A program made the translations under genes and the position numbers. From NCBI GenBank assembly GCA_033875315.1, contig JANRJG010000008.1, positions 1 to 59,022 of the forward strand: 59,022 nucleotides of DNA, given 5' to 3'. Below, in pieces: positions 1-59,022 of the stretch. The stretch comes from Candidatus Methylacidiphilales bacterium (GTDB taxonomy: Bacteria; Verrucomicrobiota; Verrucomicrobiia; Methylacidiphilales; CAZTYG01). Every line of letters begins with the position of its first letter. Within the stretch, counting starts at the first letter, position 1. Under the pieces are notes generated by a model. It worked only from the letters and a program-made list of their open reading frames with translations, was not told the DNA's origin and searched no databases.

Positions 1-70
1 CGACGATACGGTGGCCTTTTTTACGCGCTGCAATGATCCGCTTCCTTAAATCTGCACTCAATGGGTTCAT
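1..70 (-). CDS. IS630-like transposase, N-terminal fragment (runs off window)
   Basis: Reading leftwards from an ATG at position 70, the frame stays open to the window edge and gives about 23 residues. They begin MNPLSADLRKRI and continue with a basic stretch. This opening (xLSxDLRxRI followed by AA/AR) is typical of the helix-turn-helix N-terminus of IS630-family transposases. Only the first helix is visible, so the catalytic DDE domain and the terminal repeats cannot be checked. The 67 bases between this start and the next gene would hold one IS end if the element is complete. The call rests on a short similarity recognised by eye. Confidence 0.5.
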   Translation of the reverse strand, partial: MNPLSADLRKRIIAARKKGHRIV

Positions 71-137
71 CCCCAGTTTGGTACGGCATCGGACAGGGAT
101 TGTACAGTCTATTGTGCCTATCTAATCCGGAATTGCT

Positions 138-992
138 CTAAGGTCCGTCCGGTGGGAGGGTTTCCACCTGGGGCTTATCCGGCTTGGGCGCGGGCTTGCT
201 GTCGAGCGGGATGTCATTGAAAAGACCGGCATTGCTCTTCAGGGAGATCGGCACACGGATCTCGGCCGTGCGGAGCTCCCCGCCATCGGCCGGCAGGTAG
301 GCCACCGACAGGGGACGGCCTTCGATCTGGGCTTTTTCTTTTTCCAGGGGAAAGGCGCGCATCCAGGTCTTCAAGGAACCTTGCAACTCTGTAGAACCCA
401 CGCGCACCAGGCGGTCGCCGGCCCGGAGGCCGGCCTGGCCGGGCGCTGACCCGGCCACCACGGCCCTGACCCGGATGGCGCCGGCGGATTCGCTCAGCAG
501 CAGCTTTTCCGGGAATTGGAACTTCGACACACCCGGCGGCGACGAGGCCGATTCCTGGAAGGCGAAGAGGAAGGAATCGGCCGGGGCGGCTTGGAGGAAG
601 GCGGCAAATTTGTCCACCCCGGTCCAGGCTTCCTGGCCGGCCAGCGTTTGCACGGCCCGTTCGTAAAACAGGCGGGGGTCGTTCTCCGGGTCGACGGCGG
701 TGATCTGGGATTCTTTGCTGCCGTAGCGTTCCTTGAATTGTTCCCGCCGGCGGTTCTTGTCCGTGGATGCGATGACCTTCTCTTCCGGGATCGGAAAGAT
801 ATTCCGGGCCAGTGTGCCTGCGGGCAGGATCTGGATCGGGGTCACCAGAACGCTCTCGGTCAGCACCACGCGCCCATCCTTGACCGCGAGGGGGAAGGCT
901 TCGCCCAAACCGGGAACCCACTCGTTGTCGGCAGCCCGGACAGGCGAGCCAAGGGCTCCCACGAGGACCAGAAGGCAAAGGGCGCGCTGCAT
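138..992 (-). CDS. Secreted PDZ-domain protein
   Basis: A 284-residue protein with a clear Sec signal peptide: MQRA, a hydrophobic LCLLVLVGALG core and an AxA-type end near residue 20. It is therefore predicted to be exported. Residues about 160-250 look like a PDZ domain, with SAPGQAGLRAGDRLVRVGS as the carboxylate-binding and GD-turn region. No protease catalytic motif is visible, so it is probably a binding or scaffold protein rather than a DegP/HtrA-type protease. The C-terminus is proline- and lysine-rich. The ATG at 992 directly precedes the signal peptide. Neighbours are repeats on one side and an IS630-like fragment on the other, so the context gives no function. Confidence 0.8.
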   Translation of the reverse strand: MQRALCLLVLVGALGSPVRAADNEWVPGLGEAFPLAVKDGRVVLTESVLVTPIQILPAGTLARNIFPIPEEKVIASTDKNRRREQFKERYGSKESQITAVDPENDPRLFYERAVQTLAGQEAWTGVDKFAAFLQAAPADSFLFAFQESASSPPGVSKFQFPEKLLLSESAGAIRVRAVVAGSAPGQAGLRAGDRLVRVGSTELQGSLKTWMRAFPLEKEKAQIEGRPLSVAYLPADGGELRTAEIRVPISLKSNAGLFNDIPLDSKPAPKPDKPQVETLPPDGP

Positions 993-1050
993 GACTCATG
1001 CTTAGCCTGCCCGTCCCCGACCGTCAAACGATGTGAGTCCAGCCGGAACG

Positions 1051-1175
1051 ATGCAGTTGCTCACCGCGAAGAGCGCGAAGGACACGAAGTCATTGGGGGT
1101 TGGAATACTTCCTAAGGCCTTCAATGCCATAAGATTATACTTCGCGATCTTCGCGACCTTTGCGGTGAACTGCAT
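1051..1175. repeat. Solo inverted repeat of the CGCGAAG family
   Basis: The left arm (about 1051-1090) begins ATGCAGTT and carries CACCGCGAAGAGCGCGAAG. The right arm (about 1139-1175) is its imperfect reverse complement and ends AACTGCAT. The two arms enclose about 48 bases with no gene. The arms share the CGCGAAG core seen next to mutL (45944-45979) and around the GxxExxY-like gene at 47782. It is best read as an empty, ORF-less member of that repeat family. Confidence 0.7.
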
Positions 1176-1186
1176 AATTATGGCTA

Positions 1187-1463
1187 AGAGCCTATCCGGA
1201 TAACCCCCGTGGCCCGCGTGATGAGTGCCACCTGCCCGAACCCGAGGAGGAGCGACCGCGCATATCGGGAAGAGATACGCAAGGGAGAGACGACGAAGGG
1301 GGCGGGCAGGTGCCGCCATCACCCTCCGGGCTGGGGCCAAAAAGTCGCCCCGCTTCGTTGCTCGTCGGTCACGGGTATATTTCATACCTGCTCCCTCCTC
1401 GCGCCTCGCCGGACGGCTTTTTGACCCCCAGCGCGGATCACGCGGGTTATCCGGATAGGCTCT
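1187..1463. mobile_element. 277-bp MITE-like element with 20-bp terminal inverted repeats (copy 1)
   Basis: The element starts AGAGCCTATCCGGATAACCC and ends with the exact reverse complement. A second copy lies at 58799-59022 in the opposite orientation and matches this one at about 95% by eye until the window ends. Internal palindromes are visible: GCCACCTGCCCG pairs with a GGGCAGGTGCC segment, and GCGTATC pairs with GATATGC around a 7-base loop. A minus-strand frame starting MKYTRDRRATK runs through it. Of the six differences I found between copies in that frame, five change the amino acid, so it is probably not coding. No clear target-site duplication was found. Confidence 0.8.
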
Positions 1464-1582
1464 AAGCTCTCCGGGTGATGGTTCGGTGGGGGTGGCGGGA
1501 AAGTTCCACAATTTCCAAAGTTGTTCACCAACCGCCGGGGTTGCCCCTTTGTTTGTCCGACCCGGGGTCGCAATCTGGGGGG

Positions 1583-1831
1583 ATGCGCCTCATCCGGATC
1601 ATGGAAAGCTACGAAAGAGGGGTCTTCATTTTGGAGGATTCGTCCGGCGGCGGACGGAAACCGGTGGGCCCCCTGGGTAGACTGTTGGGCGAGGCCGACC
1701 GCTTGTTGCGTGGCCAGACGGCCTCGGTGTTGGTCTTGGACCGGGACCGCGAGGTCCGCTGCTGCCGCCGTTACCGTCCGGGTTGGCCGGTCGAGGAGGA
1801 AGATCCGGCCGCCATCCGTGCCGGGTTTTGA
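1583..1831 (+). CDS. Small hypothetical protein
   Basis: An 82-residue frame from ATG 1583, preceded by a G-rich stretch (GGGGGG), with an alternative ATG at 1601. The predicted product starts MRLIRIMESYERGVFILED, is rich in Arg, Asp and Gly, and has no signal peptide or membrane segment. It resembles no family I recognise. It ends 46 bases before the glycosyltransferase start at 1878 on the same strand and could be co-transcribed. High GC makes open frames common here, so it may not be a gene. Confidence 0.3.
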   Translation: MRLIRIMESYERGVFILEDSSGGGRKPVGPLGRLLGEADRLLRGQTASVLVLDRDREVRCCRRYRPGWPVEEEDPAAIRAGF

Positions 1832-1877
1832 TGCGGGATGCCCGGGAATTTCACTCGTCGCGGGCGGGGGCCCTGTC

Positions 1878-2993
1878 ATGCTGGACCGAGTGTTGAAGGT
1901 TGTTTCCATCGGCATTCTGGCGTGGAACGAGGAAGCCTCCATTGGCGCCACGCTGGATTCCCTTTTCGGACAAAGCCTGTTTGATGAGATTGGTAGGCAG
2001 GTGCAAGTGGTGTGCGTACCCAACGCCTGCACGGACGACACAGTGGGTGCCATTTCCCGGGCTTATGAACGTGCCGCACTTCGTCTGCCCTCGGTCCGGA
2101 TGGAAATCCAGTCGCTGGAACGACCCGGCAAGGCCAACGCCTGGAACGAGTACGTCCATCGTTTCGCCGACCCCGCGGCAGAAGTGATGATCCTGGCCGA
2201 TGCCGACATCCTCTTCCATGGCCGGGACACCCTTCGCAACATGGTGGATCTGTTGGAAACGGAGCCTTCTGTGGTGGTGGCGACCGACCAACCCATCAAA
2301 CACGTGGCCCTCAAGACCCACAAGAGCTGCTTCGACCGGATTTCATTGGCCATATCCCGCATGACCGGTGAGGCCCCGGGCCAGTTGACCGGGCAGCTTT
2401 ACGCGGCGCGGGCGTCGTTCCTGCGTCGCTTGGTCATTCCTGAAGGCATTCTGGTCGAGGACGGCTTCCTCAAGCAAATGGTGGTGACCGATTGTTTCAC
2501 CCAACCGGCTGATGCCTCACGTATCCGCCGGGCTCCGGGCGCGGCGCATGTCTTTGAATCGTATACGCGTATCGGCGACATCCTGCCCAACCAGCGACGG
2601 CAGGCGGTGGGGCATACCATCTACACTTACCTGCGCGATGAATTGCAACGCCGTCGCGGGGAGGGGTCGGGGGACGCGGTCATCCGCCGTTTATCCGCGG
2701 AAGATCCCGGGTGGTTTCTGAACGTGATCGACCGGCGTGTATCGAGCGACAACTGGTGGGTGATGCACGAGGGGTGTCTGACCGCCCGCCTGAGGCGCTG
2801 GGCCCGGGGCGGCAGGCGTTGGGCCTTGTTACCAGCGGCCCTGGTGGGGACGGCGATGGATCTGGTGGTGCATCTCTGGGCCAATGACACCCTGAAGAAC
2901 AAGCGCTTGAAAGGCATCTGGAAAGACACCAAGAGCCAGAGCCTCGTTCCCGCAGCTTTGGGTCACCAAGAAATCAGCGGAAAAAGTCGATGA
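1878..2993 (+). CDS. Family 2 glycosyltransferase
   Basis: A 371-residue GT-A type enzyme. The N-terminus reads VVSIGILAWNEEASIGATL, the nucleotide-sugar binding strand of GT2 proteins, followed by a VCVPNACTDDT segment. LADADILF (about residue 110) is the DxD-type metal site, and LVEDGFL (about 195) fits the usual acceptor/catalytic ED motif. A hydrophobic C-terminal stretch (LLPAALVGTAMDLVVHL) suggests membrane association. The ATG at 1878 is chosen because it directly precedes the first beta-strand; the frame stays open far upstream without meaningful sequence. It converges on the EPS operon and overlaps its last gene by 20 bases. Donor and acceptor are unknown. Confidence 0.85.
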   Translation: MLDRVLKVVSIGILAWNEEASIGATLDSLFGQSLFDEIGRQVQVVCVPNACTDDTVGAISRAYERAALRLPSVRMEIQSLERPGKANAWNEYVHRFADPAAEVMILADADILFHGRDTLRNMVDLLETEPSVVVATDQPIKHVALKTHKSCFDRISLAISRMTGEAPGQLTGQLYAARASFLRRLVIPEGILVEDGFLKQMVVTDCFTQPADASRIRRAPGAAHVFESYTRIGDILPNQRRQAVGHTIYTYLRDELQRRRGEGSGDAVIRRLSAEDPGWFLNVIDRRVSSDNWWVMHEGCLTARLRRWARGGRRWALLPAALVGTAMDLVVHLWANDTLKNKRLKGIWKDTKSQSLVPAALGHQEISGKSR

Positions 2994-3615
2994 GATGGTG
3001 GCTGTGGATGACGTCGATTCCGAGGGCTGACTTGAGGAAGTAAAGGGCGGTCAGGACGAGCACGCCAACCAGGGCGGTTGCGAAGCCCACGATGACCACT
3101 CCGGCCAATAGCACAGGAAGGCTGTGGGTGAGATGGTGGACGGCCCGTTGGGTTTCCAGGCGCCAGCGTTCCCACCCCTTGGTGTGACGCTGGAGAAGTT
3201 CCTGTTCGAGGGCTTCGGCGTGGGCTCGACGGGCGCTGAGCGATCGCTGGGCGGACTCCAAGCAGATACGGCGGATTACGGAGAAATCGGTGGTTTTCGA
3301 CACGTAATGGTCCACTTGCGCCCGGTTGATGGCTAGGGTCAGGCGCTCATGGTCGGCCATGCCGCTCAGGAGCAACCGCTGCAAATGCGGATGCCGCCCT
3401 CGGATGCGGGCCATGAAATCCAATCCGCTTTCTCCCGGCATCCGGTCGTCGCACAGCAGTACGCAGTAATCCGCCCGGGAAAGCAGGTCCTCGGCCTCGC
3501 GGGCGTCGGCGCAGGTGTGGACGGTGAAGTAATCCTGCAAGAGCCGCTGCAGGAGTTCGCGGATGGCGGGCTCGTCGTCGACGACCAATATGCGGGGCTT
3601 GGGCGCGTCGGTCAT
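2974..3615 (-). CDS. Response regulator with C-terminal membrane anchor (REC-TM)
   Basis: 213 residues. The N-terminal receiver domain (about 1-125) has the acidic pair in ILVVDDEP, the phospho-acceptor Asp56 in LLCDDRMPG, and a conserved Lys in HYVSKTTD. A coiled-coil-like stretch (about 125-165) follows, then a 30-residue hydrophobic block (LPVLLAGVVIVGFATALVG and onward) that forms one or two membrane segments. There is no DNA-binding or enzymatic output domain, so it probably acts on membrane proteins, plausibly the EPS machinery. The start at 3615 overlaps the stop of the upstream phosphoesterase (ATGA), which makes it the last gene of the EPS operon. Its 3' end overlaps the convergent glycosyltransferase. 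Confidence 0.85.
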   Translation of the reverse strand: MTDAPKPRILVVDDEPAIRELLQRLLQDYFTVHTCADAREAEDLLSRADYCVLLCDDRMPGESGLDFMARIRGRHPHLQRLLLSGMADHERLTLAINRAQVDHYVSKTTDFSVIRRICLESAQRSLSARRAHAEALEQELLQRHTKGWERWRLETQRAVHHLTHSLPVLLAGVVIVGFATALVGVLVLTALYFLKSALGIDVIHSHHLIDFFR

Positions 3616-4757
3616 GGAGATGAGGCGAAGGGAAGCATGAGCCGGTGGATCTGCTCGATCGAGCCCAGGGATTCCGGCAGGGCTTGGTTGGAGCAGATCA
3701 TGGCCGAGGCATCGGGTTCGTCAGGGTGGTAGCCGTGCATTCCGGCGATGCGCTTGGCGCCCATGAAGCTGGGGACGATGAGCACGCCTCCATTCACCAG
3801 AAAAACCATTTCGCCGTACTGGTGGTCGGGGAAGAAGACACCCAATTGTTGGAGTTCGTCATCCTGCAGGAGGCGTCCCTTGGGGTGCGCATCGAGCAAG
3901 GCGGTCAGCCGCGCGCGGGCCTCCGGGCGGTGGAACCAGAACCGGGCCATGGTGGAATCGTAGAAGGCGGTGAAGTCTTTCCCGTAGACCAATCCGGTGG
4001 CGACGATTTCCTTTTGCAGGTCCACGGTGTCGGTGACGTCGTGCATCCCGTGGTCGGTGAAGACCCAGAAGGGGACTTCGTCGTAGGAGCGGCGGGCCTT
4101 TGCCACCAAGGCGCGGATTTGTCCGTCGTACCAACGGACCAGATCCGAAACACCCGCGTCCAAGGGGCCGTGGGCGTGCATCCAGGCGTCGAGCTTGCCC
4201 AGGGAGATGTAGGCGAAGTCGATGTCGCGGGCTTCGAGGCGGGCCTCCAGTCGCCGGATCTTTTCTTCGTCGGGCAACGAGGAGTCATGGACATACCAGC
4301 GTTTCCCGGTCTGCTTGAGTTGGTCGAAGATGTTTTCTCCCACGGGCAGGCCGCCGGGTTCCCAGATGCGTTTTTTTTCGGCGTAGTCGAAGAGGCCGAG
4401 TTTGTCGAAGGGGACGTTGTAGATCTGGAAGTAACCGGTGAAGCCATGGAGTTTTTTGATCAGGCGGCTGAGGAGGTGGCGCACGCGGGCCCGGTTCATC
4501 AGGGCGGCGGGCAGGAAACGCAGGGCGCGCAGCCAACGGAAGGGGGAAGTCGCCGGGGCGAAATAAAACGACGACCACAGACGGTGTTCGCCGGGCATTT
4601 TCCCGGAGATGATCGAGGGATCGCAGGCGGAGGAGTAGCCGAGGATGGTGCGCAGGGGTTTGCGATACGGGGCGAGGTCGGTGAGAAAATCCGGGTGGCG
4701 GCGGAGGATTTCCCAACCGAACGCGTCGATGAAGATGAAAAGCGGGAGGCGTTTCAT
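3612..4757 (-). CDS. Alkaline-phosphatase-superfamily phosphodiesterase/transferase
   Basis: 381 residues. Metal-ligand motifs of the alkaline phosphatase/nucleotide pyrophosphatase fold are recognisable: FIFIDAFGWE at the start, WVFTDHGMHD in the middle and MHGYHPDEPDAS near the end. The likely nucleophile is a Ser in CDPSIISGKMPGEH, about residue 50. There is no signal peptide, so it is likely cytoplasmic. In EPS loci such proteins may hydrolyse nucleotide-linked or lipid-linked intermediates or transfer phospho-substituents; the substrate is unknown here. The ATG at 4757 overlaps the stop of the preceding GT2 gene (ATGA). A longer upstream frame exists but runs into that neighbour. The downstream junction with the response regulator is also ATGA. 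Confidence 0.75.
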   Translation of the reverse strand: MKRLPLFIFIDAFGWEILRRHPDFLTDLAPYRKPLRTILGYSSACDPSIISGKMPGEHRLWSSFYFAPATSPFRWLRALRFLPAALMNRARVRHLLSRLIKKLHGFTGYFQIYNVPFDKLGLFDYAEKKRIWEPGGLPVGENIFDQLKQTGKRWYVHDSSLPDEEKIRRLEARLEARDIDFAYISLGKLDAWMHAHGPLDAGVSDLVRWYDGQIRALVAKARRSYDEVPFWVFTDHGMHDVTDTVDLQKEIVATGLVYGKDFTAFYDSTMARFWFHRPEARARLTALLDAHPKGRLLQDDELQQLGVFFPDHQYGEMVFLVNGGVLIVPSFMGAKRIAGMHGYHPDEPDASAMICSNQALPESLGSIEQIHRLMLPFASSP

Positions 4758-5659
4758 GGCAGGGAAGGCTGGCCTTGTCCGTCTATCAAACCCTGGTGGA
4801 AGGCGCTGTGGATGGTGGCGCGATAGCGCAGGTTGTAAGGTAGTGTGCCGATCCGTCCGTTGGCGATCGCACGGAGGGTGTCGCGGATCATTTCCTTGGT
4901 GCAACCAGCCAGGCGGGAAAGCAACCGTGGTTGCTGGCCGTAGAGGCGGGCGAAGACAATGCCGTGGCGGTATTTCTTTTTGTGAAGAGAGGGGAGGGAA
5001 TAATTGTGCGAGTGTTCCACCACGGAATCCAGGACCAGTCGGAAACGGGCACCCTTCCTCCGGCAGGCGGCGGCCCAGACGAGATCCTCGGCGTAGCCGT
5101 CTTCATAGAACTTCGTTTCCTCCCAAAGGCTCCGCTTGAAGGCGCAGGAAACGGCAGAAAAGAAATCCTCATTCTCTTCCTTGATGTTGCGGGGGTCGTA
5201 GGCGCGGAGGTAGTCGTCGCCCACGACCCAAAGGGCGTCCGGGCGGGCGATTTGTTTGCTCATGGTGGCGTCGGCTCGGTCCTCGAGAATGGGACGCAGG
5301 AGATTCTCCAACCAGTGCTCGTCGGTGGGGACGGCATCGGCGTTGAGGAAGACGGTGATGGATTCGGGGGCGGCGGCGACCATCTCGTTGAGCACACGAC
5401 CGGGGATGTAGTCGGCCGGGGCGATTTTACGCAGGCGTGCCGGGTTGGCTTTCTCGAAGACTTCGACCGTGCCGTCGGTGGAGCCCGAATCGACGTTGTA
5501 AAGAGTGAAGCCCTGCAGCGTTTGGCGGGCGAGGGCATCCAGGACGCGCGGCGGGTGGGGCATCTCGTTCATCGAGCGCATGAGGATGGAGACGGCAGGC
5601 AGTGAGTCTCGCGCGGAGGCGCGGAGGCGCGCAGGGGGAGAGGGAAGGTTTGGGTTCAT
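4754..5659 (-). CDS. Family 2 glycosyltransferase (start supplied by a repeat)
   Basis: 301 residues. The GT2 core begins at about residue 20 with AVSILMRSMNE, followed by NVDSGSTDGT (nucleotide-sugar binding), FLNADAVP (DxD-like metal site) and EDLVWAAACRRKG (acceptor/catalytic ED). The first 19 residues (MNPNLPSP to ARDS) are encoded by the hairpin repeat at 5608-5703. They match the N-terminus of the neighbouring GxxExxY protein and are not part of the GT2 fold. The element appears to have replaced the native start, since no in-frame ATG remains upstream of the first beta-strand. The stop overlaps the start of the phosphoesterase gene (ATGA). It probably extends the EPS repeat unit. Confidence 0.85.
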   Translation of the reverse strand: MNPNLPSPPARLRASARDSLPAVSILMRSMNEMPHPPRVLDALARQTLQGFTLYNVDSGSTDGTVEVFEKANPARLRKIAPADYIPGRVLNEMVAAAPESITVFLNADAVPTDEHWLENLLRPILEDRADATMSKQIARPDALWVVGDDYLRAYDPRNIKEENEDFFSAVSCAFKRSLWEETKFYEDGYAEDLVWAAACRRKGARFRLVLDSVVEHSHNYSLPSLHKKKYRHGIVFARLYGQQPRLLSRLAGCTKEMIRDTLRAIANGRIGTLPYNLRYRATIHSAFHQGLIDGQGQPSLP

Positions 5660-6473
5660 ACGAAAAGAATTAAACCTCTGCGTCTCTGCGCCTCTGCGCG
5701 AGAAATGTTTCTTGTTCGTGCGTAGTTGGTTTCCGTTCGTGTGTAGCTGGGTCCATTTCGGAAAGGACTCGCGCGGAGGCGCTGAGGCGCGGAGGAGGGG
5801 GGGCGATCATAAGGAAAGAATCATAAACTCAGCGACTCTGTGCGAGGTTCGTCTTCAGTTAGATTATTTACGGCGCGCACAATGCCTTCCTTCAGCAGGG
5901 CAGCACCGAAGTTGAGCAAATAGCCAAGCTTCAAACCTGACAATTTGAGATAGGTTTGAATCTGTTTGCGGTGCGCTGCGGATAGCTTCTCGACTGATTT
6001 CAGTTCTAGTATGACTTTCTGATTTACAATCAGGTCCGCACGAAAACCTTCGTCGAAGCTTTGGTCTTGATAGCTTATCGGAATGGGAACCTGACGTTGC
6101 ACGTCCAAGCCTCTTCGGGTTAGTTCATGGGCGAGGACCGCTTCATAGACGGTTTCCAGTAATCCAGGGCCCAGTTGGCGGTGCATCTCGATGGCGGACT
6201 CCAAAATGAGGGTGCCGATCTCATTTTCAGAAAGATCTCGCGCGGAGGCGCTGAGGCGCGGAGGTGGGGGAGGAAGATTGGGGTTCATGGGAAGAAAATC
6301 AAACCTCTGCGTCCCTGCGTCACTGCGCGAGAAAAGGTTCCCGTTGGTGCGTAGCTGGGTCCATTTTCGGAAAGGACTAGCGCGGAGGCACTGAGTCGCG
6401 GAGAGGGAGAAGGAAGGTTGGGGTTCATACGAGAAGAATCAAAACCTCTGCGTCCCTGCGCCTCTGCGCGAGA
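5608..6473. mobile_element. Composite hairpin-repeat element carrying a GxxExxY gene
   Basis: Four related hairpin units are visible: about 5608-5703, 5767-5847, 6237-6331 and 6377-6473. The complete units start near CTCGCGCGGAGGCGC and end near GCCTCTGCGCGAG, so each can fold on itself. The second unit is degraded. Units one and two are joined by a spacer containing GCGTAGCTGGGTCCATTT, and units three and four by nearly the same spacer, so a two-hairpin cassette lies on each side of the GxxExxY gene. The whole block sits in the only large gap of an otherwise overlapping EPS operon. It encodes the N-terminus of the downstream GT2 and the C-terminus of the upstream GT4, which is good evidence that it was inserted. 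Confidence 0.75.
5821..6288 (-). CDS. GxxExxY protein (PD-(D/E)XK nuclease-like)
   Basis: 155 residues. The family signature GPGLLETVYE is at about residue 41, after an SENEIGTLI helix. A PD-(D/E)XK-like core follows: the Asp in FRADLIV, then ILELKSVE, and LGYLLNFG near the end. The family is widespread and sporadic, is related to the PDDEXK nuclease fold, and has no settled function. The first 19 residues (MNPNLPPP to SARD) come from the flanking hairpin repeat, as does the C-terminal PRTESLSL. The gene therefore appears adapted to being carried inside that repeat. It lies in the same orientation as the EPS operon and may be transcribed with it. Confidence 0.85.
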   Translation of the reverse strand: MNPNLPPPPPRLSASARDLSENEIGTLILESAIEMHRQLGPGLLETVYEAVLAHELTRRGLDVQRQVPIPISYQDQSFDEGFRADLIVNQKVILELKSVEKLSAAHRKQIQTYLKLSGLKLGYLLNFGAALLKEGIVRAVNNLTEDEPRTESLSL

Positions 6474-7716
6474 GGATGTCTTGGTAGAGTTCCAGATGGC
6501 GGTCGGCGACCTTCGACCAATCGTAAGTTTCCAAGGCGAGTTTGCGCCCGGCGTTGGCCAGTTGTTCGCGCAGGGCCGTGGAGGCCGCCAGTTCTCCCAA
6601 TGCGGTGGCAAGGGCGGTGGCATCGCCCTTGGGCACGAGGCGGATGTTTTCGCCGTCGGTGGTGAAGCCGGGGATGCCACCGACGCGGGTGGCGATGACG
6701 GGCTTTCCGGCGGCCCAGGCTTCAAGGATGACGATGCCGAAAGGTTCGTGGTCAGTGGGAAGGACGAAGGTTTCGGCGGCGGCGAAGGCCGATGCCAGGC
6801 GGGGGTCGCCCGGACTGAATCCGGGGATGATGAGGAGGCGGTCGGCGATGCCCAGTTCCGCCGCAGTCTGGCGGATCTGGTGTTGGTAGTCCTCGACCGT
6901 GACCGGACCGATTAGGACGAGGTGGTGGTGGGGATGGTTGCGGGAGAATTCGGCGAAGGCACGCACGAGCAGGAGTTGGTTTTTTTGGAAATCGATGCGG
7001 GAGACGCAGAGGAGAAACGGTTTGCCAGCCAGTTGGGGATGGTCGCGGAGGAAGACGTCGGGGGTGGCGGAGGAAAAGGTCGCGGTATCGACGCCGTTGG
7101 GGATGTATTCGATCCGTAAATTAGGCCATTTGGCGCGCATGAGCGCGGCTTCGTCGCTGCCCACGCAGATGACGGCAGCGGCGTCGCGCAGTACATGCCG
7201 TGAACCGAGGAGAAGGCCGAAGGCCTTGCCCCATTCAGGCTTGCCGGCGAAGGGTTCCCTCATCTTCTCCACTTGTTCGGCCGGGGTGGTGAGGAGTCCG
7301 CCGTGGATGGAGACGACGTAGGGGATGCGGCGCAGGCGGGCAGCGGTGCGGGCGATGCCACCGAGGCGGAGTTGGACGTGGGTGTGAATGAGGGAAAGCC
7401 CAGGTTGGCGCAAGAGATCGGTCAGGATCCCTGGAGCCAGGGGGCTGCCGCCCTTGAGCTGGAGCCGTTGTTTGTCGTCGGCGGAAAGCCCGAGCCAGGG
7501 GAAGAGGTAGCGGTGGCGGTGGATCTGGACGGTGTCGCGGATCTCCACGCCGGGTTGGGAAAGCATGGACGTGCAATGGACCGGGCTGTGGATGCCGCGG
7601 GCTTCGTAGGCCCGGGCCAGTTGGTGGACCACGGTTTCAGTGCCACCCCACTTGGCCGTGGTCATGCGGCGCAGGACGTGGGCGACCGACTTCAAGCTGG
7701 GCGGGAGGGGTTTCAT
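6439..7716 (-). CDS. Family 4 glycosyltransferase
   Basis: 425 residues, GT-B fold. The N-terminal half has the glycine-rich acceptor loop MTTAKWGGTETVVHQLARA and VVSIHGGLL. The C-terminal half has the donor-binding pattern LCVSRIDFQKN and PTDHEPFGIVILEAWAAG, an EX7E-type motif with Glu in EPFG and Glu in ILEAW. It probably adds one sugar to the EPS lipid-linked intermediate at the cytoplasmic membrane. The last ten residues (SRRGAGTQRF) are encoded by the hairpin repeat that begins the inserted element, so the native C-terminus was extended. Seven bases separate its start from the pyruvyl transferase stop. Confidence 0.9.
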   Translation of the reverse strand: MKPLPPSLKSVAHVLRRMTTAKWGGTETVVHQLARAYEARGIHSPVHCTSMLSQPGVEIRDTVQIHRHRYLFPWLGLSADDKQRLQLKGGSPLAPGILTDLLRQPGLSLIHTHVQLRLGGIARTAARLRRIPYVVSIHGGLLTTPAEQVEKMREPFAGKPEWGKAFGLLLGSRHVLRDAAAVICVGSDEAALMRAKWPNLRIEYIPNGVDTATFSSATPDVFLRDHPQLAGKPFLLCVSRIDFQKNQLLLVRAFAEFSRNHPHHHLVLIGPVTVEDYQHQIRQTAAELGIADRLLIIPGFSPGDPRLASAFAAAETFVLPTDHEPFGIVILEAWAAGKPVIATRVGGIPGFTTDGENIRLVPKGDATALATALGELAASTALREQLANAGRKLALETYDWSKVADRHLELYQDILSRRGAGTQRF

Positions 7717-7723
7717 GGTTGGC

Positions 7724-8944
7724 TCAACGGGGAAGGACGGCGTCGAGCCGGGTCAGGGCCAGGTCCAGGCGGGCCAGGAGTTGGCTGCGCACGGATTGGG
7801 AATGGGCGCTGAAAGTCGCCTTTTGTTCGAGCAGGCGGCGGACCTCGACGAAGAAGGCGTCAAAGTCGCATTCCTCGACTGTCCCGACGGCCTTCAGGCC
7901 GAAAGGGGCGAGGAAATTGTCGACCTTCGAGCCACGTGAGATGCCGATAAGCGGGATGTGATAAATCGAGGAAAGGATGAGCAGGTGGAGTCGACTGGCG
8001 GCGACGACGTCCAGGTGGCGGGCGATGGCGAGGATTTCATCGGGGTCGCGCCGACCTTCGATGACGGTGGCGCGTTCCGGTTGGCGCAGTTCTTTTTTGA
8101 GTCCGGCCATCAATGCCGCATCCGTTAGGGGATTCATGGGAATGAAGATGAGCGACATGCCGAGTTCGGCGGTCAGCCGGTCGAGCAGGGCGATGAGCCG
8201 GTCGCGTCCGCGGATCTCGCGCTGGGCGGAAACACAGAAGCCAAAGCGGGGAGCAGGGCCGAAGAGGAGCCGGCGGTTTTCTTCCGTCAGCACGAGCTGG
8301 TCATCCGGCTGGGCCTGTTGGAGCAGGGCGGTGTCGGCACCGACGACGATTTCGCGTGCCACTCCGCTGCGTTCGAGTTCGATTTTGCTCTCGGGGTCGC
8401 GGACGACCACGAGGTCGCAGCGGGAGAGGGAGTCCCGGATGACGCTGCGGGCGCGGGCTTCGGCCTGTTGTTCCCACCAAGCGGGGCCGTTCCAGGCTCC
8501 GAGGGTGAGGCGGGAGGCGAGGGAGAGGAGTTGTTTTTTCCGTCCCGGGCGGAGCCGGTATTTGGCCGGGTTGAGTTCGGTGTTCATGCCGACATTCCAA
8601 ACCACGTTGGTCTTGCCCGCGGCCTGGGCGATGCGGAGCATTTCCGGAGGGATTTCCGGATAGTCCGATAGGCCGGTGGCCCCGGCCCAGATGAAGGCGT
8701 CGTGGGATTCGACTTCGCGCCGCATGGTGGCGCGGGAAAACGGGGGTTCGAAGCCGAAGAGTTCGACGGTTCGAATGCCCAGTCGTTGCGCGGTTTCGGG
8801 GTCGTCGGTGCTGGCGGAAATCCGCGCGTGGGGCCGCAGCTTGCGGACGGCGCTAACGACGCATTCGAGGATGGCTTCGTCGCCGACGTTGTTGCGTCCG
8901 AAGGGGACGCCGCCGAGGAGGATGGAGGGTGGGTTTGCGTTCAT
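7724..8944 (-). CDS. Polysaccharide pyruvyl transferase family protein
   Basis: 406 residues. LGGVPFGRNNVGDEAILE at the N-terminus is the characteristic start of the polysaccharide pyruvyl transferase (CsaB/WcaK-like) family. The C-terminal half contains FGFCVSAQRE and VAASRLHLLILSSIYHIPLIGISRGSK in two pieces, resembling the donor-binding side of the fold. Family members transfer pyruvate from phosphoenolpyruvate to a sugar as a ketal and so give the polymer acidic groups. The start at 8944 overlaps the stop of the flippase gene (ATGA). A much longer open frame continues upstream through the flippase gene out of frame and is spurious. Confidence 0.85.
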   Translation of the reverse strand: MNANPPSILLGGVPFGRNNVGDEAILECVVSAVRKLRPHARISASTDDPETAQRLGIRTVELFGFEPPFSRATMRREVESHDAFIWAGATGLSDYPEIPPEMLRIAQAAGKTNVVWNVGMNTELNPAKYRLRPGRKKQLLSLASRLTLGAWNGPAWWEQQAEARARSVIRDSLSRCDLVVVRDPESKIELERSGVAREIVVGADTALLQQAQPDDQLVLTEENRRLLFGPAPRFGFCVSAQREIRGRDRLIALLDRLTAELGMSLIFIPMNPLTDAALMAGLKKELRQPERATVIEGRRDPDEILAIARHLDVVAASRLHLLILSSIYHIPLIGISRGSKVDNFLAPFGLKAVGTVEECDFDAFFVEVRRLLEQKATFSAHSQSVRSQLLARLDLALTRLDAVLPR

Positions 8945-10518
8945 GCGGGGTGGGGAAGGTGGAGGGCGCGGTCGAAGAGGCGAGCGGCTTTGCCCGGGAG
9001 GAGGGTCCGGAGTTGGAGCAGGTCGGGCAGGGAAACCAAGCGCAGGAAGCGCAGGGAGGCGAGGAAGAGGCCGATATAGAGGGCGGCCTGGATGAGCAGC
9101 GTGGGCAGGGAGGGCTTGGGTTGGGCGAGGTAGATCAAGCCGGCGAGCAGGCTGCAGGGGAGGGCGAGGCGGAGGAGGAACCCGGCTGGGAAGGGGAAGG
9201 GTCCGATGATGCGGCGGACATTGGCGATGCGGAGCGGGATGGTGAGGAAGAACGTCAGGGCGACCGCGCCGATAGCCCCGGGGATGCCGAAGCGCGGGAT
9301 GAGGAGGAGATCGAGGCCCACGTTGAGCAGCACCTGGAGGATCATGAGGTGGAGGGTCTGGCTGGTTTTTTCCCGTGCGGTGATGGCCATGGCCAGCGGC
9401 ATGGAGATGAGGGGCAGGAGGTGGAGCACGCAGAAGGCCGAGGCCACGGGGCCGGAGGCGGCCATGTCCGCGCCGTAAACCAGTTCGATGCCACGGGGGG
9501 CGAAGAAAACCCCGAACGCGGCCAAGGGTACACTCAGGACCATTAGCAGCTTGTACGAGGTGTCGATGAGCGAGGGGAGCGAGGCCGGATCGCGGGTAAA
9601 GGCCTGGTTGAAGCCGGCGGCGAGAAGGGTCTGTACGGCCAGAGGGATGAAGGTGATGACCAACATCGGGACGGAGTAACCCAGATCGTAGACCCCGGCG
9701 GCGGTGGTGCCGACGAAAAGTCCGAGGAAGAAGACTTCCGTGTACTTGAGCATGAGGGTGCGGAAGGCCTGGTTGAGCAGGACGGGGATGGCCAGACGAA
9801 ATGTGCGTTCGCGCCCGATACCCTGGGGTGGGGAGCGCCAGTCGAGGGATGAGACGTGGCGAATGAGCCAGCGGGCGGCGAGAAGGGAAGCGGCGAAGAT
9901 CGAGAGGGCCTGGGCAGCGAGGATGCCCGGGACACCGAAGCCAAGATGCAGGACGGCCAGGGTGAGGGCGAGCCAGACGAGGGTTTGGCCGAGGGAAAGT
10001 AGGGCGACTTTTTTGGAGAGAAAGAGGGCGGTGAGGGAGTCGTTGAAATAATCCTTGGCCAGGAGCGCGGGCAGAAGCAGGGCGAACCAGGGGAGAATGG
10101 CGGACACGCGCGGGTCGAGGACATGGGTGGTGAACGGGGCGGCGAAGCAAAGGGCCAGACCGATGAGAAGAGCGGCCAGCGCTTGGATGAGGGCGGAGCG
10201 GGTGAGGAAGCGCACGAGCCCGGCCTTGTTGCGGTGGTGGGTCAGTTCGGGGATGAAGCGGAGCAGGGCGGCGTTGAGACCGAGAGCGGCGAAAACGAAG
10301 AGGTATTCGACGATACTCTTGCCGATGGAGAGGACACCGTAGGCTTCCTTGCCGAGACCGCGGACGGTGAGGATGGAGATGGCGAGGTAGAGGAAAAAGA
10401 GGATGAGCTTCGATCCGATCATCCAGGGCGCGCCGGCCACGGCTTCCTCGGAAAAGCTGCCTTCGGGCGCGGCGGTCCGGGCCTTTTTGGGTTCACCGTT
10501 GGCGGAGCCTGGGGTCAT
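8941..10518 (-). CDS. Polysaccharide flippase (Wzx/MurJ-like, MOP superfamily)
   Basis: 525 residues with about 12-14 hydrophobic segments, starting LILFFLYLAISILTVRGLGKEAYGVL. This is the usual first helix pair and loop of polysaccharide-biosynthesis oligosaccharide flippases. A short hydrophilic N-terminus precedes it. It is expected to flip the undecaprenyl-linked EPS repeat across the inner membrane for polymerisation by the O-antigen-ligase-like protein at 14191-15552. The ATG at 10518 overlaps the stop of the preceding gene (ATGA); an in-frame TTG lies four codons further upstream. Wzx is not well conserved in sequence, so substrate specificity cannot be read. Confidence 0.88.
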   Translation of the reverse strand: MTPGSANGEPKKARTAAPEGSFSEEAVAGAPWMIGSKLILFFLYLAISILTVRGLGKEAYGVLSIGKSIVEYLFVFAALGLNAALLRFIPELTHHRNKAGLVRFLTRSALIQALAALLIGLALCFAAPFTTHVLDPRVSAILPWFALLLPALLAKDYFNDSLTALFLSKKVALLSLGQTLVWLALTLAVLHLGFGVPGILAAQALSIFAASLLAARWLIRHVSSLDWRSPPQGIGRERTFRLAIPVLLNQAFRTLMLKYTEVFFLGLFVGTTAAGVYDLGYSVPMLVITFIPLAVQTLLAAGFNQAFTRDPASLPSLIDTSYKLLMVLSVPLAAFGVFFAPRGIELVYGADMAASGPVASAFCVLHLLPLISMPLAMAITAREKTSQTLHLMILQVLLNVGLDLLLIPRFGIPGAIGAVALTFFLTIPLRIANVRRIIGPFPFPAGFLLRLALPCSLLAGLIYLAQPKPSLPTLLIQAALYIGLFLASLRFLRLVSLPDLLQLRTLLPGKAARLFDRALHLPHPA

Positions 10519-11798
10519 GTCAGGCGACAAAGGTCGGGCACCTGGGTTTTCTTTTTCCAGTGGTAGACGGTATCCCGTCCGCGCTGGACGGTGATGTCAT
10601 CGGGTGTTTCCGTATAGAAACCGGAGGCGTGGCGAACGGTGGTGGGAGTGGACCAGGGTTGGGGATCGAAGCGTTCCTTGCTGGCGGGGGCCAGTTGGCA
10701 GAAGAAGAGGTAGATCTTGTCCTGCCAGCCGGGGGAGGGCATCCAGTCGCGCCAGTCGGATGTTCCGGTGCCAGAGCCGTGGTGGAGGCGCCCATGACCG
10801 AGCGCGGCGCGGAAGGCGCCAGAGGGGGTGGCATGGGAGAGCAGCCATGCCTGTTGGCGGGCCAGATCTTCCGCACTGAGGGACTGGAAGGGGTGGAGTG
10901 CGTGAAGGATGGCGGCGGAGGTGCCGAGGTGGAGGGGGTTGGCGGAAGCGGGACGCCAGTTCCAGAGCAGGCGGCGGAAGCCCCCCTCCGGAAGTTGTTG
11001 GCGGTGGAGGAAGGCGACCAGATTCGTGATGCTGGTTTTCGTTTCCGTGCAGCCGGTGCGTTGGGCGTAGCGGTGGAGGGGACCGAGGCAGCGCGCGCTG
11101 TAGAAGGGGGAGATGCCTCCTCCCCGGCGGTTGGAAGTGTGGATGCCTCCGGCCATGGAGCCGGAGGTTTCCTGCAAGCCTCGGATCCAGGCGGCCAGTT
11201 GGGAGGCGCGTTCCTGGTAGCGTTCCCATTCCCCCTGCCAGGCGGTCCATTCCAGGATGAGGTCGAGCACGGCGGCGGCGGAGATGGAGGGACCGAATTG
11301 GTAGTCGGAAATTTCCCAATCGCGGACGGTGTGGAGCGTTTTATTCCAGAGGAGGCGGAGGTGGCGTCCGTCGAGGGCCCGGGTGACGGCTTCGGCGAGT
11401 CCGGGGACCGCACGGTTGGCCGAAGCGAGCACGGTGCGGGCGCGGAGGGCGGAGGCGAGCACGGCGGGTTCGTGGGGCATGCCGCCCTCGAAGGGATTGT
11501 ATTCGAAGTAGGAATTGCGGAAGGAGCCGTCACCGAGTTGGGCGGCGATGAGGTGGCGGAGGGTGATCTCCAGAAAATCGAGATGTGTGGGGTCGCCGGT
11601 GGCCTGATGGCGGAGGATGCGTCCCTCGATCAAGCCTTCGAGCCGCCAATCGTGGGCCGGGCCGCACCAACCGAGGCAGTTGGCGCGGATGCCGAGGGCG
11701 GGCCCCGTCACGCCCGCGTCGGAGGTGACGGTGGCGAACCAAGCCTCGAGCGCGGCCACGGCCTGGGCGGCATCAACGGGTTTCCGGTCGGATTTCAT
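10515..11798 (-). CDS. Unknown protein, possible alpha/alpha-toroid
   Basis: 427 residues without signal peptide or membrane segments. The sequence is a series of helix pairs with W- and G-rich turns, for example LEITLRHLIAAQLGDGSFR, LVAFLHRQQLPEGGFRR and AWLLSHATPSGAFRAALG. That pattern of helices ending in DGSF/GGF/SGAF resembles the repeated units of alpha/alpha-toroid enzymes (terpene cyclase, prenyltransferase or six-hairpin glycosidase folds). No catalytic signature such as DxDD is visible, so I assign no function. It overlaps the nitroreductase-methyltransferase gene by 26 bases and the flippase gene by ATGA, so it is a fully integrated EPS operon member, perhaps a polymer-modifying enzyme. 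Confidence 0.7.
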   Translation of the reverse strand: MKSDRKPVDAAQAVAALEAWFATVTSDAGVTGPALGIRANCLGWCGPAHDWRLEGLIEGRILRHQATGDPTHLDFLEITLRHLIAAQLGDGSFRNSYFEYNPFEGGMPHEPAVLASALRARTVLASANRAVPGLAEAVTRALDGRHLRLLWNKTLHTVRDWEISDYQFGPSISAAAVLDLILEWTAWQGEWERYQERASQLAAWIRGLQETSGSMAGGIHTSNRRGGGISPFYSARCLGPLHRYAQRTGCTETKTSITNLVAFLHRQQLPEGGFRRLLWNWRPASANPLHLGTSAAILHALHPFQSLSAEDLARQQAWLLSHATPSGAFRAALGHGRLHHGSGTGTSDWRDWMPSPGWQDKIYLFFCQLAPASKERFDPQPWSTPTTVRHASGFYTETPDDITVQRGRDTVYHWKKKTQVPDLCRLT

Positions 11799-13188
11799 AG
11801 AGGAGGGAACTGCTGAAGAAGCGGTCGAAGGAGCGGGTGAGGAGGTGGTCGGTGCGTTCCGAGGCGAAGCGGTCGGCCCAGGCAGTCAGCCCGGCCTTGC
11901 GGGCCAGTTGTTCGGTCCATTGAAGGAGTTTTAGGGTAACGGGTTGATAGCCTGCCATGTCAACCACCTTGAATCCGGCCTCTTGGAAGGCGGCCTCGAT
12001 CTCCGAGGGGTTGAATTTGCGCTCGGGCCCGCGGTTCCAGTTGCGCCCAAGTGCGTAGTTCTTTTGGCGCATCCGGCGGTAGCGGTAGAGGTGGGGGTAG
12101 AAACGTCCGGAGACCATGACGAGGGCGGTACCATCGGGGTGGAGGGCACGTCGCATTTCCCGCAGCAGCGGCAACGGGTCTTCGAATTGGTCGAGCCGTT
12201 CGTAGCAAGTGAGGACATGCACGGCGTGGTCGCCGACCGGAATGTGCACCCGCGCCGGGTCCGGGTTGAGGAGGTATTCGTAGGGAAGCGAAGGGAAGAT
12301 GCGGCGGAAGCGTTCGGCGATGAAGTCGCCGATGCCGGGGGTGAGGTCGTAGGCGAGGAAGCGGGCGTTCCCGGGGCCGATGGCGTTGACGAGTTGGAGG
12401 AGGACGTCACCGTTGAGGGAAAAGAAATCGAGCACCACCGGGTTGTGACGTGTGGCGGCGAGTTGGGCGGCCCGGACGGCAAGGTGGTGGAACTTCCGGG
12501 AAAAGCGGGCGTCGGGGTCGACGTGAAGGGTTTTGCCGTCGATGGCGATGCCCTTGTACCAAAGGAGCTTGTCGCGGAAGTCGGCCAGTTGGGAGAGCGA
12601 CCACAAGTGGGGCCGGATGTCCATGTGGTAGCGTTTTTCCGGGAGGTCGTAGCGGTTGTAGGAAATGACGGATGCGACCGGCCTGGGGATGGGAGCGGGG
12701 GGTTGGTCGGCGCGGTAGCCGAGGCAGACAAATCCGTAGTTGGCCCAAAAGGAAGGCACGCCGAGGGCCTTGCAGGCGCCTTTGGGGTTGCGGATGCCGC
12801 CGAGGTAGATGGCTCCGAGTCCCTCGGCCTCGGCGGCGAGCAGCAGGCCGTAGGTGGCCATGCCGACGGTGACCTGGGCGGTGTTGCAGGGATTCCGGGG
12901 TTCGAGGCTGGTGTCGTAGAAAAGGGCGATGATGACCGGGGCGTCGTGGAGATAGGATTGCTGGGCGTCGCTTTCCTTGTTGAGGCGGGCCTTGACGGCG
13001 GGATCGTCAACGACGATGAAGTGCCAGAGTTGGCGGTTGCAGGAAGTGGGAGCCTCGATGGCGTCGCCGATGATTTTTTCCACCAGTTGGCGGGAAACGG
13101 GCTTGTCCTGATAAACCCTGGTGCTGTTCCGTCCGGTGACGAACCGGGTGTAGATCGATCCGTCGACTTCCGCGGAACCCAAGGCCAT
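11773..13188 (-). CDS. Nitroreductase-methyltransferase fusion protein
   Basis: 471 residues. Residues about 10-185 are a nitroreductase-family FMN domain: TGRNSTRVYQDKPV with the N-terminal Arg that contacts FMN, IEAPTSCNRQLWHFIVV, and GLGAIYLGGIRN near its end. Residues about 225-460 resemble a class I SAM methyltransferase. VVLDFFSLNGD sits where the usual GxGxG motif would be, and HVLTCYERLDQF and MRRALHPDGTALVMV match the post-I and motif III regions. The altered first motif makes methyl transfer uncertain. It lies 43 bases after the phosphoesterase gene and overlaps the next gene, so it belongs to the EPS operon. The two halves may oxidise or reduce and then methylate an EPS sugar, which is a guess. 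Confidence 0.75.
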   Translation of the reverse strand: MALGSAEVDGSIYTRFVTGRNSTRVYQDKPVSRQLVEKIIGDAIEAPTSCNRQLWHFIVVDDPAVKARLNKESDAQQSYLHDAPVIIALFYDTSLEPRNPCNTAQVTVGMATYGLLLAAEAEGLGAIYLGGIRNPKGACKALGVPSFWANYGFVCLGYRADQPPAPIPRPVASVISYNRYDLPEKRYHMDIRPHLWSLSQLADFRDKLLWYKGIAIDGKTLHVDPDARFSRKFHHLAVRAAQLAATRHNPVVLDFFSLNGDVLLQLVNAIGPGNARFLAYDLTPGIGDFIAERFRRIFPSLPYEYLLNPDPARVHIPVGDHAVHVLTCYERLDQFEDPLPLLREMRRALHPDGTALVMVSGRFYPHLYRYRRMRQKNYALGRNWNRGPERKFNPSEIEAAFQEAGFKVVDMAGYQPVTLKLLQWTEQLARKAGLTAWADRFASERTDHLLTRSFDRFFSSSLLYEIRPETR

Positions 13189-13231
13189 GAAAAGATGTTA
13201 AGAGAGGGATGGGGATTCCAAAAGAACTATT

Positions 13232-14194
13232 TCAACCGTGGTGGAGGACATGGAGGGTGATTTCCGGGGGGCAGTTGAGGCGGGCGGCGACGCCGCAACT
13301 GCCGGTGCCGGCCGAGGTGTAGCCCGGAAGGTTGCCGCATTGCCAGCGGCCATGGATGCGACTGAGGGGCATATCGCGTCGCACCGGACAGACGAGCGGG
13401 CGTCCTCCGGGAAGGCAGAGTTGGCCGCCGTGGGTGTGGCCGCAGAGCATGAGGTCGAAGGGGTGGAGGGAGGCTTCTTCGGCCTCCTCCGGGCTGTGGC
13501 AGAGGAGGAGGGTGCAGACCCCGTCGGGTATGTTCGAGCGGGACTTGTTGAAATCGTGGGTTTGGTAAAAGTGCGGATCATCGACCCCCGCCACGGCCAG
13601 GTCGCCATGGGTGCCGGGGATGACCGTGCCGGCATTGAGGAGGATGGGCAGTCCGGCATCCTCCAAGACGGGAACCATTTCGATGAAGTCGTGGTTGCCG
13701 AGGATGCCGTAACGGCGGGGTGCGAGGAGGGGGATGATTTGTTTCATTTCCTCCATACACGCGGAGGGATCCTGGTCGGTGGAATTGCGGTAGTCGCCGG
13801 TGACGACCGCGATGTCGTGGGGAGTTTTTCGCAGGATTTCCATGAGCACCGGGGTCAGGGCGGGATCGAGGTCGAGATGCAGATCGGAGAGTTGGAGGAT
13901 TCGCAGGCCGTCGAGGTGTTGCGGGAGGCGTGGCAGGTGCCAGGATTGTTCGACGCAGTGTACGGCGAGGAAGTTATTGCGTGCGGAGGCGGCCAAACCG
14001 GTCATGCGCAGCCCCCATCGCACGAGTGAGTCAACGGGCAGGAACTTCTCCAATTGGAAAAGGCCCTCGCCCTGGTGCTGGAGCCGGGCCCAGTGGCTGG
14101 CCTGGAGCCAGAGGCGGTGGCGGAGACGGTCGGTGCCGATTCGATCCGCGAGAGATTGGTAAGGCTCGGGAAGCCGGCCGGGTGGGGTTGTCAT
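13232..14194 (-). CDS. Calcineurin-like metallophosphoesterase
   Basis: 320 residues. The four dimetal phosphoesterase motifs appear in order: ILQLSDLHLD, VVTGDY, GILGNHD and LCGHTHGGQ. The layout matches YkuE/YaeI-type phosphohydrolases, some of which act on lipid-linked sugars or nucleotides. The N-terminal 85 residues are family-unspecific. The ATG at 14194 overlaps the stop of the O-antigen-ligase-like gene (ATGA). A longer open frame upstream is out of register with that gene and is rejected. A role in EPS lipid-carrier recycling is possible but unproven. Confidence 0.85.
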   Translation of the reverse strand: MTTPPGRLPEPYQSLADRIGTDRLRHRLWLQASHWARLQHQGEGLFQLEKFLPVDSLVRWGLRMTGLAASARNNFLAVHCVEQSWHLPRLPQHLDGLRILQLSDLHLDLDPALTPVLMEILRKTPHDIAVVTGDYRNSTDQDPSACMEEMKQIIPLLAPRRYGILGNHDFIEMVPVLEDAGLPILLNAGTVIPGTHGDLAVAGVDDPHFYQTHDFNKSRSNIPDGVCTLLLCHSPEEAEEASLHPFDLMLCGHTHGGQLCLPGGRPLVCPVRRDMPLSRIHGRWQCGNLPGYTSAGTGSCGVAARLNCPPEITLHVLHHG

Positions 14195-15552
14195 GAACGG
14201 GAAGCGTTTTTGCCCAAAGCGGCGCATCCGGCGAGGGCCAGACCGAGGAAAAGGTGGTTGAGGAAGAAAAGCGGGCTCTGGCGGAAGCCGAGTTGGAGGG
14301 CGTTCTGGAGGTGTCCGGCCAGGGTGGCACAGGTGGCGGCGACGATGGCGGTGTGCAGCCATCCACTCGGGGCGACCAGACAGGGCCAGGCGACGGTGGC
14401 GTAAAAGCGCAGCCAGATCAGGGCGAAGAAGATGAGGCCGGGCCATCCGAGTTCACCCAGGGTGAGGAACCAGAGGTTGTGCGGCGGGGTGCCGGGGGGG
14501 AGTTCGGGGTCGACGGTTTCGGCATAGCCGTTCCAGGACCAGGCGGAGAAATTACCGGGGCCGACGCCGAAGAAGTGGTCACGGGCCATGAGTTTGGCTT
14601 CGTCGTTGTATTTTCCGCGGTACTCCAAATCGGCCTCGGCGTCCTGTTCGCCAAAGAATCGGTTCATGAGGGTGTCGGCGGCCATGGCGATCATGACCGT
14701 GCCGGCGAGGGCGCCGCAGAAAATGAGGGCGGCGTTTTTGAGTGATACGTTGCGCAGGATGAGGAGGCAGAAGGCCAGGGCCATGCCCGCGGCCATGGCC
14801 ATGAGGCCGCCGCGGGAAATGGTCATGAGCACGCAGAGGGCGGCCAATCCGCAGGGGATGAGGATGAGGAAGCTGCGCCACCAGCCACGGGCGGCGACGG
14901 CGAAAGCGAAGAGGAAAGTGGCCATCATGGCCATGTAGGTGGCCAGCGTGTTGGGGTGGCCGAGGGTGGCCTTGACGCGGTTGATGCCGAGCAGGTAGCG
15001 GTCGTAAAGCACGATGAACGTCAGGTAGGCCGCGGTCAGTCCGAGGGCGGCGACGACGACGGGGATGTTTTTCTCCTCGCGACCGTACTGGTAGACAACC
15101 CAGAAGAGCAACATGCCGCGAAGGATCTTGGTGATTTCGAACAAGGGGTAGAGCGTGGTTTCGAATTCCGGGTAAGGCACGAGGACCGCCTCCGAGGGAA
15201 CGGATAGGGAAGGCACGGCAAGCATCCAGGAAATGACGGCCACGGCCAGGTAGGCCAGGAAACAGAAGGTGAGGGGTGGGAACCAGCGGAGGCGGATCTT
15301 GGGGTCGAGGAGGAAACAGAAGGCGAGGGAAACGGCGCAGATGTCAGCCAGGCTGATCTCGATGCCGCGGGTCATGGCGCGGTAGAACTCGCGGGAAAGG
15401 AAGTTGATGCCGACGGTGTCGGGTTCGGCCGTGCACCAGACCATGGCAATGAAGAGGACGTGGCGGAACCGGGGGACGAAGTGGCAAAGGGCGGTGGCGG
15501 CGGGGATGCCGGCCAGGGCGACGAGCCAGAAAAGGATGTATTTCAGCTCCAT
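14191..15552 (-). CDS. O-antigen ligase/polymerase-like membrane protein (Wzy-type)
   Basis: 453 residues with about 11-12 hydrophobic helices. The Wzy_C signature region includes GHPNTLATYMAMM and TISRGGLMAMAAG on the cytoplasmic side. The long periplasmic loop holds FFGVGPGNFSAW and PPHNLWFLTLGELGWPG, where the HN(L/x)W pair is the hallmark of O-antigen ligases and related polymerases. It is probably the EPS polymerase at the inner membrane. The start ATG at 15552 is preferred because it begins a hydrophobic helix directly; the frame upstream runs through the next gene. It ends in an ATGA overlap with the phosphoesterase and starts 4 bases after the lipoprotein exporter. Confidence 0.88.
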   Translation of the reverse strand: MELKYILFWLVALAGIPAATALCHFVPRFRHVLFIAMVWCTAEPDTVGINFLSREFYRAMTRGIEISLADICAVSLAFCFLLDPKIRLRWFPPLTFCFLAYLAVAVISWMLAVPSLSVPSEAVLVPYPEFETTLYPLFEITKILRGMLLFWVVYQYGREEKNIPVVVAALGLTAAYLTFIVLYDRYLLGINRVKATLGHPNTLATYMAMMATFLFAFAVAARGWWRSFLILIPCGLAALCVLMTISRGGLMAMAAGMALAFCLLILRNVSLKNAALIFCGALAGTVMIAMAADTLMNRFFGEQDAEADLEYRGKYNDEAKLMARDHFFGVGPGNFSAWSWNGYAETVDPELPPGTPPHNLWFLTLGELGWPGLIFFALIWLRFYATVAWPCLVAPSGWLHTAIVAATCATLAGHLQNALQLGFRQSPLFFLNHLFLGLALAGCAALGKNASRS

Positions 15553-15556
15553 GGCG

Positions 15557-16621
15557 TCAGTTGCCGACGGAGATGGAGGTGTCGACCTTGCCCGCGCCTT
15601 TGCCCTCGACGGCGTTGCGGCCTTCATTGGCTGCGATGGTGCGGCTGACCGTGCCGATGACACTGTCGAGGTATTTCTCCAGACGCTGCCATGGGCTGTT
15701 CGGCACCCAGATGACATCACCGGGCTGGAGCGGGAAGTCGGGCAACTTGCCGGTGGCCAGGTCGTTGAAGTTGAAGACGGCGACCTTGGGTTGGGTGAGG
15801 CTGCCCCGGATCAGGAGCATTTGTTGGTAAAAGGCTCCGGGGATCGGCCCACCGGCATCGGACATGGCGGCGATCACACCCATGCGTCCGCTGAGGCCGA
15901 CTGCCCGGGGGTTTTTAACGGCGCCGAGGACGAAGACTTCCTGGTTGCTGACCGAGGGAAGGTAGATGAAGTCACCCGAGCGTATGTAGACATTCTGGGT
16001 CATGTCGCCCTGGTGGACGAGGGACTCGAAGTTGACGGGAAGGGGCACGCCGTCACGGATGAGGAGGGAGCGGGCCAGATCGGCCATTTCGATGGTGGTG
16101 CCGGTGGCACGGGAGGTGAGGATGCCTTTGCCGGCCGATATGGCATCGATGAGGGTGGTGGGTTGCCCCAGAGGATAGATGCCGGGTTCGGCGACATTGC
16201 CCAGGAGCCAGTAGCGCTTGCTTTTGACTTCGGAGAGGGTGACGGAGACCGCGGGATTCCGGTAGTAGGGGGTGAGTTTTTTGCGGAGCGCCCCCGAAAG
16301 TTCGGGGATGGTCAGACCTTCCGCCTTGAGTCCGCCGGCTAGGTCGTAGTACACCATGCCATCGGGGGTGACGAAAGTGGTGGCGACGGAATCTGGCAGC
16401 CCGGCCAGTTCGATCCGGAGGATGTCACCCGGCCCGAGGAGATAGGGGTTGGTGGGTGCCTCGAGCCAGGCGGGGTCCAGTTTGGCGGAGGGGGTGACTT
16501 CGCGGAATCCGGCATTTTCCGCAGCCCGCGGGTCGAAGTGTGTGCCGGTGGTCAGGCAGGAGGCCAAGACGACGGGTAGCAGCGCGATTAGCCACCGGAT
16601 AGGGAGATTACGGCGTTTCAT
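15557..16621 (-). CDS. Polysaccharide export lipoprotein (Wza/OPX-like)
   Basis: 354 residues. The N-terminus is a lipoprotein signal: MKRRNLPIRW, a hydrophobic run and a VVLASC lipobox with the lipidated Cys near residue 21. YLLGPGDILRIELAG is the first strand of a Poly_export domain (about 58-140). Two SLBB-type domains follow, around VAEPGIYPLGQPTTLIDAI and VLGAVKNPRAVGL. Such proteins form the outer-membrane channel for EPS secretion. The start overlaps the end of the second exporter gene by 14 bases. No C-terminal amphipathic Wza helix is evident; the C-terminus has an EKYLDSVIG segment and then a hydrophilic tail. Confidence 0.9.
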   Translation of the reverse strand: MKRRNLPIRWLIALLPVVLASCLTTGTHFDPRAAENAGFREVTPSAKLDPAWLEAPTNPYLLGPGDILRIELAGLPDSVATTFVTPDGMVYYDLAGGLKAEGLTIPELSGALRKKLTPYYRNPAVSVTLSEVKSKRYWLLGNVAEPGIYPLGQPTTLIDAISAGKGILTSRATGTTIEMADLARSLLIRDGVPLPVNFESLVHQGDMTQNVYIRSGDFIYLPSVSNQEVFVLGAVKNPRAVGLSGRMGVIAAMSDAGGPIPGAFYQQMLLIRGSLTQPKVAVFNFNDLATGKLPDFPLQPGDVIWVPNSPWQRLEKYLDSVIGTVSRTIAANEGRNAVEGKGAGKVDTSISVGN

Positions 16622-17678
16622 TGTTCCAATCGGTTCTTGGAAGGAGGCGGCGGTTGATGATGTTGGGGATGTTGGCGCTGGTCCAAGTGGAGGCGGCGCT
16701 CTCCATGAAGGTGAGCAGGGCCCGGTCGAGCAGGTCCTCGACCTTGTACCACGGGCGGTTGTTGACGAAAACGATGTCCTTCGGTTCCAGCCGGAAGGCG
16801 GGGGCTTTTCCGCGGAGCATGTCGTCAACGTTGAGGACGAAGGTTTGGGGCTTGTCGAGGCTGCCACGTACCACCAGCACGCGTTCGCGGAAGGCGGTGC
16901 GGGTGAAGCCGCCCCGGTTGGCGATGGCGGTGATGACGGTGGCGTCGTTGGAGAATCCCTGGAATCCGGGGGAAGTGACAGCCCCGAGCACGTAGTAGTC
17001 GTTGGCGATGGAGGAGGCGACGAAGATGTAGTCGCCGGGTTCAAGCTGGGGGTTCTGCTCCAGATTTCCACGCAGGAAAATGTCCTCGAAGCTGACGGGC
17101 AGGCGTTTGCCTTCCCGGATGATGTAGGAGCGGGCGTAATCGGCCAATTCGATGCTGCGGTGTTCGAAGAGGCCGATCTCGATGCCTTCGCTGCGGCCGA
17201 TGGCCTCGATCAAGGTCATGGGGCGGTCGAGGGTGTAGACGCCGGGACGTTTGACTTTGCCAAGGATGGCGTAGCTTTTGCTCTTCAGGGCGACGGGGGT
17301 GATGACAAGTTTGGGTTGGCGGAAGGAACGGGATAGGTTCTGCTCGAGGGAGACGCGCAGTTCATCGATGGTGAGACCGGCAGCGGGGATGTTGACGGCG
17401 TCGAGGTAGGTGATGCGGCCGTCGGGGGTGACGGTGATGTTTTCCCGAGTGAGGGTGGGTTTGCCGTAGAAGTGAACCAGAAGGATGTCCCCGGGGCCCA
17501 GGGTGTATTTGTCCCGCCAGGATGGGGAAGAGGAAGAGGAAGGGGATGGAGATGGAGATTGGGAAAGCGGGGATTCCGCGGGTGGTGGAACCGTTGCCGG
17601 AGCATCGGGAACGTCCTGGGCTGGAATCCATGGCTCCATTGCCAGGAGCAGGAAGAGAAGCAGAATTCCGTGCTTCAT
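16608..17678 (-). CDS. Second polysaccharide export protein (Wza/OPX-like, non-lipidated)
   Basis: 356 residues. The signal peptide is MKHG, then LLLFLLLAMEPWIPAQ, with no lipobox Cys. A Ser/Pro-rich linker follows (about 30-55). YTLGPGDILLVHFYG opens the Poly_export domain, followed by SLBB-like parts at KVKRPGVYTLDRPMTLIEAI and VLGAVTSPGFQGF. The domain order is the same as in the adjacent lipoprotein exporter, so the pair looks like a tandem duplication that diverged. The two may form a mixed channel, or one may be periplasmic. The ATG at 17678 overlaps the stop of the Wzz-like gene (ATGA). Confidence 0.88.
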   Translation of the reverse strand: MKHGILLLFLLLAMEPWIPAQDVPDAPATVPPPAESPLSQSPSPSPSSSSSPSWRDKYTLGPGDILLVHFYGKPTLTRENITVTPDGRITYLDAVNIPAAGLTIDELRVSLEQNLSRSFRQPKLVITPVALKSKSYAILGKVKRPGVYTLDRPMTLIEAIGRSEGIEIGLFEHRSIELADYARSYIIREGKRLPVSFEDIFLRGNLEQNPQLEPGDYIFVASSIANDYYVLGAVTSPGFQGFSNDATVITAIANRGGFTRTAFRERVLVVRGSLDKPQTFVLNVDDMLRGKAPAFRLEPKDIVFVNNRPWYKVEDLLDRALLTFMESAASTWTSANIPNIINRRLLPRTDWNNETP

Positions 17679-19738
17679 GAATGGGTGATGAGCCGGTGTT
17701 TTCCGGGGAACGTTTGCCGAAGGGTGGCGGCGACCGACATCCAAGAAGCCCGTGTGCCTTGGGGGAGAGACAGGCTGGCGAGGAACACAACCGGAGCCAA
17801 CAGGGAGGCGGCGGTCAGCTGGGGTTCCTGGGCCGGTCCGCCGAACCGGACGAGGACCAGAAAGCCCGAGCTGCTCCAGTGCTTCAGGGAACTGGCCACG
17901 GATTGGGCCTGGGAGAGCGGGCAGTCGGCGAGATTCATGGTAAAAAGAGAGACGCCGGGGGGAGGGGTTTCGCCGAGGTTGTTGAGGCGGAAACAGGACT
18001 GGGTGGGTTGGAGGGGACGGGGCGAGAGATCGACCAGAATGGAAGAAGGAAAAAGGCGGGCGGCCCGTCCGGCCAGGTCGACCCAGAGGGCGTCCTCCTC
18101 GGGAAAGGGGAAGGGAGCCCAGCCGCAGATGGGGGACCTTTCGTGGATTCTGGGGACGATCCAGGCGTTCCAGATGGAGTCGTGGCCGTCTGGTTTTGCA
18201 CCGGACGAAAAGGAGGCGAGCGTATCCATGCCGAGGATCAGCTCCAGTTCACGCCTGGTTTCGATCCGGTTGGAAGCGATTTCCAGGAGAAGGACCAGGG
18301 CGAAAGCGAACCCCCCGCAAACGGCGGCGCCAAACAATCCCAAGGCTCCAGTCTTGAAGGTTCTTCCGCGCGTGGAGACCTCGTCCGCGGTGGCCGGGGC
18401 GAGGATGCCGAGATAACCGGGGGAACGTTCCTCGAAGATCTTGGCTTCCTGGAAGCGCCCGGCGATGAGTTCCCGGGCGCTGATGAGGGAGGCCTTCCGA
18501 TCGGCAAGTTTTTGATAGGCCATGGCTTTTTCCGGGATGGCCTGCATTTCCCTGCGTCCGTCCTGGAGCAGCTTCTCCAACTGAGATGACCGGTTGGTGA
18601 GGGATTTCTTTTCGTTCTCCAGTTTGATCAATTCGATGTAAAGGGCGTCGCCGACGCCGGTGCCGGTGAAGGAATCATCGCGACGGTTGGGGTCGGCGTT
18701 CTGTTGGCGGATTTCATCCTCCAATTGGGAGATGGCGGCCCCGGCCTCCAAGACAATCGGATTGGTTTCGGTGTAGGTGCTGCGGAGTTCCTCGTATTGG
18801 GCCCGGAGGGTGCGCAGGCGTTCACCGGCGGGGTTCTGGCTGCGGATGGCGCCGCGGAGGGCGTTGATCTGGGTGTCGAGGCTTTCGAGGGAGATACGGG
18901 CGTTGTGGTATTCGAGTTCGATGCCGCTGAGGGAGCGGAGATAGGACTCGATTTCCTTCTGGGCATCGACCATCCCCTCGCGCTGCACCAATTCGACCAT
19001 CTCCCGGTCGAGGCGGGTGGTTTCCGCGTCCATCGACTCGATTTGCTTTTGGAGGTAGGTACGGATGTCATGGCTTTCGGCGGCTTGGAGGTCGCGGGTG
19101 TAGGCGACCAATTCCTCGGCCCAGGTGTTGGCCAGGGCGGTGGTATCTTCCGGGCTGTCAGTGCCCCAGACCTCGAGAATGAGGAGGTCGGTCTTTTTTT
19201 CTTCGGTCAGGGAGAAGGCATTCCGGATTTGCGCGACCGTCCTGGGTGGATTGGCGCGGGCAGCGACGCGCTGCAGGGCATCGTAGGAAAAAGCGGCGGA
19301 GATGAGGGTGGCGGGTTTGAGGGCGGGCGGGCTGTAGGCCTCACCGAGCCGGGCGGAGCGGAAAACGGAGGTGGCCTGTTTTTTGACCAGGCGGACTTTG
19401 ACGGAGTAGACCGTGACCGTGGTGGCCAGTCCAAAAGCCAGACCGAGGACCAAGCCGAGTCCGGCGGCACCGAGCCACCAAGGGTAGCGACGAAGGGCGC
19501 CGGAGAAGCAGCGGATGGGATCGAGTCCGCGTTGTTTGAGCAAGGTGAGGATGGCAGGTTCCGGTGGGGTGGGAGCAGCGGCTTGAACCGGGCCGGCCGG
19601 TGGCGGGTTTGTGGGCGCGGCAAGGGAGGACGGCGGGAGAGCGGGAGAGCGGGGCGGCTGAACAGCGGGAGCCTGTGGCCGGACAACCGGAACCGGCTTC
19701 CACTGGCTGACATTCATTTCTTCTTCCGAGGGTGCCAT
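17675..19738 (-). CDS. Wzz-like chain-length co-polymerase with degenerate BY-kinase-like tail
   Basis: 687 residues. A Pro/Ala-rich cytoplasmic N-terminus (about 1-75) precedes the first membrane helix (WWLGAAGLGLVLGLAFGLA). A long periplasmic coiled coil follows (about 190-430, including QKQIESMDAETTRLDREMV), then a second helix (GALGLFGAAVCGGFAFALV, about 465-485). The last 180 residues have the strand pattern of bacterial tyrosine kinases: SSILVDLSPRPLQP, GFLVLVRFG and LLAPVVFLASLSL. They lack a Walker A GKT/GKS and a C-terminal Tyr cluster, so kinase activity is unlikely. It is expected to set EPS chain length. The stop overlaps the exporter start (ATGA). Confidence 0.88.
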   Translation of the reverse strand: MAPSEEEMNVSQWKPVPVVRPQAPAVQPPRSPALPPSSLAAPTNPPPAGPVQAAAPTPPEPAILTLLKQRGLDPIRCFSGALRRYPWWLGAAGLGLVLGLAFGLATTVTVYSVKVRLVKKQATSVFRSARLGEAYSPPALKPATLISAAFSYDALQRVAARANPPRTVAQIRNAFSLTEEKKTDLLILEVWGTDSPEDTTALANTWAEELVAYTRDLQAAESHDIRTYLQKQIESMDAETTRLDREMVELVQREGMVDAQKEIESYLRSLSGIELEYHNARISLESLDTQINALRGAIRSQNPAGERLRTLRAQYEELRSTYTETNPIVLEAGAAISQLEDEIRQQNADPNRRDDSFTGTGVGDALYIELIKLENEKKSLTNRSSQLEKLLQDGRREMQAIPEKAMAYQKLADRKASLISARELIAGRFQEAKIFEERSPGYLGILAPATADEVSTRGRTFKTGALGLFGAAVCGGFAFALVLLLEIASNRIETRRELELILGMDTLASFSSGAKPDGHDSIWNAWIVPRIHERSPICGWAPFPFPEEDALWVDLAGRAARLFPSSILVDLSPRPLQPTQSCFRLNNLGETPPPGVSLFTMNLADCPLSQAQSVASSLKHWSSSGFLVLVRFGGPAQEPQLTAASLLAPVVFLASLSLPQGTRASWMSVAATLRQTFPGKHRLITHS

Positions 19739-19746
19739 GATGAATG

Positions 19747-20613
19747 TTAGGTGGGAGACGGAATCAGTGTTGCCGGTGTATTCAATTGGTGGCGACGGAG
19801 GTCGCGGAGCACGGTTTCGATGTCCAAGCCCGAGACATGTCGGCGACCCTGCGCGCGGGCATGTTCCATGGAGAGTTTGGCCAGGCGGTTGAGTTCCCGG
19901 GGAACAGAGCGGCCCGATGCGCCCAAGACACGCACGGCATCCGCATCGAAGACCTCGCCGGTGGGATGTCCGGCCACGCGCAGGCGGTGGGCAAGGTAGG
20001 GTCCGGTATCCTCGGGGGAAAGGCTGCCGAGATGGAAGCGGAGTCCGATCCGCTGGTCGAGGGAGGGCAGGACGGCCACCCGCCTCCTGAGCTCCGGTTG
20101 ACCTATCAAGACAATCGTCAATAAACCACGGCCTTGGTCGTTGAGGTTGGTCAGGCGGTTGATTTGCGACAGGGTTTCATCGTCCATGTCCTGGGCCTCG
20201 TCGAAGAGGAGCAGCAGGTGCCGTTGGTGGAGGCGGTGGAGTTGGTCGAGCATGTCGCGGAAGAGGGCATAGCAATCGTAGAGGTTGGAAGCCCCGGCCG
20301 CCTCACGTTCCAGGCCGAAGGCGACCAGGATGCGCTTGAGGTGGTCTTCCAGCCGGAAGAAGGAGTTCTCGAATTGAATGACGCAGATGCGGTCGGGATC
20401 GGCCTGGGAGGCGAAAAGGTGGCGGGTCATGGTTTTGCCGCAACCGATTTCACCCGTGAGCATGCCCAGGTACATGGTTTCCTCGGCCACCAGGTAACCG
20501 AGCCGGGCAAGGGCCTCGGCGTGGGCACGGCTCTGGAAGTAGAACCGGCTGTCGGTGACCGGTTCGAACGGACGTTCCTGGATCTGCCAATGGGTGAGGA
20601 ACGGGTTCGTCAT
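19747..20613 (-). CDS. ExeA-like AAA ATPase of EPS loci
   Basis: 288 residues. The N-terminus (FLTHWQIQERPFEPVTDSRF) is the usual start of ExeA/GspA-type ATPases and of the ATPase found in exosortase-associated EPS clusters. Walker A is GEIGCGKTMT (about residue 54), Walker B is LLLLFDEAQD (about 135), and a sensor-1-like LLTIVLIGQPEL follows. Substrates and partners are unknown, but the family is regularly encoded beside Wzz/Wza genes. No exosortase is present in this window. The gene starts in an ATGA overlap with the preceding GT4 and ends 8 bases before the Wzz-like gene. Confidence 0.88.
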   Translation of the reverse strand: MTNPFLTHWQIQERPFEPVTDSRFYFQSRAHAEALARLGYLVAEETMYLGMLTGEIGCGKTMTRHLFASQADPDRICVIQFENSFFRLEDHLKRILVAFGLEREAAGASNLYDCYALFRDMLDQLHRLHQRHLLLLFDEAQDMDDETLSQINRLTNLNDQGRGLLTIVLIGQPELRRRVAVLPSLDQRIGLRFHLGSLSPEDTGPYLAHRLRVAGHPTGEVFDADAVRVLGASGRSVPRELNRLAKLSMEHARAQGRRHVSGLDIETVLRDLRRHQLNTPATLIPSPT

Positions 20614-21773
20614 GGGAGCAGGGCTTTTTTATCATGCCGGGCCTGCGCGAGCAAATAGCATTGCAGGGTGTCGCGCGCGTTGGATTCCCAGGTGAACCGG
20701 GCGGCATGGGCGAGACCGGCGTTGACGCGCCGGGCGCGTTCGGCAGGGGGGAGGGCGATGAGATCCTGGATGGATTGGGCGATGTCCCGGGTATCCGTTG
20801 CCCGGAAGCGAAGGGCGTCGGGACCGAGGATTTCGTCGAGCGAGCCCTCGGTGGAGGAGACGACCGGGCAACCGCAGGCCATGGCTTCGAGCGGCGGGAA
20901 GCCGAAGCCTTCGAAGAGCGAGGGAAAAACCAGCGCGGTTGCGCCCGCATACCAGAAGGGCAGATCGGCGCGGTCAACAAAGCCCAGGTGATGGATGCGC
21001 TCGCGGCAGTGGGAGGCGGCCAGGCGGCGGTGGATTTCCTCCGCCCCATGCCAGTCTGCGCCGCCGATGACGAGGTGCAGCCGGGGCTGCGAAGCGGCCA
21101 CGGTTTCGAAGGCTTCAAAAAGGCGGATGTGATTTTTGGCCGGGTGTTCCAAACGGGCGATGTAAATGAGGTAGGGGTCGCCCGAGGGCCAGAGGGTGGC
21201 CAGGCGTTGGCGGAGGAGGGCGGGTTCAGGGGGATGAAATTGGGCGTGATCCAGTCCGTTCCAAATGACGCGGGTGCCGGTGCGCGGCAGATGGCAGAAG
21301 GATTCCAAATCGGCCGCGGTGGCATGGCTCACGGCGGTGAGCACGTCGGCATGTCGGAGAAGGCGGGGCACCACATGACGGCCGTAAGCCATGCGCGCGG
21401 CATCGTATTTGCCCGCAAGCTTGAATGCGGCGAGGTCGTGGACAGTCACGACCGAGGCGCAGGGCGGATGCCAGACGGCGCGTCGGTAACTGGGAATGTG
21501 GAGCACGTCGATTTTTTCCCGGCGCAGGAGCGCACGGAGACCGGTCTGGTGCCAGAAGACATTGCGGAGTGCGGGCCGCAACGATTCGGGGAGTCCGATC
21601 CAACGGAAATGGTCAAGCCAACGGGCGAAAAGCGCACGGTCCTCGTCGAGGCCGATGAGGCAAAGCTCGATATCGGCGGAAATCGAGCGGAAGCCGTCCA
21701 AGAGGCCGAAAACATAGGTGGCGATGCCCGAGCGGCCGCGCTGGATGACACTGGTGGAGAGGGCGACTTTCAT
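20610..21773 (-). CDS. Family 4 glycosyltransferase
   Basis: 387 residues, GT-B fold. The start MKVALSTSVIQRGRSGIATYV is the acceptor-side glycine loop. VVTVHDLAAF and LTAVSHATAADL are typical of GT4 mannosyl- or rhamnosyltransferases. The C-terminal donor site has YIARLEHPAKNH and LVFPSLFEGFGFPPLEAMACGCPVV in two pieces, with the EX7E motif (Glu in EGFG and Glu in LEAM). The start at 21773 overlaps the stop of the WecG-STAS gene, and its stop overlaps the ATPase start (both ATGA). The open frame upstream of 21773 is out of register with the neighbour and is not used. Confidence 0.9.
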   Translation of the reverse strand: MKVALSTSVIQRGRSGIATYVFGLLDGFRSISADIELCLIGLDEDRALFARWLDHFRWIGLPESLRPALRNVFWHQTGLRALLRREKIDVLHIPSYRRAVWHPPCASVVTVHDLAAFKLAGKYDAARMAYGRHVVPRLLRHADVLTAVSHATAADLESFCHLPRTGTRVIWNGLDHAQFHPPEPALLRQRLATLWPSGDPYLIYIARLEHPAKNHIRLFEAFETVAASQPRLHLVIGGADWHGAEEIHRRLAASHCRERIHHLGFVDRADLPFWYAGATALVFPSLFEGFGFPPLEAMACGCPVVSSTEGSLDEILGPDALRFRATDTRDIAQSIQDLIALPPAERARRVNAGLAHAARFTWESNARDTLQCYLLAQARHDKKALLP

Positions 21774-23176
21774 CCGGCGGGCAGATCCAGGACCCGCTCC
21801 AACCGGGCAAGATGGATGACATTGCGGACACTGGCATGAGCGGACGCGATTCGAAAAGCGGCGCCCGGGCGGCGGGAAACCATTTTGAGACAACGCAGGA
21901 GGGCGCCGAGTCCGGTGCTGTCCATGAAGGGGCATTGGGAGAGATCGAGGGAGAGCCCCCGCGCCTCCGGAGCCAGGGCCCATTGTTCGAGGACCCAGCC
22001 GTAGAAGGCTTCGGAGTTCAGAGCCCGGAGTTCTTCCTGCCAGCTGAGTGTGAGGATATTCCCATTTCGAACCGACGATTCAGAAGGGGCGGCCGGCAGT
22101 TCGGCCGGCGAGGAGACGATGGGGAACATGCGGTCGAAGCGCATGGAGCGGAGGAGGTCGCCCGGTTGTCCGGGGGCGAGGACAGCCAGGGTGACCCCCG
22201 TTTCCGTGGCGGCTTTGAAGAGGGAGACCACGCGCCCCATGCCGGTGCTGTCCATGAAGGGCACGCCCGAGAGGTCGAGGACGACACGGCTGCGCCCGTG
22301 GGGAAGCCGGACGGGGAGTTGGCCGGCGGAGACGGCATCGGCGCGCCCGTTCCAGACCAGGCTGGCCCAGCCGTCGGGCCGGGAGGATACGGGAGTGGCC
22401 GGGGCCCGCGGTTTGGGTGAAAGATGGCGGCGTTGGTTGCGGACGTCGTTGGCGAAAAAGAAGAGGTCGAAGAGGTAGCGTCCACCGAGGCGGCGGGGTT
22501 CCTGGGCCATGCGGTAGAGCCATTCGATGCCTAGGGCGCCGGCCCAACCCGGAGCGCGGGAGAACTTGCCCGCCAGGAAATCGAAGGTGGCCCCGATGCC
22601 GATGGAGACGGCCGCCCCGTGTTCCTGGAGGTTCATGCCGATCCACTTTTCCTGTTTGGGACAACCGAAGGCGACCAGGAGGATGTCGGCGCGGGCTTCG
22701 CGGATGCGCCGGTTGATGCCTGCGTGGTCGAATTCATTGAGCGGTTTGTAGGGAGGGGATTCCATGCCGGCGATTTGTAGCCGGGGGTGTTTTTCCAGCA
22801 GGCGGCGGCGGGCTTCGCCCAAGACTTCATCGCTGGCCCCCAGAAAATACAGGCGCCAGCCGAGTTCTTCGGCTTTTTCACAGATTCGGGGCACGAGATC
22901 TGAACCGGGGACGCGTTCGGGCAAGGGGGCATTCATCCAGCGAGAGGCCCAGACCAGCGGGGTGCCGTCACAGAGAACGAGATCGGCGGACAGGAGGAGT
23001 CGCTGGAGCTCGACATCGCGCGAGGCCTGAGCGGCGAAATCGACATTGGCCGTGGCGATGAAACGGGGGGTCCGTTCCCTGACGGCGGCGGCGATCCAGT
23101 CCAGTGTCTGCTCCATCGTTAGGCGGTGGAAGGGGACACCAAGAAGCACCACAGAGGGCTCATCCAAAGAGGCCAC
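21770..23176 (-). CDS. WecG/TagA/CpsF-type glycosyltransferase fused to two STAS domains
   Basis: 468 residues, first gene of the EPS operon. Residues about 8-245 are a complete GT26 enzyme: FIATANVDFAAQ, LVLCDGTPLVWASRW, RVPGSDLV, GCPKQEKWI and IGIGATFDFLAG. Family members add a ManNAc-type sugar to an undecaprenyl-linked acceptor. Two STAS domains follow at about 265-365 and 370-468. Each has the anti-anti-sigma phosphorylation motif: FMDSTGMG with Ser310 and FMDSTGLG with Ser420. In SpoIIAA/RsbV proteins that Ser is phosphorylated by an RsbW-type kinase and dephosphorylated by a PP2C enzyme; both activities are predicted in the protein at 30134-31864. The start is GTG at 23176 with no obvious Shine-Dalgarno. 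Confidence 0.88.
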   Translation of the reverse strand: MASLDEPSVVLLGVPFHRLTMEQTLDWIAAAVRERTPRFIATANVDFAAQASRDVELQRLLLSADLVLCDGTPLVWASRWMNAPLPERVPGSDLVPRICEKAEELGWRLYFLGASDEVLGEARRRLLEKHPRLQIAGMESPPYKPLNEFDHAGINRRIREARADILLVAFGCPKQEKWIGMNLQEHGAAVSIGIGATFDFLAGKFSRAPGWAGALGIEWLYRMAQEPRRLGGRYLFDLFFFANDVRNQRRHLSPKPRAPATPVSSRPDGWASLVWNGRADAVSAGQLPVRLPHGRSRVVLDLSGVPFMDSTGMGRVVSLFKAATETGVTLAVLAPGQPGDLLRSMRFDRMFPIVSSPAELPAAPSESSVRNGNILTLSWQEELRALNSEAFYGWVLEQWALAPEARGLSLDLSQCPFMDSTGLGALLRCLKMVSRRPGAAFRIASAHASVRNVIHLARLERVLDLPAG

Positions 23177-23295
23177 AAGATTTACGGTAGGCCCTTGCTG
23201 GATGGTGACGAGAAAAAAGCGGAAAATTCAAGGACTGGGCCGGGTGGGTGAGGGTTTCGACTTGAGTCGTAATTGGCGGAAGGCAGAATGCTCGC

Positions 23296-25965
23296 GTGGG
23301 CGCAAGCAAACCCGGCGAACTGGGACGACAACAGGGGAGCGGAGCCGTGGCCGGGGCGGGGTCCGAACTATCGCGCCGGAGTACCCGGGCATTGGGGTTC
23401 ATCGTGGTCGTCTCCTTTTTGGAACTGCTCCTGGTTCTGGGGGCGGTCTGGCTATCGCGCCACGATGCGGCACACATCAACATGGGGGGGCGCCAAAGGA
23501 TGCTCTCGCAACGGACTGCTTTTTTTGCCCTGCAACTTTCTTCAGCGCCCGATCCCTCCGCTTATGGGCAATTACTGGGCAAGATCCGTGAAGCCTCGGA
23601 TGAGATGCGTTCGGCCAACGGCCGGTTGAGCGGTGTCAGTCAGGGTATCTGGGGTTCCGGGAGGCTCAAAGAAGTCTACCAGCCCGGGCCGGGTTCGCTT
23701 CACGATCAAGTGGAGAATTACCTTTCCCTGGCCGGCCAGATCGGCTCCTTTCCATATTCCGAACGGGCGGCCGCGCAGCCCTTGATCGAGCAACTCAAGG
23801 CGGAGGCTGCGGGATCGCTGCTGACCCGCCTGGATCAGGCGGTGCTTCTGCACCAGCAAGCGGCGGAAAGTCACTGGAAACAGCTGGTTGGGTTGCAGAT
23901 TGCCCTCTTTTTTCTCAGCCTGCTGGCCATCCTGTCCGCTGGTTGGTTCGGCATCCGCCCGATGACGCGGCAACTGGAAAGAGAAAACCGCGAGTTGTTG
24001 CTGGCGCAGGAAAAGCAGAACGAAGCCGTGCGCCAGGCCGAGGCGGCGAGCATGGCCAAGTCCCTTTTCCTGGCCAACATGAGCCATGAAATCCGGACCC
24101 CGCTCAATGGAATCATAGGCATGGCGGAACTTCTGGCTTCGACCCCACAGGACAGCCAACAGCATGAATTCACCCGTTCGATCCGCAAGAGCGGGGAAAC
24201 CCTCCTGCAGTTGCTCAATGACATCCTGGATTTTTCCAAGATCGAATCCGGGCACATGGATCTGGAACGGATCGAATTCAGTTTGGAGGAAGTGGTGGGG
24301 AACTCGGTGGACCATGTCATCACCCGGGCGGCGGAGAAGGGCGTGGAGATGGGATACAACATCGACCCGGCGGTCCCCCTGAGTCTCATGGGTGATCCGA
24401 CCCGTCTGGGCCAGATCCTCACCAACCTCATCGCCAACGCGGTGAAGTTCACCCAAAAAGGCGAGGTCAGCCTGAAAGTCACCGCGCCAGGGCCCGGATG
24501 GGTTCGCTTCGAGGTGCGTGACAGCGGCATCGGTATTTCCCGCGAGGAACAAGCGCGGTTGTTCAAGACCTTCAGCCAGGTGGACGCATCGACCACCAGG
24601 AAATTTGGCGGCACTGGACTGGGTCTGGCCATCTGCCGGAGATTGTGTGAGCTCATGCAGGGCAAGATCGGGGTGGAAAGCGAATTGGGCCGGGGGAGCA
24701 TGTTCTGGTTTGAGTTGCCCCTGGGGGCGGGTCGTTCGGCCGTGGAGGATCGCACCAAGGTGGTGCATGCCCGCCTCGAGGGCAGGAGGGTGTTCATTCT
24801 TGATGACCAGCAGGTGAACGGAAAGATCCTTGAAATGCACCTGCGCAACTGGGGCATGGAATGCGACATCTTCCTTGAACCGGAGGAAGCGCTTGCCCGG
24901 ATTCGTTCCGGAGTTTCCTACGATCTGGGCTTGGTCGATTACCAGATGCCGGGCATGGACGGGCTGGGTTTCGCGCACCAGGTGCGGAAGATCCTCGACA
25001 AGGACCGCCTTCCGATGATCCTCATTTCCTCGGTGAGTGATCCCGGTTTGATCGCGGACGACCCCGTGCAGCCTTTCCAAGCGGTCGGCCACAAGCCGGT
25101 GCATGCGCCGATCTTGCGCCGGTTGGTGGTCCAGGTGATGGCCGGTTCTAAGCGGCTGCGGCGAATCACCCAGACGGTTTCCCTCAAGCAGGTGAATCTC
25201 GGGCGGGAGTATCCCCTGCGGCTCCTTCTGGCCGAGGACAATCCCACCAACCAGAAGGTTGCGCTCCATCTGCTCAAGCGCCTGGGCTACACCGCGGATC
25301 TGGCCGAAAACGGGCGCATGGCGGTGGAAATGGCGGGACGGGGGGGATACGATCTTATCTTCATGGACGTGCAAATGCCGGAAATGGACGGCCCGGAGGC
25401 CACCGCAGAAATCCGGCGCCTTCCCGGAATCCGCCAGCCGCGCATCGTCGCCTTGACGGCCAATGCCATGAAAGGGGACAGGGAACGCTACCTGGCCGCC
25501 GGGATGGACGATTACCTGAGCAAGCCGGTGCGGTTGGAGGACCTGGAGGAGGCCTTGTTGCGTGCTGTTGTTCCTGCTGATCCGGCTTTGGCGGGGCAAG
25601 GTCGGGAGGAGGCGGCGACCGGGGAGGAACTGGAGGTCGATGTCACGCAGGTCGATTCTTTGGTTGATGGATTGGGACCGCAATTTCCGGTTGTGCTGGG
25701 TGAACTCGAGCGAGCATTTGCCGAACGCATCAGAACCTTCCAATCCCTGGCCGCAACCGGTCAATGGGCGGAGGCTCGGGCGACCGCGATCGAATTGGCC
25801 GGTGAAATCCAACCGTTCGGTCTGCGCCGTTTGGTGGAATTTCTGGAGGCGGTGGGCCGTTTCGAGGAAGCCCCGCCGCCCGCCACGCTGGCGGAATGGG
25901 GCCAGTCGATCGCCCTGCTTTTTGACCGGGGACTTCTGGTTCTGAAAGAACGGGCCCGGCTATGA
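23296..25965 (+). CDS. Hybrid histidine kinase with PilJ-type sensor and two receiver domains
   Basis: 889 residues from a GTG start; a slightly later start is possible. The first membrane helix ([19 protein letters not shown]) is followed by a periplasmic sensor opening [12 protein letters not shown], the motif of PilJ/NarX-type N-terminal domains. A second helix ([16 protein letters not shown]) lies near residue 210. HisKA has His264 in [11 protein letters not shown]; the HATPase has NAVKF, DSGIGI and GGTGLGLAI. Receiver 1 has Asp548 in VDYQMPG and receiver 2 has Asp691 in [10 protein letters not shown]. The C-terminal Hpt-like helices lack the phospho-accepting His. The stop overlaps the start of the next kinase (ATGA), so the two are translationally coupled. 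Confidence 0.9.
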
Positions 25966-28900
25966 ATCTGCAGGCCATGGATTACTTGCGGTTTGTTGGA
26001 GCTACGGTTTTCATTTTCCTGGCCGCGGTGTTTTTTTTCCGTCAGTTGATGCGGCCGGCTGCTCCGGGACAATACTGGTGGGTGGTGGTTTTCGCGTCCA
26101 TTGCCGGGCATGAGACGGTGGAATTGATGGAGATTTGGTTCGGGGTGCTGGCGCGGTGGCCCCATCTCAATTTGGCGGTGATGGTGGTGGGCACGGTGGT
26201 GCTGGTTTGTGCCGGTGCCCGGCGTTCTTTCCACACCCCTTTCTTGATCGTCCCGTTTTTGGCGGGCGCGCTCTGCTTCCTTTTGCCCGCCGCGATGCTG
26301 AATGATGGCGAGGTTCTCTTTTCCGTCCTTCTTTTCCCAGTGGCAGGACTTTGGGCTTCTTTTCGGACTCGCCAGTCGGAAACGGAGCCGGGCGCCAGAC
26401 TGTGGTGGATTCTCTTGTCATGCTGGTTCCTTTGTTTTTCCGCAGAGTTTCTGCTGCAATTCTGGAGCTTGTCCGCGTCCCAATGGATGTGGCTTCCGGC
26501 CCTTCTGCTGGTAAGCGGGGTTGCGGTGCTGGTTTGGCGTGATTTGCTGGCCACTCCGATGGAGGGGAGTTTTATCTCCCGTTCGGTCCACTCCGGGAAA
26601 ACACGCACCGATTGGGTGCCCTTGCTGATTCTGGCCCTGATCCTGGCGTTGGGATGGCCGCTGACCCACCTGGCCGGACATTGGGCCTGGCAGGGAATCA
26701 CCGCTTCATTGCTCGACCGCACAGCAGTGGCGGCCGCTTCACTGGATCCGAACCAAGTGGACCAATTGGTGAAAGCACCCAACCCGACCCAGGCTCCTTC
26801 TTATGGGGCCATCCGGGAAATTCTCGGGCGCATGCACCGGGCTGACGCGCGGATGCGTTATGTCTATCTCATGGGGCAGAAGCAGGGCCGGGTGGCGTTT
26901 TTGGCCGAGGCAGAAGGGCCGGACAATGCGGTTCCCGGGGAGGCCTATGAAGATGCCAGCCCGGAATTGGTGGCGTCCTTCACCAATGGAAAAGCATTCG
27001 TCGAGGGTCCCTTGCCTGATGCCTGGGGAATCTGGGTCTCAGCGCTGGTTCCCTTGCCCGATGAAAACCGGGGAGTGCGGGCGGTTTTTGGCATCGATCT
27101 GGATGCCCACGAAGTCATGGCGGAAGTGGCCAAGTACCGGATGGTGGCCGTTTTGGGCACCGGATCGATGGCTTTGATTGTGCTCGGGTTTTCCCTCAGC
27201 CTGGTCTGGAGTCGGCACCAGTCCCGCCGTCTCGAATCCATTGAGTTGCAGGCCCGCTTGCTCGACCGGGCCATCGGCCAGATCAATACCGGCGTGGTCA
27301 TCGCCGACATGTCGCTGCCGGATCATCCATTGATTTACGTCAATCCAGCCTTCACCCGCATGACCGGATATGGAAAGGAGGAATGCCTGGACCGGAATTG
27401 CCGTTTCCTCCAGGGGCCGGAGACCTCGGGCGCGGAAATCAGGAGAATCCGCGAGGCCGTCCGCCTCCACCAAGCCTGCACCGTGACCCTGCTCAATTAC
27501 CGGAAAGATGGGTCCTCGTTCTGGAACGAACTCACGCTTTACCCGATTTTCTCATCCGTAGGGATGTTGGCCTATTACGTTGGCATCCAGAACGATGTCG
27601 GTGAACGGGTTCTTTTCCAAGAGGCATTGAAAGTGGCCAAAGATGCCGCGGAGCAGGCCAACCGAGCCAAGTCCCATTTCCTGGCCAACATGAGCCATGA
27701 GATCCGCACCCCGCTCAACGGCATCATTGGCTCGATTGAACTGATGGAAAGTCGTCTGCAATCGGACGATATGAACGAGTACCGGGACACACTCCGCGCC
27801 AGCGCCGACCACCTGCTCTCGTTGATCAACGACATCCTGGATTTTTCCAAGATCGAATCGGGCAAAGTGGAACTGGAGGAGGTGACGGTGGATCTTCCCC
27901 TCCTGGTCGAGGAGGTGTTCGATCTGGTACGCGGGCCCGCGGGAAAAAAGAAACTGGCCATGGCCCATTTCTGGGAGTCGGACTCCCCGAGGGAGGTCCG
28001 GGGAGATCCGGTTCGTCTGCGGCAGATCCTGCTCAATCTACTCAGCAACGCGGTCAAGTTCACCTCGGAGGGCGAGGTGCGCCTGATGGTGGGTCCAGCC
28101 GGCCCGTCGGGCTGGGAACTGGAAGTGAGCGATACCGGCGTGGGATTGAGTCCGGAACAACAGGCGCATCTTTTCCAGCCCTTTGCCCAGGCAGATGCCT
28201 CGACGACGCGCCGATTTGGTGGCACCGGATTGGGCCTGGCCATCATCAAGAGGCTGGTCGAACAGATGGGGGGAGGGGTGGGTTTGGAAAGCAGGGCCGG
28301 AGAAGGCGCCTGCTTCAAGGTGCGGTTGCCGCTGCCCGTGCTCAACCGGGTCAAGGATGGACCGCTTCCCCGCGATTGGAAGGGCAGGACGATCGGCCTT
28401 TGTGGCATCGAACCCCTGACAGCCCGGTGTATCAAATCGGCGGCGGCGGTCTGGGGCGTGTATGTGCGCATTGAATCGATCGAGACCTGGGATCCGTCCA
28501 GACCCGGGGTGTCGGCATGGCTCCTGGGCGAAGAATTGGCGGGAAGGGTCCTGGACGGGCAGAGGTCGGTGCCCGCGCACGTGCCAGTTCCGGTGGCCGT
28601 GGTGGCCTCGGGCCTGCAGAGCCCGGCGCTGTCCGTACCGGTGCTCGCCTGGCCGTTGCGTCCGGGCAGGTTGCGGCATCTCCTGAAAAACTGGTCGGCG
28701 TCCTCCTCCGCTGTCGACGAGGACAAGACCAGCCCGAAATCCGTGGCAGTCAGCGCGAACCCCCTGGATATTCTGGTGGCGGAGGACAACCAGATCAATC
28801 AACGGATCGCGGTGGAGATGCTCCGTCGCCTGGGACACCGGGTCGAGAGCGTATCCGATGGCCGAGCCGCCGTTTTGGCGGTGGAGTCGCACGCGTTCGA

Positions 28901-29483
28901 TCTTGTTTTCATGGACGTCCAGATGCCGGTCATGGGCGGACCGGAGGCGGCGGCGGAAATCCGCAGCCGGATGACCGGTAGGAGACGTCCTTACATCGCC
29001 GCCCTGACCGCCAATGCCCTGATGGGGGACCGCGAGAAATTGATCGCCGGGGGGATGGATGATTACCTCAGCAAGCCGGTGACTCGGACGAAACTGCAGG
29101 AAGTGATCGAACGGGCGCAGCTTGCACGGTCGATGGGGCCCGCGTTGGATGCCGGGGCGCTTGAGGCCATGGCCCAGGGATGGCCCCCGGAATTTGAAGA
29201 GATTTACCAGGGCTTTGTCAGGGAAGTGCCCGGCATGTTGGAGCGGTTGTTCCGCGCCGAAGCGGGGGAAGCCCGCAATCTGGCCCATCAGTTGAAAGGA
29301 AGCGCCTCCAGTTTCGGCTTCAAGGCCTTTGCCGGAATGATGGCCTCGCTGGAGTCCGAGGCCAAGGAAGGCCGGTTGCCACCGGGCGGAAGCACGGCAA
29401 AGGCGGGAGAACTCTGGGCCCGTTCTGTTGCCGAGGCCGGGGAAGTGCGCAGCAGGCTTCGCGTTGATATCCCCAAGGGTTGA
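25962..29483 (+). CDS. LOV-domain hybrid histidine kinase with receiver and Hpt
   Basis: 1173 residues. Six or so membrane helices (1-230) precede a Cache-like extracytoplasmic segment ending in VFGIDLDA and a further helix. Residues about 430-550 are a PAS domain with LOV flavin-site features: [10 protein letters not shown] containing Cys480, the Asn residues in [13 protein letters not shown], and the Gln of YYVGIQNDV. HisKA has His579 in [11 protein letters not shown], and the HATPase has NAVKF, DTGVGL and [10 protein letters not shown] degenerate receiver without the acceptor Asp (about 800-925) comes before a complete receiver with Asp985 ([10 protein letters not shown]) and an Hpt domain with His1109 (AHQLKGSA). 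The architecture supports a full internal phosphorelay, probably set by blue light. Confidence 0.9.
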
Positions 29484-29554
29484 GTGAATCCCCAATGCCA
29501 ATAACTGCCGAATCGGTGCTAAGACGCCTTTTTGCGGGCACCAAGTCTATCCTC

Positions 29555-29695
29555 TTAGAGCGGTTTGCATTTGATTAGCAGTGGTTTCAACACGTTTCTC
29601 TTACTCGCTCTCGTGCGCGTTCTCTCCCATTCAGAGAGCAGGAGAAAGAGAAAGAGTATGGGAACGAGCAGCTGATCAAATGCAAAATGCTCTAA
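29555..29695. repeat. 141-bp MITE-like element with 25-bp terminal inverted repeats
   Basis: The left end reads TTAGAGCGGTTTGCATTTG and continues ATTAGC. The reverse complement of the right end reads TTAGAGCATTTTGCATTTG and continues ATCAGC, giving 22 of 25 matches. The interior is CT-rich on the first half and GA-rich on the second, so the whole unit could form a long hairpin. It has no coding potential. It lies between the convergent ends of the LOV kinase gene and the response regulator gene, where an insertion would be tolerated. Confidence 0.7.
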
Positions 29696-29762
29696 TCCAC
29701 AAGGGACAACAAGGGGATGGGCCTAGCCTTTGATCAAGGGCGGCAGTTTTTCAGGGGGAAGT

Positions 29763-30137
29763 CTAACTACTGACCAGCAGTTGCTTCACCTGTTCTTGCA
29801 TTTGGATCGGACTGAAGGGTTTGGTGACAAAATGGGATACGCCCAGCTGTCCGGCTTCGTCGCGCATCGTTGCGGCTCCCCGTGCGGTCAGGATGATCAC
29901 GGGCATGGTGGCCCCCTCCTTCAACCGACGGAGTTCACGCACGGTTTCGAATCCATCCTTACCCGGCATCATCACATCAATGACCAACAAATCGACCCCT
30001 CCTTGGGCGACACGGGCCAGGGCTTGTTCGCCGTCGGAGACCGATTCCACTTTGCAGCCGATCTTGCCCAGGGTGAAGGTGAGCAGGCGCAGCATGTGCT
30101 TTTCGTCGTCGCACAGTAGGATGGTTTTGTTGTTCAT
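29763..30137 (-). CDS. Single-domain response regulator
   Basis: 124 residues, one receiver domain and nothing else. The acidic pocket is LLCDDEKH, the phospho-acceptor is Asp54 in VIDVMMPGKDG, the Thr is in IILTARG and the Lys is in FVTKPFSP. With no output domain it acts as a phosphate shuttle or by binding a partner. Its start overlaps the stop of the RsbW-like/PP2C gene (ATGA), which suggests that it and the phosphatase act together. A hybrid kinase with an Hpt domain converges on it from the other side and could be its phosphodonor. Confidence 0.9.
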   Translation of the reverse strand: MNNKTILLCDDEKHMLRLLTFTLGKIGCKVESVSDGEQALARVAQGGVDLLVIDVMMPGKDGFETVRELRRLKEGATMPVIILTARGAATMRDEAGQLGVSHFVTKPFSPIQMQEQVKQLLVSS

Positions 30138-31864
30138 GGGAGGGGGAGTCTTTCCAAGACCAGGAGACTGCGGTCGTCGCCCGCCGCACGGTTGCCGCAG
30201 AATTCGTCGATCTCCGAGAGTATCCGCTCACAATACTGTGGCAACGGCAGGTCGCGCAGGCGGTCGGCGATGGCCAGCAGACGCTGCATGCCCAGTAGTT
30301 CGCCACTGGGGGATTCGGCTTCAAAGAGGCCGTCGGTCTGGAGGAGCAACCGGTCTCCGGGGAGAATCTGGACCGTCGACGCGCTGTAGTTCTGGTCATC
30401 CACGATGCCCAGCGGGAACCCTCCATCGCCCATGATGATTCTGGGTTCACCGCTGGCAGGGACGAGCAGGGCGGGCCCGTGACCGGCGCTGCAAAGGTTG
30501 ACGTTTCCGTTTTCCAAATCGGCGTAGGCACACTGACAGGTGATGAACATGTCGAGATGACCCAGATCTTGGAAGAGTTGGGCGGCGATTTCCGCCATCA
30601 ATTGCTCCGTTTTCGGGGCCATGGAAGAGCGGGCGTGGACGGCCGTGCGGAGGATGGTGGCCAGAAGGGCGGCCGAAACCCCTTTGCCCATGACATCGGC
30701 AATGAGCAGAAAAAGCCCCTCCTGTCCCACCGGCAGAACGTCGAGGTAGTCCCCCCCGACTTGGCGGGCACTACGGCAGATACCGTGGGTGCGGTAACCC
30801 GGCGGGGAGGGGAATTGCTTGGGCAGGAGCTGTTGTTGGATCTGTGCGGCGATTTCCAGTTCGCGCAGGGCGCGTTGTTCCTGCGAACGCTGGCGTTGGA
30901 GTTGGTCGAGGGCGATGGCGATGCCAAGAAAGTCGGCGAATGTCCGGGCGATGTGGAGCTGACCGGCGTTGAAATACGGCTGGGAAGTTTCGCGGCCCAG
31001 AACCAGGACACTGAGGATCGTCTCGCTGAAAGAAACCGGGCAGGCGTAGCACTGCCCGATGGCATGGAGTGGATCGGAGGGATCGAGGGCCGCCGACCGC
31101 TCGACGGTGGCATCCTGGTGGCTGGTGAAAACCCCGCCTTCCAACCAGGAAGGCCGGGTCTCGCGTTCCTGGGGAAAGCCCGGGGGTGGGGTGCCGACTT
31201 CCAGCCGGGTGACGATCTTTGCCGATTCCGGCTTGAGTTCCGCCAGGTAGACCCAATGGCAGTCGAGTAGTATTTTGAGTTGTAAGAGCGATTGCTGAAG
31301 AAAGCCCTGGAAGTCCCTGCTGGTGGCGAGCGCATCACCCAACCGGAAGAGGGTCGAGAGATTCTCATAACTGATGCTGAGTTCTTCCGTCATCGAGCCG
31401 AGGGTGGATTCGATTTCGGCCGGGGATTCCTGGTGGAAGGAGGCGGGTCCGGTGATTTTCTCCAGCAGGATCTGGTGTCCGCCGGGCACGGAGAGGTGCT
31501 GGACCCGGTCCACCAATTGCTCCATGAGGAAGAGGCCGCGACCGCGTTCGGAGAAGGGGTCCTCGGGTTGTGACGCGGTTTTTTCCGGTTGGAAGTTTCC
31601 GGGGTCCTGCACGCGGATGCGGAAGGTTTCATCCTGCCACTCCCAGAAGAGGGAAATTTGTTTCGCCGGATCGAGTTGGGCCCCGTGTTCGGCTGCGTTG
31701 TTGGCCGCCTCGGTGGCGGCAAGCTCGATGGCTTGGAGAGGGTCCGGGGACATGCCGTGGGTGCGGCAAAAGCGGACAAGCAGGGCAACGGCCTTGCGGA
31801 CGTCCTCCAAGCGTGCGGGGAAAGCGCAGCCACCGCCTTCATGGTGGACGAAATCCGGTTTCAT
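30134..31864 (-). CDS. RsbW-like kinase, GAF and SpoIIE/PP2C phosphatase fusion
   Basis: 576 residues. Residues about 15-135 are an RsbW/SpoIIAB-like ATPase: ATEAANNAAEHG (N box, Asn56), QDPGNF (Asp87) and SERGRGLFLMEQLVD (glycine-rich lid). A linker and GAF-like domain follow (about 160-335, including CHWVYLAELK and GQCYACPVSF). Residues about 350-575 are a SpoIIE-type PP2C phosphatase with its metal Asp residues: QVGGDYLDVL, IADVMGKGVSAAL, QTDGLFEAE and AGDDRSLLVL. It could both phosphorylate and dephosphorylate STAS proteins. Three candidate substrates are encoded nearby: Ser310 and Ser420 of the WecG fusion and Ser58 of the STAS protein at 35010. The start at 31864 overlaps the upstream stop (ATGA). 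Confidence 0.88.
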   Translation of the reverse strand: MKPDFVHHEGGGCAFPARLEDVRKAVALLVRFCRTHGMSPDPLQAIELAATEAANNAAEHGAQLDPAKQISLFWEWQDETFRIRVQDPGNFQPEKTASQPEDPFSERGRGLFLMEQLVDRVQHLSVPGGHQILLEKITGPASFHQESPAEIESTLGSMTEELSISYENLSTLFRLGDALATSRDFQGFLQQSLLQLKILLDCHWVYLAELKPESAKIVTRLEVGTPPPGFPQERETRPSWLEGGVFTSHQDATVERSAALDPSDPLHAIGQCYACPVSFSETILSVLVLGRETSQPYFNAGQLHIARTFADFLGIAIALDQLQRQRSQEQRALRELEIAAQIQQQLLPKQFPSPPGYRTHGICRSARQVGGDYLDVLPVGQEGLFLLIADVMGKGVSAALLATILRTAVHARSSMAPKTEQLMAEIAAQLFQDLGHLDMFITCQCAYADLENGNVNLCSAGHGPALLVPASGEPRIIMGDGGFPLGIVDDQNYSASTVQILPGDRLLLQTDGLFEAESPSGELLGMQRLLAIADRLRDLPLPQYCERILSEIDEFCGNRAAGDDRSLLVLERLPLP

Positions 31865-33036
31865 CCCTGGTCTCCGGTGGAGAATAACAGGGACGCGCGG
31901 CGGCGGATCATGGCCCGCATGCCGGGGGTGTCGGCGAAGAGCTGCATGGCGGCGTGCGGCCATTCGAGCTGATCCCCGGCGCTGTGGCTTCCATGGAGAT
32001 CGGACAGGGCGAGCAGCCCGGGCCGGGCCTGGCGCAGGCGTTCCGCGGTCTCCGCAGGAACGTCCGCCAGATCGGAAGCACGGCGGGGGAGGGTGCCGAT
32101 CCAGGTGAAATGTCCTTGGGCGATCTCCCTCAGCCAGTCGTGGCGGCGAAGGATGAGAGGTCCGCACAAACCGGTCTCAATGCGGGTACTCTTGGAACCC
32201 GGAAGGTGCACGTCCCAGACCGAAGTGCCCCGGCAGAACAGGCGGGCCGGAAGCCAAAGCAGCAGCCAGAGGAGGGCGGCGGAGGCGCGGCCAAGAAGGC
32301 CGGTTTTTCCCGGCTCGGCCGAGTTGCGTCCGGAAACCAGGTCGTCATGCAGATCCAGGCGGAGGTGACGTTCCAGATCGAGCACGACCCCGCCATCGGC
32401 GGCACGATGGTGCCAAAGGGTGCGCTCACCCAGGCAGGTGTCGGCCAAGATGATGCTCCGGGTGATTTCAGAGTGAGGGCCGATGAAGCAGCGGTCGCCG
32501 ATGAGGGCCTCCGGCCCGATGACCGCCCCGGCGTCAATTTCGCACCCGGCACCGATACGGTAGGGAGGCCTGAGTTGGGCGGCGGGATGGATGCGGACAC
32601 GGGGCCCGATCCATGCGCCATGGCCGTGGGAGACATCGATGTGTTGTTCGCCCGCTTGGCGGCCGGCCAGCCACTCGAAATTCAATTGGGACCACAGGGC
32701 CAGCAAGCCGGCGGCGTCCCGAGGTTCGGCAATCTGCGAACCACCGGGAAGCCCGGCCAGGCGTATTCCCTGATCCGGCAGTTTTTCGTTGGCGGTTGGC
32801 ACCCGGATCTCGACCGGGCGGGACCAGCGTTGGTGGCGCTCGAAGTGGGCGCGGATTTCCGAGGGCCGGTCGGCCACGACCAGGGTGATTCTTTCGGCAC
32901 CGGTGCGTACGGCATGGTCCATCCAGTGGGACAAGAGGGGTTCATCGCCGACCGGCCAAAGAATGAACGGCAACGGGTTGCGCCAGATGGTGTCGAGGTG
33001 TCCCCAATCGGGACAGATCCAGACCGGTGCTTTCAT
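31861..33036 (-). CDS. Sugar nucleotidyltransferase-like / left-handed beta-helix protein, probably degenerate
   Basis: 391 residues. The N-terminal 110 residues have the order of a sugar nucleotidyltransferase (LPFILWPVGDEPLLSHWMD) but lack the GGxGxRL nucleotide loop. Residues about 135-215 are hexapeptide repeats of a left-handed beta-helix (WIGPRVRIHPAAQL, YRIGAGCEIDAGAVIG, ALIGDRCFIGPHSEI). A hydrophobic segment (ALLWLLLWLPARLF) follows, and the C-terminal 100 residues recall the tail of initiating sugar transferases without the acidic catalytic residues. It is probably a scaffold or regulator for the sugar transferase encoded 1 base downstream. Its stop overlaps the start of the PP2C protein (ATGA), physically linking EPS synthesis to the regulator. 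Confidence 0.6.
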   Translation of the reverse strand: MKAPVWICPDWGHLDTIWRNPLPFILWPVGDEPLLSHWMDHAVRTGAERITLVVADRPSEIRAHFERHQRWSRPVEIRVPTANEKLPDQGIRLAGLPGGSQIAEPRDAAGLLALWSQLNFEWLAGRQAGEQHIDVSHGHGAWIGPRVRIHPAAQLRPPYRIGAGCEIDAGAVIGPEALIGDRCFIGPHSEITRSIILADTCLGERTLWHHRAADGGVVLDLERHLRLDLHDDLVSGRNSAEPGKTGLLGRASAALLWLLLWLPARLFCRGTSVWDVHLPGSKSTRIETGLCGPLILRRHDWLREIAQGHFTWIGTLPRRASDLADVPAETAERLRQARPGLLALSDLHGSHSAGDQLEWPHAAMQLFADTPGMRAMIRRRASLLFSTGDQG

Positions 33037-33037
33037 T

Positions 33038-33778
33038 TCAGTAGGCCCCCTTGCCCAGCAAGACGGCCGGGATGGTCAGGAAGAGCAGCTTCAAGTCCAC
33101 CCAGATGCTTTCGGAGCGGATGTATTCCAGATCGAGGCGGACCTGTCCGGCGAAGTCGATGTCGCTCCGTCCGCCAACCTGCCAGAAGCAGGTGAGGCCG
33201 GGCCGGACCATCAGGCGGCGGCGTTCTTCGACCGAATAGAGGGCGACCTCGCGGGGCACCGGCGGGCGCGGACCGACCAGGGACATGTCGCCCCGGAAGA
33301 CGTTCCACAATTGCGGCAATTCATCGATGGAGTACTTGCGGATGAAACGTCCGATCGGGGTGATGCGGGGATCGTCTTTCATCTTGAAAATGACCCCTCC
33401 GGCCACTTCGTTCTGTTGCAGGAGTTGGTCCTTGAGGGCGTCGGCGTTGGGCACCATGGAACGGAATTTCCACATGCCAAAGGCCCGCCCGAAGCGGCCG
33501 ACCCGTTGCTGGCAGAAAAAGACCGGCCCTCCATCGCGGCGGATGATCAGGGCCACCACCAGAAAGAGGGGGGAAAGCGCGAGGAGTCCACAACCGGAGG
33601 CGAAGAGATCGAGGAGGCGCTTGAGGGCGCCGGAGCCGTCGACCACGGTGCGCCAGAGCCTTTTTTTGATCGCCAGTTGCAACCGCATCTGCCAACGCGT
33701 GGCCGGATCGGAGGCACGGGCCCAGTACAGCATGGATTCCAGGTCTTCCGGGCCGGGTGATTGCGGGGCGGAGTTCAA
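33038..33778 (-). CDS. Initiating sugar-phosphate transferase (WcaJ/PglC-like)
   Basis: 246 residues. KRLLDLFASGCGLLALSPLFLVVALI is the membrane anchor, shown here in context at about residue 53. The cytosolic core has FGMWKFRSMVPNAD, DDPRITPIGRFIRKYSIDELPQLWNV (two adjoining pieces), GDMSLVGPRPP and RPGLTCFWQVGGRSD. These are the motifs of polyprenyl-phosphate hexose-1-phosphate transferases, which attach the first sugar of an EPS repeat to undecaprenyl phosphate. The start is a TTG at 33778 that overlaps the stop of the GT4 gene (TTGA). The next in-frame ATG is 15 codons later and would also leave the fold intact. It is probably the committed first step for the EPS made here. Confidence 0.9.
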   Translation of the reverse strand: MNSAPQSPGPEDLESMLYWARASDPATRWQMRLQLAIKKRLWRTVVDGSGALKRLLDLFASGCGLLALSPLFLVVALIIRRDGGPVFFCQQRVGRFGRAFGMWKFRSMVPNADALKDQLLQQNEVAGGVIFKMKDDPRITPIGRFIRKYSIDELPQLWNVFRGDMSLVGPRPPVPREVALYSVEERRRLMVRPGLTCFWQVGGRSDIDFAGQVRLDLEYIRSESIWVDLKLLFLTIPAVLLGKGAY

Positions 33779-34953
33779 GTCCGGGCTCCTTTGCCGCTGT
33801 GGGCCAGTTCGGCCAGACGTCTTCCCAGTCGGGTGATGTAGTCGTCAAAATCGTAATCGCGGTTGACCCGGATCCTGCCATTTTCGCCCATGGAGCGGGC
33901 CCGGTTTTTATCACCAAGGATTCCGTCCACGGCGGCGGCGAAGGCATCCCGGTCCATCCAGGGGACGAGGTGGCCGTTTTCCCCATCGGTCAACCAGTCG
34001 GAAATCCCGCCGGCATCGAAGGCGACGACCGGCAGGCCGAAGCGCATGACCTCCAGTCCGACGGTGGCGATGGGCTCGGGCCAGACCGAGGGAATGAGGA
34101 CGGCGGAAGCTTCGGCATAGTATTGCCGGAGTTCGTCCTGTGGAATGAAACCCGCGAAACGAACGCGGTCCTGGAGGCCCAGTTTGCGGGTGAGTTTTTC
34201 GCAGGCGGGCTTGTGGTGGCCATCGCCGAGGACGATGAGTTCGAAGGGGTGTTTCAATCGGGCCAGGGATTCGAGCATGACGTCGACGCCCTTGCCGCGG
34301 ATGATCTGGCCGGCGTAGACGAGGAGGTTGCGCTCGGAGAAGCTGCTGGTGAGGGGCGGGGCCGGGCGGGGAACCGGCGGGAAAATCTCAATGCGCGCGG
34401 GATCAAAGCGGTTGATTTCCAACTCGTGGCGCATGTATTGGGTGACGACAAAGTGGGCGGAAAAACGTCGGTTGGTTTCGATTTCGCGCAGCTTGGCGGA
34501 ATAACTTTGCCAGGAAAAGGGGAGTGCCCCTCCGCGTTGCCGCTTCAAGGGCGCCAGGCAGGGGACGACACACCAGGGCGAGGCGGGGCGGCGGCAGATC
34601 TTCCGGTTGAAGACGTTGTATTTGTAGCTGCGCAGACAGTAAATGTCATGGTCGTGGACCATGCGGGCGGCGGGAATGCCGGAAGAGAGCAGGGTTTCCA
34701 GACTGGAAAGATCGTCCCATTTGTGGACATAGAGGACATCGGGTTGGAAGGAGGCCAGGGCCGCGGCGGGATCCCCGCAAAAGAGGTTTGGGGCGAAGAG
34801 GGAATCCCAGGCGGCCTCGGACTTGCCGCTGCGGCGGCGGTGCAGCAACCCGATATCCCAACCGGCCTTTTTCAATTCGGTGGCGGTGATGTGGACATTG
34901 GCCTCGGCCCCACCCAGGCTGCCCAAGGTTTCATGAACGTAGAGAAGTTTCAT
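33775..34953 (-). CDS. Family 4 glycosyltransferase
   Basis: 392 residues, GT-B fold. MKLLYVHETLGSLGGAEANV provides the acceptor-side glycine loop. A Cys-rich patch (CLRSYKYNVFNRKICRRP, CVVPC) lies near residue 115-140 and is seen in some capsule GT4 enzymes. The donor site has LLVYAGQIIRGKG and IPSVWPEPIATVGLEVMRFG, the EX7E pattern. It is the first gene of the minus-strand run that ends with the response regulator at 29763 and is divergently oriented from the STAS gene, 56 bases away. Confidence 0.9.
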   Translation of the reverse strand: MKLLYVHETLGSLGGAEANVHITATELKKAGWDIGLLHRRRSGKSEAAWDSLFAPNLFCGDPAAALASFQPDVLYVHKWDDLSSLETLLSSGIPAARMVHDHDIYCLRSYKYNVFNRKICRRPASPWCVVPCLAPLKRQRGGALPFSWQSYSAKLREIETNRRFSAHFVVTQYMRHELEINRFDPARIEIFPPVPRPAPPLTSSFSERNLLVYAGQIIRGKGVDVMLESLARLKHPFELIVLGDGHHKPACEKLTRKLGLQDRVRFAGFIPQDELRQYYAEASAVLIPSVWPEPIATVGLEVMRFGLPVVAFDAGGISDWLTDGENGHLVPWMDRDAFAAAVDGILGDKNRARSMGENGRIRVNRDYDFDDYITRLGRRLAELAHSGKGART

Positions 34954-34966
34954 GAACTTGTACGCA

Positions 34967-34994
34967 ATTCTATATTTACCGGTCCACGCGACAA
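34967..34994 (-). promoter_or_regulatory. Possible sigma-70-type promoter for the GT4 gene
   Basis: On the minus strand TTGTCG (34994-34989) and TAGAAT (34972-34967) are separated by 16 bases and lie just upstream of the ATG at 34953. The -10 matches the consensus at 5 of 6 positions and the -35 is poor. The 56-base divergent spacer must hold promoters for both directions; nothing clearer is visible for the STAS gene. Confidence 0.25.
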
Positions 34995-35009
34995 GCTAAT
35001 ATCCCGGAT

Positions 35010-35315
35010 ATGGGAACCATCGTTGCAGTGGAAACCGAGGGCACGTCGCTCCGGCTTTCTGTGAAAGCGGAACGGTTGGACGCCGCCTCAGCGCGCATCT
35101 TCAAGCAGGAAGTCGAGTCGGCCTGGCCGCCCGGGGCGGCCCAGGTGGTGATCGATCTGGCGGCCGTGGCTTTTGTGGATAGTTCCGGGATAGGTGCGAT
35201 CCTGGGTATTTACAAAAAATTGCCCACCGGCGGCGTGGTGCTGACCAACGTCCGACCCCAGGTGCGCACGGTGATCGAGTTGCTGCGCCTGCACCGGATT
35301 TTCGAGATCCGGTGA
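35010..35315 (+). CDS. Stand-alone STAS (anti-anti-sigma factor-like) protein
   Basis: 101 residues, one STAS domain of standard length. VVIDLAAVAFVDSSGIGAI contains the phosphorylation site; Ser58 falls at the same residue number as in SpoIIAA. In characterised systems the unphosphorylated form binds and sequesters an RsbW-type kinase. The only RsbW-like domain in this window is in the PP2C protein at 30134-31864, so that is its likely partner. The stop overlaps the GTG start of the next gene (GTGA), so the two are translationally coupled. It is transcribed divergently from the EPS genes. Confidence 0.9.
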   Translation: MGTIVAVETEGTSLRLSVKAERLDAASARIFKQEVESAWPPGAAQVVIDLAAVAFVDSSGIGAILGIYKKLPTGGVVLTNVRPQVRTVIELLRLHRIFEIR

Positions 35316-36451
35316 GCCGGGAGGGAAGGACTACGATTTCCCAGAACCGTTATTTCCCGGAGACCTGCCCTGAATTGTCGGACAGGTTGGACGGTTATCT
35401 TGAGGCTCTGGGAAACCGTCTACGCGCCCAGGAATGGGCGGGAGCGGATCACCTTCTCCTGCTCGGCGGAGGGTATGGTCGCGGGGAAGGCGGGATTCAT
35501 CGGGTTGAGGGGTCGCCTCCCTCCCTTTACAACGACCTGGAGTTTTACCTTGTGGTGCCTGCGCCGGCCGTGAACCGGGCGCGGGCCTGGTGTGCGCAGG
35601 AAAGCCACCTTGGGGAGGAGGCGACCGGCATTGAAGTGGAATTCAAGGTGATGCCGCGGTCCGCATGGCGGAAGTCCACTCCGGGCATGTTCACGTATGA
35701 TTTGGCGGTGGGCCATGTGCTGGTTTCGGGCGATGAAGCCATTCTGGCCGAGCTGGCGCCGGAAATCCTTGATCCCGGCCGCATCCCGCTGCTGGAGGCC
35801 ACGCGTCTGTTGTTCAACCGTGGCAGCAGCTTGTACTTCGCCGGCCACGCGCTTCGTTTTCAAACCGAGCGGTCGCAGGGGCCCTACGTGGAGCGGGTAC
35901 AATCCAAGCTGAAGCTGGCCCTGGCCGATGCCGTCCTGGCGGCACGGGGGGGCTATGATCGTTCATGTCTGGTCCGCCGTGAACGTGCGGCCGAGCTGAC
36001 AGGTGATCTGCCACCCGATTGGCCGCAGATGCTGGCGTGGCATGCGGAGGGGGTGGAATTCAAGTTGCATCCGGTGCACCGAGCCGCTGGAAGGCAAGCG
36101 TTGGAACAAAGCCAAGCGGATTTGCAGCGGGTGTGGGCTTCCACTTGGCTGTGGTTGGAAAGTGTCCGCCTGGGGCACGGTTGGGATGACCTCGCCGCAT
36201 ACGCACAATGGAAGGGCGATCTCGTGCCGGGCGGGAGCGGCTTGCGTTCATTCCTGCTCCGGGTGCGGGACGGCCTGCGTTATCGGGAAGTGTTGCCGAA
36301 CTGGTCCCGGGCGCCCCGGGCCAGCCTGATGCGGGCCTTGGCCGCAGTGCATGGGGGAAGGGAAGATCTGGCCGCGGCCGCACTGGGTGTTTCCGTGGAT
36401 TCCCGTTTGATCCACGACAGCTTCCGGCGTTGGTGGCTGCGTTACAATTGA
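35312..36451 (+). CDS. Nucleotidyltransferase-like protein coupled to STAS gene
   Basis: 379 residues from a GTG start overlapping the STAS stop (GTGA). An N-terminal motif LLLGGGYGRGEGG, followed about 25 residues later by YNDLEFYLV, resembles the GG(S/G)xxxG...DxE/D metal site of pol-beta-type nucleotidyltransferases. The Asp and Glu are present, so it could be catalytic. The rest is helical with several Trp and matches nothing I recognise. There is no signal peptide or membrane segment. Tight coupling to a STAS gene suggests its activity or localisation is regulated by partner switching. The function is unassigned. Confidence 0.65.
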   Translation: MSREGRTTISQNRYFPETCPELSDRLDGYLEALGNRLRAQEWAGADHLLLLGGGYGRGEGGIHRVEGSPPSLYNDLEFYLVVPAPAVNRARAWCAQESHLGEEATGIEVEFKVMPRSAWRKSTPGMFTYDLAVGHVLVSGDEAILAELAPEILDPGRIPLLEATRLLFNRGSSLYFAGHALRFQTERSQGPYVERVQSKLKLALADAVLAARGGYDRSCLVRRERAAELTGDLPPDWPQMLAWHAEGVEFKLHPVHRAAGRQALEQSQADLQRVWASTWLWLESVRLGHGWDDLAAYAQWKGDLVPGGSGLRSFLLRVRDGLRYREVLPNWSRAPRASLMRALAAVHGGREDLAAAALGVSVDSRLIHDSFRRWWLRYN

Positions 36452-37297
36452 TCAGACCGGCAGGACAGAAGCGGGGATTCCGCGGATTTCCACCGGGCCG
36501 CCACCCTCGGCCAGTTCCCGTTTCACCAGGCCGAGGCCGATCCAGCCGGCAACCTGAGGGTGGGCGCAGGCACTGGTGAGGGTACCCGCCTCTTTCCCGT
36601 CGGCGATCAATGGAAGGGGCAGGGAATCCGGGGTGTTTCCTGTTCCTGTGAGCCGGGCCAGTTTTTTGTTCACGTGTCCTTTGCTTTTGATCCGGGCGAT
36701 GACTTCCTGGCCGATGTAGCAGCCTTTGCTGTAACTGATCGCATCACGATCCAAGGCCGCTTCGGGAGGCAGCGTATGGGGGGTCATTTCCCGGCCCCAA
36801 GCGGGGATCCCCTGGTGGATGCGGCAGGCTTCGACCCAACGGTCCGGTGCCAATGGCCAGGGTGCGGTCCCAGGTTCCGTGTTCCAAACATCCTTCCCGG
36901 CAAAGCCGAACCTTGAGGAGGCGATTGCTGGAGAAGTCGAGCCCTCCGGTGTTCTGAGAAAATGGAAACCGGTCATGGTATCAGAGACATCCTCCATGGT
37001 GACGTCGTCGGCGATGATGTAGCGTTCCAAACGGGCGCCGAGGGACTCCCGCAGTTCCATCGGGGCGTCGACCCAAAGACAATCCTCGCCGGGGGTGATC
37101 CAGACTTCCCCCTCCATTTTCCCTTTGGCATTGCATACGGCGGCATGGAGGGCGCGGCCCGGGACGAGCTTGGCCACGTCGTTGGTCACCTGGCCGTTGA
37201 GGTAGCGGACGCGGTCGCGGCCGGTGAATTTCCACACCGCTCGGGGTGAAAGGGGAATGGCCAAGCGGCCTTCGAGGAGATCGTTCCAGGGATTCAT
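36452..37297 (-). CDS. ygfZ: YgfZ/GcvT-like folate-binding protein
   Basis: 281 residues. The signature KGCYIGQEVIAR near residue 195 (KGCxxGQE) is diagnostic of the YgfZ family. These tetrahydrofolate-binding proteins support repair or maturation of certain [4Fe-4S] enzymes. The N-terminus has FTGRDRVRYLNGQVTND, shared with the GcvT fold. It is divergent from ubiD with 61 bases between starts. Nearby Fe-S enzymes (MqnE-like, ThiC) are plausible clients, but that is only suggested by proximity. Confidence 0.88.
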   Translation of the reverse strand: MNPWNDLLEGRLAIPLSPRAVWKFTGRDRVRYLNGQVTNDVAKLVPGRALHAAVCNAKGKMEGEVWITPGEDCLWVDAPMELRESLGARLERYIIADDVTMEDVSDTMTGFHFLRTPEGSTSPAIASSRFGFAGKDVWNTEPGTAPWPLAPDRWVEACRIHQGIPAWGREMTPHTLPPEAALDRDAISYSKGCYIGQEVIARIKSKGHVNKKLARLTGTGNTPDSLPLPLIADGKEAGTLTSACAHPQVAGWIGLGLVKRELAEGGGPVEIRGIPASVLPV

Positions 37298-37358
37298 CGG
37301 CTTGGTGCAGTGGTGATTGTCTTCTGGCGAAGCCGGAAAAGTCCACTATTTTCAGGAC

Positions 37359-38813
37359 ATGGCCTACGACTCGATGCAGGAATTTGCCGCTGTGCTGGAA
37401 GCGGCGGGGGAATTGGTGCGGGTGCGGGAACCCCTTTCGGTGGATTTGGAGATTGCCGCCCTGGCCGACCGGGAGATGAAAAAACCCGGCGGGGGAAAGG
37501 CCCTGCTGGTGGAAAAGCCGCTGTTGTCCGACGGCTCTCTTTCCCGCTTTCCCCTCCTGGTCAACAGCATGGGCAGCCATCGCCGCATGGCCATGGCCCT
37601 GAATGTGGGCGATGTGGACGAGGTCGCCGCCCAACTTGGATTCCTCATGAAGGCCAAGCCGCCCAAGTCGTTGGGCGATGCCTTTGAGTTGGTGCGCAAC
37701 GGCATCGATGTCGTCCACGCCAAGCCCTGGACCGTCCGCACCGGCCCCTGCAAGGATGTCATCCTCCGCGATGGCCCGGGCCTGGCCGCCCTGCCCGTGT
37801 TGAAATGCTGGCCGGAGGACGGGGGGCCGTTCGTCACCCTGCCCAATGTCCACACCCAGGATCCCGACACCGGCGAGCGGAATGTGGGCATGTACCGCAT
37901 GCAGGTGTTTGATGGGTGGACCACCGGGATGCACTGGCAGGTGCACAAGGTGGCCGCGCGTCATGGTCGCCGTTATGTCGAAACCGGCCGACGCATGCCC
38001 GTGGCCGTCTGTCTGGGCGGCGATCCAGTGTACACCTTTTCCGCCACCGCCCCCCTGCCGGACGGGCTGGATGAACTCCTGTTGGCGGGTTTTCTGCGCA
38101 AGAAGGCGGTACCGTTGGTCAAATGCGAGACCTCGGATCTGATGGTTCCCGCGAACAGTGATTTTGTCATCGAGGGATATGTCGATCCGACCGAGCCGCT
38201 GCGCGATGAGGGTCCCTTCGGCGACCACACCGGTTTCTACACCCCGGTGGACAAGTATCCCGCATTCCACGTCACCTGCATCACCCACCGCAGCGATGCC
38301 ATCTATCCGGCCACCGTCGTGGGAAAACCCCCGATGGAGGATTTCTACATCGGCGGCGCAAGCGTGCGCATCTTCCTCCCGGTGTTCAAAATGAATTTTC
38401 CCGAGATCGTGGACATCGCCCTTCCGGCCGAGGGGGTCTTCCACAACCTGGTCTTTGTCAGCATCAAGAAGCAATACCCCTATCAAGCTTTCAAGATCAT
38501 CAACGGGCTGTGGGGCATGGGGCAGATGATGTTTTCCAAGATCATTGTCTGCGTCGACGCCGATGTCGATGTGCACAACACCAGCGACGTGCTCTTCCAT
38601 CTTTGCTCCAACATCGATCCCGAGCGGGACACGATCTTCACCAAGGGGGTTTGTGACAGCCTCGACCATGCGCCGACGGTGCCGAACATCGGCACCCACA
38701 TGGGTATCGATGCCACGACCAAGCTGCCGGGCGAAGGATACACCCGGGGTTGGCCCAAGCGTTGCACCCACCCGGGAGAATTGTTGGATAAAATCGCCCG
38801 ATTGCCCCTCTAA
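37359..38813 (+). CDS. ubiD: UbiD-family decarboxylase
   Basis: 484 residues. The start MAYDSMQEFAAVLEAAGELV is typical of UbiD proteins, so ATG 37359 is chosen over an upstream TTG. The prenylated-FMN site is represented by the E-D-E type region around ERNVGMYRMQ, EGYVDPTEPLRDEGPFGDH and the C-terminal PGEGYTRG. UbiD enzymes decarboxylate aromatic acids using prenylated FMN made by UbiX. With ubiX, ubiA and mqnE downstream, the likely substrate is a prenylated dihydroxynaphthoate of the futalosine menaquinone pathway. It is the first gene of that operon. Confidence 0.92.
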   Translation: MAYDSMQEFAAVLEAAGELVRVREPLSVDLEIAALADREMKKPGGGKALLVEKPLLSDGSLSRFPLLVNSMGSHRRMAMALNVGDVDEVAAQLGFLMKAKPPKSLGDAFELVRNGIDVVHAKPWTVRTGPCKDVILRDGPGLAALPVLKCWPEDGGPFVTLPNVHTQDPDTGERNVGMYRMQVFDGWTTGMHWQVHKVAARHGRRYVETGRRMPVAVCLGGDPVYTFSATAPLPDGLDELLLAGFLRKKAVPLVKCETSDLMVPANSDFVIEGYVDPTEPLRDEGPFGDHTGFYTPVDKYPAFHVTCITHRSDAIYPATVVGKPPMEDFYIGGASVRIFLPVFKMNFPEIVDIALPAEGVFHNLVFVSIKKQYPYQAFKIINGLWGMGQMMFSKIIVCVDADVDVHNTSDVLFHLCSNIDPERDTIFTKGVCDSLDHAPTVPNIGTHMGIDATTKLPGEGYTRGWPKRCTHPGELLDKIARLPL

Positions 38814-38872
38814 ATGCGTGGGCGGCACCGATCGTGCTTTCCATGGCACGCCGGACCGGCTATGAAATGGGG

Positions 38873-40075
38873 ATGAACAGCCATGTACGGCTGCTGGGCT
38901 TGTGGTTCATGGCGGTCGCCCCGCTCCGGGCCGCCGGAGAGCTCAACTATTCCAACGACATCATCCGCCAGAGGGTCAACGATGTTCCCGCTGTCCAGGC
39001 CCGCAGTCTGCTCAATGCGGATGTGGTCGACCTTGAGTTCAAGGTGGATGATTTCTCCTCCCGCGAGTCGTCTTTTTCCGGCAAGAACTTCAAGCGCCCC
39101 TCCGTCAATCAGAAGTACCGCACCCTGCTCCGTAGCAGGTTCGGGGACGGGTTGGTCTGGGAGAGCGGTCTGGATCTGGCTGTCTCCCGGACCAGTCTCT
39201 GGGACAACACGGGACGCGAGAATGTCAACGCGTTTTGGAAGCCGGAATACCTCAACCGCTTCATCATCCGTCCGAATGAAAAGTCGGAATGGGTGGTGAG
39301 CCAAAGCACCTCGCTGGAACAACGCTCCGACACCCAGGGGACGACCGAGTTCTGGCGGGCCCATATGGCTTTCCGCCAGCAGATCACCCGCATGACCGAG
39401 ATGCGCCTGGAGGCCTGGCACGACAACACGGAGCCTGCGGGTCCCCGGCGGGCCATCAGCACCGATGCCGCTTCCTTTTCGGTTTCGCAGCAGTTGGGGA
39501 CCCCGAATCTCAAACTGCGGCTCGGAGGGAAGATCCTCCAACAGGATCACCAGGAGCGATCATGGGACGACCGTGAGATCCTCCGGCGGGAGGCGGGGCT
39601 GGACTGGCGGTTGACGCCGCTCTTCAGCCTCTACGGGGGAACGGCATGGGAGGAGGAAGATCGCCCGCAATGGATACGGCAGGAGGAGCGGTTGCTCTAC
39701 GAATTACGGGGCAAGTGGACCCCGGACCCCATCTTCCAGCTCACCGGGGGTCTATCGCTTGACAGCCAACAACAGGCCGGAGGGGACAGCGGGCACAGCC
39801 GCGTTTTCTTGCGGGGCGATCTCAAGCACGATGCCGATCTCTCCACCTTCCTTCACGCGCGCTGGGAGCAGTGGGAGCGCACGGATCCCGATGGAACCGA
39901 GGTTTCCGGCCAGGAGAAGGTTTTCGTTGGCGCGGGACAGGATGTGCAGATCGATCCTTCCACCCGTTTCACGGCGGAATACGCCATGGCGGACGAGAGC
40001 CAATATGGCAGAAGCGGCCGGGATGAGTCCCTCGTGGAACACATGATTTCTTTCCTGGTCACGACGCAGTTCTGA
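38873..40075 (+). CDS. Predicted secreted beta-barrel-like protein in menaquinone operon
   Basis: 400 residues from the ATG at 38873. That start is chosen because it gives a signal peptide (MNSHVRLLGLWFMAVAPLRA) ending near AAG. The mature part has alternating strands rich in Trp, Arg, Asp and Glu (WRAHMAFRQQITRMTEMRLEAWHD, shown in part) and ends in Phe (TTQF). Strand alternation and a terminal aromatic residue suggest an outer-membrane beta-barrel. I recognise no specific family. It lies between ubiD and ubiX on the same strand with 50-60 base gaps, although nothing in menaquinone synthesis calls for an outer-membrane protein. Confidence 0.65.
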   Translation: MNSHVRLLGLWFMAVAPLRAAGELNYSNDIIRQRVNDVPAVQARSLLNADVVDLEFKVDDFSSRESSFSGKNFKRPSVNQKYRTLLRSRFGDGLVWESGLDLAVSRTSLWDNTGRENVNAFWKPEYLNRFIIRPNEKSEWVVSQSTSLEQRSDTQGTTEFWRAHMAFRQQITRMTEMRLEAWHDNTEPAGPRRAISTDAASFSVSQQLGTPNLKLRLGGKILQQDHQERSWDDREILRREAGLDWRLTPLFSLYGGTAWEEEDRPQWIRQEERLLYELRGKWTPDPIFQLTGGLSLDSQQQAGGDSGHSRVFLRGDLKHDADLSTFLHARWEQWERTDPDGTEVSGQEKVFVGAGQDVQIDPSTRFTAEYAMADESQYGRSGRDESLVEHMISFLVTTQF

Positions 40076-40126
40076 TCATTTGGAAAGCCGGTTGGCCAAG
40101 CAGCGGATTGCCCTTATTCTGGCTTT

Positions 40127-40687
40127 GTGAAAATTGTCGTCGCCATCACCGGGGCCAGCGGCTCGCTCTACGCCCAGCGCCTTCTGGCGTTGTTGGACGG
40201 GGCCGGCCATGAAATCCATGTTTGTTTGAGCAGCCATGCCCGCGAGGTGGCCGAGGCGGAAACCGGCGGGCTGGCCATTCCGGAAGGATTCACGGTCCAC
40301 TCCGACCGGACGATGCAGGTGCCCTTCGTCAGCGGCTCGGCCCGATTCGATGCCATGGTGGTGGTTCCCTGTTCGATGGGCACGGTTGGACGGATCGCCC
40401 ATGGCTATTCCGACAGCACGATCACCCGTGCGGCCGATGTGTTTCTCAAGGAAAAGCGCAAACTCATCCTCGTTCCGCGCGAGACGCCGTGGAACCTCAT
40501 CCAGGCGCGCAACATTGTCACGGTGCTCGAGGCCGGAGCGCTGGTTCTGCCCGCCATCCCTTCCTTCTACGGCCGGCCCTCCAGCGTGGAGGAAGTGGTG
40601 GACACCGTGGTGGCACGCATCCTTGACCATTTGGGGATAACACATGACTTGGTGGCCCGCTGGAAAGAACCCCGGGTGGAGGACTGA
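40127..40687 (+). CDS. ubiX: UbiX flavin prenyltransferase
   Basis: 186 residues from GTG 40127. The N-terminal FMN site is VVAITGASGSLYAQRLL; VVVPCSMGTVGRIAHGYSD and LVPRETPWN are family motifs. UbiX joins a dimethylallyl group to FMN and produces the prenylated FMN cofactor for UbiD. That fits the ubiD gene upstream in the same operon. Length and motif order are normal for the family. Confidence 0.93.
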   Translation: MKIVVAITGASGSLYAQRLLALLDGAGHEIHVCLSSHAREVAEAETGGLAIPEGFTVHSDRTMQVPFVSGSARFDAMVVVPCSMGTVGRIAHGYSDSTITRAADVFLKEKRKLILVPRETPWNLIQARNIVTVLEAGALVLPAIPSFYGRPSSVEEVVDTVVARILDHLGITHDLVARWKEPRVED

Positions 40688-40735
40688 CGACAATCCGCTT
40701 TGCTCGATGCGATTCCCGCGTATGTTGGTTGGCCC

Positions 40736-41626
40736 ATGCATGCGTCAAACCAGGCCCAAGCGGAGGCCGAAGCGGCCCCATCCGAGCCTGTTTGGCTGCG
40801 CTTCGGACGTTTCATCCGCCTTTCCCACACGGTGTTTGCCCTTCCGTTTGCGCTCGTCTCGATGCTGGTGGCCGCCCGCGGACTTCCCCCATGGCCCGTG
40901 GTGGGTTGGATTCTGCTCTGCATGGTATCCGCCCGCACCGCGGCCATGTTGTTCAATCGCCTGGCCGATTGGGACATCGACCAGTTGAACCCGCGAACCC
41001 AGGACCGTCACCGCCTCGTGCCCAAACCCCTGGCCCGTGCGGCCTGGGTGGTTTCGGTGGCTGTATTTGTTCTCGGCGCCTGGCAACTCAACCTCCTTTG
41101 CCTGGTGCTGGCACCGGTCGCGATTGGCATCATTTCTTTTTATTCCCTCTGCAAACGATTCACTGCCTACGCTCATCTGTTCCTGGGCCTGGCCCTGGCG
41201 GTCGCCCCCATGGGGGCCTGGGCGGCGGTGAGCGGTGAGTTATGGTCCCCGGCGCCCTATCTTCTGGCGATGGGGGTGCTCTGCTGGGTCTTCGGCTTCG
41301 ATCTCATCTATGCCACCCTCGACATGGAGTTCGACCGCAAGGCGGGCCTGCACAGCTTCCCGGCGCGCTACGGCTTGACCGCTGCCCTCCGGCTGGCGGT
41401 CGGGTTGCACGGGATGGCGGCAGTCCTCTTTTTGGTCTTCGGCTGGTGGGCGGGTTTCGGTTGGATCTACCTTGTTGCCTGGCTGGCCTGCGTGGTTGCC
41501 TTGGTTTACGAACACCGGCTGAGCCGCCAAGGCGACCCCACTTCGATCAACCGTGCCTTTTTCGCCGTCAATGCCGTGGTGGGCCTTTTGCTTTTGTCCG
41601 GCACGGCCTTAGATGTATTCTTCTGA
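40736..41626 (+). CDS. ubiA: UbiA-family polyprenyltransferase (menaquinone pathway)
   Basis: 296 residues from ATG 40736, with eight or so membrane helices. The two prenyl-diphosphate/Mg sites are present: NRLADWDIDQLNPRT after helix 2 and DLIYATLDMEFDRKAG after helix 6. Family members prenylate 4-hydroxybenzoate or, in futalosine organisms, a 1,4-dihydroxy-6-naphthoate. Together with mqnE downstream the second is more likely here (MqnP role). An alternative start at 40700 exists. The stop lies 23 bases before the preferred mqnE start. Confidence 0.92.
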   Translation: MHASNQAQAEAEAAPSEPVWLRFGRFIRLSHTVFALPFALVSMLVAARGLPPWPVVGWILLCMVSARTAAMLFNRLADWDIDQLNPRTQDRHRLVPKPLARAAWVVSVAVFVLGAWQLNLLCLVLAPVAIGIISFYSLCKRFTAYAHLFLGLALAVAPMGAWAAVSGELWSPAPYLLAMGVLCWVFGFDLIYATLDMEFDRKAGLHSFPARYGLTAALRLAVGLHGMAAVLFLVFGWWAGFGWIYLVAWLACVVALVYEHRLSRQGDPTSINRAFFAVNAVVGLLLLSGTALDVFF

Positions 41627-41648
41627 CCCTCGCGACACCCCACAGACC

Positions 41649-42716
41649 ATGGAACTGAACGACATCATCCGGAAATCAGAATCGGGGGAACGTCTGTCCG
41701 TTGCCGAGGCCGTGCATCTTTACCAGTCCGCCCCGCTCGAGGAACTGGGACGTCTGGCCAGCCGGGTGCGCCAACAGAAGAACGGCAACCGGGCCAGCTA
41801 CGTGCTCAACCGTTACCTCAATTATTCCAATGTCTGCATCCTCAGTTGCCAATTCTGTTCCTTTTACCGCCGCAAGCGCGACCCGGATGCCTTCGAATTC
41901 GCCATCCCGGAAATGGTGGAAAAAGCCCGGGAGTCGCTGGCTGACTGCATCACAGAGATCCACATCGTGGGTGGCCTCCATCCCAGCCTCCCGTTCAGTT
42001 ACTACACCGGCATGCTGCATGCCCTCAAGGCCCTCGACCCGGCCCTCAGTCTCAAGGCCTTCACCGCCATTGAAATCCGCCACCTGGCCGAACGGGTGTA
42101 CAAAAAATCCATCCGTGAAACCCTGGAAGCTCTGCGCGAGGCCGGTTTGGATGCCCTGACCGGTGGAGGGGCGGAGATCTTCGATGCCGGTGTGCGCGAC
42201 CGGATCTGCCGCGGCAAGGAGTCGGCGGAGGAATGGCTCGAAGTCCACCGCACCTGGCACCAACTCGGACAGCGCAGCACCTGCACCATGCTCTATGGCC
42301 ATGTGGAAACCGTCGAGCAACGCTTCCAGCATTTGGCACTGTTGCGCGATTTGCAGGACGAAACCGGTGGCTTCACCGCCCTGGTGCCCTACGCATTCGA
42401 ACCGGAGAACAATGAGCTTGCCCACCTTCGCCGTATCTCGGGTTTGGAGGAATTGCGCATGCTCGCCATGTGCCGCCTCTTCTTGGACAACTTCGACCAT
42501 CTCACCGCTTACTGGATCAGCACCGGGTTGGGACTGGCCCAGGTGGCGTTGAGCTACGGGGTGGACGACCTGCACGGAACCATCGCGGAGGAAAAGATCT
42601 TCCACATGGCCGGGGCCAAGACTCCCGCCGCCCAGACCCGTCACAGTCTGGAGCAGGCCATCCGCGAGGCCGGTTTTGTCCCGGTGCAGCGCGACACGGT
42701 TTATCAGCCGGTTTGA
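41649..42716 (+). CDS. mqnE: Aminofutalosine synthase (radical SAM)
   Basis: 355 residues. The radical SAM cluster motif is NVCILSCQFCSFYR (CxxxCxxC), followed by EIHIVGGLHPSLPFSYY, which is characteristic of MqnE rather than the paralogue MqnC. MqnE joins 3-(1-carboxyvinyloxy)benzoate to SAM to give aminofutalosine, the early step of the futalosine route to menaquinone. An upstream ATG at 41613 overlaps ubiA and is possible; ATG 41649 lies closer to the usual family start. MqnA, MqnB, MqnC and MqnD are not in this window. Confidence 0.85.
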   Translation: MELNDIIRKSESGERLSVAEAVHLYQSAPLEELGRLASRVRQQKNGNRASYVLNRYLNYSNVCILSCQFCSFYRRKRDPDAFEFAIPEMVEKARESLADCITEIHIVGGLHPSLPFSYYTGMLHALKALDPALSLKAFTAIEIRHLAERVYKKSIRETLEALREAGLDALTGGGAEIFDAGVRDRICRGKESAEEWLEVHRTWHQLGQRSTCTMLYGHVETVEQRFQHLALLRDLQDETGGFTALVPYAFEPENNELAHLRRISGLEELRMLAMCRLFLDNFDHLTAYWISTGLGLAQVALSYGVDDLHGTIAEEKIFHMAGAKTPAAQTRHSLEQAIREAGFVPVQRDTVYQPV

Positions 42717-42749
42717 CCTTGTTCCGCGGGAAGCGGCGGCTAGATTTGG

Positions 42750-42850
42750 GGCAACCAGATGTGGCGGCGCGGAGGCGGACGAACCCCGCCAGGGCCGAAA
42801 GGCAGCAACGGTACCCTGACCTGCGCGGCCGCTGCATTTGGCCTGGGCCG
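42750..42850 (+). ncRNA. ffs: Signal recognition particle RNA (bacterial small type, 4.5S-like)
   Basis: The conserved Ffh-binding tip is present: CAGG, then GCCGAAAGGCAGCAACGG (about 42790-42811) with a GAAA-like tetraloop closed by GCC/GGC and the asymmetric AGCAAC internal loop. The flanks pair to form the long hairpin arm: GGCGGCGCGG on the 5' side against GCGCGGCCGC on the 3' side. The ends are estimated to within about 10 bases. It is transcribed toward folD, and its 3' end lies close to the folD stop. A G-rich stretch follows, with no clear terminator. Confidence 0.9.
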
Positions 42851-42867
42851 TAGGGGGCTGGGGAGAC

Positions 42868-43749
42868 TCAGCGCGTGGCGCGCTCGGCCGCCGTTACTGT
42901 GTTGGCCATCAGGAGCGCAATGGTCATCGGACCGACGCCGCCCGGATTCGGGGTGACATGGCCGGCCACTTCGCACACTCCGGCGAAATCGATGTCGCCG
43001 ACCAGTTTGTATCCCTTGGCCGATGATGGGTCCTCGACCCGGTTGACCCCCACGTCCATGACGACGGCACCGGGCTTGACCATCGAGGCCTTGACGAATT
43101 CCGCCTGACCCATGGCGGCGACGATGATATCGGCCTGTCTGACCAGGCTGGCGATGTCGCGGGTGCGCGAATGGGCCAGGGTCACGGTGGCGTCGGCGTG
43201 TTTGTCCTTTTGGCAAAGGATGGCGGCCATGGGTTTGCCGACGATGTTGCCCCGTCCGAGCACGACGACATGGGCGCCGGCGGTCTTAATGCCGCTGCGG
43301 ATGAGCAATTCCTGTACCCCCGCTGGCGTGCAGGGGCGGAAGCCGTCCGGATCACCCAGGAGCAACTTGCCAAAATTCACCGGATGGAAGCCGTCGACGT
43401 CCTTGTCCGGGGAAAGGGTGGAAAAGACGACCGTTTGTGAAATCCCCGGAATGGGAGCCTGGACCAGAATGCCGTGAATGGCCGGGTTGGCGTTGGCTTC
43501 GCGGATGGCGGCCAGTAATTCGTCCTCGCCCGTGCCCTCGGGGAAAAGCCGGGTCGAGGCCCTGATGCCCAACTCGGCCGCTTTCTTGTCCTTCATGCCC
43601 ACATAGGCCTTGGAGGCGGGATCATCGCCCACGCGCATGAATTGGATGTGCGGCTGGATGCCCCGTTCCTTCAAACGCGCCACGCGCCCGGCGGTTTCAG
43701 CATGGATCTCGGCGGCTATTTTTTTTCCGTCAATCAATTGGGCGCTCAT
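42868..43749 (-). CDS. folD: Methylenetetrahydrofolate dehydrogenase/cyclohydrolase
   Basis: 293 residues. FolD hallmarks are present: YVGMKDKKAAELGI with the catalytic Lys in the YxxxK motif, HGILVQAPIPG, PDKDVDGFHPVNFGKL and VVVLGRGNIVGKPMA for NADP binding, and a GGVGPMTIALLMANT C-terminus. It interconverts methylene- and formyl-tetrahydrofolate for purine and formyl-Met synthesis. It is convergent with the SRP RNA gene and divergent from the M24 peptidase gene (127-base spacer). Confidence 0.95.
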   Translation of the reverse strand: MSAQLIDGKKIAAEIHAETAGRVARLKERGIQPHIQFMRVGDDPASKAYVGMKDKKAAELGIRASTRLFPEGTGEDELLAAIREANANPAIHGILVQAPIPGISQTVVFSTLSPDKDVDGFHPVNFGKLLLGDPDGFRPCTPAGVQELLIRSGIKTAGAHVVVLGRGNIVGKPMAAILCQKDKHADATVTLAHSRTRDIASLVRQADIIVAAMGQAEFVKASMVKPGAVVMDVGVNRVEDPSSAKGYKLVGDIDFAGVCEVAGHVTPNPGGVGPMTIALLMANTVTAAERATR

Positions 43750-43876
43750 GGGCCATCATTGAACCGGAGCCGGACGGCCAGTCCAAGACCTTTCTCAGCG
43801 CAGCCACGAACCCCAACAGGAAGCCGAAGCACTGAGAAGTCGTTGCCAAGCAGGAGGGCGAGTCTATTTTTGTGGA

Positions 43877-45007
43877 ATGCCGCAATCCTTCCCCGCCCGA
43901 CTGATGATCGGTGCCAGTGAACACTCTGCCGACTTGTTATACGCCACCCGCATGTTTGTTCCCGATCCTTTTGTCTGGCTGCAGACGGGTCGCAAGACCC
44001 TGGGAGTCTTCAGTGCATTGGAAGTGGATCGCGCCCGCGGCCAAGCCCGGCTGGATGAAGTGATGGAGCAGTCCCAGGTGGAGGCGCTGCTCAAACGTCC
44101 GCCCGCTGCCGCGGCTGGGCGATTTCTCCATTCGATTGCGGCCTTGTTGCGTTCCCGCCGCATCCGGACGGTCGAGGTCCCTTATTGGACGGAGGCGGGA
44201 TTGGTGGAGTTTCTCCGCAGCGAGAAGATACGTGTGGAGATCGTTGATGGCCCTTTTTTTCCCGGGCGAGAAATCAAAACCGAAGAAGAAGTCCGCGCGA
44301 TCATCCGTGGCCAGCGACAGGCGGAAGCCGGTATGGCCCGGGCCTTCGAAGTGCTCCGCGCCTGCTCTGAGGGAAACCGTCGCCTGTTGCGCTGGAATGG
44401 GCGCGCACTGACTTCGGAAATCCTGCGGGGTGAGATTGATGCTGCCGTGGTGCGGGCCGGGGGAATCCCCGGCCATACCATCGTGGCTGGCGGCTTGCAG
44501 GGTTGTGACCCACACGAACGCGGTCACGGGCCTTTGAGAGCCCATGAAGCCCTCATTCTTGACATTTTTCCCCGTGACCAGAGCAGTGGCTATTTCGGCG
44601 ACCTCACCCGCACTGTGGTCAAGGGGCGGGCTTCCGAGGCTTTGCGACGGCAATACGCCACGGTGCTCGCCGGCCAGAAGAAGGCCCTCCGTGCCATCAA
44701 GGCCGGTGTGGACGGGGCCAAGTTGCACCAGTCGGTGAAGGATTTCTTCACATCAGAAGGCTACCCGACCGAGCAACGGGAAGGCCGCTGGGTCGGTTTC
44801 TTCCATGGCACCGGGCACAGCCTCGGCTTGGAAATTCATGAGCCTCCACGCTTCGCCGCCGGCAAATTCAAGGCCGGGCATGTCATGACGGTCGAACCGG
44901 GACTCTACTACCCGGAAACCGGCGGCGTGCGCATCGAGGATCTGGTCACGGTGACCCGGACCGGCCATCGCAATCTGACCCGCACCCCCAAGTTTTTGGA
45001 GATTTAA
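43877..45007 (+). CDS. M24-family aminopeptidase (Xaa-Pro type)
   Basis: 376 residues. The creatinase N-terminal domain (about 1-135) is followed by a pita-bread peptidase domain. Its five metal ligands are visible: Asp in LILDIFPRD, Asp in FGDLTRTV, His in HGTGHSLGLEIHE, Glu in TVEPGLYYP and Glu in VRIEDLV. It removes N-terminal residues before proline, or a related peptide bond, in the cytoplasm. The likely start is ATG 43877. It precedes parB by 50 bases on the same strand and may share its transcript. Confidence 0.9.
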   Translation: MPQSFPARLMIGASEHSADLLYATRMFVPDPFVWLQTGRKTLGVFSALEVDRARGQARLDEVMEQSQVEALLKRPPAAAAGRFLHSIAALLRSRRIRTVEVPYWTEAGLVEFLRSEKIRVEIVDGPFFPGREIKTEEEVRAIIRGQRQAEAGMARAFEVLRACSEGNRRLLRWNGRALTSEILRGEIDAAVVRAGGIPGHTIVAGGLQGCDPHERGHGPLRAHEALILDIFPRDQSSGYFGDLTRTVVKGRASEALRRQYATVLAGQKKALRAIKAGVDGAKLHQSVKDFFTSEGYPTEQREGRWVGFFHGTGHSLGLEIHEPPRFAAGKFKAGHVMTVEPGLYYPETGGVRIEDLVTVTRTGHRNLTRTPKFLEI

Positions 45008-45057
45008 CAGGTGGCCATCCTTGCCTAATCGGGCCCGACCCCGTACGATTTCCCGCT

Positions 45058-45933
45058 ATGGCACGCAACGCACTGGGCAAGGGATTGGGCGCCCTCATCG
45101 GCGGCAACGCCGCCGCCGTCACTCCGGTCGCCCTCGAACCCGGTGAATCCATCCGACAGGTCGGATTGGACACCATCGTCCCCAGCCCGTTCCAACCCCG
45201 CCGCACCTTCACCGCCGAGCACCTCGACGAACTTGCGGCCAGCATCCAACAACATGGCATCATCCAGCCCCTCGTGGTCCGGCGTGTGGGCAACAAACAC
45301 GAGCTCATCGCCGGGGAACGTCGCTGGCGCGCCGCCCGCCTGGCCGGCCTGAAGGAAGTCCCCGTCGTCGTCCGCCAGAAGACCGACCAGGAGGCCGCCG
45401 AAGAGGCCCTGATTGAAAACCTCATCCGCGCCGACCTCAATCCGATGGAAGAAGCCGACGGCTACGCCCGGTTGATTGAGTCGCACCACCTCACCCAGGA
45501 GCAAGTCGCCGAGCGCGTGGGGAAAAGCCGCACCGCAGTCACCAACGCCCTCCGCCTGCGCAACCTCAGCACTTCCGTCCGCACCCTGGTGGGCGAAGGC
45601 AAACTCTCCTCCGGCCACGCCAAGGTCCTCCTCGGTCTGCCCACGGCGGCCCTCCAGGACAGCGCCGCCAAATCCGTCGTCCAGGGCGACCTCTCCGTCC
45701 GCGCCACCGAGGCCCTGGTCCGAGCCCTCCTCAAGTCCGGGGGCAAGTCCTCCGGGAAAAAAACCAAGCCCGCCGCCGCCGATTGGCGCGACATCGAACT
45801 CCGTCTCCAGCGTTCCCTTGGCACCAAGGTCCGGCTCGTCGGCTCGGGCAAAAAGGGCCACCTGGAAATCCAGTATTTCAATGAAGCCGATCTCGACCGC
45901 CTCCTTCTCCAATTCGGCGTTCGTCCGGAATAA
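45058..45933 (+). CDS. parB: Chromosome partitioning protein ParB
   Basis: 291 residues. KGLGALIGG at the N-terminus is the ParA-interacting region. SPFQPRR, HELIAGERRWRAARLAGL and ENLIRADLNPMEEADGY are the CTPase/parS-loading core, followed by a helix-turn-helix (LTQEQVAERVGKSRTAVTNALRL) and a C-terminal dimerisation part. It binds parS, slides as a clamp and helps segregate the origin. The usual parA partner is not adjacent, and I saw no clear 16-bp parS palindrome in the window. Confidence 0.93.
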   Translation: MARNALGKGLGALIGGNAAAVTPVALEPGESIRQVGLDTIVPSPFQPRRTFTAEHLDELAASIQQHGIIQPLVVRRVGNKHELIAGERRWRAARLAGLKEVPVVVRQKTDQEAAEEALIENLIRADLNPMEEADGYARLIESHHLTQEQVAERVGKSRTAVTNALRLRNLSTSVRTLVGEGKLSSGHAKVLLGLPTAALQDSAAKSVVQGDLSVRATEALVRALLKSGGKSSGKKTKPAAADWRDIELRLQRSLGTKVRLVGSGKKGHLEIQYFNEADLDRLLLQFGVRPE

Positions 45934-45943
45934 TTCCACCTGC

Positions 45944-45979
45944 ACGGCTTCGCGCTCTTCGCGAACTTTGCGGTAAAGC
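45944..45979. repeat. Single arm of the CGCGAAG repeat family upstream of mutL
   Basis: TGCACGGCTTCGCGCTCTTCG and the following GCGAACTTTGCGGTAAAGC form one arm of the same repeat seen as a full inverted pair at 1051-1175. No partner arm is nearby. It occupies almost the whole 51-base gap between parB and mutL. Confidence 0.55.
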
Positions 45980-45984
45980 TCCCC

Positions 45985-47751
45985 ATGCCTCCCCGTATCC
46001 GCGTCCTCGACGACATCACCGCCAACCGCATCGCGGCGGGCGAGGTCGTGGAGCGCCCGGCTTCCGTGGTCAAGGAATTGCTGGAAAACAGCCTGGATGC
46101 CGGGGCCACCCGCATCGAAATCGATGCCGAGGGCGGTGGCAAGAGCCTGGTCCGCATCACGGATGATGGTTGCGGCATGGGCCGCGACGACGCCCTCCTT
46201 TGCCTCGAACGCCATGCCACCAGCAAATTGCGATCGGCCGACGACCTCCAGGGGGTCACCACCCTCGGCTTCCGCGGCGAGGCCCTGCCCAGCATCGCTT
46301 CGGTCTGCAAATTCCGCCTCCTCACCCGCGAACCGGGCAATGTGGCCGGTACGGAGGTGTTGGTGGACGGCGGCAAAATCAAGGAAGTGCGCGAGGCCGG
46401 TTGTGCCGTTGGCACTTCCATCGAGGTGCGTGCCCTTTTCCACCACGTCCCCGGTCGGCGTAAATTCCTCAAATCCGATGCCACCGAGTGGGCCCACATC
46501 GAGCAGGTCGTCCGCCTGGCCGCTCTGGCCCATGAGAAAACCGGTTTCACCCTCCGCCAGGACTCACGCGAAGTTCTGCGTTTGCCTCCTGCTGGAGACA
46601 AGGAGGAACGGGTGCGGCAATTGCTCGGTGCCGGGTTCATGCGCGACCTGCTGTCGTTGGTGGCAGAGGAGGGGGGCATGAAGCTCACCGGGTGGATCGG
46701 CAAGCCCGGGATCAGTCGCAGCAACCGCCAGGACCACCACCTCTTCGTCAACGGACGCCCGGTCCACAGTCCGGGGATCAACTTCGCCGTGCTCGAAGGT
46801 TACCAGCAGGCCCTGGTCCGGGGCCGGTTCCCCGTCCTGGTCCTGTTCCTCGAAGTCCCCCCGTCCACCCTGGATGTCAATGTCCACCCGGCCAAGCGCG
46901 AGGTCCGTTTCCGTGATGAACTGAGGGTGAAGGATTTTGTGGCGACATCGATTCGCGATGTACTGCACCGCACGGGAACGGCCCCGGCCTCGGTGGAAAT
47001 GGAACAGGGTCTGCACAGACCCGTGGAACAACCCCAACCCGCCAGTCCCCGGGCCCGTCAAGTCGCCCTTTTCGCCGCCTCCCCGCTGCCGGAACCTCCG
47101 TCCGTCCACAGCTTGCCGGTGGAGACCGCTTTTCCTTCCCCCTCTGCTCCTGCGGAAGTGGGGCCGGAGGAAAAAAACCACGATCTCCGGGTGGTTGGGA
47201 TCATGCTCGGTCGCTACATCATGGCGGAAAATCCGCAGGGGATCGTCCTGATCGATCAGGAGGCCGCACGTGAACGCATCCTCTTCGAGGAGATTGCCGA
47301 CCGTCTTTCCCGCCAAGACCCCCACAGCCAGCGCTTGTTGGTGGCGGAGACCCTCGAGCTTTCCCCCGCCGAGGCCGCCTGCGCCCGCCAACAGAGCGCG
47401 GCGCTGGAATCGGTCGGTTTCGGACTGGCCCCGCTCGGTGGCAACACGTTCCTCATTGATGCGGTGCCAGCCAGCGTCGAAACCCAGCACGTGGGGGATT
47501 TCTTCCGCGATGTTCTCCACGACCTCATGCAGACCGGCCGGGCATCGCGCTCCGGCAATGCCCACGATGAACGACTGGCCGAGGTCATGGCCCGGCACAC
47601 CGCACGTCTGCGATCCGAGCTGTCGCCGATTGAAGTCGAGCGTTTGTTGGCCGATCTCCACCGCTGCCACCTGCCCTACACCTGTCCCGGTGGACGACCG
47701 ACCATGATCCTTCTCAGCCGCGATGAATTGAAACGCAAATTCGGTTTGTAG
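45985..47751 (+). CDS. mutL: DNA mismatch repair protein MutL
   Basis: 588 residues. The N-terminal GHKL ATPase is complete: IAAGEVVERPASVVKELLENSLDAG in adjoining pieces, ITDDGCGM, TLGFRGEALPSI and the LDVNVHPAKREVRF transducer. The C-terminal dimerisation domain (about 400-588) corresponds to the endonuclease-type MutL, but its metal-site motifs are altered. The usual DQHAxxE reads DQEAARE, the ACH position reads ARH and CPHGRP reads CPGGRP. Nicking activity is therefore doubtful. The stop codon abuts the repeat element that carries the next small gene. Confidence 0.93.
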   Translation: MPPRIRVLDDITANRIAAGEVVERPASVVKELLENSLDAGATRIEIDAEGGGKSLVRITDDGCGMGRDDALLCLERHATSKLRSADDLQGVTTLGFRGEALPSIASVCKFRLLTREPGNVAGTEVLVDGGKIKEVREAGCAVGTSIEVRALFHHVPGRRKFLKSDATEWAHIEQVVRLAALAHEKTGFTLRQDSREVLRLPPAGDKEERVRQLLGAGFMRDLLSLVAEEGGMKLTGWIGKPGISRSNRQDHHLFVNGRPVHSPGINFAVLEGYQQALVRGRFPVLVLFLEVPPSTLDVNVHPAKREVRFRDELRVKDFVATSIRDVLHRTGTAPASVEMEQGLHRPVEQPQPASPRARQVALFAASPLPEPPSVHSLPVETAFPSPSAPAEVGPEEKNHDLRVVGIMLGRYIMAENPQGIVLIDQEAARERILFEEIADRLSRQDPHSQRLLVAETLELSPAEAACARQQSAALESVGFGLAPLGGNTFLIDAVPASVETQHVGDFFRDVLHDLMQTGRASRSGNAHDERLAEVMARHTARLRSELSPIEVERLLADLHRCHLPYTCPGGRPTMILLSRDELKRKFGL

Positions 47752-48141
47752 CCCGCGAAACACGCGAAAGGACGCGAAAAAATGAAGGATCTGATTCTCA
47801 AAGAGGAATGCTTGGAAATGGAGCTGCACGAACGGCGTGTGCCCTTTACCGCCAAACCCAAGCTGCCGCTGTCTTATAAAGGCAGGCCACTCAAGTCATC
47901 CTATGAGCCAGATCTGCTGTGCTATGGGAAGTTGGTCGTGGAGTTGAAAGCGGTTTCCGCACTGTGCGATGAGCATCGTGCCCAGGTTTTAAATTACCTT
48001 CATGCCGGTCCCTTTCCTTTGGGGCTTTTGGTGAACTTCGGCCACCACCCCAAAGTGGAGTACGAACGCCTGGCCCTGACTTCATTGAGGTCCCTGCCTC
48101 CCGAATTGTAAATTTCGCGTCCTTTCGCGTATTTCGCGGGC
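47751..48141. mobile_element. Inverted-repeat element carrying a shortened GxxExxY-family gene
   Basis: The left arm GCCCGCGAAACACGCGAAAG plus GACGCGAAA (47751-47779) and the right arm (about 48113-48141) are reverse complements with one mismatch in 29. They enclose one ORF (47782-48111). The element begins at the last base of the mutL stop codon and ends shortly before the TPP riboswitch. The arrangement parallels the element at 5608-6473, with different repeat sequences but the same gene family inside. Confidence 0.7.
47782..48111 (+). CDS. GxxExxY-family protein lacking its signature motif
   Basis: 109 residues. MKDLILKEE matches the usual start of one GxxExxY subfamily. The next residues (CLEMELHERRVPF) correspond to the part after the GxxExxY helix. 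About 25 residues appear to be missing in frame, including the signature. The PD-(D/E)XK-like core remains: YEPDLLCYGKLVVELKAVSA with Asp, Glu and Lys, then GLLVNFGH. The frame is intact, so this is either a functional short form or a recent deletion derivative. It lies inside perfect-looking inverted repeats. Confidence 0.7.
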   Translation: MKDLILKEECLEMELHERRVPFTAKPKLPLSYKGRPLKSSYEPDLLCYGKLVVELKAVSALCDEHRAQVLNYLHAGPFPLGLLVNFGHHPKVEYERLALTSLRSLPPEL

Positions 48142-48184
48142 CCCAAAATGCCTCTTGCACGCCCTCCCTGCCGGGATAGTTTCA

Positions 48185-50306
<2,122 letters not shown>

Positions 50307-50322
50307 GTCCTATTGGATTGGA

Positions 50323-50431
50323 GGAGCGCAGGCGTCCCGCCTGTGGGGTTGTGCGTCCCGCGCAACCCGCTGCCTTTGAGAATCGGGACCGGACGGGACG
50401 TCCGCTCCAGCAGGCGGGACGCCCGCGCTCC
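50323..50431. repeat. Inverted repeat of the GGCGTCCCGCCTG family
   Basis: The left arm GGAGCGCAGGCGTCCCGCCT plus G (50323-50343) and the right arm (50411-50431) pair at 20 of 21 positions. A shorter hairpin, GTTGTGCG/CGCAAC, lies inside. The rest of the 353-base gap before the next gene (50432-50659) holds further GC-rich short palindromes and no convincing gene. The position right after thiC means it could also act as a transcript end. Confidence 0.65.
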
Positions 50432-50659
50432 TTCGATCCAGCGCTTGGAGCGGGACTTCTTCCAAAAAGGCGGCCTGCGCGAGCGCATGACCCGCGCTCG
50501 GCTGGATTATAGGAGGCAGCCCGGACAAGCTCCCTGAAGTCCATAAGTACAATCGGTCGTCTGGGTCATATATGACCCAGAAACCTTCCCCCCGACCCGA
50601 ACACCCCACTTGCCGCTGGTCTTTCTTGGGCCTTCTGAAAAAATCCCCTTCATCCTCCC

Positions 50660-51220
50660 ATGAAACACCTTCCCGCACTCCTCCTCCTGCTGCTCACCCT
50701 GACCCTCGGTGCCTTCGGCAACCGCCTGGCCGCCGAACCGGCGCTGACCGCGACCGCCTGGGTCGACGCGCTCTACCGCAACCCGCGCGATGAGGCCCAT
50801 TATCCCTCCGAGCGGGCCGCGCGGCTGGCCGTGCCGGAACTGGCCGCCCTCATCCGCCAGGCCGTGGCGGTGCGCAAGGCGCACGAAAAGAAAGCCCCGG
50901 ACGAAAAGCCCCCGTTTGCCGATTACCCCTTGCTCCTGGCCGGTCCCGATGCCCCCGAGCGCCACCGGATCTACACCGTCGCCGGGGAAACGAACCCCAG
51001 GGAGGGGAAGGCGGCCAAAGGCACTACGCGGGTGATGGTCGAACTGCTGTATCCGCCCGGAGTCGAACCGGATGTGGTGGTCCTCGACCTCCAGCCCGAC
51101 GGCGCCGCGTAGAAAATCGCAAAGATCCGCTACCTGCCCGCGCGCGCCCAGCCCGAAGACCTGGCCACCCGCCTCCGCGCCGATCTGGCGGCGGAAGGGG
51201 CGACCCCCGCTGCACGGTGA
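50660..51220 (+). pseudogene. Secreted hypothetical protein interrupted by an in-frame TAG
   Basis: The frame starts with a signal peptide (MKHLPALLLLLLTLTLG to LAA) and runs 150 residues to a TAG at 51110-51112. After the TAG the same frame continues for 35 sensible codons (KIAKIRYLPARAQPEDLATR and onward) to a TGA at 51220. The sequence on both sides has the same composition and reads as one protein, and TGG to TAG would be a single change (Trp to stop). No homologous family is recognised. It could be a pseudogene, or the shorter secreted protein may still be made. Confidence 0.55.
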
Positions 51221-51233
51221 GGGCAACGAGTGG

Positions 51234-51394
51234 TTGTAACGGAAGTAACGAAGCAAGGCCTTTGGTTTGGTTCAGCCAACTGGAAACCGAAAACCGCAAA
51301 CTGAAAACAGGAAGTGCTGAACAGAAGGTAACAAAGCTAACAAAGCAAGGCGGGGAGCAGTTTTTATTTCAGCCAACTGAGAACTGAAAACCGG
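51234..51394. repeat. Two imperfect direct repeats
   Basis: About 51234-51308 and 51323-51394 share the order GTAAC(G/A)AAG, CAAAGCAAGG or CGAAGCAAGG, a short variable stretch, TTCAGCCAACTG and a run of GAAACTGAAAAC-like text. There is no coding signal. The remaining gap up to 51515 holds another repeat remnant (CTCTGTGTGCCCTGCGTCCT near 51480). The 295-base spacer is therefore mostly repeat debris. Confidence 0.5.
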
Positions 51395-51515
51395 GGATAC
51401 CTTCGAGCAGAAGAACACGAAGTCATCCGCCCCATGGACCCGTGAACTTTTGCATGGAGGATTGTCACGATCCGCCCGCTCTGTGTGCCCTGCGTCCTCT
51501 GTGGTTGACCAATGG

Positions 51516-54500
51516 TCAAGGGCCGGTGACGGTGTATTTCACGATGGTCAAGTCGCCGGTGCCGGATTGGATCTCGAAGCCGGTGTTGATCTCGCAGACG
51601 AAGTATTTTTTGGGAAGGTATTTCCGGGCCACCGCGTCCCGGACAAAAGGCATGATGTCGAACTGGGTGGTCTGTTTCTGGGGGCCGTCGTTCCGATAGC
51701 AAACCGTGTTCTGCTCCTGGTTCTTCAGGACGGTCCACGTGGTGGAAGCCGTGGAGAAGGTGCCCTGTCGCTTCCAGAGGCTGTTGTTGAAATCGCCGGG
51801 GATGTTGCTCCAGGGCACGATCATGATCTCGCAGTATCTTTCGTTCCAATCCTCGTCGATAGTGGGGAAGCACCAGATATTGATGAGTGAATGATACCAT
51901 CCGTTGGCGGCATTTTGCGCCCATGAGAAATGGACGGTGAGTTGCTTTTTGGTGTTTGCGGGCAAGCCCATGCCCGGGGCCCGCACGCCACCCGGCAACT
52001 GTCCGGGCTGGTTGCCCCATTTGATGTGGGGGAAGCCGTAGCCGGCGGCGTCGGGATTATTCCAGTGGATGCGGATGTTGCCCGGGCTGCGGTAGGTCAG
52101 TTTTTGGTAACCCCCGGCGGAGAAGGGCTCGAGGATGCTGTTCGCCAGGCAGTAGGTGGTATTGTAGGGATAGTAATCCCCATCAAGTTCCATCGGATTG
52201 ATCAGGCGGCCCTGGGCATCGCCGCTGATCCAGCGCGTGACCAAATCGATGGTGCTCCGGTCCAGTTCGTGGCTGCCCAAGGGCGGCATGCGTGAGGGAC
52301 TGGAGGGGGCCCGGAGGCGGGTGAGGAGCATGGAGTTGGCCGTGGAACCGGGAACGAGGACCCGGGCGTTGGGATTGCCGCCATTGTTGGAGAGTGATCC
52401 GTTGAGGATGCCCGCGTCGGCCAGCGGGGTGGAGATCCGGGCATCCCAGTTGGTGGGGGCTGGGCCGCCGGGTTGGTGGCACTGGGCGCAATTGACCTGG
52501 AGGGCGGAACGTGCACGGAATTCAACGCTCCGGGCCTCATCGTCCGGCTGGGCCAGTGTGGGCAGGTCCTCCACGGATGTGGGGGCACCGGCCAGGTAGC
52601 CCGCGTCGCGGAGGGCCTCGATCTGGTTCGCGGTTCCCTCTGGATACGCGTGGGGCGTGTTCAACTGGCGCGTGTTGAATCCCAGGGCGTAGCCGCCCTG
52701 CGGGGTGTGGCACTGCATGCACTCGTTCCGTGCCGGGTAGCGCCACTTTTGCGTTTGGACCGTTCCGTCCACATCAATATCGAGGAATTCCGTCTGGCCG
52801 GAGTCGGGCACCAGGTCTGCGTCGCTCTGGTCTGGGCGCCAGCGGTAGGTAACACCGTAGGCTCCGGAGTCATTCTTGACCAGGAAGCGGGTCTCCAAGC
52901 GCCGCCGGGTGGCGGGGTTGCCGCGCGTGGTTTCGATTTCAAAGTGTTTGATCCAGACGCTCCCAGAGGGCAGGGACCATGCGCTGTCCGGATTGAAGCC
53001 GAAGGTTGGGGATGGCGAAGGGATGGAGAACCAGCGCGTCTTGATAGCGTAGTCGGACCAGAATGGAACTTTCGGGGTGTAACCCACGATGCCCGGTTGG
53101 ACGTCCAGGGTGGCGAGGTCGCGGAAGGCACCGGTGTCCGAGAGCCGGACGGGCAGGGGACTGCCCCCGGTCTGTGTGGCCATCAGGCGGCGGATTTTTC
53201 CGGCGTTGATGTTGACCAGCAGGAGATCGCCGTTGCCGGGGTCGGTGCCAAAAGCCACCGTGCCGGTTTCGGTATTCATCAACTGCCGTGATGTCCAGGT
53301 GGCGTTTCCCGCATCGGTCAGGGCAAAGACACGGCCGGATCCAAAGTCGGCGAAGATGTAGGAACCGTAGAGTTCCGGGAGGTTGGTGCCGCGGTAGACC
53401 CTTCCACCGGTGACGCTGTATCCTAGGCTGCGGTCGTAGTCGAAGACCGGGTTGATCCGGGGACTACCTGGGTTTGCGGGCGGATTGGAACGGGGGCCAG
53501 CGATCAGGCCCTCGCGGAAGGGCCAGCCGTAATTGCCGCCACGGGCGACGAGGTCGATTTCCTCCCGGCTGTTGCTGCCGACATCGCCGGCCAGGAGTCG
53601 TCCCGTGTCAGGATCGAAGCTGAAACGCCAGGGGTTGCGGAAGCCCACCGCCCAGAACTCCGTCCGGATCTTGGAGGCACTGATCGCGCCCTTCTTGGGA
53701 TAGGCGCCGTTCCCGAGGGGATTGGAGATGGCTCCGGTGGCACCGGGAAGGAAGGGATTGTCGGAAGGGATGGCGTAACGGGCCTTGTTGTTGGAATCGA
53801 GGTTGATCGACGGATGGGCGTTGGGTTCAACACTGCCGCCAATAAGGCCCACATTCCTGCGGTCGACGTCGATGCGGAGGATTCCGCAGAAAAAATCCCG
53901 GTCGATCCACCGGCTGTTGTCGAGCTGGTCGTTCTGCCCTCCCTCGTCACCCAGGGAGATGTAGAGGAATCCATCCGGGCCGAAGTGCAGATCCCCGCCG
54001 TTGTGGTTGCTGGCCTCGTCGAGTTGGGTCAGGACGGGGGCGAGCGTGGCCGGGTCGGCGGTATTCGGGTTTGACGCGGAGGCTTGGAGCCGTGCGACGC
54101 GCTGGTAGCGCTTCCCATCGCGGAAAAAGCTGTAGAAGATGAAAAACGTGCGGTTGCTGGCGAACTCGGGATGAAAAGCCAAGCCTAGCAGGCCGCATTC
54201 CCCATCGGTGGCGAGGGATTCGCCGGGGCCCATCAAGGCATTGCAATCGAGAAAAAGCTGTCTGCTGGCCGGGTCGGAGGAGAGATCGAGGACTTGGATG
54301 CCCTTGTTCCGTTCGACGACGAAGAGGCGGTCGGTTTCTCCGGGAGGGCTGGCCAGGGCGATGGGCAGCGTGAAGCCGGTATAGGCATCCTGGCAGTAGT
54401 AGGATCCGACAGGGGGGGGTGCGAGGGGCATGCTGAGCGTGTTGTTGGGGATGCGGGTCAACTGCCCCCAACTGGTGGTGCCCGGGGCAATGAGAAGGAT

Positions 54501-54539
54501 CGCCACCAAGAAAAGAGGGTTTAGAGACGTTAAGTTCAT
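51516..54539 (-). CDS. PQQ sugar dehydrogenase, dihaem cytochrome c and GH12-like fusion
   Basis: 1007 residues with a signal peptide (LFLVAILLIAPGTTSWG). Residues about 45-460 are a glucose/sorbosone dehydrogenase beta-propeller (LFVVERNKGIQVLDL, HNGGDLHFGPDGFLYISLGD in pieces, GFRNPWRFSFDPDTG). Residues about 470-770 hold two haem c sites, ECMQCH (Cys607) and NCAQCH (Cys684), so electrons could leave through cytochrome c. The last 230 residues match the layout of glycoside hydrolase family 12. CEIMIVPW with Glu904 is the nucleophile position, and GFEIQSG with Glu989 is the acid/base position. The product is probably periplasmic or secreted and may cut a glucan and oxidise the sugar. It stands alone between repeat-rich spacers. 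Confidence 0.8.
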   Translation of the reverse strand: MNLTSLNPLFLVAILLIAPGTTSWGQLTRIPNNTLSMPLAPPPVGSYYCQDAYTGFTLPIALASPPGETDRLFVVERNKGIQVLDLSSDPASRQLFLDCNALMGPGESLATDGECGLLGLAFHPEFASNRTFFIFYSFFRDGKRYQRVARLQASASNPNTADPATLAPVLTQLDEASNHNGGDLHFGPDGFLYISLGDEGGQNDQLDNSRWIDRDFFCGILRIDVDRRNVGLIGGSVEPNAHPSINLDSNNKARYAIPSDNPFLPGATGAISNPLGNGAYPKKGAISASKIRTEFWAVGFRNPWRFSFDPDTGRLLAGDVGSNSREEIDLVARGGNYGWPFREGLIAGPRSNPPANPGSPRINPVFDYDRSLGYSVTGGRVYRGTNLPELYGSYIFADFGSGRVFALTDAGNATWTSRQLMNTETGTVAFGTDPGNGDLLLVNINAGKIRRLMATQTGGSPLPVRLSDTGAFRDLATLDVQPGIVGYTPKVPFWSDYAIKTRWFSIPSPSPTFGFNPDSAWSLPSGSVWIKHFEIETTRGNPATRRRLETRFLVKNDSGAYGVTYRWRPDQSDADLVPDSGQTEFLDIDVDGTVQTQKWRYPARNECMQCHTPQGGYALGFNTRQLNTPHAYPEGTANQIEALRDAGYLAGAPTSVEDLPTLAQPDDEARSVEFRARSALQVNCAQCHQPGGPAPTNWDARISTPLADAGILNGSLSNNGGNPNARVLVPGSTANSMLLTRLRAPSSPSRMPPLGSHELDRSTIDLVTRWISGDAQGRLINPMELDGDYYPYNTTYCLANSILEPFSAGGYQKLTYRSPGNIRIHWNNPDAAGYGFPHIKWGNQPGQLPGGVRAPGMGLPANTKKQLTVHFSWAQNAANGWYHSLINIWCFPTIDEDWNERYCEIMIVPWSNIPGDFNNSLWKRQGTFSTASTTWTVLKNQEQNTVCYRNDGPQKQTTQFDIMPFVRDAVARKYLPKKYFVCEINTGFEIQSGTGDLTIVKYTVTGP

Positions 54540-54811
54540 TGGGATGAGGGGAGCCCGGTGCCCTGATCGCTATGTTAAAGGATTTTGCCTGCTTTACAAG
54601 CCATGCTCCCATTGAGTGCCGTGTAAGGCAGAGGGCGGAGGGCGGAATAAACCTGAAACCTGAAACGAGAAGGATTCCGGCTTCGGGAGCGGAGAATTTT
54701 GAGCTAAGAGCTGACAGCTGATAGCCGACGGTCATGAGCCAAGGGCAAACGGGGAAAGGGAAAGGATTCCCCGTCTACAAGGTGGAAGTTAAAGACCGAA
54801 CCCTATTTAGG
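54540..54811. other. Spacer with repeat remnants, no gene seen
   Basis: This 272-base gap separates two minus-strand genes. It has short direct repeats (AACCTGAAACCTGAAAC near 54650; GAGCTAAGAGCTGACAGCTG near 54700) of the kind scattered through this window. No ORF, RNA or terminator is convincing. The promoter of the PQQ dehydrogenase gene should lie in its left part, but I cannot assign it. Confidence 0.5.
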
Positions 54812-56350
54812 TTAGGCTATTTGTGGAAGGAGGTATCCGGGGAGGTCGGCGATGGGGATGCGTTCCTGCTTCATGCTGTCGCGGTGGCGCAGGGTCACGG
54901 TCCCGGTCTGGCCGGCATAGGGACCTTCCTTGGCGCCTTCCAAGGTTTCGAAGTCCACGGTGATGCCGAAGGGGGTGCCGATCTCGTCCTGGCGGCGGTA
55001 GCGGCGGCCGATGGCTCCGGATTCGTCGTAGAAGACGGCCATGTGGCGGCGCAGGGTGGTCTCGATTTCACGGGCCTGGGCGACGAGTTCCGGTTTGTTC
55101 TTGAGGAGAGGGAAGATGCCAACCTTGACCGGCGCGATGCGGGGGTGGAAGCGGAGGACGGTGCGGACTTCGCTCTGGCCTTTATCGTCGGTGACGGTTT
55201 CTTCGGCGTAGGCGGCAACGAGGACGGCAAGCAGGATGCGGTCGACGCCGACGGCGGGCTCGATGACGTGGGGGAGGAATTTCTGCTTGGTGGCTTCGTC
55301 GAAGTATTCCAGGGGTTTGCCGCTGTGCTTGGCGTGCTGGCCGAGGTCGTAGTCGCCGCGGGCGGCGATGCCCCAGAGTTCCTGGATACCGAAGGGGTAA
55401 CGGAACATGATGTCGGTGGTGCCGCGGGAGTAGAAGGCGAGTTTTTCCTTGGGGTGGTCGTATTCGCTCAGGAAGTCGGCGGGGATGCCGATGGAAATGA
55501 GCCAGTTTTTGCACCAGTCGATCCACTCGCGGTGGATTTTCTTCCAGTCGGCTTCGGGATGGATGAAGTATTCCATCTCCATTTGTTCGAACTCGCGGGA
55601 ACGGAAGATGAAGTTGCGGGGGGTGATCTCGTTGCGGAAGCTTTTGCCGATCTGGGCGATGCCGAACGGGAGTTTGACGCGGCCGGTGTCGACGACGGGT
55701 TTGAAGTCGACGAACATGCCCTGGGCGGTTTCGGGGCGGAGGTAGGCGGTGGAGGATTCGTCTTTGAGGGCGCCGACCTGGGTTTCGAACATGAGATTGA
55801 AATCTCTGGGCGGGGTGAGGGAACCGGGCTCACCGGTGGCGGGGGAGGGGATGAGGGGGATTTCGTCGGCGGTGGCCTCGGTGAAGCAACGGACTTGGAC
55901 GGGGGCGAGGGTGCCTTGGAGGGCTTTCTTGCGTTTGTAGGTTTCGGCGGCGGCTTGGAGGTCCTCCTGCACGCGTTCGTTTTCGAGGAGGGAGACGTAG
56001 CCGTGGGTGGTGCCGTCGATGATGACGGGGGCGAAGAAGATCTGGTCGGCGCGGAAGCGTTGTTTGGAGACCTTGCAATCGACCATGGGGTCGGAGAAGC
56101 CGTCGACGTGGCCGGAGGCTTTCCAAACATTGGGGTGCATGATGATGGAGGATTCGAGGCCGACGACGTCGTCGCGGCGCTGGACCATGTCGGTCCACCA
56201 GGCGTTGCGGAGATTGCGTTTGAGTTCGGTGCCGAGGGGGCCGAAGTCGAAGAAGCCGTTGAGGCCTCCGTAGATTTCGGAAGATTGAAAAATGAAGCCG
56301 CGCCGTTTGCAAAGGGCGGTGATTTTCTCCATGATGGGGTGCTCGGCCAT
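54812..56350 (-). CDS. glyQS: Glycyl-tRNA synthetase (homodimeric type)
   Basis: 512 residues. Class II motifs are present: motif 1 region [14 protein letters not shown], the glycine-specific [14 protein letters not shown], motif 2 [25 protein letters not shown] in pieces, and motif 3 [15 protein letters not shown]. The C-terminal anticodon-binding domain starts near [10 protein letters not shown]. This is the alpha2-type enzyme, not the alpha2beta2 GlyQ/GlyS pair. ATG 56350 is used because the upstream frame has no family sequence. It is divergent from the AsmA-like gene with 49 bases between. Confidence 0.95.
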
Positions 56351-56399
56351 GCTATTTCCTCGATTTGAAAAGGTTGGACGATAGCCTGCGCTCGGCGGA

Positions 56400-58775
56400 A
56401 TGAACACAGAAATTTCCAAACGCGGGACGGGTGCGAAAGCGGAGGCTGGGGGACGCCGCCGGCATTGGACGTGGCCGCGGTTCTTCTCCTACGGCCTTTT
56501 GGCGGTGTTGTTGCTGGTCCTGGTGGTGTTGATGGGGTTCCGGTACTACGGTCTGCCGGAAGCGATCGGGGTGCGGTTGCGGGACGAACTGGCCAAGAAG
56601 GGGCTGGCGGTGGATTTCCGGCGTCTCTATCTGGACCCGTTCGGGCGGGTGGTGGCGGAGGACCTGCAGGTCCGGCGTCAGGAGCGCGACATGTCGCAGA
56701 ACTTGCTGGTGGAGAAGCTGAGGTTTTCATTCAACTGGATTTCGTGGTGGCGGGGAGAGCCGTTCCTGGAAGCGGCATCGATGAGCGGCGCGGATCTGGA
56801 GGTGCCCTTGGACGGGGAGACCTCGGTGCGGTTGGAAGCGGTCAATGCGGACGTGCGTTTCAAGCCCGGGCAGCTGGTGGTGCGGGATTTCCGGGCCCGC
56901 CTGCTCAACCTGAATCTCCACGCCAGTGGAACGTTGGATTATGCCGGGTTCCAGCCGGGGGCGCCGCTGACGGCGGAAAAGATCCGGGCCCGGGCCGCGG
57001 CCTGGCGGTCGGTGGAAAAAATTCTGGGCGAATTCGGGGGCGAGCGGCCGATGAATTTGGACATCGAGGCCCGGATCAACCTGGCCCGGATGGATGATTG
57101 CACGGCGCGGATCGTCCTGGACGGAAAACGGCAGGAATGGCGGGGGGTGATCTGCGAGCGCATTCTGGCCGACATCCGGTATGAGAACCGGCTGGCGCAG
57201 GTTGAATTCGAGACGGCATTCCTGCGTGGTGGGGTTCGTGTCGAGGGGGCGTGGTCGCAGGGGCAGAAACAGGCGCGGGTTTCATTTGATGCCGACGCCG
57301 ATGTGTCCTTGATGGCGCCGGCCTTTCCCGGGGGGGTGGGGGAATGGCTGAAGGATGTGCGCTTCCGCACCCTGCCGGGTCTGGAGGGCACGGTCGATCT
57401 CGATTGGAGCGAGGGATTGCGCTACCTGATTGTCGGGCGGGCCAACTGGCGGGACTTCACCGTCAAGGACGCGTATTTTGAGTCGTTGTACCTGCCGCTG
57501 TCGTTCGATGGCAAGCGGATCATGGTGCCCGGGCTGACCTTGCGGGGGAGCCGGGGGCGGGCCGATCTGGAGTTGTTCTACGACGGACAGGAGACGTTCA
57601 AGGCCAAGCTCGACAGCACCATCGATCCGACGCAGTTTGCCCCGCTCTTCGGTTCCGGGGCCAAGCCGTTTTTCGACAGCCTCAAATTCCGGAATGACGG
57701 ACCGGTGGTGCATGCCGACTTCCAGGGGCGGGGGCTGAGAAAAGAGGGGATGACGGTCAGCGGACGGGTACAGGCTTTCGACTTTTCTTACAAGGGGGTA
57801 GCGCTCAAAGAGGTGGGGAGCAGTTTCCGTTATGCGGACGATGAGATCGACCTGCCGGATCTGCATCTGCGACGCGAGGAGGGTGAGGGGAGCGGTGCGG
57901 TCCGGCACAATTTCCGCACCCGCATCGTGGTTCTGAAGAACGTCAAGGCGCGGCTGCATCTGGCGGAGACGGCGCGGATCATCAGCAGCAAACTGGAGGA
58001 GTACGCCCAGCCGTACCGTTTCCTGGCCGCACCCTATGCCGAGGCCGAGGGCACGGTGGATGTGGACCACCAGAAGCTGACCGATCTGAAGGTGCATGTG
58101 GTTTCGCCGGAAGGCATGGACTACAAGTTCCTGGGCAAGGACGTGCGCCTCACGGATCTGGACGCCGATCTGGGCTTCAAGGGCATGGAGTTGAAGATCC
58201 TGCCCCGCAAGCCGGTGGGGCTGTTCGGTGGAAAAGCGGAACTGGACCTGGGGATCACCCTCACGCCCGAAGCACCCTACCGGGCCAAGGCCAAAATGAC
58301 CGATGCGGATTTCGGCGCGCTCATGCGGACCTACTTCGGAAACAGCGAGATCAGCGGTCGCGTCAGTGGGCAGATCAACCTGCGGGGCCTCCTCAATGAC
58401 ATGAAGAGCATTGACGGGTTCGGCACCATGGCGGTGACCAAGGGAGCGATCTACGACATCCCGATGTTCGGCGGTTTCTCCCAGGTGCTGAATTCCATCG
58501 TGCCCAACCTCGGCTATGCCGTGGCGGACAAAGCGCAGGCGGAATACATTTTCAAAAACGGGGTCATCCAGATGGACAAGGTGGACGTGGCGGCGACGAC
58601 CTTCGCACTGATTGGCAAGGGTACGTATGATTACGTCAACGACCGGGTGGACATGAACATGCGGGTGAACATGCGCGGATTGATGGGGATCGCGCTTTTC
58701 CCGGTGAGCAAGCTCTTCGAGTACGAAGGCAAGGGGACGCTGAATGACACCAAGTGGGGACCGAAGATGTTTTGA
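56400..58775 (+). CDS. AsmA-like envelope protein
   Basis: 791 residues. A cytoplasmic N-terminus of about 25 residues and one membrane helix ([20 protein letters not shown]) precede a very long periplasmic region of alternating strands. The end, [21 protein letters not shown] and onward to [16 protein letters not shown], matches the C-terminal region of AsmA/TamB-related proteins. Such proteins form grooves that carry phospholipid between membranes. The specific role here is unknown. A GGGCTT/AAGCCC hairpin follows the stop. Confidence 0.8.
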
Positions 58776-58780
58776 TGGGG

Positions 58781-58796
58781 GGGCTTGGAGAAGCCC
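58781..58796 (+). terminator. Possible weak terminator hairpin
   Basis: GGGCTT-GGAG-AAGCCC is a perfect 6-bp stem just after the AsmA-like stop codon, followed only by TTAG rather than a T-run. It may be an intrinsic terminator of low strength or a chance palindrome next to the repeat element. Confidence 0.3.
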
Positions 58797-58798
58797 TT

Positions 58799-59022
58799 AG
58801 AGCCTATCCGGATAACCCGCGTGACCCGCGCTGGGGATCAAAAAGCCGTCCGGCGAGGCGCGAGAAGGGAGCAGGTATGAAATATACCCGTGACCGACGA
58901 GCAACAAAGCGGGGCGGCTTTTTGGCCCCAGCCCAGAGGGTGATGGCGGCACCTGCCCACCCCCTTCGTCGTCTCTTCCTTGCGTATCTCGTCCCGATAT
59001 GCGCGGTCGCTCCTCCTCGGGC
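58799..59022. mobile_element. MITE-like element, copy 2 (inverted, truncated by window end)
   Basis: The sequence begins AGAGCCTATCCGGATAACCC and follows the reverse complement of 1187-1463 for 224 bases with about ten differences. The distal terminal repeat lies outside the window. It directly follows the AsmA-like gene. See copy 1 for structure and coding assessment. Confidence 0.8.

Follow-up and report, generated by a model that had tools for sequence, protein, structure and literature searches.

A candidate partner-switching module without a sigma factor, possibly acting on a STAS-tagged glycosyltransferase in a polysaccharide locus of Methylacidiphilales

The window, a DNA stretch of 59,022 nucleotides from Candidatus Methylacidiphilales bacterium, probably encodes a partner-switching module that lacks a sigma factor and acts on the polysaccharide glycosyltransferase itself as its output, as judged from sequence comparison. 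This enzyme is predicted to take part in making a surface polysaccharide. The window corresponds to contig C8 of a 3.15 Mb genome distributed over 42 contigs. In this locus, the candidate target of the module is written into the gene, as the glycosyltransferase carries STAS domains and is encoded beside a kinase, a phosphatase and a receiver, an arrangement found in two phyla. If this reading is true, protein phosphorylation could switch polymer synthesis, and neither new transcription nor c-di-GMP would be needed. The parts of the locus are listed below; the Pfam matches of the kinase-phosphatase, REC, the stand-alone STAS and the WecG-STAS-STAS enzyme exceed the curated cut-offs.

21770 to 23176, minus strand: WecG/TagA/CpsF (GT26) glycosyltransferase with two C-terminal STAS domains, the putative output enzyme (Pfam, AF2 model)
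23296 to 25965, plus strand: hybrid sensor histidine kinase, HisKA-HATPase-REC-REC, a possible upstream input (Pfam)
25962 to 29483, plus strand: hybrid sensor kinase, PAS-HisKA-HATPase-REC-Hpt, a possible upstream input (Pfam)
29763 to 30137, minus strand: single-domain response regulator, REC (Pfam Response_reg, motif count)
30134 to 31864, minus strand: RsbW-like Ser kinase and SpoIIE PP2C phosphatase in one protein (Pfam, conserved catalytic residues)
31861 to 33036, minus strand: hexapeptide-repeat/nucleotidyltransferase-like protein (Pfam, neighbourhood BLAST)
33038 to 33778, minus strand: polyprenyl-phosphate sugar-phosphate transferase, Bac_transf (Pfam/NCBIfam)
33775 to 34953, minus strand: GT4 glycosyltransferase (Pfam)
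35010 to 35315, plus strand: stand-alone STAS protein with acceptor Ser58 (Pfam, alignment to SpoIIAA 1auz/1th8)
35312 to 36451, plus strand: 379-aa protein with a nucleotidyltransferase-like motif (GGGYGRGE...ND.E), whose gene also accompanies STAS in relatives

From GT4 to REC, the minus-strand genes follow one another with 4-nt overlaps or a 1-base gap. The start of REC lies within the stop of the kinase-phosphatase gene in a 4-nt ATGA overlap, and the hexapeptide-repeat gene, at its end (31861), likewise overlaps the ATG of the kinase-phosphatase (31864). Both the coupled response regulator and the overlap of the regulator gene with exopolysaccharide genes had been proposed in the original prediction, and both are borne out here. 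Because of these overlaps, the genes for GT4, the sugar transferase, the hexapeptide-repeat protein, the kinase-phosphatase and REC appear to form one packed operon, which couples the two regulatory genes to those for sugar transfer. A 677-aa open reading frame starting at GTG 32167 was rejected as the kinase-phosphatase gene, being over-extended; the 576-aa frame from ATG 31864 agrees with both the overlap and the point where the domain starts. The stand-alone STAS gene is located outside this operon in divergent orientation, and a GTGA overlap joins it to the gene of the 379-aa protein, for which no Pfam family and no PDB relative was found. The latter gene also adjoins STAS in four related loci (L049, L064, L058 and L060), the first two of which share the divergent layout of the window. 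In addition, the 3.6-22 kb flank contains further polysaccharide genes matched by Pfam (Wzy, Poly_export/SLBB, pyruvyltransferase and GT4).

The kinase-phosphatase combines an RsbW-like kinase domain (HATPase_c_2, 8e-24, residues 15-134) with a SpoIIE-type PP2C domain (SpoIIE, 6e-44, residues 382-572), in agreement with the prediction that one protein holds both, and the central region between them has no Pfam match. The window protein possesses the N and G boxes of RsbW-like GHKL Ser kinases, and E53, N57, D88, G109 and G111 of the kinase are conserved in 38 of 38 across all the loci collected. The metal-binding Asp residues of SpoIIE-type PP2C phosphatases are likewise present; across the same loci D47, D65 and D186 are kept in 38/38 and D239 in 36/38. 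The phospho-acceptor Asp of REC is conserved in 35/35. A structure predicted for the kinase-phosphatase from its single sequence has a pLDDT of 38, too low for use.

The WecG/TagA/CpsF assignment of the putative output enzyme is consistent across profile, fold and catalytic residues. The Glyco_tran_WecG profile matches with 4e-60 and 202.8 bits, and it is followed by two STAS domains at about residues 259-364 and 367-468, as anticipated for the enzyme encoded from 21770. The AF2 model (pLDDT 73.6, pTM 0.51) aligns with TagA/TarA (5wfg) at Z 26.5, and each of its STAS stretches aligns with STAS proteins at Z of about 12-13 (VIA-align). The reported catalytic residues of TagA, T37, D65 and R221 (PMC6493773), have their equivalents in T42, D70 and R229, which are conserved in 64/68, 67/68 and 67/68 of the fused enzymes, respectively. 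In TagA a C-terminal appendage completes the active site at the membrane, and in the window enzyme the STAS pair directly follows that appendage. For TagA, the membrane-associated monomer is reported to be the active form and the soluble dimer the inactive one (PMC6493773).

The stand-alone STAS protein, as predicted, carries a Ser58 that aligns to Ser58 of SpoIIAA (1auz), the acceptor of STAS antagonists. The second residue of the D-S-x motif was excluded as acceptor by the SpoIIAA alignment and by the mutant sequence of 1tid (DASG), leaving the first Ser. STAS domains in general often have an acceptor Ser at this position. In the collected loci it is found in 50/50 stand-alone STAS proteins, in 64/68 first and in 58/61 second STAS domains of the fusions. 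The candidate acceptors of the window enzyme, Ser310 and Ser420, each open the second helix of a STAS fold in the AF2 model. A canonical Asp-Ser/Thr site occurs in at least one STAS in 58 of 59 tandem pairs, located in STAS1 only in 32, in STAS2 only in 17, in both in nine and in neither in one; the window's own pair has it in both. In raw counts that ignore kinship, the site of STAS1 is canonical in 33/35 loci with a kinase versus 14/33 without, where four loci (L047, L048, L058 and L060) were set as kinase-present by hand on contig-break or distance grounds.

Co-conservation of the parts in related genomes had been suggested as a check, and the four parts indeed co-occur around WecG-STAS-STAS in two phyla and not around non-fused WecG. 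The loci were picked by a protein search with WecG-STAS-STAS and not by their neighbours. Full-length fusions were found in the window's order and class and separately in Chloroflexota MAGs, so that fusions of a glycosyltransferase with two STAS domains are recurrent both in the window's phylum and in Chloroflexota. A kinase and a PP2C lie within about 15 kb of the fusion in 23/26 Chloroflexota loci with enough flank and in 10/34 loci of the window's phylum, the other 24 lacking the pair in the searched flank, which weakens the reading as a module; in one whole group (genus code g115) only generic PP2C matches occur genome-wide. Altogether, 33 fused WecG loci have kinase and PP2C within 15 kb, 27 do not and nine are undecidable, whereas the pair is found in 0/31 non-fused WecG loci, a difference with a crude Fisher value of 2e-8 that counts related genomes as independent.

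The Chloroflexota loci have the order sugar transferase, WecG-STAS-STAS, hexapep-sugar transferase, STAS, PP2C, RsbW and REC. Here RsbW is a separate protein of 139-153 aa, and the relative of the hexapeptide-repeat protein is fused to a sugar transferase and placed between WecG-STAS-STAS and STAS (neighbourhood BLAST). In the first Chloroflexota set, STAS, PP2C and RsbW are present in 11/11 loci with enough flank and REC in nine, and a draw of 400 Chloroflexota genomes yielded 17 strong fusions (one counted before), with 12 new ones having the complete set. The joint recurrence of the parts in a second phylum suggests that slime production may be under direct on/off control. In the window's phylum, three loci (L052, L054 and L057) have an operon STAS-STAS-kinase/phosphatase-REC-WecG, and three others (L092, L107 and L112) have the part set near WecG. 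The genes for STAS, kinase, REC and WecG-STAS-STAS form one run in G071, G079 and G064. REC, PP2C and RsbW are joined in one protein in L113 and L116, and REC and PP2C in L119. In genomes with a single-STAS fusion (G106, G090, G263 and G277) the contig also has a kinase-phosphatase, but at a greater distance, roughly 14-33 kb where both ends were located. The locus-linked PP2Cs fall into three clades with almost no unlinked members, taking rows L009, L010 and L186 as the linked genes of G079, G064 and G127.

These regulatory genes might have been co-inherited in polysaccharide islands by chance or hitch-hiking, without acting on WecG. This appears highly improbable, although in a tree-corrected independent-pairs test on the WecG tree the transitions are too few for significance (about 2.4 in favour and 0 against, in about six contrasts) and the Chloroflexota fusions form a single clade. 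The absence of the parts from the non-fused WecG loci speaks against it, and so does the linkage that persists through fusion, fission, reordering and three phosphatase clades, which we weigh more heavily than the raw counts. The chances seem evenly balanced that these loci represent a widespread sigma-free class, in which a phosphorylated STAS on a GT26 enzyme would gate polysaccharide synthesis and which would have been assembled more than once with kinases and phosphatases of different lineages.

Partner-switch phosphorylation in bacteria usually targets sigma factors, and canonical RsbW systems do likewise. The kinase-phosphatase and the stand-alone STAS could therefore control transcription by way of a sigma factor, or a different regulator, whose gene lies elsewhere. 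In that case the WecG STAS pair would serve only as an adaptor or for dimerisation, and the shared location would reflect joint regulation of one polysaccharide. Among the matches listed, ten from this genome are to sigma-70 region 2, and contig C14 encodes a second RsbW-PP2C protein; this second protein and other STAS proteins in the genome make cross-talk possible. We nevertheless consider an output through transcription rather unlikely. The linked sigma gene of canonical systems was not found among the window proteins scanned with Pfam, in line with the original prediction, and in 15 genomes none of the sigma-70 region 2 matches listed comes closer than about 20 kb to a linked kinase locus. 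Moreover, it is the STAS-tagged enzyme that is conserved as a neighbour, and the canonical site of its STAS1 is retained in loci that have the kinase. GGDEF, which would mark a diguanylate cyclase as a linked target, was also absent among the scanned window proteins. The predicted enzymatic output gains support from the conservation of a STAS-tagged glycosyltransferase as partner of the circuit, with no sigma factor seen nearby.

In the scheme that we infer for an enzymatic output, signals would lead to phosphorylation of the REC protein, perhaps through the adjacent hybrid histidine kinases as inputs. Phospho-REC would determine how Ser kinase activity and PP2C activity are balanced within the kinase-phosphatase. 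This balance would govern phosphotransfer, in a presumed direction, to Ser58 of the stand-alone STAS and to Ser310 and/or Ser420 of the WecG STAS pair, the choice among these substrates being likewise presumed. The stand-alone STAS and the enzyme-borne STAS would contest the kinase domain, so that the STAS tail of the enzyme would be either free or kinase-bound/phosphorylated. The state of the tail may then decide whether the enzyme is membrane-bound and active or is inactive, with a putative sign of control.

Among known systems, SypE-SypA of the Vibrio fischeri syp locus resembles the window in having an RsbW-like kinase and a PP2C in one protein, a stand-alone STAS with an acceptor Ser, a receiver input, a polysaccharide locus and no sigma factor (PMC10120452, PMC8256260). 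The likeness noted in the original prediction is an analogy in function and setting. SypE is a single polypeptide that carries kinase, REC and phosphatase (PMC10120452), whereas REC is a separate gene in the window. In two relatives (G410 and G326) REC is joined to the PP2C/kinase, in an order unlike that of SypE. SypA acts below transcription as a downstream component, and the target of biofilm STAS proteins like SypA is an open question (PMC10120452), whereas the window offers a glycosyltransferase with two STAS domains. By analogy with this shared setting, and given an acceptor Ser in every stand-alone STAS, only the stand-alone STAS might be acted on, activating the locus through a separate target while the WecG STAS pair answers elsewhere. 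We regard this as distinctly unlikely, since the canonical site of WecG STAS1 is kept in kinase-bearing loci and the genes of the circuit and of WecG-STAS-STAS form one run in the three genomes described above.

A search of the open-access literature found no paper naming both WecG and a STAS domain, or describing this combination of parts. The folds of kinase, phosphatase and STAS, the Ser58 equivalent and the catalytic motifs are shared with RsbU/RsbV/RsbW and SpoIIE/SpoIIAA/SpoIIAB, from which the window differs by the lack of a sigma factor in the locus, the fused kinase-phosphatase and the enzyme-borne STAS. Partner switches acting on an enzyme, a diguanylate cyclase, are represented by SiaC-SiaD, HsbA-HsbD and BgrV-BgrR (PMC8457831). 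As in SiaABC-SiaD, HsbA-HsbD and BgrV-BgrR, a STAS or STAS-like protein controlled by kinase and phosphatase would act directly on an exopolysaccharide/biofilm enzyme; those cyclases are bound in trans, whereas the STAS of the window is covalently part of the glycosyltransferase. The GT26 enzymes TagA/TarA share the catalytic core, the Thr/Asp/Arg residues and the C-terminal appendage, but are without STAS domains, and their known control consists of membrane association and the dimer-monomer change (PMC6493773). A STAS on a polysaccharide glycosyltransferase is also found in All4160 of Anabaena, which is involved in heterocyst polysaccharide and is mentioned in a review (PMC8256260); All4160 carries a single N-terminal STAS, whereas the window enzyme carries two at its C terminus.

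The stand-alone STAS gene is adjoined by a gene for a 379-aa protein, and this arrangement is conserved in four of the collected loci around WecG relatives (L049, L064, L058 and L060). The 379-aa protein, which has no relative in either Pfam or the PDB, is possibly another STAS-linked enzyme. Further genes lie in or beside the polysaccharide locus, and the UbiD/UbiA/radical SAM set is suggestive of a futalosine-type menaquinone pathway.

35312-36451 (+): 379-aa protein, nucleotidyltransferase-like motif GGGYGRGE...ND.E
11773-13188 (-): a protein encoded within the polysaccharide locus that matches nitroreductases and, at its C-terminus, a methyltransferase
37317-42716: genes for UbiD, UbiA and a radical SAM protein of the CofH/MqnC type, adjoining the locus

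The same genome (G000) contains two further partner-switch-like groups, on contigs C14 and C6.

C14, 99882-104354: PP2C then RsbW-like domain, STAS nearby
C6, 13028-15008: PP2C with STAS

In the WecG-STAS-STAS fusions of genus code g115 (L110, L114, L115, L117, L118, L120 and L121), STAS1 is of the WLxSLE type and STAS2 is canonical, with no kinase-phosphatase within 10 kb. Unlike other Chloroflexota fusions, three related ones (L155, L156 and L157) are flanked by no STAS-PP2C-RsbW-REC set. In L139, L141, L142, L161 and L163, the WecG domain lies within far longer open frames (~660-860 aa), representing other WecG-family fusions.

One genus carries operon-linked WecG-STAS-STAS proteins with an altered glycosyltransferase domain.

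L052, 8715-10217: operon-linked WecG-STAS-STAS
L054, 10862-12352: operon-linked WecG-STAS-STAS
L057, 8531-10021: operon-linked WecG-STAS-STAS

Second WecG-STAS-STAS copies in genomes G071 and G079 (L050, L056) retain the Thr equivalent to TagA Thr37. In the three operon-linked proteins, this Thr and the following Asn are replaced (T42M and N44D), and these proteins may be regulatory pseudoenzymes.
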